Source of the DNA: a virus
DNA: 38,902 nt
Strand: one strand, 5' to 3'
IMG/VR virus record: IMGVR_UViG_3300030451_002487
Span: 1-38,902 of that record
How positions within the stretch are numbered: the stretch's first letter is position 1; each line of letters begins with the position of its first letter. Shown here in pieces: positions 1 to 38,902 of the stretch. Both the position numbers and the translations under genes were made by a program. The notes under the pieces are model-generated. The model made no database searches and was not told the origin of the DNA. It saw nothing but the letters and a program-made list of their open reading frames with translations.

Positions 1-87
1 CACATTTGGGGTTGTCCTAAACCACTATCCAAGCATCGTGCGAAGGTAGGTGAGAGATAAAAGCGCGCTACCTGCCACGACAATTAG
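1..87 (+). other. Left-edge region before the first gene
   Basis: No complete gene is seen here. One frame is open from the first base to a TAA at 58-60 and could be the last 19 residues of an upstream gene, but it has no recognisable motif. A second frame is open to a TAG at 46-48, so the frame choice is uncertain. An ATAAAA box at 57-62 lies 25 bases before the ATG at 88, similar to the TATA-to-ATG spacing at other genes here, and may be a promoter. Confidence 0.3.
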
Positions 88-1044
88 ATGCGAGCCGTTG
101 GAAAGCCACCCCTTACACCAAGAGCGATTAATATGAGTGAAGTTTGGGCAGTTAAACACCGACCCTCTCTTGATGAGATAGTAGGGCAAGACCATATTCT
201 AAATGCTTTGACTATGCCCGTGTCTGTTGCGAAGAACAACAGTCCCGAACACCAACCCTTCCCCCACATGATATTCTATAGCCCACAGGCAGGGACAGGG
301 AAGACAAGTTTGGCTTATGCTCTTGCTGCTGAGATAGGATATGTCATGCACGCCTACAATGCGAGTAGCAAAAGGACTAGGGGCATTGAGTTTGTAGAAG
401 AAGAATTACTTCCCATGTCTCGCAACGGACAGGATAAGCAGATGTTTCTACTAGACGAGGCAGACCAATTGACACCTGCCGCACAGTCGGCATTGAAGGG
501 AGTCATTGAGAATGCTTGTGGTATTTTTATTCTGACCTGTAATGATTTGAGTAAGGTTTCCTCATGGCTACAGTCTCGCTGTATGGTACATACATTCCAC
601 GCCATAAGTGAAGAACACATGGCTGAGAGGCTTGCTACTATAGTGGGTAAAGAAGGCGTGGAGATTACGGGTAAGCAATTGGGTAGTATTATGATTGCGC
701 ACGCGGGAGATTTGCGTGCTGCTATTAACGCCCTTCAAGCATACCACGGTGCTGAGAACAAGACGCAATTCATTTTGTCTCTTGGCGACAGCAAGTTTGA
801 CTCTCAAGGCTTCCTCTCTCTATGCTTTAGGGAGAAGGCTTTCGACCACGCGCTAAAGATGTTTGAGGGCTTTCAACCTAGACCTACAATACAACAAGTG
901 TTTCATTACGCTGTAAACTCTACAGCAAATACTAACTCTAAATTAACCGTTATAGAAGCGGCCATTACTGCGGAGAGGGACTTCGTAGCAGGCGTAGAGC
1001 CTAATATTATACTCGCAAATTTTGTACGGATGGTAGGCCGTTAG
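88..1044 (+). CDS. RFC small-subunit-like clamp loader ATPase
   Basis: This AAA+ ATPase should load the sliding clamp (gene at 5079) onto primed DNA for the family B polymerase. Visible motifs are the RFC N-terminal pattern (KHRP..LDEIVGQ, residues 24-35), a P-loop SPQAGTGKT (65-73), a Walker B LLDEAD (121-126) and the SRC arginine-finger motif (163-165) typical of RFC small subunits. The length (318 aa) matches the family. The P-loop begins SPQA where the family usually has GPPG, a mild divergence. The start is uncertain. ATG at 88 is 25 bases after a TATA-like box and would fit a leaderless transcript; ATG at 133 would give the more usual RFC N-terminus but has no clear ribosome-binding site. 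No RFC large subunit is present in the window, so this protein may act as a homo-oligomer or use a host subunit. Confidence 0.9.
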   Translation: MRAVGKPPLTPRAINMSEVWAVKHRPSLDEIVGQDHILNALTMPVSVAKNNSPEHQPFPHMIFYSPQAGTGKTSLAYALAAEIGYVMHAYNASSKRTRGIEFVEEELLPMSRNGQDKQMFLLDEADQLTPAAQSALKGVIENACGIFILTCNDLSKVSSWLQSRCMVHTFHAISEEHMAERLATIVGKEGVEITGKQLGSIMIAHAGDLRAAINALQAYHGAENKTQFILSLGDSKFDSQGFLSLCFREKAFDHALKMFEGFQPRPTIQQVFHYAVNSTANTNSKLTVIEAAITAERDFVAGVEPNIILANFVRMVGR

Positions 1045-1057
1045 GTTTATAGGCGGA
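1042..1057 (+). promoter_or_regulatory. Repeated promoter element, copy 1
   Basis: This is one of three identical copies of TAGGTTTATAGGCGGA (others at 4079 and 8502). It contains an archaeal TATA-like TTTATA at 1046-1051. A start about 27 bases from the box centre would fall near 1075, giving a short leader that includes the AGGTGA ribosome-binding site at 1083-1088 before the ATG at 1094. The first bases overlap the stop codon of the clamp loader gene. Confidence 0.7.
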
Positions 1058-1093
1058 TAAAATGAGCGACATTTACAACAACAGGTGACAAGA

Positions 1094-2293
1094 ATGATAG
1101 ACGAGAAGATTATTGAGAGAACAGCAAAGACGTTGAATACCGATGTGGCTACCCTAAAGGCGCACACCGATGAGGTGCTTGCTTCACAGGGTGAGGCATG
1201 GAAGAATGCCGGTAAGACTGAGGCAGACGCTTACGCTCTTGCTCTAAAGGTAGCAGGCAGTAAGATTAGGAATGCTAACGCAAGGTTGGCACGGTCAGGT
1301 GCTACTAAGATGGAAGGTATGTTTGTAAGCGTACCGCGCCCGAAGGAGTGGGGTAAGATTCTTTACAACAAGATGAAGGGTCAATTGATGAACGCTTCCG
1401 AAGAGGTCAGACAGACCTTTGTAGATAACGGCAAGATTGTTCTCTTCAATGACAACGGCGATGGTACTCATACTAGATACGCCCGTGAAGATTTCTTCGG
1501 TCAAGAGGTTAGTGAGGTAAACCAATTGCCTAACAACGCAATGCAGTTAGACGGCATGACTCACTTCTACTGCGTGTGGGACAGCAACAACCCCACATTC
1601 CCTAGCGGTGATAAGAATTTCAAGTACGGCGCAGCACGACCACAGAACGAGAGGGAAAGGACTTCCCTATTCTTTGGAAGGGCAGAGGGCGAGTCAGATT
1701 GGCGAGCCATTACTGTGACCGCACAGAGCAAGGCAGCAGACATTCAATTCCCAACCTTTACGCCACTAACTATGGCACTAAGGCTTGGCGCAAACGGAGA
1801 CAAGGCATATGTCAAGGCTGACATGACCGATGTGACTCTTGACCCCTCAAAGGCTGACATATTTGAGACAGACCCGAAGGGACTGATGGCCGCCCACTTA
1901 GGCGAAGAGAATATGCTTAGTGGCTTAGATGCCCTGCCTGCTTACTACGATACATTCAACGGCAAAGATGGTTGGTGGGACAGGATGCTTGGTGTGATAG
2001 CAGAGGTCATACACATTGACCCCCGTGACAACGGTGGCTACACTCTTGTCTGTGCCGACCTTGACATAGCCTCTACCGCACCTGTGGTTGAAGTTTATGT
2101 AGGGGCTGATGACGCTCACCGAGTGGACTTTGCCGTTGGAACAAAGATTCTCTTAGTGGGTCAGACATGGCGCACCCGCGACACCAACGAACAGCGACTT
2201 TCCGTGAACGGATGGTGGCCTTTCGATGAGGTTGAGGCTATGGTAGAAACTACCCAAACCACGTTAGATGCTGACGGTGACGGGTGGGACTGA
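1094..2293 (+). CDS. Putative OB-fold ssDNA-binding protein
   Basis: Function is inferred. The 399-residue protein begins with a helical, lysine-rich region (about residues 1-75). A middle segment (roughly 150-260) is followed by a C-terminal segment (about 295-380) rich in alternating beta strands, suggesting OB folds. It ends in a short acidic tail (TTLDADGDGWD), as is common in ssDNA-binding proteins that recruit partners. It lies between the clamp loader and the chaperonin genes in the replication operon, where a viral RPA/SSB would be expected. No catalytic motif is seen. The ATG at 1094 is preferred over a GTG at 1085 because AGGTGA at 1083-1088 is well placed as its ribosome-binding site. 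The stop overlaps the next start as TGATG. An unrelated replication accessory protein is the main alternative. Confidence 0.45.
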   Translation: MIDEKIIERTAKTLNTDVATLKAHTDEVLASQGEAWKNAGKTEADAYALALKVAGSKIRNANARLARSGATKMEGMFVSVPRPKEWGKILYNKMKGQLMNASEEVRQTFVDNGKIVLFNDNGDGTHTRYAREDFFGQEVSEVNQLPNNAMQLDGMTHFYCVWDSNNPTFPSGDKNFKYGAARPQNERERTSLFFGRAEGESDWRAITVTAQSKAADIQFPTFTPLTMALRLGANGDKAYVKADMTDVTLDPSKADIFETDPKGLMAAHLGEENMLSGLDALPAYYDTFNGKDGWWDRMLGVIAEVIHIDPRDNGGYTLVCADLDIASTAPVVEVYVGADDAHRVDFAVGTKILLVGQTWRTRDTNEQRLSVNGWWPFDEVEAMVETTQTTLDADGDGWD

Positions 2294-2541
2294 TGGCGAT
2301 TGCGCTAGGCAATTACGTTCTCCTAACCGTGACAGACGGTGAAGAAGAGATAGGCGGTTCGATAGGGCTTATAGTAAGCATGGGCAAGAAGTATTACCTT
2401 GAAAGTATGGGTGATGCAGTCTCTTGGCCTGCTTCTATTACCATAGGTGATGAGGTGGTGTTGGCAGATGAGGATAACCTTGTCCATGTGACAGGCGACC
2501 TTTACGGAACAACCGCGAGCAACGTGATGTGTGTAGTGTGA
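2293..2541 (+). CDS. groES: GroES-like co-chaperonin
   Basis: This 82-residue protein has the pattern of GroES and T4 gp31. It begins with a strand (GNYVLLTVTDG) like the GroES DRVIVKR strand. Next comes a glycine-containing mobile-loop candidate, GGSIGLIVSMGKK, whose GLIV resembles the GLII of gp31. It ends with ITIGDEVVLAD, like the GroES VGDIVIF turn, and a closing hydrophobic strand (VMCVV). The length is close to the roughly 95 aa of GroES. The start is the ATG of a TGATG overlap with the upstream gene. The GroEL-type gene begins 40 bases downstream, so the pair is arranged like a groESL operon. Its expected role is to cap the chaperonin ring during folding. Similarity was judged by eye and the identity is moderate. 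Confidence 0.7.
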   Translation: MAIALGNYVLLTVTDGEEEIGGSIGLIVSMGKKYYLESMGDAVSWPASITIGDEVVLADEDNLVHVTGDLYGTTASNVMCVV

Positions 2542-2581
2542 GAATAAGTCCCTCTAGGAATTTTATTAAGAAGGTGAAGAG

Positions 2582-4081
2582 ATGGTGGAAGAGACACTTT
2601 TAATGGGTAAAGAAGCGAGAAGGAAACTTTTACAAGGCATTAACAAAGTAGCAGATGCGGTCAAGGGGACACTCGGCCCAAGTGCTAAAACGGTTATAAT
2701 ACAGCAAGAGGATTCATTTCCCCTCATACTTAACGATGGTGTGAGTGTAGCGAGAGCAGTCAATGACCCCGACCCTTATGTGCAGATGGGTATTGACCTG
2801 ATTAAGCAGGTAGCAGAACAGGCGCAAGGTATTTCCGGTGACGGGACTACTACGGCTACTGTTATTGCTCAGGCTCTATGCAACGAGGGCTTCAAGGAGA
2901 TAGAAGACGGAAAGGACAGGCTTGAATTGTTTGAAATGATACAGGAGAAGGTAGACGAGATTATTAGAAATATTGAAGGTCACAGCCAACCCTGCGAAAC
3001 CGTTGATGATGTTTCTTCGGTGGCTAAGATTGCCGCTAACAACGACCAAGAGTTAGGTGATTTGATTGCCGATGTTATGTTAAACATAGGGTCGGAAGGT
3101 GCGATTGCTCTCAAGCATGGGAGTGGATTTGAAACCACCTTTGAGATAAAGGATGGGTTAGAGATACAGTCGGGCGCAGCAAGCCCACACTTCTCACAGG
3201 AGATGGCAAACGCCAACGTGCTGATTACTACTGACAAGATAAATAACTTTGAAAGTCTTGTTCCGGCATTAGAATTGTCGCTCAAAGAACAGAAAGGGCT
3301 GTTGATTGTCTGCGCAGACTACAACGAGTCTGTGCTTCCTAACTTATTAATTAACGTAGTGCAAGGTAAGATAAACGCCTGCCTTGTCAAACTTCCCTCT
3401 ATGGGTAAGCAACAGGAAGATTGGGCTTACGATATTCGTGCTGTGACAGGCGGCAAGGTCTTCAACAAGACTTTAGGCGACAGTCTTACAACGGTTAAAG
3501 AACATGAATTGGGATATGCTACGCTAGTGCAATGCGGCAAGGATTCCTGTGTAGTAGAAACAGACACAGGCATTGACGATGCACACTTAGATGACCTATA
3601 CCAAAAGGCAGATAACGCAGACCACGATTGGGACAAGCAGACTCTAACACGCAGAATTGCGAGACTGACGAAGGGTGTTGCTTCTATTTATGTGGGGGCG
3701 ACAACCGAGATTGAGATGCTAGAGAAGAAGGAACGCATTGACGATGCTATTAACGCCGTGAGAGCCGCCATGAGAAACGGTACTATTGCAGGTGGTGGTA
3801 TACTTCTAAACTACTACGGTATGGATAGCAAGGATGATTTGATTATGAAGGCTTTCTCAGCCCCCATGAGAACCATAGCCGAGAACGCAGGCATTGACCT
3901 ACCACCGACTATGCACGTTGAGAGAGGCTTAGATGCTAGGACAGGCAAGTTAGATGCTGACTTAGTAGCGGTAGGAATTATAGACCCTGTAGATATTACG
4001 ATTAACTCTATTAGGAGTGCAGTTTCCATAGCAAAGTTAGTCTTACTAAGTGATGCTTTGGTGGCTCTGCCACAGAGTTAG
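2582..4081 (+). CDS. groEL: Group I (GroEL-type) chaperonin
   Basis: This 499-residue ATP-driven folding chaperonin is of the bacterial GroEL class, not the archaeal thermosome class. It keeps the GroEL N-terminal pattern (ADAVKGTLGPSAKTV, 24-38), the ATP-site aspartates at D52 (NDGVSVAR) and D87 (GDGTTTAT), the hydrolytic aspartate at D388 (RIDDAINAVRAA) and AGGG (403-406). Residue numbering up to 87 matches E. coli GroEL exactly. The long built-in lid of group II chaperonins is not evident. It is about 50 residues shorter than GroEL and ends before the usual GGM tail, at ALPQS. A GGTGA ribosome-binding site at 2573-2577 precedes the ATG, and a GroES-like gene lies just upstream. It may fold capsid, tail or replication proteins. 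The nucleotide-binding residues suggest it is active. Confidence 0.93.
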   Translation: MVEETLLMGKEARRKLLQGINKVADAVKGTLGPSAKTVIIQQEDSFPLILNDGVSVARAVNDPDPYVQMGIDLIKQVAEQAQGISGDGTTTATVIAQALCNEGFKEIEDGKDRLELFEMIQEKVDEIIRNIEGHSQPCETVDDVSSVAKIAANNDQELGDLIADVMLNIGSEGAIALKHGSGFETTFEIKDGLEIQSGAASPHFSQEMANANVLITTDKINNFESLVPALELSLKEQKGLLIVCADYNESVLPNLLINVVQGKINACLVKLPSMGKQQEDWAYDIRAVTGGKVFNKTLGDSLTTVKEHELGYATLVQCGKDSCVVETDTGIDDAHLDDLYQKADNADHDWDKQTLTRRIARLTKGVASIYVGATTEIEMLEKKERIDDAINAVRAAMRNGTIAGGGILLNYYGMDSKDDLIMKAFSAPMRTIAENAGIDLPPTMHVERGLDARTGKLDADLVAVGIIDPVDITINSIRSAVSIAKLVLLSDALVALPQS

Positions 4082-4094
4082 GTTTATAGGCGGA
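4079..4094 (+). promoter_or_regulatory. Repeated promoter element, copy 2
   Basis: This is an identical copy of TAGGTTTATAGGCGGA, extended by the same TA seen after copy 1. TTTATA is at 4083-4088 and the ATG of the next gene is at 4112, 23 bases later. That is exactly the spacing seen at copy 3. A transcript start about 27 bases from the box centre would coincide with the ATG, suggesting a leaderless mRNA even though AGGTGA lies at 4102-4107. The element overlaps the chaperonin stop codon. Confidence 0.7.
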
Positions 4095-4111
4095 TAGAAG
4101 CAGGTGATAAT

Positions 4112-5101
4112 ATGACTTGGGGACAAGGAACGACAACCACGAAGAAAACAGTAGCAGAAGCAGCACCAAAGACGCTGTACGACAGAGAGTATTACAGAAA
4201 CCTATTGACTGCCAAGCAGTCGCAGAAGACTTCACAGGTTCACCGCATGGCTTTGGTAGCCCATGAGAATGCCTGTAAGACAGGTCTTGCTCTCTCATTC
4301 CTAAACAATGAGATAGACGCAGGCAAGAAGGTAGCAATTATTGACATAGATAACTCTGCTTCCTCTACTGTAGATTACGTCTACCCTGACAAGGATAACA
4401 TAATGGTGATTCCTATTCTCGATGAGTCTGATGATTCTGTCTACCACGAAGATAACTCGGTAGACCACCACGCTCTTGTAAACAAGACCAAGTGGTTCAT
4501 TAACCTACTAGCAGAAGAGATTGAGGAAGCCCCTGACACATGGGGTGGCATTATATTTGACGGCGGTTCTACTTTCCTAAAGTGGTGCGAGTTTGCCATG
4601 AGGCAGTCGCTACTTGAGAAGGGTGTCATTGAGAATGAAGATGATTCCTTCAACCAAAAGGAATGGAGAGAGCGCAACCGAATGAACCGTGACGTTCTTG
4701 ACAGGCTACACGCTCTGCCTGTCGCTAAGATTTACAACACCTTCCACTTGAAGGCCATACAAGAATACATGGATGATGGCACAGGTAAGAAGGTTCTAAT
4801 GACTACGGGCGAGAGGCCCGATTGGGAGAAGGGGACAATGCGCCGATTCTCTCAGCAGATATTCCTAAGTAGATACATGAAGAAAGCAGACTTAGCCGCA
4901 GGTGTCAAGGGTGACAAAAGCCTCAATGAAGGGGAGTGGTGTGTCCGTGCAACGATTGAAGAGATGAAGGGTCAGAAGATGGAGTACGTTGGCTCGACTC
5001 ACACGGTGTTGTCTGTTGATAACGGTAAGGTCACATGGTTTGGCTTGCCATTCATAACAGATGATGAGGTGAAGAGCGATGCAAGCGACACTACCGAATG
5101 A
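4112..5101 (+). CDS. RecA/Sak4-like P-loop ATPase
   Basis: This 329-residue protein is a probable RecA-fold ATPase, similar in layout to Sak4/RadA-like phage recombinases that act on ssDNA in recombination-dependent replication. The P-loop is AHENACKTG at residues 50-58, within a hydrophobic strand (MALVA) as expected. Here Cys55 replaces the usual last glycine before K56 and T57. A Walker B-like strand GGIIFD ends at D150. A second strand pattern, KKVAIIDID (72-80), matches the early beta strand of this fold. The N-terminal 20 residues are rich in Thr and Ala and probably flexible; the C-terminus is acidic. It overlaps the clamp gene by 23 bases, which supports a replication role. Exact subfamily is uncertain; another AAA_24-type ATPase is possible. 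Confidence 0.6.
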   Translation: MTWGQGTTTTKKTVAEAAPKTLYDREYYRNLLTAKQSQKTSQVHRMALVAHENACKTGLALSFLNNEIDAGKKVAIIDIDNSASSTVDYVYPDKDNIMVIPILDESDDSVYHEDNSVDHHALVNKTKWFINLLAEEIEEAPDTWGGIIFDGGSTFLKWCEFAMRQSLLEKGVIENEDDSFNQKEWRERNRMNRDVLDRLHALPVAKIYNTFHLKAIQEYMDDGTGKKVLMTTGERPDWEKGTMRRFSQQIFLSRYMKKADLAAGVKGDKSLNEGEWCVRATIEEMKGQKMEYVGSTHTVLSVDNGKVTWFGLPFITDDEVKSDASDTTE

Positions 5102-5948
5102 TGCTATTACGATTCTTTTAAACAAGGTCAAAAGAACGCAGATGGTTGCGGGCAAGCCGCAAGACCAAGTGTTGTCCTGTGTTTTAGAGGTTATAGATAA
5201 TAAGGCTTCTGTCACTTCTCTTGTGAAAGACGGTCTAACTTCTGTCAGTAGATTTTCCTGTCTTATTGACAACCCTAAAAAGCAATTGTTTAATGCTGAA
5301 TTTTACATAACTGACATTAATACTTTCTTGGGTGCGTTGAAATACCACGGCACTAAGTTTACGCTTACACAAGACGGCGACAAACTACGCATTAAGTCTT
5401 CTAACAAGCAGACTACTTTGACTGCTTCCCCCGATGCTCTTGCATTTCCACATAACCCTGCGACACTCAAGGAGTGGCACACTACTTCTAAGAACGTTGC
5501 TAACAAGTTAGAGCGTAAGTATTTGAGAGGGTCTATTGGTGTCTTTGATTGGAATTACTTAGCAGATGGTGGCGAGAAGATACCCACAAAGTTTAGACTC
5601 AAGACAGATGCCGTGACTCTCTACGAAGCGTTGCGGTGCGATTCAATGAACGGTCAGAAGATTAACCGTTATAATTTCTTTTTCGATTGGGAAACAAGTA
5701 AGGGGTTTGAAGTAAGAGTCGGCAACGAATTGAAAGGTCAGACTACTAGCCTACTAGACCTACCAAGTGAGGGCGTGGGTGCTTTCAAGATGGATGCCAC
5801 CTTTGAGGGTGGATTAGAGCAATTGACACAGCACCTACATGGCGAGATTAACCTAAACTTCCTAGATTTCAGTCAGCACGGACAGGGCTACAAACTGATT
5901 ATAGATTTAGGTGACAACGACTTTGTTTTTCAGTCGTCAATAAAATAA
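5079..5948 (+). CDS. Sliding clamp (gp45/PCNA-like)
   Basis: This 289-residue protein is a probable ring-shaped processivity factor for the polymerase at 6254. The segment ITDINTFLGALKY (about residues 78-90), followed by strands with DGDKLRIKSSNKQTTL, resembles the T4 gp45 pattern YDLNGFLGILSL and its next strands. The C-terminal half again shows alternating beta strands and ends in LIIDLGDNDFVFQSSIK. It is longer than typical archaeal PCNA (about 245 aa). The start is supported by AGGTGA at 5067-5072, six bases before the ATG, inside the end of the upstream gene. Its place between the ATPase and polymerase genes, with a clamp loader upstream, supports the call. Overall sequence similarity to host-type PCNA is weak by eye. 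Confidence 0.7.
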   Translation: MQATLPNDAITILLNKVKRTQMVAGKPQDQVLSCVLEVIDNKASVTSLVKDGLTSVSRFSCLIDNPKKQLFNAEFYITDINTFLGALKYHGTKFTLTQDGDKLRIKSSNKQTTLTASPDALAFPHNPATLKEWHTTSKNVANKLERKYLRGSIGVFDWNYLADGGEKIPTKFRLKTDAVTLYEALRCDSMNGQKINRYNFFFDWETSKGFEVRVGNELKGQTTSLLDLPSEGVGAFKMDATFEGGLEQLTQHLHGEINLNFLDFSQHGQGYKLIIDLGDNDFVFQSSIK

Positions 5949-5960
5949 AGGTGAAAAAAG

Positions 5961-6257
5961 ATGGATGAAGGTTGGATGACGTTGATAAGCGACATAGAAT
6001 ATACGATACAAAACATGATTGCGCTTGGTGTAGAGGGCGATGCTGTTTGTGAAGACAGTAAATATAAGGTGTACCTTACTTTAGTAGAGAAGAATAAGCC
6101 CAAGCATTACCGTGACCCTGTTTGGTTGAGAAACGCATACATAGAAGAGAACAGGTCTATGGCCGACATAGCAATGGAGTTTGACATAACCCCTGCGGCT
6201 GTGAACCAATGGCTTAACAAGCACAACATAGAGACACGGAAGCGTGGTGTACGGTGA
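5961..6257 (+). CDS. Small helix-turn-helix DNA-binding protein
   Basis: This 98-residue protein has a clear C-terminal helix-turn-helix (about residues 56-92). It is of the kind seen next to homing-endonuclease and resolvase-like domains: WLRNAYIEENRSMADIA, then FDITPAAVNQWLNKHNI. The basic tail ends TRKRGVR. The N-terminal half is unrecognised and helical. A GGTGA motif upstream of the ATG is a good ribosome-binding site. Its stop overlaps the GTG start of the polymerase gene (GTGA), so the two are likely translationally coupled. It could be a transcriptional regulator or a replication accessory protein that binds DNA; the sequence does not decide. Confidence 0.7.
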   Translation: MDEGWMTLISDIEYTIQNMIALGVEGDAVCEDSKYKVYLTLVEKNKPKHYRDPVWLRNAYIEENRSMADIAMEFDITPAAVNQWLNKHNIETRKRGVR

Positions 6258-8497
6258 TTGTCACTAAGGCGCGCGGCAATACTGTCATAGTGCGGGAACG
6301 TACCGAAGACGGCAGAAGAAAGGAGACTGTGATTTCTGCTTATAACCCTTATTTTTTTGTAAGCACTTCTGATGCCGACCTTGCCCCCGCCATACACAAA
6401 GAGGATGGCTACAATTGCATATACGGCACGAAACTTACTAAGATAACAGTAGCAGACGCGGGCGACATATACGATTTCAAGAAGCAGAACCCCGATGTTA
6501 TGACATGGGAGGCAAACATTCCCTTTGTCAATAGGGTTCTGACCGAGAGATTGCGACATGGCGAAGAGCCTTTCAAGCAATACGAGCATAGGACTTGGTA
6601 TTTAGATGCCGAGTGGAGTCCCACAACCAATGAGATGAGGGTTATAGTAGTTTACGATTCCTTCACCGAGAATGAATATGTTTGGTTTGTGGATAAGAGC
6701 CTACAAGACAAAACTATGTCTTCGGTAGAGTATGTTAAGCACAAAGAATTTGGCGGTTATACTTATGATACTCCGGCTCTTGGATTTAGGTCAGAGCGTG
6801 CTATGCTGACTCACTTCTTGAAGCACATGGACTTACAAGACCCCGATATTATTACGGGTTGGTTCGTAGTAGGTGCAGACATTAAGACGATAGTAGAGAG
6901 GTGCAGAGCCGTAGGCGTGCAGCCTACCACTATGAGTCCTATGCGCCGCCTTAACTATTCCTATAGAGATTGGGAACAACCAATTGTGGGTAGGAATTGT
7001 ATAGACCTTATGTTAGCCTTCACTAAACTATGGGAATTGAAGAATGGAAAACTCCCTTCTAAGAAATTAGACGATGTAGCGATGGAGGCTTTGGGCGAAA
7101 AGAAGATTGAATTGCCTGACGGCCACGACACATACTTGACTAACCTGCCTCTATACATTCACTATTGTAGGCAAGACGTAAGACTTCTACCTAAATTAGA
7201 CGCTAAAGTAAACGCTCTTGACTACTACACTTCCCTACAGCACATTGTCCAATGTGACATACGCTCTACTCCCTTCATTACCAAGATGTTCTCATGCTTG
7301 GTGCTTACAGATAAGGATAACAAGGGTAGGATTCCTACTGACCCCCTCTTCCGCTACGAAGCATACGAAGGCGCAGACGTTATGGAAGTAGATGCGGGCC
7401 TGTATAACAAAGTAGGTATTTTAGACATTAAAGCAATGTACCACAGCAACGCAGACCTTTACAATATTTCTTGGGACACTTTAGCATTGCCCGAAGAGGG
7501 ACAGGACTGTGGAAACGGCACGCACTTTTGCCAAAAGGAGAAGGGTTTGCTAGTCCGTCAAATGGATAACATGACTAACCTGCGAAATAAATTCAAGCGG
7601 TTGATGAAGCATGACCCCGATAACTATGAGCGATGGGACACAATGCAGTTTGCTTGTAAGTCTTTGGTCGCTTCCATGTATGGGGTTGCCGGAGATTCTA
7701 AATATGGTCTTTACCACCCCGCAGTAGCGGCGGCAATTACCCACACTTCTAGGGCTACCCTAAACAGGCTCAAGATGATAGCCGAGGAAGAGGGAAATAA
7801 GGTCATTTACGGCCACACAGACAGCGTGTTTTGCGAAATAGATAGTCCGGCTAGGGGCGAGGCATTAATACGCTCTATTAACGCTAAAATGAAGCCCATT
7901 GAAGTAGAGTTTGAGAAGTGGTGTGAGAGCATGGTGCTGATGGCTAAGAATAGATACGCCGGAAGGGTGACTTGGACTGATGGCAACGCTCACGAACCCA
8001 CGCTTTATGTTAAGGGTATAGAATTGAAGCAGTCTAGGATGCCCCCTATTATGAAAGAGGTCATGTCAGAAACGATTAACATGATACTTGCCAATAGAGA
8101 GGAAGAAGAAGTAAACGATATGCTAATACCAATTATAAACAGTATAGTTAATGAGGAAATAAGCGTAGATGATTTGGCTATGAAGGGCAAACTTGAGAAG
8201 AACCTGAGCGAATACAAGGTGCTGTCCGGCCCTAGCGCGGCGGCGGCTTGGGCTAACGAATACTTAGGCAAGGGTTATAGAAGTGGCTCTTATTTTAAGG
8301 TTATACTTGACGACAACGGTAAGTATTTAGCCTTCGATGAGCCGTCAGATTTAGACGGGATTGCTTTGGTTGGGTACAAGACCATGTGCGATAGATTTGT
8401 GTTGCAGAAACTAAGACCCTACTACGATATGATGGGTTGGTCTACGCAACGACTTCTCAACGCCTACATGGGATTAGGTCATTTGTCTTGGGTATGA
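6254..8497 (+). CDS. polB: Family B DNA polymerase with 3'-5' exonuclease
   Basis: This 747-residue replicative DNA polymerase should be held on DNA by the clamp at 5079. The proofreading exonuclease is intact: Exo I D118 and E120 (YLDAEW), Exo II D209 (GWFVVGADIKT), Exo III Y304 and D308 (YCRQD). The polymerase domain has motif A at D391 (DIKAMYHS), motif B ending in ACKSLVASMYG (467-477), motif C YGHTDS (519-524) with D523, and a KxRY-type motif KNRYAG (565-570). Motif C has His where YGDTDS is more common; the second, essential Asp is kept. Translation starts at a GTG overlapping the upstream stop (GTGA). No intein or terminal-protein-priming insertion is evident, so it fits RNA- or DNA-primed replication using the primase in this module. 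Confidence 0.97.
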   Translation: MIVTKARGNTVIVRERTEDGRRKETVISAYNPYFFVSTSDADLAPAIHKEDGYNCIYGTKLTKITVADAGDIYDFKKQNPDVMTWEANIPFVNRVLTERLRHGEEPFKQYEHRTWYLDAEWSPTTNEMRVIVVYDSFTENEYVWFVDKSLQDKTMSSVEYVKHKEFGGYTYDTPALGFRSERAMLTHFLKHMDLQDPDIITGWFVVGADIKTIVERCRAVGVQPTTMSPMRRLNYSYRDWEQPIVGRNCIDLMLAFTKLWELKNGKLPSKKLDDVAMEALGEKKIELPDGHDTYLTNLPLYIHYCRQDVRLLPKLDAKVNALDYYTSLQHIVQCDIRSTPFITKMFSCLVLTDKDNKGRIPTDPLFRYEAYEGADVMEVDAGLYNKVGILDIKAMYHSNADLYNISWDTLALPEEGQDCGNGTHFCQKEKGLLVRQMDNMTNLRNKFKRLMKHDPDNYERWDTMQFACKSLVASMYGVAGDSKYGLYHPAVAAAITHTSRATLNRLKMIAEEEGNKVIYGHTDSVFCEIDSPARGEALIRSINAKMKPIEVEFEKWCESMVLMAKNRYAGRVTWTDGNAHEPTLYVKGIELKQSRMPPIMKEVMSETINMILANREEEEVNDMLIPIINSIVNEEISVDDLAMKGKLEKNLSEYKVLSGPSAAAAWANEYLGKGYRSGSYFKVILDDNGKYLAFDEPSDLDGIALVGYKTMCDRFVLQKLRPYYDMMGWSTQRLLNAYMGLGHLSWV

Positions 8498-8501
8498 TGC
8501 G

Positions 8502-8517
8502 TAGGTTTATAGGCGGA
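8502..8517 (+). promoter_or_regulatory. Repeated promoter element, copy 3
   Basis: This is an identical copy of TAGGTTTATAGGCGGA, four bases after the polymerase stop codon. TTTATA at 8506-8511 is 23 bases before the ATG at 8535, the same as at copy 2. A leaderless transcript starting at the ATG is predicted. It would drive the genes from 8535 onward. Confidence 0.7.
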
Positions 8518-8534
8518 AATGGAGAACGAGTATT

Positions 8535-8870
8535 ATGACGAGAAGTAGGAAGAGTAGTGGTAAGGCGACAGCCAAGCAGAACCAACAGAGTATAGCGCAG
8601 ATGCAAGGCGTGATTAACGAATTGGTAAACGCTGTGACGAATGACATGGGCAGACTTAACGGTATTATGTATGCCTTGCTTAAGGATTTAGACAAACTCA
8701 AGGAAGACAATTGCCCCCATTGTGGACAAGTCCTATTTGAGCCACAGTTAGATTTACTACCACCGTCTACACATTGCCCGTCTTGTGGTGAGGCATTGAA
8801 TACTGATGAGCAAAAGACCATAGATGATTTTGTCAATTGGGATGAAGGAAAGAGTAGTGAGGAAGAGTGA
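8535..8870 (+). CDS. Small zinc-ribbon protein
   Basis: This 111-residue protein has a very basic N-terminus (TRSRKSSGKATAKQNQ) and a helical middle likely to form a short coiled coil. A zinc-ribbon follows: CPHCGQ and CPSCGE, separated by about 20 residues. The C-terminus is acidic (DEGKSSEEE). Zinc-ribbon proteins of this kind often contact nucleic acids or proteins, but no specific function can be assigned. It is the first gene after promoter copy 3, and its stop overlaps the GTG start of the nuclease gene (GTGA). Confidence 0.75.
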   Translation: MTRSRKSSGKATAKQNQQSIAQMQGVINELVNAVTNDMGRLNGIMYALLKDLDKLKEDNCPHCGQVLFEPQLDLLPPSTHCPSCGEALNTDEQKTIDDFVNWDEGKSSEEE

Positions 8871-9721
8871 GAGCAACAGATGAGCAGTCAAAGGCTTCTT
8901 CTTATAACCCTAATATTTCCGAGATATTACGGGTAAGTAAGTCTTCGTTTATGACATACTTGATGTGTCCTAGACAATTCTATTGGCGTTATGTTGCAGA
9001 CATTCCCTCGCCCCCACCAACGGAAGAGGCTATTAGAGGCAGTATAATACACGCCGCTATGGAACATGGTATACTAGGCGAGCCTAAAGACATGGAGAGA
9101 TTCTTGATAGCAGAGGGGATGGAAGATGATGAGGGTGCGTTGTCATTGTCGGAGATGCTACATTCTATTGCTAACGATTTAGGCTCTTTTGACGTAGTGG
9201 AAGCAGAGGTTAAGCACCAAGTCTATGAGGAATTGACTACCGCTAGTGGTATGAAGCCTGTGATATGGGTAGGGATGATAGACGGTGTGCTTAGACACCC
9301 ACAAGGCGGATTGATACTTGTAGAGTTAAAGACAGGTAAAATGAATATGGGTAAGTTAGGCAGAACGAGAAAAGAATTGGTTTATTATAACCGTCTTTTA
9401 AAGTTAATGGGTTATGATGAAGTGACACACTTCCTTTACCTGTGTCCCGACTACAAGGCAGTAGACGGAGATAAACTACTTGATGAATATAAGAAGCGCG
9501 GTAAAACCATGTGGCTTCCTGAAAATAGCGGTTGGGCGTTATTAGAGCCTGTTATGACTCGCTCTATTAATGCCTTTGAGAACAATTTATATGACACTAT
9601 AGACTCTTTGAAACTCCAAGATTACCCGATGAATTGGAACGAATATTTTTGTCCGGTTTGGTGTGATTTTCACTTAAATTGTGAGGCAGAATTAACAGGA
9701 GAGATGGAAGCATGGCAGTAA
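8867..9721 (+). CDS. Cas4/RecB-like Fe-S nuclease
   Basis: This 284-residue PD-(D/E)XK exonuclease has a Cas4/AddB-type iron-sulfur cluster. C34 (MCPRQFYW) and three C-terminal cysteines, C262, C266 and C272 (FCPVWC..HLNC), form the expected four-cysteine set around the nuclease core. The core shows H62 (GSIIHAAME), D139 (GMIDG), E153 and K155 (LVELKTGK) and a YY motif at 173-174. It probably trims or resects DNA ends during replication-recombination. There is no CRISPR array or other cas gene nearby, so a CRISPR adaptation role is unlikely. The GTG start overlaps the upstream stop. The next gene starts inside its 3' end, which suggests coupling. Confidence 0.88.
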   Translation: MRATDEQSKASSYNPNISEILRVSKSSFMTYLMCPRQFYWRYVADIPSPPPTEEAIRGSIIHAAMEHGILGEPKDMERFLIAEGMEDDEGALSLSEMLHSIANDLGSFDVVEAEVKHQVYEELTTASGMKPVIWVGMIDGVLRHPQGGLILVELKTGKMNMGKLGRTRKELVYYNRLLKLMGYDEVTHFLYLCPDYKAVDGDKLLDEYKKRGKTMWLPENSGWALLEPVMTRSINAFENNLYDTIDSLKLQDYPMNWNEYFCPVWCDFHLNCEAELTGEMEAWQ

Positions 9722-9873
9722 AGACTATAGTATGTGCTGCCTGCGGTAAGGATGATGCTTGGGAGGGCTTTGAAGATGTTCTGCGTGTGATGGGACAGGA
9801 AGGACAGAAGCCGGAGATGATAACTATAGGTGGTTGTGAGTGCGGCCATCAACAAGAGGTGACACTAGAATGA
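9712..9873 (+). CDS. 53-aa zinc-ribbon protein
   Basis: The 53-residue protein starts MAVKTIVCAACGK. It has a CxxC knuckle at residues 8-11 and a second CECGH knuckle at 42-46, a probable zinc ribbon. It overlaps the upstream nuclease gene by ten bases and the next gene by ATGA. Function is not known; tiny zinc ribbons in viruses often modulate transcription or bind nucleic acids. Confidence 0.65.
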   Translation: MAVKTIVCAACGKDDAWEGFEDVLRVMGQEGQKPEMITIGGCECGHQQEVTLE

Positions 9874-9995
9874 TAGAAATAAAAACAGATTGGATTAATG
9901 AAATAGAGTATGAGTGGGGAGACTTTCTTCCTCTCTTGGTTGCACAGATAGGGTTTTTGATGTTAGGCGCATACGCCTTTTACAAGTTAAGGTGA
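9870..9995 (+). CDS. 41-aa single-pass membrane protein
   Basis: This 41-residue protein has an acidic N-terminal half (EIKTDWINEIEYEWGDF) and one hydrophobic segment (about residues 20-38, LPLLVAQIGFLMLGAYAF) ending in KLR. The positive end suggests the C-terminus faces the cytoplasm. AGGTGA at 9856-9861 precedes the ATG, which overlaps the previous stop as ATGA. It could act at the host membrane during takeover or exit; nothing in the sequence fixes its role. Confidence 0.6.
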   Translation: MIEIKTDWINEIEYEWGDFLPLLVAQIGFLMLGAYAFYKLR

Positions 9996-9999
9996 AAGT

Positions 10000-10998
10000 A
10001 TGTTATTGACTTTCCCTAGGGAGATTGGGCTACGCCGTAATTTATGCGACAGTCGTAATATCTTTGACGATTATATTACACGCATAAACGGCAAGGCTTC
10101 GGTGTATACTTCTCTCTATTCCTTTGAGCGCAGACACCCTACACGCTCTTGGAAGTATGACCCCGACTCAGTAGTGATGGATAGGGCGTGGTGGGATTTT
10201 GACACTACGCCTGAGCATGACATAGAGCAGGTCAAGCAAGATGTGTATACTTTACTCTCTAAATTACAGGGAGATGTTAGAGTGGTATTCACAGGTAGAG
10301 GATTCCACGTTCACCAAATGTTCTCTGAGCCTGTCAAGGGTCAGGCTATAGGAAGACACATTATACGCTATGAGAATGACGTTGCTAAGGGTCTAGTCAC
10401 ACTTGATGGTGTGGGCAACCCACAGAAACTAACAAGAGTACCCGACACATATAATGTCACTCGCAAGAAGTGGGCTGTTAATATTGACAAAGACGCTTTC
10501 TTTAGTGACCCTTTCAACTATGAGATTCCTACTAAGCCGGAGACTTCGCTGCTTAGATTTGACCCATTCAGAGGTGAAAAATTAGCCTCTAATTTTAGTA
10601 TTACTAAATGGATTGCTACCCACCCCGTAAACGAGAAGCAGGTAGTAAACGTATTCGATGGAGAAATAGGTACGTTAGACCAAGTGCCTATTCCTCCCTG
10701 TCTTGACAAGGCTATAAGACATGAGAACCCACGACACCACGTTAGGGTCGCTCTTGTGACACACTTAGCAGATAACCTGCGGTGGTTTGCTTCACCCTCT
10801 TCCCTCACCCGTGATGAGAAGATGGATATAAGCACTAAGATTTGCGCATTCATAGAGACTTTAGGTTGGAGAGATTACAACCCAAGCACTACAAGATTCC
10901 ATGTTAATAGCATGATGGATTACGAACACACTCCTTCAACGGCTTGGTACAAAGCAAGAAATATTTGCACAGGGCCGTGTTGGTTGCACGATGAATAA
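10000..10998 (+). CDS. Fused archaeo-eukaryotic primase (PriS + PriL Fe-S domain)
   Basis: This 332-residue protein should make primers for the polymerase. The N-terminal part (about 1-210) is an archaeo-eukaryotic primase catalytic core: metal-binding D66 and D68 in WWDFD, the nucleotide-binding motif TGRGFHVH (98-105), and R146 in LTRVPDT. The C-terminal part (about 228-330) resembles the Fe-S domain of the large subunit PriL, with IPPC (C234), KIC (C282) and ICTGPC (C323, C327) giving four candidate cluster ligands. One chain therefore seems to carry functions normally split over two subunits. A GGTGA at 9991-9995 precedes the ATG. The assignment of the Fe-S domain is by pattern only. Confidence 0.82.
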   Translation: MLLTFPREIGLRRNLCDSRNIFDDYITRINGKASVYTSLYSFERRHPTRSWKYDPDSVVMDRAWWDFDTTPEHDIEQVKQDVYTLLSKLQGDVRVVFTGRGFHVHQMFSEPVKGQAIGRHIIRYENDVAKGLVTLDGVGNPQKLTRVPDTYNVTRKKWAVNIDKDAFFSDPFNYEIPTKPETSLLRFDPFRGEKLASNFSITKWIATHPVNEKQVVNVFDGEIGTLDQVPIPPCLDKAIRHENPRHHVRVALVTHLADNLRWFASPSSLTRDEKMDISTKICAFIETLGWRDYNPSTTRFHVNSMMDYEHTPSTAWYKARNICTGPCWLHDE

Positions 10999-11014
10999 AT
11001 GGAGGTTATAATAA

Positions 11015-11155
11015 ATGACGATGACAAAACAGCAGAAGAGATGCCCCATGTGCGCAAGCACTAAGGGATTCATTGAAGTGCATGGTTCTATGGCTTGTCT
11101 AAATTGCCACACCAAGATTGTTTCTTGTTGTGGCGATGACGGCTGTATAATTTAA
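11015..11155 (+). CDS. 46-aa zinc-ribbon protein
   Basis: This 46-residue basic protein has a CPMC knuckle (10-13) and a CLNC knuckle (28-31), followed by a Cys-rich end (SCCGDDGCII). It resembles the ribbon parts of TFIIB- or TFIIS-like proteins in size and spacing, but is too short to assign. GGAGG lies upstream of the ATG. It is the third tiny zinc ribbon in this module. Confidence 0.6.
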   Translation: MTMTKQQKRCPMCASTKGFIEVHGSMACLNCHTKIVSCCGDDGCII

Positions 11156-11176
11156 AGTTATATGAAGGTAATCTAA

Positions 11177-11845
11177 ATGTTAGATTATAGTATATCTCTT
11201 ATTGAGAAGCCGATAGCGAAAGAAATCATAGTAGCAAACCACTACACGCATAAGTGGTCTTCTTGTCGTTATGCTTTGGGTTTATTCTTGGGTGATGAAT
11301 TACATGGGGTAGCGATTTATGGTTTTCCTGTGGGTAGGCAAGTGGTGAAATCAATTTCCCCACAATTAGAAAACCAAGATGTATTAGAATTGACAAGGCT
11401 TTGGCTCAGAGATGAAGCACCAAAGAATAGTGAAAGTTTCTTCATTGGGCAGACTTTCAAATGGCTCAAGGAAAATACAGACACTAAGGTTCTTATCAGT
11501 TATGCAGACCCTATGGCAGACCACTTGGGTATCATATACCAAGCAACCAATTGGCTTTATCAAGGTAATAATACCATGTTAGTTAAGGGTTATTTACATA
11601 AGATTAACGGAGAGTGGATGCACCCAAGAAGTGCGGTGGCAAAGTACGGTACGGTTAAGACTTCTAAACTGCTTGAAATAGACCCTGAGTACGAAAGAAA
11701 GGAATTGAAGAAGAAGCACAGGTACATCTATATCTTGACAGACAAGCGAGAAAAGAGAAAGATACTTGCGACACTAAAGCATCCTGTTTTACCTTACCCT
11801 AAAAACAATAAGAATTGTGAATGGCAGTCCTTAAATAGACCCTAA
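11177..11845 (+). CDS. Mom-like DNA adenine modification protein
   Basis: This 222-residue protein has the pattern of the Mom family, GNAT-related enzymes best known from phage Mu, where Mom converts adenine in DNA to a carbamoylmethyl form that blocks restriction. Recognisable parts are NHYTHKW (about 21-27), LGLFLGDELHGVAIYGFPVG (34-53), an ELTRLWL segment, a serine-containing ESFFIGQTFKWL, and ISYADP..HLGIIYQATNWLYQG. The C-terminal 50 residues are rich in Lys and Arg, suited to DNA binding. The expected role is to protect viral DNA from host restriction. No separate activator such as Mu Com is recognised, although the 46-aa zinc-ribbon gene just upstream has the size of Com. Substrate and modification are inferred from the family. 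Confidence 0.72.
   Translation: MLDYSISLIEKPIAKEIIVANHYTHKWSSCRYALGLFLGDELHGVAIYGFPVGRQVVKSISPQLENQDVLELTRLWLRDEAPKNSESFFIGQTFKWLKENTDTKVLISYADPMADHLGIIYQATNWLYQGNNTMLVKGYLHKINGEWMHPRSAVAKYGTVKTSKLLEIDPEYERKELKKKHRYIYILTDKREKRKILATLKHPVLPYPKNNKNCEWQSLNRP
11827..11840 (+). promoter_or_regulatory. Second-class promoter-like element, + copy
   Basis: GTCCTTAAATAGAC here is identical to a 14-bp sequence on the - strand at 29964-29977. TTAAATA (11831-11837) is a TATA-like box 25 bases before the ATG at 11863. It lies within the last codons of the Mom-like gene. It could start a leaderless transcript for the ERCC4-type nuclease, whose ATG lacks a clear ribosome-binding site. Confidence 0.5.
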
Positions 11846-11862
11846 AGCAAACCACTACTAAG

Positions 11863-12579
11863 ATGTTAGTGATAGACGACAGAGAGAATGAGAAGGTTCA
11901 AAATAAGATACTTCTGCGCATGGGTCTTTGGCCCGATAACCCAAAGGGGTTAGCAAAGGTAGCAAGACTCAAGAGCGCAGACTATGTTATAGGGCAATGG
12001 GGTATAGAGGCTAAAGAAATCAATGACTTGTATAGGTCTATCATGGGTTTCGGAAGAACGAGGACTATAGTAGACCAATTGCGTGACTTAGAGGAAAACT
12101 TTGACAAGCCCTTCCTCATAGTGTACGGTACTAAACTAAAGCCCTATGTGCAGGGGAGGCCAAACGCACAGCGCATGGCTATAGAAATGGCTAGGATGGT
12201 AAAGGTGATAGAGAAATTCAAACTTACCTTCTATCAACGCTTCCCTAAGATAAAATTCATGCAGTTAGATAGCATGGATGCTTTCGTAGATTATTTAGTA
12301 GTCAATCACACTCAATTATCTGTCAATGGGCAATCGGGCGTGGCTAACATTCCTGACTTTGTGAAGAAAGCAGGTCAGGAAAAAAAACAAGATGGTCGCG
12401 TCAAAGTATTAACAAGTATACCGGGTATAACACCTGCTATGGCAGTAGATTTGCTACAAAAATTTGGCAGCCTTCCACAAATACTTCACAGCAGACGCAC
12501 TCAGAAAGACCTTATGGAAATCAATGGCATTGGTAGAACTAAAGCGAAAAAAATCCTTGATTTGAGAACAAAGTTTTAA
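11863..12579 (+). CDS. ERCC4-type nuclease with helix-hairpin-helix tail
   Basis: This 238-residue structure-specific nuclease is of the XPF/Mus81/Hef family. The ERCC4 site is visible as DDREN (5-9, with R7 and E8), SADY (38-41, D40) and IEAKE (48-52, with E49 and K51). The usual ERK is changed to EAK here. The C-terminal 60 residues carry a tandem helix-hairpin-helix: IPGITPAMAVDLLQKFG, then INGIGRTKAKKIL. No helicase domain is present, unlike Hef. It may cut forked or branched replication and recombination intermediates. It is the last gene of the + module, and its stop overlaps the stop of the opposite-strand hub gene. Confidence 0.9.
   Translation: MLVIDDRENEKVQNKILLRMGLWPDNPKGLAKVARLKSADYVIGQWGIEAKEINDLYRSIMGFGRTRTIVDQLRDLEENFDKPFLIVYGTKLKPYVQGRPNAQRMAIEMARMVKVIEKFKLTFYQRFPKIKFMQLDSMDAFVDYLVVNHTQLSVNGQSGVANIPDFVKKAGQEKKQDGRVKVLTSIPGITPAMAVDLLQKFGSLPQILHSRRTQKDLMEINGIGRTKAKKILDLRTKF
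12547..12553 (-). terminator. Candidate poly-T terminator of the late operon
   Basis: Reading the - strand, a run of seven T lies 23 bases past the stop of the tail hub gene. A second run of eight T is at 12387-12380. Archaeal RNA polymerase ends on such T tracts without a needed hairpin. Both runs fall inside the oppositely oriented nuclease gene. The call is by position and composition only. Confidence 0.35.
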
Positions 12580-15500
12580 CGATAAGGCAAAAACACATTG
12601 CTTCTGTTGTCTGCGTTAAACGCCGCACGCTTAAAGTTAATGTCCATGTTTGTCACGGATAATGTAGAGTAATTTGCTGAGTCATTTCCTATTCCGGGTG
12701 TCCTACTAAATGTAAAGACTAAAGTATTGCCGCTTGTGCCTGCCCCCGACAATGATGTTGTCGAAGATAATTGCATATTTGCTTTCTTAGTACCTGTAGG
12801 AACAGAAAGTGTTTCTGAAAACTCTGCGCCTGTCTCAAGACATTTAGCGTGTATTTTTAACAGGGCCGCCCTATCAGTATTTGCAGAGGAAGGCAGTTTA
12901 ACATCGGCCATAATATTTATTTCATCGCTTATAGCATCTTTTGGTGTTTTAATTTCTACTTCTACTTGATGCTCTATTTCTTTCTTGCTAAAGGCTATTT
13001 CTCCCGCACCTACTCCTTCATCTTTTCCTTTGCCGGGTAGGTCAAACCCGTTGCCGTTGCTTGTTGCTGAACCCTGTGTAGGGTGAACTCTAAGTGGGCC
13101 TGTCATACCACGCATAGAAGAAGGGGTAGTAGACGTTTTTGTTTGCCCTAAAATGTTATTGGCATACTGCGCTGTGAATTCACTTCCACCACCTATTAGA
13201 TTCTTCATTATAGCCATGTAAGTACCCCTGTCAAACGAATTCATGTTTATAGAATCAGGACTAAAAGAGCCGCCGCTACCACCGCTACCTCCATCAGCCT
13301 CAGTCCAATTATTATTCACAGGGTCGCCCGGTGAATACTCACTACCCGGCTCAGTAGTTAGATTATCTTGTGGTGAGGGTGCTATAGCAGAATTATTACC
13401 ACCACTACTTGTCGTGGGGTTGGGTAGTTTTGGGGGCGCAAAGATGTAATCCATAATACCTTTACTGCTTGTAGATTCGTCTTCGCTTAGTCTTAGTAGC
13501 ACACGCTCTTTACCCATTTCTACTTGCCAATCTACGTCAGTCACAACCATAGTCAGGTTGTCAATATCAAGCCCCGCGTCTGTGTATTTAACAAACGTAC
13601 CGGGTACATAATTTAAGTCGTCTACAATATGTAATGCGGGTGCATACCACAACGACCTATGTGCGCCCATACCGCCTTTCAAACTCGGATAACTTCTACA
13701 GCCTAATGGGAAAATAGATTTGTTATTATATTGTCCGTTAGTAATCATAAGACTTATTTCACTATCGCTTTCTGCTGTAGCACCACCGATTTGTGTTTGT
13801 CCGTTTGTAAGAATAGTATACACTCCGCTTGATTGAGCATTTATATCTCCACATCTTGTCCTAAGAAGGTCACGACAATAATCAGCGTTAAAAGAAATTA
13901 CAATTTTGCCTGATGAATGATAAGAGGAAGGAACATCAATCTCGTAGAAACCGTTATGCTTGCATTCCACAGAAGTATAATGGTTGTTAGAAGATATGTA
14001 GCCATTTAGGGTGACAGAACCGCTTGCAGATACTTTGTCGTAGCCTGCATCAATAAGATATACTTGAAAAATTGCGCTATCAATATCTGTAGTTTTATCT
14101 GCATCAGCAAGAGTTTTTAGAGCAACTACTACACGTAGTTTTTCTCCTGTGTCGGCACTTACTTTTGGTATGTCTTTGCCTACGTGGACTACCTGTACCG
14201 CATAAGAAACTGACCTTGCGCCATAAGTAGTGTAGTTATCATTGTGCGCTACTGTACCTGTATTTATATCGCTGTCTCCGTACCTTGTGTGCATAGTGCT
14301 ACTTGTGACTGTATTACCCATGTTGCCGTCAAGCCCGCTTACCATGCCGGGGAAAATAACACCGCCCGTACCCTGTATTGTCCAACACCACGCTGTGTTT
14401 GCACTATCATCACCATCACCCTGAGAGGCTACTTGTGCGTCTGCTATGTAGCCGTATTTTCCACCGTCTAGCATTACATCTTCGTCTTGCGGTGCAAAGA
14501 GAGGCAACGGCTCTATTTGTAGGCTAATTGGGTTTTTCTTTCTTGAGTTATATTCTTGCTCTGCCAATCCCAAAGCCTCTACTCTGCTTATTACATTATC
14601 ATGCTCGATTATTTTCCACGTAGTAGTATCTCCTATCGCGGGCGAGGGGAAATCAACGAATTGCTTGCCGTTATCAAACAAGCATCTGACATACTCTACT
14701 CTTTCTTTTTGAGACATAGCAAAATCAGTCACATTTACGTTGTTTCTAGTAAAACTATAACCGCTATTATACTTGGGCCTAAACTCAAGCCTGTTGTCTC
14801 TACCAACTAACCAAGAGAAAGATGTAAACAAAGAATTGTTAAAGCCGACTCCGCCCGCTTTTTGTGTATCAACCACGGTTCTCATCAAAGTCTTGCTGTT
14901 AGTCTCAAGCACACTACCGTAAGAGTCTTGTTCGCTGTTGGTGTTGTATGTAGTCATTTTATCTGTAATGGGTATGTTATTTATATCAAACATATTTGTT
15001 ATCTTAGTTTTGGCAAGCCAATTCTCCATTATTCCCATGTTCCACAAGGCTCTCATTTTGTCAGAGTTATAGAAAGTACCGCTATTTAGATTTAGATATT
15101 TACCGTCTATTTTCATCATTAATCTGTAGGCGTATTCGTTGGCTACAGAATTGTATAGTGTCAAAACAGGCCATACTGATTCGTCTATGTTGGTTTTTAT
15201 ATGTGGGTGCGCAGTACCACCGGAAGACACAAAGGCTCTCATTTGGTCTACTAATGCTGACTCTATTCCGCTTTGTGTCCACACGTTATCTGTAGTCGCT
15301 ATTGTCACAGAATCTAGCATTACATTAAATAATTGCTTAGGTATTTTTAGGTTATGGCCGGTAGCCCACCCGTCTGTTATTTCATCAGCAGTCAAACCGG
15401 AGTCTCTAACTCGCAAACCGCTTGTTAGTCCCTCTGAGTTTTCTTCTGTGTTTAGAGCCTTCTCAAATGAGTAATAGATTACTCTTTCTATGTGTAGTAC

Positions 15501-18500
15501 GGTTTCACTAACTACTTTTTTAACTCTATAGTAGTGGTCTTGCGCATCTCCGGTTCTCCAAGAATTACCAACGCCTCTAACTAGAGGCTTAGATGTGTTT
15601 TGGACATACGCGCCTTTCTTTACGCCATCAGAGATAAACGTAGCCCCGGATTTAGTAATTACAAAGTGTTGGTCGTTTTCTGCGGGCGTTGTGACTGTGA
15701 CGCTTGAAGCAGTTATGTCACTTGCTATCTTACCGTTCCATTGGAAGAACCACTCACTTCTGTTTTCCGTTTCTATTTTAGAGCCTAGTAATCTTCCTAT
15801 GCCGTTGTCGTCAAAGATAGTAGTATCTAGTGGTTCTAACCAAAACTCTCCTTTGTTAAGACCATCTGCTAAAGAAGTCTTGCCCGATACTAACTTGTTT
15901 AGGTTAGTGTGTTTGTGGTAATCGTTGTCTGTCGTAAGAGAAGTAGAAGCGGCGTTTCTGTAGTAAGAATCTATCAACACCGGGTCGCCAACACCTACTG
16001 CGTAGTAATCTCCCAAGTCTGTCTGCCCACCACCCTCTTGATTAACCATACCTTTGTTAGCAATAGTATTAAGGTTAAAGAATTTGCTTGTATCAACAAC
16101 CATAAGCGCACCTCCTTTGTTTTCCCAATCTTGATATTGTGCGGGGGCAACATCAGAACCCGTAGTCTTAGCGAAAAAGTGCTTTTCTACTGTTCCGCTT
16201 GCTACGGGGCTTGCAGAAAGTGTGGTTTCTATTCCAAACCCTACAGGGCTGTTGCCCGTTATACCTACTTTGTATACTCCATCTACTGTACCAAAATTTA
16301 TTAAACCAACATAGTCTCCTACAGACAGGCCGTGGTTAGCATCGGCTATATAGATGTAGGACTTACCACTAGCAGTAGTAATGCTAACATCATTACCCGC
16401 AACGGCAATCATGTTGTCATAGTCTAAAGGTTTTGAATATGCGCCTCCTGTAGAGGGGTCGTTTGTAGAATCCAAAGTCCACAAGTCATAATCGTCATTC
16501 ATTTTTAGTGTAGTAAAATTCTTGTAGTTTCCGCTTTCATCTACTTGGTCGTCAAATTGAATTTGTAGGCTATAATTGTCTGTCACGGGAGATTTCAGAC
16601 CAAAGTTTTTCTTTCTCAATCCGCCGTCTGCATCTGCTGTGCCATCGTTTCTCATGTCTGCCCACAAAAGCCACAAGTGTTTGTAAGCGTCACGGTTTTG
16701 TATAACGTGTATTTGTGTAGGAACAGCACCAAAAGAGCCTGCGCTACTCCAAGCATTAACGGTAAGGGGGTGTCTAAGGGCTACATATTTGCATCCTCCC
16801 ATCCACCATTTACTACCGTCATAATACTTACATCTGTAGATAAAGAAGTCTCTAAGATTTTGCTGTGCCTCAAAGGTTAGTGCTGCCTGTGCTTGGTCTA
16901 ATACTGCCACACCCGCGTTAGGAATAGCGTTGTATGTAGCCTGTGTTATCTCAATATCTGTAGCCCCGGCATCTACTTGGGCAACCAAATCAAAAGACCT
17001 TTGTGGAGTGTATTGTATCTGCGCAAAGTGGTATCTAAAGTATAGAGAGTGTGGTAAATCTTGCATCCACTTAGCGTGGACAGGTCTTTCTTTTATGCTT
17101 TCAGTATGTGAAGCGGGAGTAGGGGAAGTAATAATCATTTTTCTTTCTTTACTCCAAGACAATTGTTGGTTTGTACCTCCCCAATAAGAAGAATTTAATA
17201 GCCCTTCTTTCAAATCAAAATCGCCTATTGTCCCATCTGTCCAACCGTCAGGTAGGGGCGTATAGGTTTGCACTTGCCATAGGAAACGTTGTCTTTTGTC
17301 AGCAGCAAGTGGGTTGCCGTGGTAGTTAATTACCTTTCTAACAGTCTTGGCTATATGTCTGCCTCTTATTGCCTTTTTAGCCCCTGCGCTTGTGGCTAAA
17401 TTAGTGCTTGTTTCTGTATTGCTGATAACAAACCCGTCACCGGGGTTTATGGGGAAGGTAGTGTCTCCGCTTTCTGTTGAGAAAAAGAATGTTAGATAGT
17501 CTGTGCTTGCTTGCTGTGCGTATTCAAACTCTGCATCGAAATCTGAGGCTATTGCTGTCACCCTTAGAGTGACAAAGCAGAAATGCCCATCGCCCGATGA
17601 TGTTTCTTTAAAGGCAAGCCTACACTTAATAACGTCATCTATGGCATATCCATGCCCACCATTTATTACCGTGGCTACTACAGTATCAGTAGTGCCTCCC
17701 GTAAATTTTAACTTAATAACTAAGTTATTACCTGTTCCGCTTGCGTTTGTCTCGTTAGTAATAATGTTATCGTTGCCGTTGGTAGGCATAGAGCCATCGC
17801 CGGGGTCATAAGAATCCGGTATTTGTCCATCTACCCACGGCAAAGAGCAATGATATACACCATCACCGTTGGGTGATTGCGCCACAAGGTCATCGTAGTC
17901 ACCACCTACCAAATTATCTAATGTTTGTGTACCTGCACCCCAACCTTGCTTTTTAACAGTTTGAAGAGCAAGACCGGAAGTAGGGTAGGATTGTATACCA
18001 TCGTTGCTTTTACTATCAGCGTTATTTATTCTATCTGTGTTAAACCAATTGTCTAACAAAGTTTCGTTTGCGCCCGTAGCCCTGTAGCCCTTGCCCGGAT
18101 TGGTAATTGTGACTTTGCCTATGTTGCCGTAATACCAAGAAGACCTTGATTGATTTACAAAGGGGATATTTTGTGCATTAAGACTATAACTTGGTGTTAT
18201 TCCTTCCCATTCTGCTGTTGCAGTTTCCCCTTCCCAATGTGGGTCTGAACCGGGGTTAGCGGTGTTTGGATTTTCGGGGGCAGGCATACTAATCGTACCC
18301 TTGCTTACTTTTTCCCCATCAACAGTAGTGTAATAACCGTTTGCTACAGTATAGCCCCACCCGTGATTTGTCATTCTTATACCCGATATAGAAGCACGCC
18401 CGTTTTCGTAGGTAGCGGGGTGATTCGCAATAAAATCAGCATAATTATTCCAATGCTGTACGTTGCTTACGGGGTCAGGGAAATTCCAAAACTCAAACTC

Positions 18501-20795
18501 AGGATAATCGTGCGGAATAGACGGGCCTACATATTTACCTACATAGCATAGGTTAGAGTATTCGTCTGTCCAATTTAGTTGGCCGCTACCCGTACCGATT
18601 GCTACAGTTAGCACTTCATAGGGGTCGGTAGCACTATAAGTCACTATTTCTCCCGCGCTGTTAATGCTGTGGTGTGCCGTTATAGCCACAGTAGTACCAT
18701 CTAATGCGGCTCTACCGGAATAATTAAGGGTTATATTTCCACTAGAACCCATGTTGGGGTTGCCTGACAAAACCAAACGAAGTCCGGTGTTGTCCTTGTA
18801 AAAATAATCAATACCCATGCCTTCGTAGTCTTCCCAAATACTATTAGGGCCAAAGGAATCTTCATTGTTATACATCTGTATAGGCATACCCGAACCTAAC
18901 TGTGTTCTTTGGTCTGCTATGTTCTCGTAATCATTAGAAAACTCTCTGCCTATCTTGCTTGTGAATTGTTTTAGGACAGACGTACCCATGTCCATGACCT
19001 CCATGAGTCCTTGTGCATCGTAAGCCCAATACGCTTGTTGATTCTCAGTAGATTTGTCCTTGTTTTGCCCTAACTCCCACAACGGTATTTGCTTTTCCAT
19101 TGCTGTTAAAGTATCTGTTGCGTTTATGCTAATTACTCTACCTCTTCTTTTTTGATTTATGTTTATACTAGAAACAACGCCTCTCCATATTGGTCTGTCA
19201 ATATGTGGCACATCAACGTAGCCTGTTCTACCCCCACCTGCGAAGAGAATTAAGCCCCAATCGTTAAGTTTGTTGCCTCTCATTACGCTTGTAAAATTGT
19301 GAGCGTAATCTGTCGTGTTAAATCCGTAGTCATCTATACTGTCGTAATCATCAGCATCGTCAATTAATTCTATCTGACAATTGCTGAAACCATTGATAGT
19401 AGTTTGCATTTTCATGTTAGTCAAAGGAGGAATGTCTCTTTCCGTAGGGTCGTCTGTTAGGGGTCTATACAACGCCGCCCTGTCTAGTAGCAGCGTAGAA
19501 GATACGTTGTTGCTTCCGCTTGTTGGGTGCATAAAAATCTGCCACCCGTACATATCTTCTGCTTTGATATTAGAGCCTGTAAAGGATTGGTTAGCAAGTA
19601 TCTTAGTGCCATCCCTGTATACTTCAAATTTTTGAGTGTCGTAGTTTAGATGCACATCAACATCTAACCAAGAATCGTTATTGTTGTAAGCCAACCGAGT
19701 AGAAGAGTTTTCATATAGCAGGGGACAAGTATCATAAGTAGAGCCTAAAGCCAAATCAAATGAAACAACGGGATTTCCTGTTAATCCGTTTTCAAAAGAG
19801 CCTAGTGCGGGTGATGATGTGCTACTGTAGCCCGCCTTTATTGTGACTTTGGGTGTGACTTTACCTGCGCCGTTAAAAGAACGGACAGCCAACCTAAATG
19901 TAAGTATGTCATGCGTGTCTCTTGAATGTAAATCACCGTCATAATAAATTGTAGGTAGGTCAGGCGTACTGTCGCTACCCGTTCTGTTGTATTGCTGCAC
20001 GCACAGAAAAGGCATACCCGAAGGAGACTCTAAGGGTGCGAAAATATTTTTTGGCCTGCCGTTGCTAATACCTGCATCAGTATACAAGTGGGTTTCACCC
20101 ATCCATCTACCTGCTAGGTGCGCTCTGCGAACCATTGTCAGAGTAGAAGTGTTTCCGTTGATACCACTACCGCTACCTTCCATAGTAGCAAGCCTAACCC
20201 ATGAGTTTTTACCTGCTGTGCCTGCTTTGTAGGTAGTGTTGTCCCCATAACCCGTCATACTCTGACGGCCAAACGAAGAATCTATATCGCCTGTAGGTAT
20301 GACATATCTTCCTAAAGTATTATGCCCGTTGCATATAATTTGTGCGGCATCGCCGGGTTGTGGGTGTGAGTTTGTTCTCGGAAATGTCCTAAAAAAGTTA
20401 GTGTTTGTATGCCCATCAGGATATTGTAGTTTTGCCCTGCCCATTTGTTTAGCAGAATAGTTTCTATTACCGTCATAAGAAAGCCATTCGAAATTACCTT
20501 TGTTGTGGAGAAATCTCATAGTGTCAGGCGCAAACCCATATGGTTGCGTGGCCGCATTTGCCGCACCATAAGCACTTTGAATTGTCAATCTATCGTAATA
20601 AGACCATCTAAAACGAGGGTTAAGAGTAGCCTCTCCGTTTAGTGGGTTGCCGAAATGTGTATAAGCGTGCGTGTATACACCCGTAAAAGTATTATCAGGG
20701 CTATTGAAATCGCTAGGCACGGCTCTTGCACCGTTAAAGTCATCGTAGTAGCCCACTAACCATGCGCCGTACTTGTCTTTGACTGCTCTTACCAT
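12576..20795 (-). CDS. Giant tail hub/tip protein
   Basis: This 2739-residue protein follows the tape measure gene, the usual place of the siphovirus tail hub or distal tip. Residues about 280-440 look like a LamG-type beta sandwich. Residues about 535-570 (IWRGVVSSININQKRRGRV, then SINATDTLTAM) and about 2030-2110 and 2390-2440 (TMVVTDVDWQVEMG) resemble the split halves of phage hub proteins of the gp27/late-control D type. Between the first and second parts is an insertion of roughly 1350 residues rich in Gly, Asn, Thr and Tyr beta strands, including GxGY repeats. A Pro/Gly/Ser linker with GGSGGSGG (near 2505) leads to a C-terminal beta domain. It probably binds the cell surface. AGGTG precedes the ATG and overlaps the tape measure stop. 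The hub assignment is inferred from pattern and synteny. Confidence 0.75.
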   Translation of the reverse strand: MVRAVKDKYGAWLVGYYDDFNGARAVPSDFNSPDNTFTGVYTHAYTHFGNPLNGEATLNPRFRWSYYDRLTIQSAYGAANAATQPYGFAPDTMRFLHNKGNFEWLSYDGNRNYSAKQMGRAKLQYPDGHTNTNFFRTFPRTNSHPQPGDAAQIICNGHNTLGRYVIPTGDIDSSFGRQSMTGYGDNTTYKAGTAGKNSWVRLATMEGSGSGINGNTSTLTMVRRAHLAGRWMGETHLYTDAGISNGRPKNIFAPLESPSGMPFLCVQQYNRTGSDSTPDLPTIYYDGDLHSRDTHDILTFRLAVRSFNGAGKVTPKVTIKAGYSSTSSPALGSFENGLTGNPVVSFDLALGSTYDTCPLLYENSSTRLAYNNNDSWLDVDVHLNYDTQKFEVYRDGTKILANQSFTGSNIKAEDMYGWQIFMHPTSGSNNVSSTLLLDRAALYRPLTDDPTERDIPPLTNMKMQTTINGFSNCQIELIDDADDYDSIDDYGFNTTDYAHNFTSVMRGNKLNDWGLILFAGGGRTGYVDVPHIDRPIWRGVVSSININQKRRGRVISINATDTLTAMEKQIPLWELGQNKDKSTENQQAYWAYDAQGLMEVMDMGTSVLKQFTSKIGREFSNDYENIADQRTQLGSGMPIQMYNNEDSFGPNSIWEDYEGMGIDYFYKDNTGLRLVLSGNPNMGSSGNITLNYSGRAALDGTTVAITAHHSINSAGEIVTYSATDPYEVLTVAIGTGSGQLNWTDEYSNLCYVGKYVGPSIPHDYPEFEFWNFPDPVSNVQHWNNYADFIANHPATYENGRASISGIRMTNHGWGYTVANGYYTTVDGEKVSKGTISMPAPENPNTANPGSDPHWEGETATAEWEGITPSYSLNAQNIPFVNQSRSSWYYGNIGKVTITNPGKGYRATGANETLLDNWFNTDRINNADSKSNDGIQSYPTSGLALQTVKKQGWGAGTQTLDNLVGGDYDDLVAQSPNGDGVYHCSLPWVDGQIPDSYDPGDGSMPTNGNDNIITNETNASGTGNNLVIKLKFTGGTTDTVVATVINGGHGYAIDDVIKCRLAFKETSSGDGHFCFVTLRVTAIASDFDAEFEYAQQASTDYLTFFFSTESGDTTFPINPGDGFVISNTETSTNLATSAGAKKAIRGRHIAKTVRKVINYHGNPLAADKRQRFLWQVQTYTPLPDGWTDGTIGDFDLKEGLLNSSYWGGTNQQLSWSKERKMIITSPTPASHTESIKERPVHAKWMQDLPHSLYFRYHFAQIQYTPQRSFDLVAQVDAGATDIEITQATYNAIPNAGVAVLDQAQAALTFEAQQNLRDFFIYRCKYYDGSKWWMGGCKYVALRHPLTVNAWSSAGSFGAVPTQIHVIQNRDAYKHLWLLWADMRNDGTADADGGLRKKNFGLKSPVTDNYSLQIQFDDQVDESGNYKNFTTLKMNDDYDLWTLDSTNDPSTGGAYSKPLDYDNMIAVAGNDVSITTASGKSYIYIADANHGLSVGDYVGLINFGTVDGVYKVGITGNSPVGFGIETTLSASPVASGTVEKHFFAKTTGSDVAPAQYQDWENKGGALMVVDTSKFFNLNTIANKGMVNQEGGGQTDLGDYYAVGVGDPVLIDSYYRNAASTSLTTDNDYHKHTNLNKLVSGKTSLADGLNKGEFWLEPLDTTIFDDNGIGRLLGSKIETENRSEWFFQWNGKIASDITASSVTVTTPAENDQHFVITKSGATFISDGVKKGAYVQNTSKPLVRGVGNSWRTGDAQDHYYRVKKVVSETVLHIERVIYYSFEKALNTEENSEGLTSGLRVRDSGLTADEITDGWATGHNLKIPKQLFNVMLDSVTIATTDNVWTQSGIESALVDQMRAFVSSGGTAHPHIKTNIDESVWPVLTLYNSVANEYAYRLMMKIDGKYLNLNSGTFYNSDKMRALWNMGIMENWLAKTKITNMFDINNIPITDKMTTYNTNSEQDSYGSVLETNSKTLMRTVVDTQKAGGVGFNNSLFTSFSWLVGRDNRLEFRPKYNSGYSFTRNNVNVTDFAMSQKERVEYVRCLFDNGKQFVDFPSPAIGDTTTWKIIEHDNVISRVEALGLAEQEYNSRKKNPISLQIEPLPLFAPQDEDVMLDGGKYGYIADAQVASQGDGDDSANTAWCWTIQGTGGVIFPGMVSGLDGNMGNTVTSSTMHTRYGDSDINTGTVAHNDNYTTYGARSVSYAVQVVHVGKDIPKVSADTGEKLRVVVALKTLADADKTTDIDSAIFQVYLIDAGYDKVSASGSVTLNGYISSNNHYTSVECKHNGFYEIDVPSSYHSSGKIVISFNADYCRDLLRTRCGDINAQSSGVYTILTNGQTQIGGATAESDSEISLMITNGQYNNKSIFPLGCRSYPSLKGGMGAHRSLWYAPALHIVDDLNYVPGTFVKYTDAGLDIDNLTMVVTDVDWQVEMGKERVLLRLSEDESTSSKGIMDYIFAPPKLPNPTTSSGGNNSAIAPSPQDNLTTEPGSEYSPGDPVNNNWTEADGGSGGSGGSFSPDSINMNSFDRGTYMAIMKNLIGGGSEFTAQYANNILGQTKTSTTPSSMRGMTGPLRVHPTQGSATSNGNGFDLPGKGKDEGVGAGEIAFSKKEIEHQVEVEIKTPKDAISDEINIMADVKLPSSANTDRAALLKIHAKCLETGAEFSETLSVPTGTKKANMQLSSTTSLSGAGTSGNTLVFTFSRTPGIGNDSANYSTLSVTNMDINFKRAAFNADNRSNVFLPYR

Positions 20796-20803
20796 TCTAA
20801 CAC

Positions 20804-23650
20804 CTAATTCGCTACTACGGAAGCGTTTAGACCACTTAGCCCCGCCTTCCTTTCAATCATCTCTATAATCTCTTCCGCTACTTCTTCGGTAGTCATACCA
20901 TTAAAGTTATTGTTCATTATAATCTCCGTGTTAGCGACAAAGTTTTCTACTCCGCCCTGTTGTACCTGCTTAACCAAGTCACCTGTGACAGCACCCGCCT
21001 TGAATCCAAAGAACATTTCTTCTCTTGAAGAAGAGAAGCGTTCCATAGCATCTGTACCTTCTTCAAAGGCTGAGAAATCAATGCCATCCATAGCAAATTG
21101 CATTTGAGCAGCCGCGTCTGTCATATCGAATGATACGTCATCTATAGCAGCAGCAGCATCGTAAGTCACATCAGTCACTTCTTTCATCTTAGGCACTAAG
21201 AATTTGTCTACTGCGTATACTATTGCTAATGCGCCCACTAAAAACATACCCCCCGATATTATACCTGTCATTATAGTAAAGGCCGTAGTAGCAGAGATAG
21301 TAGCAGCAGTTTGCGCACCTAACGCAAGGGTTAAAATTCCGCTTGCTATCGAAGCAGCAATAGAAGCACCCGCCTCTGCGCCCTTAGCAGCCGCCAATTG
21401 ATAAGTAGCACCCATGCTGATAATCATTTCTATCGTCATAAGAGCCATACCCGCAGCCATTAGCCCCATCGCTAATTGCGCTGCGTGTGTCTCATCCCTA
21501 ACACCGGGTATTGCATCCTTAAACATCATAATAGCCATTTCTGCTATCATTAGAATACCACCTAGTTTCATAAAACTCATAGAAAGTCCCATTACAGACA
21601 TATGGAATCTTTTAGTAGAGTCAGTAGCAATATCAGTCACCATTGCATCTATCTGCTTCTGTGTAATACCCATTTTTATAAGGTCTATATTCATTTCTCT
21701 TGCCAAAGTAGTAGCACTTATGGCTCTGCCTTCTGCCTGTAGGATTCTGATTTGCTCTTTGACTGCTTCGTTTAAGCGGTCTACGGCCACAGCCGATTCT
21801 TGCTCTAGTCTTGCTAGTTTCTTCTTAGTGGCATGGTGCATTTCTCCCGCCGCAGTACCGTTTTTAACTGCTCTATTGGCTACCTCTTGTTTAAAATTAC
21901 TCTCTGTTAGTAAGGCAAGATTCATCTGTTCTGCGGCTCTTCTTACGTTAGCAGACTCGCCCGCATATTGACCCCCCTGCCTTATTTTAAAATTTAATTC
22001 CTCAAGCCCCATAATTTCTCTGTTAATATCTTCCATTCTAGCGGTGTTTGCTGTCGCTTGTGTTTGGAATAATTCTAACTCTGCCTGCCTTTCTTCATGT
22101 GTTAGACCTACAATTCTTTTAGCGAGTATAATTTTTTGCTCTTGTTGCGCTACTTCATTTGCTGTTGCTTGCGCACTTCTTGTGACTCTTCCAATCTGCA
22201 CACCACTCAAAGCCCTAGAAATTTGCATCTGTGTAGATAGGGCTACGTTCATAGCCTTAACGTTAATTAGTGCTGTAAAGAAAGGTGCGAAAGTGCTTGA
22301 CATAATTTGTTGGAAAGTCACAAAGCCCTGTAGTACGTCACTCGTTTGGCCTAAATTGTTTAACATATTTAGCATGGCTATATTAAATTCTTTTTGAAAT
22401 TCAGTAGCCTCTATAAGACTAGGAACAAAAATGTCACCGAATTGAGCATTGACTATATCCAATTCGTTCTGTACCCTTTCTAATGTCACAGCGTTGCTAT
22501 TCATCATTGTATCTAAGAATCCTACTGCTTCGCCTGCTTCGTTGTAGACTGCCGCAGTTTGACCTACTGCTTCTTCGTTGAGAGAAATAACCCTATCGAA
22601 GTTTTCCGCTAACTTTAGGAATCGCACATAGTGTCTGTTGCCTGCTACCTGTTGAGCCAATGCCTGCTTTTGACCGCTATTTAGTCTACCGTAGATAGGC
22701 TGTAGGTCTTGCATAATAGATGAAAGCGACCTAAGAGAGCCGTCAGCATTAGTAGTCTCTACGCCCAAGTTTTTCAAAGCATCAGCAGCACCCGATGTAT
22801 TAGCACCCAATCGTGCGTAAATCATTCTAAGCGCACGACCACCCTTACCTTGCTCTTCACCTGCCTCGATAAGTGTAGCCGACATAGCAGCCATCATGCC
22901 TATGCTTTCACCCGTTAGAGCAGCCTGAGAAGCAAACTCATTCATTACACCCGTTATCTTAGCCATCGTTGCTGCCGACCTATCTTCAACAGAGTTAAGT
23001 TGGTTTAGCACTACAGCCATCTCTTCTCTAACGTGCAATTGTCTTTCTGTCGCTGTTAGTTGTGCGTACTGAGATTGTGTAGTTTCTTGGAATAGGAAAT
23101 TTGTTTGCTGCTGTAAGTTAATGAGTTTTCTCATAGAATCTTCGGGAGACATATCACCAATAAGACCAAAGGCCAACGCCATTTCCGATGCAGCAGGCAC
23201 GGCTTCTTGCGTTATTATAGTAGACAATTGTGCCATTCTAGCACCTGCGTCTAGTGATTCTTGTGCGGTAAAACCAAACTGTAGACCTACTTGCTGTACC
23301 TCTTTAGCAATTTTACCGGAAGCATCTCTGCTTGTATCAATAAATTTCTCAAATTGAATTGTTGCCATCTCTATTTCGTTGGCAAGTGGTGTAGTAGCAT
23401 CTACAACCGCTTGCATCTGCTCTGCTATCAAAGCACCCGCTTCTTCTATCCCCGAAAGACCGTCTACCGCTAACGCATTCAGCGTAGTCATAGACGCGCT
23501 TGCGTCATCCAATAGTTTCTGAGATTGAAACGTTCCCACTACATCGAAGAAAACTCTTGATGCGCCCGCACGGAGAACAATAAGTAATACGCCGCAGAAG
23601 GCGAGCATTATAGGGTTGCCGAATAGTGGCAAATCAAAGGGCGTTATCAT
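20804..23650 (-). CDS. Tail tape measure protein
   Basis: This 948-residue protein sets tail length. It has the TP901-type layout: a hydrophobic N-terminal segment (about 12-29), a long helical coiled-coil rich region with many Gln, Ala and Glu, and a strongly hydrophobic stretch (about 690-710 and 735-840) before a helical C-terminus. At about 0.15 nm per residue, a rule known for siphoviruses, it predicts a tail of roughly 140 nm. It starts at an ATG overlapping the chaperone stop (TAATG) and is followed by the hub gene. No peptidase or lysozyme domain is evident. Confidence 0.92.
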   Translation of the reverse strand: MITPFDLPLFGNPIMLAFCGVLLIVLRAGASRVFFDVVGTFQSQKLLDDASASMTTLNALAVDGLSGIEEAGALIAEQMQAVVDATTPLANEIEMATIQFEKFIDTSRDASGKIAKEVQQVGLQFGFTAQESLDAGARMAQLSTIITQEAVPAASEMALAFGLIGDMSPEDSMRKLINLQQQTNFLFQETTQSQYAQLTATERQLHVREEMAVVLNQLNSVEDRSAATMAKITGVMNEFASQAALTGESIGMMAAMSATLIEAGEEQGKGGRALRMIYARLGANTSGAADALKNLGVETTNADGSLRSLSSIMQDLQPIYGRLNSGQKQALAQQVAGNRHYVRFLKLAENFDRVISLNEEAVGQTAAVYNEAGEAVGFLDTMMNSNAVTLERVQNELDIVNAQFGDIFVPSLIEATEFQKEFNIAMLNMLNNLGQTSDVLQGFVTFQQIMSSTFAPFFTALINVKAMNVALSTQMQISRALSGVQIGRVTRSAQATANEVAQQEQKIILAKRIVGLTHEERQAELELFQTQATANTARMEDINREIMGLEELNFKIRQGGQYAGESANVRRAAEQMNLALLTESNFKQEVANRAVKNGTAAGEMHHATKKKLARLEQESAVAVDRLNEAVKEQIRILQAEGRAISATTLAREMNIDLIKMGITQKQIDAMVTDIATDSTKRFHMSVMGLSMSFMKLGGILMIAEMAIMMFKDAIPGVRDETHAAQLAMGLMAAGMALMTIEMIISMGATYQLAAAKGAEAGASIAASIASGILTLALGAQTAATISATTAFTIMTGIISGGMFLVGALAIVYAVDKFLVPKMKEVTDVTYDAAAAIDDVSFDMTDAAAQMQFAMDGIDFSAFEEGTDAMERFSSSREEMFFGFKAGAVTGDLVKQVQQGGVENFVANTEIIMNNNFNGMTTEEVAEEIIEMIERKAGLSGLNASVVAN

Positions 23651-24021
23651 TATTCATCCACTCCACCTTCTTCCCGTACAGGCACGCCTGCTTTCTCTAC
23701 GGCACTAAAGAAGTCATCGGTGTTGCTTAAATGTTGTTTTCGTGCGGCTCTTCGTCTGTTGCGTCTGCCTACCATAGCAGCAGCGTCATTAGCATTAGCA
23801 CCGCTACCGCTTTTAGCCTGTTCGTGCGCTTCTGATACCTTGTCGTTTATTTCATTAGCCACTTCAATGTCTAACATAAGGCGGTGAAACCCATCCTCAC
23901 GGTCATACCTGTCCCACAAATCTGAGGGAAGCACCCCCTTAAAGGCCATGCAAAGAGAGGGGGCTACTCTTGCGAAGAGTCCAAAGGGATTGAAGCCTCT
24001 TCCGTGTCTCCCCTGACCCAA
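23650..24021 (-). CDS. Tail assembly chaperone, frameshift extension (gpT-like)
   Basis: This open frame is in the -1 frame relative to the upstream chaperone gene and overlaps its 3' end. By itself it would begin at TTG (24021), just after an in-frame TAA, and without a clear ribosome-binding site. It is therefore more likely made as a fusion by a -1 slip on CCCTTTG at 23988-23982. The fusion would join residue 113 of the first protein to GLFARVAPSL here, adding 110 residues for a total of about 223. The extension is helical and has a charged Ala/Arg-rich part (RRNRRRAARKQH). This matches lambda G-GT style chaperones, in which the extension binds tail tube subunits and the tape measure. Confidence 0.78.
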   Translation of the reverse strand: MGQGRHGRGFNPFGLFARVAPSLCMAFKGVLPSDLWDRYDREDGFHRLMLDIEVANEINDKVSEAHEQAKSGSGANANDAAAMVGRRNRRRAARKQHLSNTDDFFSAVEKAGVPVREEGGVDE

Positions 24022-24320
24022 TTAAGCACAAGCATAATCTCTTGTGTAGTAAGGTCATCTAGGTCTACTCCCTCTGTCATAATGCAGTCAGGAAGCCAAG
24101 CCTCTACTTGAGCCTCTATACCTGCGCCCGCTTCGTCTAGCGCATCAGAAAACTCTTCGTGGACTGACACATCCCAATCTGTAGGGTCGCCTTTGTCCCT
24201 AAACTGCCTAAAGACTTTGGCTTGTAGTGCCTCTATCTTTAGTTTCTTTCTACCGGATGCTTGCTTAACAAGTATCTTACTTCCATCATCTAATTCAATT
24301 TCTTTTTCTGCTACAGGCAT
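23964..24320 (-). CDS. Tail assembly chaperone (gpG-like)
   Basis: The 118-residue acidic protein is encoded between the major tail protein and tape measure genes, the fixed site of tail assembly chaperones in long-tailed phages. The N-terminal part has two beta strands (EKEIELDDGSKILVKQ), then helices; the end is acidic (GDTEEASIPLDSSQE). The 3' end contains the slippery site for making the longer form. The ATG at 24320 follows GTGAAAAG, a weak ribosome-binding site. The protein is expected to coat the tape measure and recruit tail tube subunits without entering the virion. Confidence 0.8.
   Translation of the reverse strand: MPVAEKEIELDDGSKILVKQASGRKKLKIEALQAKVFRQFRDKGDPTDWDVSVHEEFSDALDEAGAGIEAQVEAWLPDCIMTEGVDLDDLTTQEIMLVLNWVRGDTEEASIPLDSSQE
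23966..23980 (-). other. Small hairpin just after the slippery site
   Basis: ACTCTTCGCAAGAGT can form a 6-bp stem (ACTCTT with AAGAGT) with a 3-base loop, one base after CCCTTTG. Such structures can stimulate frameshifting, but the one-base spacer is shorter than the usual 5 to 9 bases, so its role is uncertain. The stem covers part of the zero-frame stop codon. Confidence 0.35.
23982..23988 (-). promoter_or_regulatory. Programmed -1 frameshift slippery heptamer
   Basis: On the - strand the zero frame reads ATC CCT TTG. The heptamer C CCT TTG fits the canonical X XXY YYZ rule: slipping back one base gives CCC and TTT in place of CCT and TTG. It lies in the 55-base window between a -1 frame TAA (24022-24024) and the zero-frame stop, the only place where a -1 shift can work. 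Confidence 0.75.
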
Positions 24321-24432
24321 ATCTTTTCACTCTCTCACTCTTCTCGTTATCTATTTTCGCTGCTCTAATCAGACGTATACTTCCGTCTTCCTGAATTTCC
24401 CAAAGCCCTATAGAGTTAATAAAAGTTTTCAT
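24295..24432 (-). CDS. 45-aa basic protein of unknown function
   Basis: This 45-residue open frame starts MKTFINSIGLWEIQEDGS and ends in a basic tail (KRYACSRKRN). It overlaps the chaperone start by 26 bases in another frame. The ribosome-binding site is weak. The regular beta-hairpin-like start (GLWEIQEDGSIRLI) suggests a true small protein. No family is recognised; it may instead be a chance frame. Confidence 0.4.
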   Translation of the reverse strand: MKTFINSIGLWEIQEDGSIRLIRAAKIDNEKSERVKRYACSRKRN

Positions 24433-24451
24433 ATTAACTTTACTCGTTAAT

Positions 24452-24547
24452 TTAATCTTTCTTAGGTGCGGCCTTTTTCTTGGCCTTCTTTTCAGGGTAT
24501 GGGTTGCCGTTTTCGTCTAAGCAAATTATTTGTATCTCTTTAGCCAT
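24452..24547 (-). CDS. 31-aa lysine-rich protein
   Basis: This 31-residue frame encodes MAKEIQIICLDENGNPYP followed by a very basic tail (EKKAKKKAAPKKD). It has an excellent ribosome-binding site, AGGTGATTAAG, overlapping the stop of the major tail protein gene. The spacing and strong site argue that it is translated. Role unknown; the tail could bind nucleic acid or an acidic partner. Confidence 0.5.
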   Translation of the reverse strand: MAKEIQIICLDENGNPYPEKKAKKKAAPKKD

Positions 24548-24558
24548 TCTTAATCACC

Positions 24559-26190
24559 TCATGCGCTGTAAGCGGTAGTGCTGATAGCCCCGCCTGTTGC
24601 ACCTACAAGAAGTGCTTGCACAGCCTTCTGCGCACCGCCCCTCTTTGCATCGTAGAAGCATTGGAATCCTACAGACATTCTGTTTGGGTCACGCCCGCTA
24701 ACCGATGCTTCGGGTGCTTCGAACCTTACGTTGTAAAACTCAAACTCCATGTATTCTGTCCCTGCCTCGTTCTTGAATTTGATGCGTATAGCACCTGCAC
24801 CCAAGTCAGGCTGTAGAATCTTAACAGAAGAACCTGTCAATTCAGCGTAAGTAGGCTCGGCAGTAGTAGTAGTGTGGATAACCTCGTTAAACTCCATCGT
24901 TCCGGTAATCTCCCTAGTCCTCGTTGGGGGCGCGCGGGTGAAAGACCTGTTTCCTACAGCGTAAGCAGAGTCGTTATCTCTGTTAATGTTTATCTCAAAG
25001 GAAATCTGCTGCACCTTGATAGTCTTGTTAGCGTTGTTAGCAAAGTAAACCTCTGCGTCAGCGAAGTGAAGTGCGTCTGTGTTTAGACCGGAGAAAGGAA
25101 CGTTGGTTTGTAGAGTAGAAGGAGTCTCTTCGTTCTTACCTACCCAATCAACGGAAGCCATCACGTACTCGTTTAGGTTTGCACTAATGGCGAGTTTAGT
25201 AGCCACCATTCCTGTGAAGGTGTGTTCCTTACCCTCACGACCAACCCTCATCGTGTATGATGGGTATGCGTGAGTATCAAGAGTAGGCTCGTTGAAAACG
25301 TGTGAGTTAGCACCTGAGCCATATCCAAGAGTAAGGCTTGGGCTTCCGGTAAGTCCGGTTGCTCTTCCGTCTTTGTCCTTAGTGAAAGACACTACTGAAA
25401 GTGTACCTGATAGGTTCTTGCCCGGATTAATGATGTTTATTGCTGTCATGCCGCTACCACTTGTCACAGTAATTGCTACCTGCGCATTTTCTGTAGCGGT
25501 TGTTCCGGCTGTCACCTCAAGAATGTAGTTTCCGGTTGTTCCTCCACCACCTGCTGCGTTAATTGCAGCACTACCTAGTGTCTTAGGTAGCATTTCCTCG
25601 ATTGGAAGGAAAGCGTAGATTATGTTGCCCATGAAGTCATCCGGCTGTACGGCTAGGTTGATTGTCCCCTCACCGTATTGGGTGTTTGTCACAGCCTTTG
25701 ATGCTACCTGTCGGCTCATGTCCGACCTGCCTAGCAATTCGAAAGTCTGCTTCATGGACTCGTCATCTGCCTCACCGTAGATAATACCGTTGGTGTTGTT
25801 TCCGCCATTAGTAAGACCTGTGGTTCTGCCTGCGGTTGTGGTGTCATCTCCGGGCTGACCGCCAATGTAAAGAGTAATGCAGTCGTCTGTTAGCGTTCCA
25901 CTTCCAATTCCTGTCATTGTAAATGCTATGTCGTCATTGTGGGAAAACTTCTGCCCACCGTCAGTCACAGTTATTTCATCAATAACTCCCGAACCGTCTG
26001 TACCGACTGTTCCGGCACAGCCCGAACCGCCTGCTGCGGAAGTCATAGTAAAAGTCCCGCTTGCGTTATTACTCCAACCGCTATTTGTCGTTCCGCTTAC
26101 TATTGCCATCTTGATTACTGTACCCGGTTCTACGCCGTAGTTATCTTCTTTTTCGAGAGCCACATATCTATTTAGCCATTCTACACCCAT
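24559..26190 (-). CDS. Major tail tube protein
   Basis: This 543-residue protein is the probable tail tube subunit. It starts MGVEWLNRYVALEKEDNYGVEPG, a common opening of phage tail tube proteins. Tube-like strands are recognisable in the C-terminal half (VQQISFEININRDNDSAYAVG, and EITGTMEFNEV). It is larger than usual (about 150-350 aa) because of Gly/Thr-rich beta insertions at about residues 30-125 and 215-290. The insertions have motifs IDEITVTDGGQKF and INIINPGKNLS, like the GxGY repeats of the connector and hub. They may decorate the tail surface. It has its own TATA-like box upstream and a GAGGTATC ribosome-binding site, in keeping with high late expression. Confidence 0.8.
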   Translation of the reverse strand: MGVEWLNRYVALEKEDNYGVEPGTVIKMAIVSGTTNSGWSNNASGTFTMTSAAGGSGCAGTVGTDGSGVIDEITVTDGGQKFSHNDDIAFTMTGIGSGTLTDDCITLYIGGQPGDDTTTAGRTTGLTNGGNNTNGIIYGEADDESMKQTFELLGRSDMSRQVASKAVTNTQYGEGTINLAVQPDDFMGNIIYAFLPIEEMLPKTLGSAAINAAGGGGTTGNYILEVTAGTTATENAQVAITVTSGSGMTAINIINPGKNLSGTLSVVSFTKDKDGRATGLTGSPSLTLGYGSGANSHVFNEPTLDTHAYPSYTMRVGREGKEHTFTGMVATKLAISANLNEYVMASVDWVGKNEETPSTLQTNVPFSGLNTDALHFADAEVYFANNANKTIKVQQISFEININRDNDSAYAVGNRSFTRAPPTRTREITGTMEFNEVIHTTTTAEPTYAELTGSSVKILQPDLGAGAIRIKFKNEAGTEYMEFEFYNVRFEAPEASVSGRDPNRMSVGFQCFYDAKRGGAQKAVQALLVGATGGAISTTAYSA

Positions 26191-26228
26191 ATTGATACCT
26201 CTATGCTCTCCGTAGTCCGTAAGTGTGC

Positions 26229-26234
26229 TATAAA
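26229..26234 (-). promoter_or_regulatory. TATA-like box of the major tail protein gene
   Basis: On the - strand, ATGTTTATAGCACA in the 49-base gap before the tail tube gene contains the same GTTTATAG core as the + strand repeats but lacks their GGCGG end. The predicted start, about 27 bases from the box centre, lies near 26205. It leaves a short leader containing the GAGGT ribosome-binding site. Confidence 0.55.
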
Positions 26235-26239
26235 CATAA

Positions 26240-27301
26240 CTACCGCGTAGTCATTTTAATCCTACGCCTATAAGTGATAGTTAATTGATGGGTGCAGGTT
26301 ATTTCGTCATCATCTACGCGCGTATCTAATCTTGCTTCGTGGGACTCAAGGCTATCGGTTGTTCCGCTTAGTCCCGTAGAAGTATACAATTCATCGAAGA
26401 TTTCCCCTAAGATATTAAGGGCAAGCATATACGCATTCTCATAATTAGTACCTTTTGTGGTGACAAATATATCCACATCGTAGTTTTGCTCTATAGAAGT
26501 GCCGCCTAAAGCGTCAAACTCAGGCGATGCTATGTTCTCAACATACACATGGATAGAAGGCGTTTGCATGGTTCTTAGATTATCAGGGGATATATCGTAG
26601 GCAAACACTATGTTAGCATCGTCTACTTGCGTCTTAAGGTACGGTTTTTTGCTGTCTTTTAGGTGTTCTACTATAGCCAAAGCCATTCTGACATGAATAT
26701 CCTGAGCAAAGTTAGAGGGTATCAATTCTCTAGGGCCAAAAGCACCAAACTTGCTGTAGTAAATGGTGTGCCACTTGACATTTCCGCTTGTGTTGCCCCA
26801 CTTAACAGCGCGAGCAGAACCGCTTGCGCCCGTTATACTAATATAATCAATAACAGCATCATCGTTTTCCTCTATTTCGTAGCGATAACACTTAACTGCG
26901 CCGCCTTCTGCTAAAGTAAGGCGTAGCATAATAGGAACAGAAGTGTTGTCAGCAAGGTTTAAATCTAAATCCGAGAATGTCTGCGTGGTAGCACCCACTA
27001 CTTTAAGCCCTGTAGTAGTGCCGTCAGACTGCACCTCTACTTTATGCGTGCCGTTGTCGAGAGAAAGCAAGACTGCGCCATCATCCGGTGCTGTGGTGTA
27101 AGTAAAACAAGCAAAGAGAGTATAAGACAAATCCGTAGCATCAGGGCTAATAGTCCATGTGCCGTTAGTAATAACCCAATCTCCACCGCTTGCAGAACCA
27201 CTACCACCTGCCCAAACATCGTTGCTGTTTCCACCGGGATTAGCCGGGTCTGCGCCTGTCATGCGTGCGTTCCAAAATTCATTTTTTGATGCTATACCCA
27301 T
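26240..27301 (-). CDS. Tail terminator fused to an N-terminal beta-sandwich
   Basis: This 353-residue protein has two parts. Residues about 1-195 look like a LamG/concanavalin-type beta sandwich (DWVITNGTWTISPDATDLSY, FACFTYTTAPDDGAVLLSL, and WHTIYYSKFGAFGPRELIP). Residues about 205-353 resemble a tail terminator or completion protein: AIVEHLKDSKKPYL, PSIHVYVE, YDVDIFVTTKGTNYENAYML, and a final strand THQLTITYRRRI. Its place between the neck and tail tube genes fits a terminator, which caps the tube and docks to the head. The ATG at 27301 is chosen because GGGGAAG precedes it and it sits at the upstream stop; a start at 27319 would add six residues. Confidence 0.6.
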   Translation of the reverse strand: MGIASKNEFWNARMTGADPANPGGNSNDVWAGGSGSASGGDWVITNGTWTISPDATDLSYTLFACFTYTTAPDDGAVLLSLDNGTHKVEVQSDGTTTGLKVVGATTQTFSDLDLNLADNTSVPIMLRLTLAEGGAVKCYRYEIEENDDAVIDYISITGASGSARAVKWGNTSGNVKWHTIYYSKFGAFGPRELIPSNFAQDIHVRMALAIVEHLKDSKKPYLKTQVDDANIVFAYDISPDNLRTMQTPSIHVYVENIASPEFDALGGTSIEQNYDVDIFVTTKGTNYENAYMLALNILGEIFDELYTSTGLSGTTDSLESHEARLDTRVDDDEITCTHQLTITYRRRIKMTTR

Positions 27302-27302
27302 A

Positions 27303-27959
27303 CTACTTCCCCTTTTCAATATCTATTTGTGAAAATACTTTCTTTATCAATGGCGGTAATTCTTTTACTATTTTTCTCTCGATGTTTATCATACTTTGGT
27401 CTAGGAAATAGAAAGCACCGCCAAACTCTGACCTACCTTTTATTTCTTCGCTTACCCCGTCTTTCGGTTTAGTCCTAAACTTTCTAACTATGGGTTTTAT
27501 ACTAGGCCAATTGCCAAAGAAGATAAAGTCTCTACCTTGCTTTTTTGCTAGTGCTGTGAGTTTAGGTTTCTTACCTTTTTCTTTTCCTTCCATAAGCATT
27601 TGAGCCATATCAAAATTTTCTCTTCTACCATAACCTCTAACCGGGCGTTTCACTCCAAGAGATAAAGCACCGTAGTCACCCGAATCTCCACTCATTGACA
27701 AGTCTTCTTTCACGGCTCTAGCAATCTTTCTAGCATCTCTGCCACCCATCAATTTCTTACCTTTTATTCGACCATTGTTTCTAATGATTCTGTCTTTCAT
27801 ATTGGCCTTTTCTTTTATCCCTATTTTTCTTAACTGCTTGGCGACTTTTCTTCTATGCTCACGGTCAAACTCATCGAAGTGCTTCTTTACTTTCTTAGAG
27901 AGAAGCCTTCCGGCTTCCTGTTGAGTCATGGTTTTGCTTGCGCCTGCTCTTGCCATCAT
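27303..27959 (-). CDS. Neck/head-tail joining protein (HK97 gp10-like)
   Basis: This 218-residue very basic protein is helical at the N-terminus (KKVKKHFDEFDREHRRKVAKQL). The later part carries RSEFGGAFYFLDQSM and a C-terminal helix. This is the general pattern of HK97 gp10-type neck proteins: a basic start, a PVRKFRTK-like strand and an F/Y-rich end. It lies between the connector and the terminator, as in siphovirus order. The start MM at 27959 has overlapping choices. The call relies on synteny more than on sequence. Confidence 0.5.
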   Translation of the reverse strand: MMARAGASKTMTQQEAGRLLSKKVKKHFDEFDREHRRKVAKQLRKIGIKEKANMKDRIIRNNGRIKGKKLMGGRDARKIARAVKEDLSMSGDSGDYGALSLGVKRPVRGYGRRENFDMAQMLMEGKEKGKKPKLTALAKKQGRDFIFFGNWPSIKPIVRKFRTKPKDGVSEEIKGRSEFGGAFYFLDQSMINIERKIVKELPPLIKKVFSQIDIEKGK

Positions 27960-27964
27960 ATCAC

Positions 27965-28972
27965 CTAATGAGCCGTTCCAAGATGGGCAAGCCTCTTTAG
28001 GTTGAGTGTACCTCTGTCTCTCAGGACTGTTCCCCCCTGCTCGCTCACTATCGTTCCTCCTTCGTCTTCCATGTAGAAGGCAGCAGCCAAGTCAGCGCAC
28101 ACTTCTCTTAGCACATGAGCCATATCACCCTCTTGGACTGTAGCCCCGCTTGCATGGTCTACAGAAACATTGGTGACTCCTGTTAGACGATTAAATGTGA
28201 ATGCTGATGTGACAGAACCACTACTGCCGCTACCATCTGATATGACTATCGCGGTTGGTGCTACTGAGTATACTCCGCCCGAAGTTATGGCTACGCTAGA
28301 AATAACTCCCGTGCTTGCTAATACCGCAGTTAAAACGTTATCACCAAAAGATGTGCTATTGCTTGGTGCTACTGTGGGCGCAGAAGAAAACTTAGTAGTG
28401 TTTGTGATTTGAATGTTAGATATTACCCCGTCAGCAACCGTAAACGTTCCGCCTGCCGCACCGTTTAGAGTAAATGTACCCGGCCCATGTAGACCGCCAC
28501 TTTGGTCGCGTGCGTTTTGATTAGAGCCACCTAGAGAAATAGAAGCAACGGTAGCACTTACTACATAAGTCCCCGCGAAGGGACTAATTTCTGTGCCACC
28601 TGTAGCCGTCAAAGTTTTACTAGCACTCATAGAATAGCCACTACCTGCGTTGGCAAGAGTGATGCTTGTGATAGCCCCATCCTTGCCTGTCCACTTGAAT
28701 GTATCTCCGTTAATATTTCCACTACCGGAAACTGCGAAGTCTGCCCCGTTAGTAAGGGGTAGTGTGGTTGCACCTACGCTGACTGCACCTGTAGTAGTAG
28801 TTTCACCGCTTTCAGCACTAGGGGCATCTCTGCCGTAATCCCTAAACTCTTGGTCTATCTCAATAGACGCTCTGCGTATAGCAGCCTCTATTTTGCTAGA
28901 CGCTTGAGTACGCTGCGCGTTGTTTAACCCTAATCTTGAGCCTACATCACTTGAAGAACAATAATACACCAT
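27965..28972 (-). CDS. Head-tail connector with inserted beta-repeat domain
   Basis: This 335-residue protein begins YYCSSSDVGSRLGLNNAQR, then KIEAAIRRASIEIDQEFRDYG, the helical pattern of gp6-type head-tail connectors. Its last part (AHVLREVCADLAAAFYMED) also looks helical and connector-like. Between them about 210 residues (55-265) are Gly/Ser/Thr-rich beta sequence with repeats such as ITLANAGSGYSM and VAITSGGVYSVAP. These are unusual in a connector (normally about 100 aa) and resemble inserts in the tail tube and hub proteins. GGTGGTAATT precedes the ATG. Confidence 0.6.
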   Translation of the reverse strand: MVYYCSSSDVGSRLGLNNAQRTQASSKIEAAIRRASIEIDQEFRDYGRDAPSAESGETTTTGAVSVGATTLPLTNGADFAVSGSGNINGDTFKWTGKDGAITSITLANAGSGYSMSASKTLTATGGTEISPFAGTYVVSATVASISLGGSNQNARDQSGGLHGPGTFTLNGAAGGTFTVADGVISNIQITNTTKFSSAPTVAPSNSTSFGDNVLTAVLASTGVISSVAITSGGVYSVAPTAIVISDGSGSSGSVTSAFTFNRLTGVTNVSVDHASGATVQEGDMAHVLREVCADLAAAFYMEDEGGTIVSEQGGTVLRDRGTLNLKRLAHLGTAH

Positions 28973-29120
28973 AAATAATTACCACCGTTATAATACCATA
29001 AAGCATACGCTTCTGCGATTGACGATATGAGGCGAGTGTTTCTTCAAGGTTTTTAATCTTGTCACGGCTACGCAGGGTTTCTTCTTGCATCCAAGCATAC
29101 CAATTATTGGTTTTACTCAT
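28947..29120 (-). CDS. 57-aa coiled-coil, C-terminal membrane anchor protein
   Basis: This 57-residue protein has a helical charged part (YAWMQEETLRSRDKIKNLEE, about 8-27) and a C-terminal hydrophobic segment (about 38-56, MLYGIITVVIIYGVLLFF). Its ATG at 29120 overlaps the stop of the SAP-domain gene. A longer form from 29138 lacks support. It overlaps the connector start by 26 bases. Tail-anchored coiled-coil proteins are seen in lysis and membrane-attachment systems, but no function can be assigned. Confidence 0.6.
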   Translation of the reverse strand: MSKTNNWYAWMQEETLRSRDKIKNLEETLASYRQSQKRMLYGIITVVIIYGVLLFFK

Positions 29121-29475
29121 TGGACTCAAGCCTAGCAATCAGGTCGGCTTTCTTGCCGCCTACAGGAAGACCCTTTTCCTTGAGCATGGCCTTCAATTCG
29201 GACACGTTGTATTTATCGTAAGCCTTCTCAAGAACCTCTAAATGCTCTTCGGCTTCCTCTACTTTGTCCTTAGCCTCATCTACTGCGTCAAGCAATTCAT
29301 CGAGAGTAATCTTGCCGTCTGCCATCATTGATTTGTATTTCTTGTAAGCCCATGCGCCGAGAGCGAGAAGCGCACCGCCCGCTACTAGAACCATCTCAAT
29401 GTCATCTAGTAGGCCGGAAGAAGCCTCTACACAGTCTACTACGCATTCCGCTACTGTTGTATTATTTTCACTCAT
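29113..29475 (-). CDS. Membrane-anchored coiled-coil protein with SAP domain
   Basis: This 120-residue protein has a short acidic N-terminus, one membrane helix (about 27-45, EMVLVAGGALLALGAWAY) and a charged coiled coil (about 56-87). It ends in a SAP-like helix-extended loop-helix (about 89-118: YNVSELKAMLKEKGLPVGGKK, then DLIARLES). SAP domains usually bind DNA. A protein linking membrane and DNA could tether the viral genome or a packaging site. The ATG at 29475 follows a strong AGGTGA (29486-29481), which overlaps the stop of the previous small gene; a GTG at 29484 is less likely. Confidence 0.7.
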   Translation of the reverse strand: MSENNTTVAECVVDCVEASSGLLDDIEMVLVAGGALLALGAWAYKKYKSMMADGKITLDELLDAVDEAKDKVEEAEEHLEVLEKAYDKYNVSELKAMLKEKGLPVGGKKADLIARLESNE

Positions 29476-29480
29476 TTTTT

Positions 29481-29648
29481 TCACCTATCATATATTATTT
29501 GTTTTACTGCTGAGTAAGGGATTACTGTAAATGCTCTTTCGTCACCTTCTCTGTATATCTTATACCCGTGGGGTGTTTCTTCAATGTTTACCTTTGTGAA
29601 AGACTTTTCCGGGGGTTGATACACTATTTTTCCAAATCTTTTAGCCAT
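29481..29648 (-). CDS. 55-aa protein of unknown function
   Basis: This 55-residue protein starts MAKRFGKIVYQPPEKSF and contains a probable beta hairpin (HGYKIYREGDERAFTVIP). Its stop codon TGA is part of the AGGTGA ribosome-binding site of the next gene, which suggests coupling. It is basic and has no recognised family. Upstream it has no strong ribosome-binding site (TACGGCGATATT). Confidence 0.55.
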   Translation of the reverse strand: MAKRFGKIVYQPPEKSFTKVNIEETPHGYKIYREGDERAFTVIPYSAVKQIIYDR

Positions 29649-29670
29649 AATATCGCCGTACCACTATGAT

Positions 29671-29733
29671 TCAACGGATAATCGCACCGATTTTCTCCAA
29701 AATCCAACGCATCCACCCGTCTACATCAGTCAT
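29671..29733 (-). CDS. Candidate 20-aa amphipathic peptide
   Basis: This frame starts at an ATG that overlaps the stop of the upstream gene by eight bases, and a GAGGAAGAG lies upstream. It encodes MTDVDGWMRW followed by ILEKIGAIIR, which would form an amphipathic helix. The overlap style matches other coupled genes here. It may be chance, because so short a frame carries little statistical weight. Confidence 0.28.
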   Translation of the reverse strand: MTDVDGWMRWILEKIGAIIR

Positions 29734-29944
29734 CTGACTCTTCCTCAGTTTCTTCCTCGCTAGGGGCAAGAGTCAAACCTTCGTTTCTTGCTGCTACCTG
29801 TCGAGAAATCTCGGCCACATCGTTCTTAAGACTGCCTATCACGCCGTCAATATCATTAACGGCCTTCTCAAGTAGTCTTAGCCAAACCAAACGGTCTGAC
29901 GCTACCAACCTCATTTGCTCTAACTCGCTTATCTCTTCGCTCAT
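29726..29944 (-). CDS. 72-aa coiled-coil protein with acidic tail
   Basis: The 72-residue protein is nearly all helical with heptad-like hydrophobics (LEQMRLVASDRLVWLRLLEK, then IDGVIGSLKNDVAEI). It ends in a strongly acidic tail (EEETEEESDD). It follows a TATA-like box (29967-29973) at a spacing that suggests a leaderless transcript. No family is recognised; a scaffold or small chaperone would fit its shape. Confidence 0.6.
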   Translation of the reverse strand: MSEEISELEQMRLVASDRLVWLRLLEKAVNDIDGVIGSLKNDVAEISRQVAARNEGLTLAPSEEETEEESDD

Positions 29945-29963
29945 AGGGGTATAGGGTTAGGTA

Positions 29964-29977
29964 GTCTATTTAAGGAC
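29964..29977 (-). promoter_or_regulatory. Second-class promoter-like element, - copy
   Basis: On the - strand this reads GTCCTTAAATAGAC, identical to 11827-11840 on the + strand. The TTAAATA box is 22 bases before the ATG at 29944. The 32-base gap between the two genes is otherwise without features. It may start transcription of the small-protein and tail genes. Confidence 0.55.
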
Positions 29978-30297
29978 TATGCCCTGTTATCGGGGGTATG
30001 TAGCCTGCCTGTGGGGTGTTTGTCTGCAAACCACGCAGGTTGTACGGGTAAGTAAGTAGAACAATTGTAAATTACAAAGTCCGAACCTTTTTCAGCAAGA
30101 AGAGTAGCGGGCGCATCTAATAGAGCCTGCCTGTAGTTTATCAAATCAGTTTTCTCAGAAGAAGAAAGAGAGTCGTAAAGCAGGGGCTTCATCTGAAAGT
30201 AATCTACCCATCTCTCAAGTGCGCTATCTCTTATTGCTCTAAACTTATTCCTAGATTCTTCTGCCGTTAGTGGTGTTGTATCGTATTCTATTCCCAT
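29977..30297 (-). CDS. Tail fibre assembly chaperone-like protein
   Basis: This 106-residue protein has the pattern of phage tail assembly chaperones of the Phage_tail_APC type: NKFRAIRDSALERWVDYFQM, then SSEKTDLINYRQALLDAP, which matches the common RxxRDxxL and WxxYRQALRDxP signature. It follows directly on the fibre genes, as such chaperones do. It may help fold or attach the fibres. The final 30 residues (YLPVQPAWFADKHPTGR) are proline-rich. Confidence 0.6.
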   Translation of the reverse strand: MGIEYDTTPLTAEESRNKFRAIRDSALERWVDYFQMKPLLYDSLSSSEKTDLINYRQALLDAPATLLAEKGSDFVIYNCSTYLPVQPAWFADKHPTGRLHTPDNRA

Positions 30298-30299
30298 AA

Positions 30300-31193
30300 T
30301 TATTGCCTCTCAAAGTATGCTGACATTCTAGTTGGCCCTACCTGTGCTGTATAACTGCTCGCCGTAGGGGTTGTCACCTTTATGTTAAATGTATCGCCTG
30401 CCGAAAAATTAATGTTGTAGTCTGTCTTAGAGATAATAAAAGCATTACCGCCACTACCTGTGGCGTTGCCCGTAAAGGTGTTAGATTCAGCAGAATTATT
30501 CTTGTAAATATCAAAAGTGATAGTGCCGGAATTTGTATCTGAGTTTTTATTACCACAATGCACACGGACTGCTTTTAGCGTGCAATCACACCCTACAGGA
30601 ATACCAAAGTCTGCCCCCGTTGAAGATTTAGTAGTATTATGCACACCATTACCATAAGCGGCAAAGAAACCGTGAGCGTTGCCTGCGCCCCCCTCATTCA
30701 AATACTCATCTCCCTCTTCACCGAAGATAAGGAATGAGTCTGTTCCACCGCCACCTGCTGCCCAAGAGACTGCACCACTACCATTTGTAGTTAGCACTTG
30801 CCCGTTGCTACCATCTGCGCCCGGTAATTTATAGGCGTTATTTATCGTTAGTCCCGTACCGTCAGCCCATATCTTTAATCTTTCTGTAGTAGTCCCACTT
30901 GTCCCGTCAGAAAATAGCAAGTGGTACGAATCTTTGATTTCCCAATCGGTATAACTGTCTGCCCCGAATGTGTCATTAGTCCCCCTCATCAACCTAATAG
31001 CAGGCGCAGGGCTTGTGTTTGTGTCTGCTTGTATAGTTAGGGTTGGGGTTGAAGCCGCAGCAATTAGATTTATTGAATTTCTAAATGTGGATATTCCGTT
31101 GTTATAAATAGTTAGCCTTTCGCTTCCATTGGCAAAAAATCTAAGCGTTTGGCTTGCTTCTAATTGGTCTTCTTTTACTAATTCTATACCCAT
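30300..31193 (-). CDS. Tail fibre protein
   Basis: The 297-residue protein has phage fibre style sequence. It has an N-terminal ELVKEDQLEASQTLRF with NGSERLTIYNNG, then a collagen-poor linker (LPGADGSNGQVLTTNGSG) common in fibres of marine phages. A C-terminal beta domain with two close cysteines (GCDCTLKAVRVHCG) follows and may be receptor-facing. AGGTGA precedes the ATG, overlapping the upstream stop. The receptor is unknown. Confidence 0.7.
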   Translation of the reverse strand: MGIELVKEDQLEASQTLRFFANGSERLTIYNNGISTFRNSINLIAAASTPTLTIQADTNTSPAPAIRLMRGTNDTFGADSYTDWEIKDSYHLLFSDGTSGTTTERLKIWADGTGLTINNAYKLPGADGSNGQVLTTNGSGAVSWAAGGGGTDSFLIFGEEGDEYLNEGGAGNAHGFFAAYGNGVHNTTKSSTGADFGIPVGCDCTLKAVRVHCGNKNSDTNSGTITFDIYKNNSAESNTFTGNATGSGGNAFIISKTDYNINFSAGDTFNIKVTTPTASSYTAQVGPTRMSAYFERQ

Positions 31194-31201
31194 TTTTTCA
31201 C

Positions 31202-33424
31202 CTAACCTACGTGTGCCTCATCCTTCAATCCTGTAAATTCCCAAGACCAATCTAATTGATTTGCTGTTAGTTTATTGGGTGTCAAAGTATTCACCGCACC
31301 AACAGTAATACCCACCCTTGCTACTTGAATATTATCCGTGGCTATACCCGCTATACTTGAATCACCGCTTAAATGTTCGACATATACATCAAACATATCG
31401 TTGGTAAAATTTTCCATTTCATCAACATAAGAATAATACAAAGTAGTATTTGCGCCATCATATAGACATTTAATTGTTTTTCTATGCACTAGATTATGCG
31501 CAGCATCCCCAACATATACCGTACAGTCAAAGGATTGGAACGTGTCTAAGACAGACCCATCACCCGACAAAACGACATTGAAAAGGGCTTGTTTGCCTGC
31601 TGCGGCAATTTGATAACTTGCGTTTGTACCCGAACCACTAACCCTAACACAGTTTCCTTGAGTAGTCACAGCAGTTAAGTTTTGGGTTGCGGCAGAGTAT
31701 GTGGGTTTGCCTAGTGTGCCTGTGGCAAATTCGTATTGTGTAAATAATCCGTCACTACGGTTAAATTCTACTTCTCCCGTTCCATAGCCACCTCTAATTC
31801 TAGAATCCCCTGTCAAGTCTCCGGTAAAGCGACCTGTACCGTTTACGTCTAGTCTGTAGGAAGGCGTGCTGTCTCCTATTCCGAGATTACCATCACCTGT
31901 CAGTCTCATTCTTTCATTAGAATCGTTATAGAATATCAAGTCCTTGTCCGTTGATGCCTCCCATCTGAGATAAGCATGGTTTCCGGTTTCTTGTATGCCT
32001 ATTTTGAAATTAACTAGGCTACCATCTTGGGCCAACCAAATCATAGGGTTGTGTGACTCGGTATCGTTTTCTATATCGGCTTCAATCTTTAGGGTCACAT
32101 CACCTGTACCCGATGCTAGATGAAGCATGGTATCAGGGCCGTTTACAGTAGTAGCCCCATTTCTTGTAAATGGGAATTGACCTATTCCTAGATTACCATC
32201 AGCAGTAAGCATCATCTTCTCAGTTAGATTAGCACCCGAACCATCGCCTTGAGAAGTCAAAAACGTAAGCGCACCATCGAAGTGTCCGGGGTCGTTGGGC
32301 CTGCTTGAGATACCACGAATCTCAGCAACGGTAGTGACATTGTTGCTATTCTCGTTCATGGCGTATTGTAGTCTACCCAAAACAAACTCTGTTGTTCCAC
32401 CCAAGAAGTTGTTGGCATCGAAGTGAGCCATCTGTATGATACCGGGGTTGCCCGTAGACCTACCGGAGACTCTTATCTGCGGGTCTGTCGCGCCTGTTCC
32501 TAAGTTAGCAGAATTCGGTGCGGCACTTCCCGCGTAGCCTGTCCCATCTGCATCATTAAACTCGCCTATCTTTATTCCGCCTCTTACGCATAGTGAGTCA
32601 GTTGGTGCTGCGACACCTATTCCGAAACGACCTGATGTATCAATGACAGCATGGGTGGTGCTATCTTCAACAATGCGGAAATTATCACTATCTCCACCCC
32701 TTGCCTGTAATTTCCAATGAACCGCATCGTTCTTTATCTCAAGAGCAGGGTTGCTATTTGTACCCGTATCTTCTATTAGTATTTTTTCGCCGCCACCCGA
32801 ACCTTTTAGATGAAGTTTAGCATCGGGCTGTGCGGCGTGGGTAAAAGAAGAACCTATGCCTACCTCACCATCATCTGCAATCATCAGTTGGGTTGCGCCT
32901 GCTTGGTCGCGGAAATGGTGATGTGAGAAAGTGCCGCTTCTACCCGAAACGTAATTCATTCCGATAGAGTCAGTCCACTTGTCACCATAGAAGTCGAAGT
33001 AAATCTGAGAAGTGTGAATATTACTGCTAGTAAATCTAACTCGGAAGTCCATACCTACCCCTCTACCACCATCCGTGTCTAACCCGTTATCTAGTTTGAG
33101 AAGTGTTTTATGCGTAGTACCCGTATCAGATATATGAAGAAGGGGTACTTTAGCAGACATGGTTTCCGCAGAAACAAGGCTTAACTCTACACCCGAACCT
33201 TCTGTCCTAATCTCACCATCAGCCGTGTAAACTATATCCACGTTAGAAGAACCGTCACCCACATAAATATCAGCAGATGTATCTCCTATGTCTATAGTGC
33301 CATCAGCCACAATAGTTAGATTACCGCTTGTATCGAGAGAAATAGTAGACTTGGCCGCCGCAGTAGTAGGATTGAAAAACTCAATCTTCCTTGAAGCGGG
33401 AGTGACCTTTACTGAATCTACCAT
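31202..33424 (-). CDS. Large tail fibre protein with GIG repeats
   Basis: The 740-residue protein is built of fibre repeats. The motif (D/S)G.(V/L/F)GIG followed by (K/M)L(H/D)(L/V) occurs at least four times (for example DGEVGIG..AKLHLKG, SGRFGIG, DGNLGIG..TMLHLAS, DGNLGIGDSTPSYRLDVNG). These are typical of long fibres from many phages. The N-terminus (DSVKVTPASRKIEFFNPT) probably attaches to the particle. The C-terminal 140 residues form a distinct beta domain. The ATG overlaps the upstream stop (TAATG). Confidence 0.78.
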   Translation of the reverse strand: MVDSVKVTPASRKIEFFNPTTAAAKSTISLDTSGNLTIVADGTIDIGDTSADIYVGDGSSNVDIVYTADGEIRTEGSGVELSLVSAETMSAKVPLLHISDTGTTHKTLLKLDNGLDTDGGRGVGMDFRVRFTSSNIHTSQIYFDFYGDKWTDSIGMNYVSGRSGTFSHHHFRDQAGATQLMIADDGEVGIGSSFTHAAQPDAKLHLKGSGGGEKILIEDTGTNSNPALEIKNDAVHWKLQARGGDSDNFRIVEDSTTHAVIDTSGRFGIGVAAPTDSLCVRGGIKIGEFNDADGTGYAGSAAPNSANLGTGATDPQIRVSGRSTGNPGIIQMAHFDANNFLGGTTEFVLGRLQYAMNENSNNVTTVAEIRGISSRPNDPGHFDGALTFLTSQGDGSGANLTEKMMLTADGNLGIGQFPFTRNGATTVNGPDTMLHLASGTGDVTLKIEADIENDTESHNPMIWLAQDGSLVNFKIGIQETGNHAYLRWEASTDKDLIFYNDSNERMRLTGDGNLGIGDSTPSYRLDVNGTGRFTGDLTGDSRIRGGYGTGEVEFNRSDGLFTQYEFATGTLGKPTYSAATQNLTAVTTQGNCVRVSGSGTNASYQIAAAGKQALFNVVLSGDGSVLDTFQSFDCTVYVGDAAHNLVHRKTIKCLYDGANTTLYYSYVDEMENFTNDMFDVYVEHLSGDSSIAGIATDNIQVARVGITVGAVNTLTPNKLTANQLDWSWEFTGLKDEAHVG

Positions 33425-36114
33425 TAACTAACACCCCCAAACCTTCTTTTAACAGTACCATCACTAGCATAGTGTTTTGTAATTGTTGCATTAGTGTTAT
33501 TTTTATTAGCATCGGGGTTTCCGTAGATTTGTGTAGATACATCATTTTGTGGGTTAGATGTTGAAAGAATCATTTGTATTGGTTTCATATACCAACCTTC
33601 CCATGAATCGCTATCGTTCTGCACGATACCACCTATAATGTATCTAGGATAAGGTATAGCGGGAACAGTATAGGTCAAAGTTTGCCAATCGGTATTACTT
33701 TCCATAGAAGCAAATTGTTGAATGTAATGCCCACCCTCATGCACCGCTAAGAAATAATTACTCGTATTGAGATAGCCTGTGATACCTCTCGAATGGGTGT
33801 TGTCAGTATCAGAAGAAAACTTACCTATGGGCGTTCCTACCCACAATCTAGGTTCTGTGCCACTAAACCCTGTCCCTAGTGGTTTGACTGTCACTTTTAC
33901 GGTACAGGTTGCGTTAGCGGGAACATATATGCTCTCTACTAAAGCGGCTTGCTCTCCGTCATCGTGGCTAGACCTCTTAACGACATAGGCTTTCTCAGAG
34001 TCATCCCAACGCCAAGACATATAATAACTCCAATTCTGCACATTGTTATACTCAAAGTTATTTTCTATTATTCTTCCTATACTCATTTCGGGGAAATAAC
34101 CCTGCCTCGCAGAATAGCCTGAGCCGCTAATCCTGTGTTGTCCGTTTGTGGCGGGTTCTGTATTATCGTTATAGTATTCAATACCATGAAACCTACTATG
34201 TAGGAAAGTCCACTTCCCCACTTGAGAATCCATGTAGGGGAATTTTAGATAGCCGTCTTTACAATCAAAGTTAAAGAAAAGACCATTACCACCCACAGTC
34301 CTATAACACCTTACGGAGTCATTCGTACTGACATTGTTTATCATATTATTTACGCTTGTGTTGTATAGAGTTTCAATGAATATACCCCTGTTATTTCTAC
34401 CGCTATAACCGTATGCTAACTCACCTTCTTCACCTATTCCCCTAAAGTTAAAACCATTTCCTGTATTAGCATAAGCAAAATTGTTAAAACCGCATCCGTT
34501 TGGTTCGTGATACCAAGCAAAGCCATTTAGACCCTGCGTAGAAACTGAGCATCTAACGACTGCACCCCTAAAATCGTAAGACCAAAAGCCACCCCAAGAC
34601 CTAGTTTCTGTTGGGTTGCATTGTATGGCAAGCCCTTCTATGTATGGTTCACGGTCTGATTTCTGATACTCTATACTTATGTCAGAATATACGGGGTTGC
34701 TATATGAGTTTGCATTCCAAGCGTTGCCTTGTAAATCTGTACCATTACCTGTTCCTACGGTAGATGCTCTACCTCTTATAGTCACACCCTGATACACACT
34801 ACTTTGATTACTCCCTATATTCTTGAACCAAACGTCTTTCAGAATTAACTTTCTAGTCCAATTGTTAGTGTGTTCTACATAATAGTAAGTAGCGTTAGTA
34901 GAGGCTACAACATCATTTGCGCCTGTATTTTGCGCCCCTATTACAATATCCCTAGTCATGCGTGTCACCAACGCACCCACAGGCACTACATACCCTATGG
35001 CCGCAGTAAGCGTAAGTGTATTACTACTTCTGCTTTGGACAACGTGCATAACTGAATCACCCCCAAACGTAGTTTCATAATACGCGGGTCTACTACTACT
35101 GCCTGTTTGTCTATAAATACGCCTAGCCGCCGCAGCAGCAGAACCCGCCTCTAGTGGATATTCAATCAGAATAACATCTCCCGCTTCAAACTTCTCATCC
35201 TGTGCTAGTGTTATTGTCGTATCAGTAGCGGCTCTTGCTACCGTAGCAACAGTAGCACACTTTCGCACCTTATCATCATCGTAATGTGCTTTTTGTGTAC
35301 CCGTAGTGTAAACTACGGTGTCGGCTAATTGCGTTGAGTTTCCTGTGATAGTATAATCGTCTTCGTTAGTCAAATTCTTTAATGAGATTACGTTGCCATT
35401 TATTGACTTGATTCTAGCAATATTATGATATGTAGTACCGAATGTGACAATTTGATTAGGTCTATATTGCTTACCATTACCTACTGTAATAGTAGAGCCT
35501 GAAACACCGCTAGAAGACGCAATAGGAGAGTCCGGGCCTACAAAGTGACGGAAGTATATTCTATCGGGGGAAGTGCTTGTATCAACCTTAGTAATCCAAA
35601 ACCCTTCGTCTTGTTTTCTTATTGGGCTGTAATCTACATTTCTAATGTGTTTGCCATTGTTATTGAAAACAGAAAACCACTCGCCTGCGGCAAACTTACT
35701 AGCATCGTCTACTTCAAAATAGGTAGAGTTTAAATCGTGACCGCCGGATAACTTAGTGGTGGGCATACCATCAGAACCTTCTGCTATGTGAGAAACATTT
35801 GCCTCATTCTCAAACCAAAGCCCATGTAAGTCTCCCCTAGCCCCCTTGAATAAAATCTTAGAACCGGGTTTCTGATGTAGTGTGCCGCCACCATCAATAG
35901 TCATTTTACCGTTCATATTCATCTCTGCTGAGTGAACCAAAATACCGTCAATATCTACATCACCAAAACCATCTCCGACTGCTTGCGCTACTGAGTACGT
36001 CACAGTATGTCCACTAGCAATATTTACTGTGTCGTTTTGTTGGGGAAGTGAGCCGCCATTCCAAGTAGAAGTAGAATGCCAATTTCCGCTTTGTGTAGAA
36101 ACTATGTTTGCCAT
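33424..36114 (-). CDS. G8-domain beta-helix tail spike
   Basis: The 896-residue protein opens with a G8-like domain (SGNWHSTSTWNGGSLPQQND, then VNIASGHTVTYS). A long region of short beta strands with Asn, Gly and aromatic residues follows, suggesting a right-handed beta-helix (about 60-690). A C-terminal jelly-roll-like carbohydrate-binding domain comes after (about 730-860: CTVKVTVKPLG, TLTYTVPAIPYPRYIIGG). Such spikes often bind or cut cell-surface glycans. No catalytic triad can be assigned by eye. It starts with a TAATG overlap with the small gene upstream. Confidence 0.7.
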   Translation of the reverse strand: MANIVSTQSGNWHSTSTWNGGSLPQQNDTVNIASGHTVTYSVAQAVGDGFGDVDIDGILVHSAEMNMNGKMTIDGGGTLHQKPGSKILFKGARGDLHGLWFENEANVSHIAEGSDGMPTTKLSGGHDLNSTYFEVDDASKFAAGEWFSVFNNNGKHIRNVDYSPIRKQDEGFWITKVDTSTSPDRIYFRHFVGPDSPIASSSGVSGSTITVGNGKQYRPNQIVTFGTTYHNIARIKSINGNVISLKNLTNEDDYTITGNSTQLADTVVYTTGTQKAHYDDDKVRKCATVATVARAATDTTITLAQDEKFEAGDVILIEYPLEAGSAAAAARRIYRQTGSSSRPAYYETTFGGDSVMHVVQSRSSNTLTLTAAIGYVVPVGALVTRMTRDIVIGAQNTGANDVVASTNATYYYVEHTNNWTRKLILKDVWFKNIGSNQSSVYQGVTIRGRASTVGTGNGTDLQGNAWNANSYSNPVYSDISIEYQKSDREPYIEGLAIQCNPTETRSWGGFWSYDFRGAVVRCSVSTQGLNGFAWYHEPNGCGFNNFAYANTGNGFNFRGIGEEGELAYGYSGRNNRGIFIETLYNTSVNNMINNVSTNDSVRCYRTVGGNGLFFNFDCKDGYLKFPYMDSQVGKWTFLHSRFHGIEYYNDNTEPATNGQHRISGSGYSARQGYFPEMSIGRIIENNFEYNNVQNWSYYMSWRWDDSEKAYVVKRSSHDDGEQAALVESIYVPANATCTVKVTVKPLGTGFSGTEPRLWVGTPIGKFSSDTDNTHSRGITGYLNTSNYFLAVHEGGHYIQQFASMESNTDWQTLTYTVPAIPYPRYIIGGIVQNDSDSWEGWYMKPIQMILSTSNPQNDVSTQIYGNPDANKNNTNATITKHYASDGTVKRRFGGVS

Positions 36115-36263
36115 TATCTTATCTCTCCTATCTCATCTTCTTCTCTATCTACGATTATTTTTTGTATACCATCTTCTTCTATAATCGTTATAATAACTTC
36201 ATTACCATCGTTAAATAGTATGTCTCCCACTCCGTCTTCTATTACAAATATCACTCTAGGCAT
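36114..36263 (-). CDS. 49-aa acidic protein
   Basis: This 49-residue protein starts MPRVIFVIEDGVGDIL and is strongly acidic at the end (DREEDEIGEIR). It has alternating strands (NEVIITIIEEDGIQKIIVD). It overlaps the fibre stop by 13 bases and the spike start by TAATG, and GAGGTGG lies before its ATG. These overlaps support translation. No family is recognised. Confidence 0.6.
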   Translation of the reverse strand: MPRVIFVIEDGVGDILFNDGNEVIITIIEEDGIQKIIVDREEDEIGEIR

Positions 36264-38902
36264 TCTTCCACCTCTAATTTCTCTACGTCTTTACGTTCTC
36301 CTTGAATAAAGTAAAAGTATTTGAGCATTTGGTTTCTCTTCTTTGATGCTACCCTTACCTTACCGTTTTTAATCTGTTTTACGAATAACTCTTGATGTTC
36401 TCCTATAGGAGTCAATTGCACGGTTATCGTGTCTTCATCTACTAGCCCTTCCCAATAGTCCGGTAGGGTAATCACACTAGCGTTATGCTGTCCTCTCACA
36501 TAGACTGCGTGTTCCGGCCCTTCAAGAGAACCGTGATGTAATCTCATGTTAGGCTTGGTTGGGTGGTCTATAGTAAATTCTTTTGTTGTAGCCTGTAATG
36601 ACCCGTCTACTAAAACTCCTACACCCGTTCCATCTTGCTTGACATGGAGAACTGCCTCATCTGAATACTGACTATCATCATGTAAATAGACTAATGCCGC
36701 ATCCATGTTGTCTGCTGATTGGTTTCTATAGACCTTTAGGCTGTGGCCGGAAGTTGCCCCGTTATCTATTGTTAAACAGCCGGAAGTATCAAAAGAGGCT
36801 ACTACCCCGCTACCAAATGTCCCATTATTTACAGCGAAGTTAATTTTCTTACTTCCGCCACCTTGTAGTGTTAAACCGTCTGATGAATAACCTACCATCG
36901 CCCTTGTATTACAAATACCCATATATGTTCCCGAAGTATTACCATCATTCAATTCTAGTAATTTACCTGCCGCACCCGTAGTAATATCCACAGGAACGGA
37001 GAAGACAGCAGGGCCGCTACCCGGAGGGATTTCAAATCTTTTCATAGTAGATAGGTTAGCCGCCGCATCTGTGTCCGAAGCCTCATTTGTAAAGAAGCGT
37101 AAACCACTATTATTGAAGGTAATAATAGACCTTGCCGCAGAAGTGCCGCTTTGTCCACCGCTTACAGACAAACCACTTTTCCTAAACCCAAAGATTCTAT
37201 GATAAGAATTCAAATCTGTTTCACTTGTTTGGCTAGTAGCGGGGTTTATTCTAATGCCCGACCATTGGTCTGCACCATCGCTCGTATCGCGTAGGTGTAA
37301 AGGAGATTTAACATCTGCGCCCGTTCCTATACCTACCCTTTGGTCGCCCGTATCAAGATATAGTGCGGTTGCGGCAGTCCCATCGTATACTCTATATTGT
37401 GTATCATTCCCGCTTGAGCCTAAACCAATATTTATTGTCCTGTAATAATCGGGAGAAAGTGTGCTAGAGTTAGTTTCTCCATCTGTTGTGGGAGTGGTTG
37501 TAGCACCTGTTGTTGTGTTATACCAATTCCAAGAAGTAGCAGGTATGTTATCCCCGTGTCTAACATTCTGTACGATTTGCAGATATTTCTTATTCCAAGC
37601 GTTGTTATTTCGGTAGTATAGGGTTGCCTTCGGTGCAGTACCTCCGCTACTATGGTCGAATACCATTAGGTAGGTATCTTGGGCAGTTGAAGCGTAAGGC
37701 CCATGAATATTGAAATCCTTAGTCCACCAAGTAGTAGCAAACTCGCCGCGAATGACTAAATCATGCCAATCAGTAGCATTTCCTCTTTGAGTGACCTTTG
37801 CATGGAATGAGAATGAATCATAGTTAGTTCCATCCATAACCCAATCGCAAACCTTAATCCACTTGTTTGCGTTATTTCCATCGTAGATTCCTAATGTGTA
37901 TGAGTTAGGAGTCCATTGTCTGTTATCATTTCCTCGCAATTCGCCGTGAGATACTACTTCTTTATCATCTATTGTCATCGTTAGGGCTTGTGTACCGCTT
38001 CCGGGGTCATCAGAATACAGTCTGATTTTACCTGTATGTCCGGGTATCAAGTCTATGGTATTCCACATCGAAGTCCCACCTTGACCGATAGTGATAACCC
38101 CGCTATTGTTATGCCCTATGATGTTGCGAAGATAGCCATTGGATTCGTGATACCAATTAGCCGCACCTATTGTAGCAATAGCGGCAGTATCGGAAGAATC
38201 AGTACCACCACCTGTGACTGCCGCATAAGTTCCTGTTGGGTCTATTCTAGTAGTACCATGCACCTCTAATTTACCATGAGGGGTTGTATCTCCTATTCCT
38301 ACATTACCACTATCTACAATTGTCATTGCGGTTGCTAGGGAGTTTAGAGGGAAACTACTATCCCCACCTTGATTTGCTGTACCCGCATTTGCTACCTTGA
38401 ATACTATGTCTCCACCTGCACCCGTTCCCTTACCTTGCCCACCTTGAAGAGTAAGCGTTCCACCCGCTATGTTGTCTGTAGTCCCGGCTTCCGGGCTTCC
38501 GGCAATTATTGAAAGGGCTTTACCTGCCGCATCATCGGCAGTATCTCCAACCTTTATTTCTTTATCTCTATTATTAACCGAGGCGAGTGTAAGATTACCC
38601 AAGTAATTGATTTTGAAGACTTCTGTATTATTGCCACCACCACTTACGCCATTTTGAGTATAGAAGATATGCGCCCCCCATTGCCCGTCTACTTGATACT
38701 GAGTTTGCGTATTACCAATAATCTTTAAATTAGCACCGTCATCCCTGAATAACGAATCAGCAACCTTCAAGCGAGTAGTCTGTAGTGTTCCCGAAGATGG
38801 GTTGTAAGTTAAATCGCCATCCATTTCCAAGTCTTGAAGTCCGGTAGATGAAGCCGCACCTGCTACGAAAGTAATAAGGTTAGCCTCATCCGTGCTTTCG
38901 TT
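36251..38902 (-). CDS. Tail fibre protein, 5' end beyond the window
   Basis: The frame is open through the right edge: upstream of the first candidate start (TTG at 38830) it continues NESTDEANLITFVAGAASST, then GLQDLEMDGDLTYNP, a standard fibre opening. The gene is therefore partial; at least 883 residues are seen. It has GIG repeats (SGNVGIGDTTPHGKLEVHG, DQRVGIGTGADVKSPLHL). It ends in a conserved tip domain (FTIDHPTKPNMRLHHGSLEG, PEHAVYVRG, ITVQLTPIGEHQELFVK) also common in marine phage fibres. The peptidase S74 motif is absent. The start lies outside the window. Confidence 0.82.
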   Translation of the reverse strand, partial: NESTDEANLITFVAGAASSTGLQDLEMDGDLTYNPSSGTLQTTRLKVADSLFRDDGANLKIIGNTQTQYQVDGQWGAHIFYTQNGVSGGGNNTEVFKINYLGNLTLASVNNRDKEIKVGDTADDAAGKALSIIAGSPEAGTTDNIAGGTLTLQGGQGKGTGAGGDIVFKVANAGTANQGGDSSFPLNSLATAMTIVDSGNVGIGDTTPHGKLEVHGTTRIDPTGTYAAVTGGGTDSSDTAAIATIGAANWYHESNGYLRNIIGHNNSGVITIGQGGTSMWNTIDLIPGHTGKIRLYSDDPGSGTQALTMTIDDKEVVSHGELRGNDNRQWTPNSYTLGIYDGNNANKWIKVCDWVMDGTNYDSFSFHAKVTQRGNATDWHDLVIRGEFATTWWTKDFNIHGPYASTAQDTYLMVFDHSSGGTAPKATLYYRNNNAWNKKYLQIVQNVRHGDNIPATSWNWYNTTTGATTTPTTDGETNSSTLSPDYYRTINIGLGSSGNDTQYRVYDGTAATALYLDTGDQRVGIGTGADVKSPLHLRDTSDGADQWSGIRINPATSQTSETDLNSYHRIFGFRKSGLSVSGGQSGTSAARSIITFNNSGLRFFTNEASDTDAAANLSTMKRFEIPPGSGPAVFSVPVDITTGAAGKLLELNDGNTSGTYMGICNTRAMVGYSSDGLTLQGGGSKKINFAVNNGTFGSGVVASFDTSGCLTIDNGATSGHSLKVYRNQSADNMDAALVYLHDDSQYSDEAVLHVKQDGTGVGVLVDGSLQATTKEFTIDHPTKPNMRLHHGSLEGPEHAVYVRGQHNASVITLPDYWEGLVDEDTITVQLTPIGEHQELFVKQIKNGKVRVASKKRNQMLKYFYFIQGERKDVEKLEVEECLE

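Follow-up and report, generated by a model that had tools for sequence, protein, structure and literature searches.

A chaperonin gene pair inside a viral replication operon

The window (the whole 38,902-nucleotide stretch of DNA that was analysed) comes from a tailed virus, with a host that is probably archaeal and a habitat that is probably the ocean. A GroES–GroEL pair lies inside its replication operon, and the surrounding features are as follows.

88–1044, + strand: clamp-loader gene (RFC small-subunit-like), the upstream replication gene; best match NCBIfam replication factor C small subunit (4.8e-39, under its cut-off), PHROG clamp loader 1.9e-37
1085–2293, + strand: 402-aa gene (A3) of unassigned function, directly upstream of the cassette; conserved in relatives
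2293–2541, + strand: predicted GroES/gp31-fold co-chaperonin, 82 aa (profile match to GroES/gp31; AlphaFold2 with Foldseek/VIA; roof-segment length; TGATG start–stop overlap)
2582–4081, + strand: predicted group I chaperonin GroEL, 499 aa, without GGM tail (Pfam, PHROG, NCBIfam, PDB profile, tree, residue alignment)
4112–5101, + strand: 329-aa P-loop ATPase-like gene (A4), directly downstream of the cassette; Pfam AAA_24 2.3e-4, under its cut-off
5079–5948, + strand: possible sliding clamp; weak PHROG match to DNA polymerase processivity factor (0.0028)
6254–8497, + strand: family B DNA polymerase; Pfam 7.5e-37
11863–12579, + strand: ERCC4/XPF-Hef-type nuclease with helix-hairpin-helix; Pfam ERCC4 and HHH above cut-off; NCBIfam Hef nuclease (1.3e-18) and archaeal Xpf (6.2e-7), both under cut-off

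Pfam and PHROG searches returned no match for the 402-residue gene, for which an ssDNA-binding role would be only a guess, and an NCBIfam search gave none for the possible clamp. Haloarchaeal tailed viruses are among the best listed tblastn matches of the polymerase, at about 25% identity. A second IMG/VR record, from a sample that may or may not be independent of the window's, is 99.93% identical to the window over 10,078 nt, and a first viral scan found the order GroES–GroEL in 15 of 15 loci (some near-copies of one another); together these argue that the pair is not an assembly accident.

The larger protein as a group I chaperonin

The GroEL frame matches Pfam Cpn60_TCP1 (1.3e-36) and PHROG groEL (1.6e-99). 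It passes the NCBIfam GroEL model NF009487 (399.6 bits, cut-off 352) and does not reach the threshold of the equivalog TIGR02348 (383.4 bits, cut-off 582.1), with the best NCBIfam thermosome model scoring just 48.2 bits. Among the best 60 of 167 matches in a PDB profile search, full-length GroEL/Hsp60 chains gave 7.6e-92 to 2.3e-129, against 4.7e-43 for the best group II chain. The earlier note had recognized a bacterial-type chaperonin that keeps D52, D87 and D388 and has no group II lid; the alignment confirms all three aspartates (D388 aligning to E. coli D398) and contains no lid-like apical insertion. Thermosome identity is ruled out by these scores, the missing lid and the tree described below, and the window GroEL is a group I chaperonin.

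Residues D52, D87, T89, T90, D398, G414, G415 and D495 are conserved in 24 of 24 viral rows of the alignment, and dN/dS of 0.09 in two pairs indicates purifying selection. The L234, L237 and V264 positions, which we take to be GroES contacts, are hydrophobic in all 24. A structure prediction of the GroEL monomer is poor over residues 1–89 (pLDDT under 50), the stretch holding two of the catalytic aspartates. A GGM C-terminal tail is common in group I chaperonins without being defining; it occurs in none of the 24 viral rows and in 6 of 7 bacterial rows, and its loss is not special to these viruses, because 12 of 12 phage rows are without it too. The viral GroELs also have no Arg or Lys at the position of E. 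coli R197, a residue that presumably pairs with E386.

A predicted roofless co-chaperonin

The GroES-like gene ends 40 bases ahead of GroEL, and its ATG shares bases with the stop codon of the gene before it (TGATG); the other possible start, a GTG at 2284, would give 85 residues. As a single sequence it had no match in Pfam (at 0.1) or PHROGs. A profile of ten viral GroES-like sequences, the window's included, matched GroES (Thermus Cpn10, 5.5e-5) and gp31 (1.1e-3) in the PDB. With the AlphaFold2 model (pLDDT 79.9), the best 33 Foldseek matches (E 1.9e-4) and the best 16 VIA rows are all GroES/Cpn10/Cpn20/gp31 chains, gp31 reaching Z 9.6 over 66 residues at 2.0 Å. The low-confidence stretch of the model, residues 20–32, coincides with the mobile loop. 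Its motif in the window is GLIV, and G-L-(I/V/L) is found in 38 of the 41 viral rows with letters at that site. For GroES, dN/dS came to 0.64 in one pair, from 82 codons with low dS, and to 0.17 in another pair of relatives.

A roof hairpin is present in GroES and absent in gp31, and is not defining for the superfamily. The roof segment measures 8–11 residues in 42 of 42 viral rows, 17 in 5 of 6 bacterial rows and 8–9 in 15 of 16 MGII rows, these last being only the co-chaperonins found with an E. coli seed (16 distinct, one of bacterial type). Viral and MGII GroES profiles matched each other at 92% probability over 48 columns. We thus read the 82-residue protein, from sequence profile and model, as a divergent GroES/gp31-fold co-chaperonin with the roof hairpin missing. 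The co-chaperonin call of the earlier note is borne out by the profile, by the predicted fold and by conservation beside viral GroEL in 54 of 54 loci.

Ancestry of the viral GroEL

We built a maximum-likelihood tree of 63 rows, which held no group III sequence. Its viral rows were the window and 23 representatives under 88% alike, chosen from 59 full-length viral GroEL frames, a copy identical to the window being omitted. The viral GroELs fall inside group I, split from four group II rows at 100/100, and so do not group with thermosomes in the kind of phylogeny that the earlier note had proposed as a check. The 24 viral rows are sister to 16 MGII (Poseidoniales) rows with support of 99/99, and of 100/99 once 13 rows with long branches or from the outgroup were removed; at 1.38 the viral stem is long, and both trees gave long-branch warnings. 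A bacterial–phage origin was rejected by AU tests in the form of two groupings with phages, picked after the tree was seen (p = 0.017 and 0.00015). The placement supports the suggestion of a distinct chaperonin lineage: the viral GroELs are, in these trees, a sub-lineage of group I that is sister to MGII GroEL and separate from the bacterial and phage GroELs sampled.

Group I chaperonins in MGII cells and the likely host

Archaea have group II thermosomes, and some have group I chaperonins as well (PMC5220055, available text); the initial premise that archaea normally use the thermosome has to admit archaea with both. Group I GroEL and GroES exist in some MGII cells. Ten of 67 probe loci served as genome handles. 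Regions were taken of 20 Cpn10-bearing MGII stretches and 16 gave a GroEL, the exceptions being L188, L195, L196 and L197. The genes stand in the viral order, −4 to 24 nt apart, in 16 of 16 loci. Of 292 Poseidoniales genomes, just 49 had a GroES match, and a group I machine may thus be lacking in many possible hosts. For the virus itself an archaeal host is probable and an MGII host possible; its GroEL is sister to that of MGII, and a search of 318 Poseidoniales genomes for the flanking ATPase gene, run with no positive control, gave 0 matches.

The two genes behave as one optional cassette

We examined the best 80 of 288 viral relatives of the flanking ATPase (59 different rows, each of at least 280 aa, entered an ATPase tree). 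GroES sits between the upstream gene and GroEL in 54 of the 54 loci having GroEL and the upstream gene, near-copies included. In 13 related loci, again counting near-copies, both chaperonin genes are missing and the flanking genes overlap by 1–8 nt. No ORF of at least 45 aa matched the viral GroES or GroEL profile in two empty-site records read end to end, and no chaperonin was found elsewhere in the ten empty-site records searched, several of which are short fragments. GroES and GroEL thus come and go as one unit and behave as an optional cassette of the replication operon. Where present, GroEL shows lower similarity than either flanking gene in 916 of 980 pairs, a comparison that left out pairs with ATPase identity of at least 97%. 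An initial scan of genome contigs by viral GroEL profile brought up no relatives, and a profile of cellular MGII GroELs, run against viral records, yielded 3 loci from 31 stretches.

In the literature that we found, we did not see reports of the optional two-gene cassette or of a roofless, gp31-like co-chaperonin common to viruses and MGII cells, nor of the GGM tail loss, the divergence faster than flanking genes or the presence of GroES in just 49 of 292 Poseidoniales genomes.

Proposed function

The sequence, gene order, predicted fold, ancestry, cassette behaviour and conserved catalytic residues, together with the purifying selection seen in GroEL, are best explained by a virus-borne GroES–GroEL folding machine, a reading to which we give a probability of roughly 0.85. 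The machine would belong to one lineage with the group I chaperonin of some MGII archaea, and MGII-type tailed viruses would carry it as an optional cassette of the replication operon. Once expressed and assembled, the pair would most likely work as a normal group I chaperonin. GroEL rings would bind ATP and unfolded protein, the latter held at hydrophobic apical sites; a heptameric co-chaperonin would dock through its mobile loop (GLIV) and close the cage, and ATP hydrolysis would time release. A roofless gp31-like co-chaperonin, a cavity without GGM tails and the lack of Arg or Lys at R197 may give a roomier or more open cage with looser allostery. The most likely use would be to give viral proteins access to group I folding during infection, many hosts seemingly having only thermosomes. 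Just tentatively we put forward a fuller picture, in which a self-contained folding system that can be transferred descends from an old MGII-related line and has a cage opened at both ends, lacking the GroES roof as well as the GroEL tails. Viruses would bring it into thermosome-only archaea, where it would serve viral proteins as a separate group I pathway, and its gain or loss would involve the whole unit, at a single fixed junction of the operon.

The viral chaperonin might instead form a single ring or work without a co-chaperonin, as some phage chaperonins do. The residues K105, A109, E434, R452, E461, S463 and V464, which we take to form the E. coli ring–ring contacts, are not conserved in the viral rows, and 13 of 24 of these rows have a deletion at E434; the phage rows, and in part the MGII rows, vary at these positions too. 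A single-ring chaperonin is reported for phage AR9 (PMC9598537, available text). We consider this reading unlikely, given for the co-chaperonin part the gene kept beside GroEL at every testable locus and the hydrophobic GroES-contact positions.

Dedicated folding of the major capsid protein, as in the T4 gp31/gp23 case (PMC6318259), would agree with the view that chaperonins aid virus assembly (PMC5332604; both in their available text). The protein picked by its position as the candidate major capsid protein had no family match in PHROGs or Pfam; it is small (298–307 aa) and 70–82% identical between the cassette-bearing G305 and G306 and the cassette-free G299; in G293, where the neighbouring genes lie at the record end, the gene was not seen. 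Terminase and portal are conserved in all four records compared. That relatives without the cassette retain terminase, portal and candidate capsid protein speaks against a general requirement for it in capsid folding and leaves this alternative doubtful. Capsid size as the reason for a larger cage was rejected on the same protein, small and common to a cassette-free relative, and the idea that the clients are large virion or replication proteins found no support, the candidate capsid protein being about 300 aa and conserved without the cassette. Relatives with and without the cassette that have terminase, portal and candidate capsid in common make the purpose of the chaperonin testable by comparison.

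It is improbable, in our estimate, that the viral co-chaperonin mainly caps host GroEL in the manner of T4 gp31, with viral GroEL a secondary or mixed-ring partner. The roofless GroES resembles gp31 in this respect (PMC6318259, available text) and group I partners exist in some MGII cells, but GroES was never seen without GroEL, the 13 empty-site loci have neither gene, the two end-to-end records hold no matching ORF, and few Poseidoniales genomes have a GroES match. That the pair is decaying baggage of a past gene capture is very hard to credit: the fast divergence of GroEL and the GroES dN/dS of 0.64 in one pair might be so read, but the catalytic residues are kept in all 24 rows, GroEL is under purifying selection and 59 full-length frames were found.

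Under the preferred reading of a virus-borne folding machine, the arrival of a complete group I pair with the virus sets up a natural experiment on whether group I and group II chaperonins that share a cytoplasm have different clients. The roofless co-chaperonin, which MGII cells have too, would be a cellular counterpart of T4 gp31.

Comparison with known systems

Pairs of this general type are also phage-borne. In Cellulophaga phi38:1 and the Flavobacterium immuto and elemo phages, GroEL and GroES adjoin or lie near each other; these phages have bacterial hosts and their GroELs are not sister to the viral clade, the best identity of any phage record to the window GroEL being 35.7%. To our knowledge T4 has no GroEL of its own and so differs from the window virus. 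Its gp31 has the same fold as the window GroES-like protein, with the roof loops likewise missing (PMC6318259, available text).

Earlier publications describe group I chaperonins from MGII viruses as well as MGII cells (PMC5332604, available text; PMC10768690), and the window pair is a member of a kind already known from MGII viruses. Clades 2–4 of the MGII viruses of Nishimura et al. 2017 (PMC5332604) are likewise tailed, assigned to MGII and equipped with a group I GroEL that groups with MGII chaperonins; by word count the available text nowhere mentions GroES, and the window is set beside these viruses by description, not sequences. The Aoguangviridae, or magroviruses (ICTV profile 2023, PMC10768690), have GroEL, GroES, a family B polymerase, a clamp loader and a clamp (a possible one in the window) in common with the window and, like it, replication and virion genes in two opposite clusters. 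They measure 90–100 kb, against 72 kb for the longest relative seen (completeness not given), and were likened by description, not against the type record ON649702. Aoguangviridae have an MCM replicative helicase, which was found in 0 of 9 records of the window's group (window included, some being fragments), and we therefore did not file the window in that family.

The GroEL of MGII cells is sister to the viral one in the tree; the cellular pair has the same gene order and a roofless GroES, and differs in that its GroEL keeps the GGM tail (16 of 16). One MGII GroEL is about 51–53% identical to the listed bacterial GroELs, whereas the window GroEL is about 34–37% identical to MGII and 33–35% to bacterial GroELs.

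A group I GroEL and its putative co-chaperonin

The window, a 38,902-base IMG/VR virus record, carries its larger open reading frames (ORFs) on the plus strand up to 12,579, where genes are of replication type, and then on the minus strand, where they are of virion type. ORF reading gives the chaperonin genes as follows:

2293–2541, plus strand: 82-aa ORF, putative co-chaperonin
2582–4081, plus strand: 499-aa ORF, GroEL

Both coordinates and the 40-base gap between the genes agree with an earlier note. The start of the 82-aa ORF overlaps the stop of the preceding 402-aa gene in TGATG. Further along, 11177–11842 (plus strand) gives a weak XF1762 family match (1.2e-4, under the cut-off).

The 499-aa ORF matches Pfam at 1.3e-36 and PHROG groEL at 1.6e-99, and NCBIfam scores it at 399.6 bits for GroEL versus 48.2 for the best thermosome model. 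Searched with a profile of ten viral GroELs (the window's included), full-length GroEL/Hsp60 chains score 7.6e-92 to 2.3e-129, against 4.7e-43 for the best group II chain, among the best 60 of 167 matches. The protein is a group I GroEL, and a divergent one because it scores under the cut-off of the strict equivalog model TIGR02348 and shares at most 35.7% identity with phage records in the collection, among the matches listed. In the GroEL tree (63 rows), the 24 viral rows are monophyletic (100/100) and sister to 16 cellular GroELs from Marine Group II archaea (MGII; 99/99), the two lying within group I, apart from 12 phage and seven bacterial rows. Their union stays at 100/99 after removal of 13 rows (long branches and outgroup). 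Two alternative placements of the viral rows, one with a pair of Vibrio phages (p 0.017) and one with rows from Flavobacterium, Bacteroides and huge phages (p 0.00015), are rejected by AU tests; both comparison groups were picked with the tree already in view. A long viral stem and a long-branch warning from the program leave the exact depth of the clade unsure. Window GroEL is about 34–37% identical to MGII and 33–35% to bacterial GroELs; one MGII GroEL has about 51–53% identity to bacterial ones, among the matches listed. Family scores, profile search and tree thus bear out the earlier proposal of a bacterial-type chaperonin rather than a thermosome.

The 82-aa protein alone has no Pfam or PHROG match; a profile of its family brings up Thermus Cpn10 (5.5e-5) and T4 gp31 (1.1e-3). 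An AlphaFold2 model, built on 85 residues from an upstream GTG with ten aligned sequences, is made of beta strands (mean pLDDT 79.9). Its single low-confidence stretch, residues 20–32, occupies the place of the GroES mobile loop, where 38 of the 41 viral rows with letters carry G-L-(I/V/L). In a Foldseek search, chains of GroES, Cpn10, Cpn20 or gp31 take all of the top 33 places (best E 1.9e-4). VIA-align superimposes the model on gp31 with Z 9.6 (2.0 Å, 66 residues); its best 16 entries are of the GroES/gp31 family, with quinone oxidoreductases behind (Z about 6). Profile, model and both structure searches uphold the GroES/gp31-like assignment.

Remodelled parts and selection

Alignment confirms that window GroEL retains D52, D87 and D388 and lacks the GGM tail, as previously claimed. 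The tail is present in 16/16 MGII and 6/7 bacterial GroEL rows, and in 0/24 viral and 0/12 phage rows. The position of R197, the partner of E386 in E. coli GroEL, holds R in 7/7 bacterial rows and K in 16/16 MGII rows; all 24 viral rows have S, A, T or G there. Positions that we take to be GroES contacts are still hydrophobic in viral GroEL. The GroES roof-hairpin segment spans 17 residues in five of six bacterial rows (12 in the other), 8–11 in 42/42 viral rows and 8–9 in 15 of 16 distinct MGII rows, the exception being bacterial-type and probably a contaminant. The roof hairpin is thus missing from the GroES of MGII cells too (loci L149–L174), whereas most of the bacterial co-chaperonins tested have it.

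All four genes are present in 46 loci, which give 980 pairs with median identities of 0.565 (402-aa gene), 0.293 (GroES), 0.445 (GroEL) and 0.653 (the downstream P-loop ATPase-like gene); GroEL is less similar than both flanking genes in 916 pairs. Purifying selection on GroEL is nevertheless strong (dN/dS 0.09 in two pairs). For GroES, one short pair yields a dN/dS of 0.64 and a second pair 0.17. Among viral GroELs, conservation is lowest in the apical domain (0.398 versus 0.509 equatorial), a pattern shared by phage rows but not by bacterial or MGII rows.

Presence and absence of the cassette

Scanning for the ATPase gene turned up 288 viral relatives, and the top 80 were examined: GroEL lies upstream in 65, and none is seen in the remaining 15, two of which end at the ATPase gene. 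The other 13 have an empty site, the 402-aa and ATPase genes overlapping by 1 to 8 nt. The co-chaperonin gene is conserved beside viral GroEL: in 54/54 loci with the 402-aa gene and GroEL, GroES lies between them (loci unthinned, some near-copies). No Cpn60 family member was found elsewhere in 10/10 empty-site records tested, several being fragments, and two such records, searched end to end, have no ORF of at least 45 aa matching viral GroEL, viral GroES or MGII thermosome profiles. On the ATPase tree the cassette label needs one change; that branch is weakly supported (63/48), so the tree does not distinguish gain from loss.

Gene content was compared among four relatives of 67–72 kb, of which two carry the cassette and two lack it. 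All share terminase (76–80%) and portal (69–81%); a candidate capsid protein, called by position (298–307 aa, 70–82%), occurs in the two records that carry the cassette and in one of those that lack it. Therefore the cassette is dispensable for some viruses with this candidate capsid gene, or the host provides its function there. In cassette-bearing G305, a 1,963-aa ORF (L305:6852–12743) between portal and candidate capsid gene has no BLAST match in ORFs of G306, G293, G299 or part of G308. The window's 2,739-aa ORF (12576–20795, minus strand) has positional counterparts of 2,196–2,692 aa in four relatives, mutually only 32–37% alike.

Probable host

We infer MGII as the probable host from the GroEL tree, archaeal-type replication genes (NCBIfam matches under cut-off), polymerase matches (tblastn lists haloarchaeal tailed viruses among the best) and published assignments of similar viruses. 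The ATPase gene was found in 0/318 Poseidoniales (MGII) genomes, and hence gives no direct gene link. Ten Poseidoniales genomes found by 16S probe all hold Cpn60_TCP1 family members (30 in total). In many MGII genomes thermosomes appear to be the only chaperonin type, because group I GroEL and GroES occur together in just one of these ten and a Cpn10 match in 49/292, a count in which incomplete genomes can conceal the gene and a few matches are weak or partial. One genome (G274) holds a bacterial-type GroES (L161) on a separate contig besides an MGII-type copy, probably contamination.

Comparison with known systems

Among the papers listed, a search of titles and abstract openings found no published account of how the cassette behaves or of co-chaperonins without a roof in archaeal viruses, a weak negative with several key papers outside it; by word search, the main text of a 2023 magrovirus survey leaves chaperonins unmentioned (PMC10160649). 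Thermosomes are reported for predicted archaeal viruses in a host-prediction study (PMC8276007). The ICTV profile gives Aoguangviridae an MCM helicase (PMC10768690), whereas none was matched in nine records of this virus group (G000, G293, G299, G303–G308). Group I chaperonins in MGII viruses are of a known kind. Nishimura et al. 2017 (PMC5332604) describe thermosome-type chaperonins in 18 MGII viral genomes of clade 1 and bacterium-type ones, grouping with MGII chaperonins, in 20 of clades 2 to 4; the clade of window GroEL is likewise sister to MGII. The Aoguangviridae profile lists GroEL and GroES (PMC10768690), and the window carries a GroEL and a GroES-like gene. According to PMC6318259, T4 gp31 lacks roof loops and forms a complex whose chamber is enlarged by about 8%; the roof segment of the viral co-chaperonin is similarly short.
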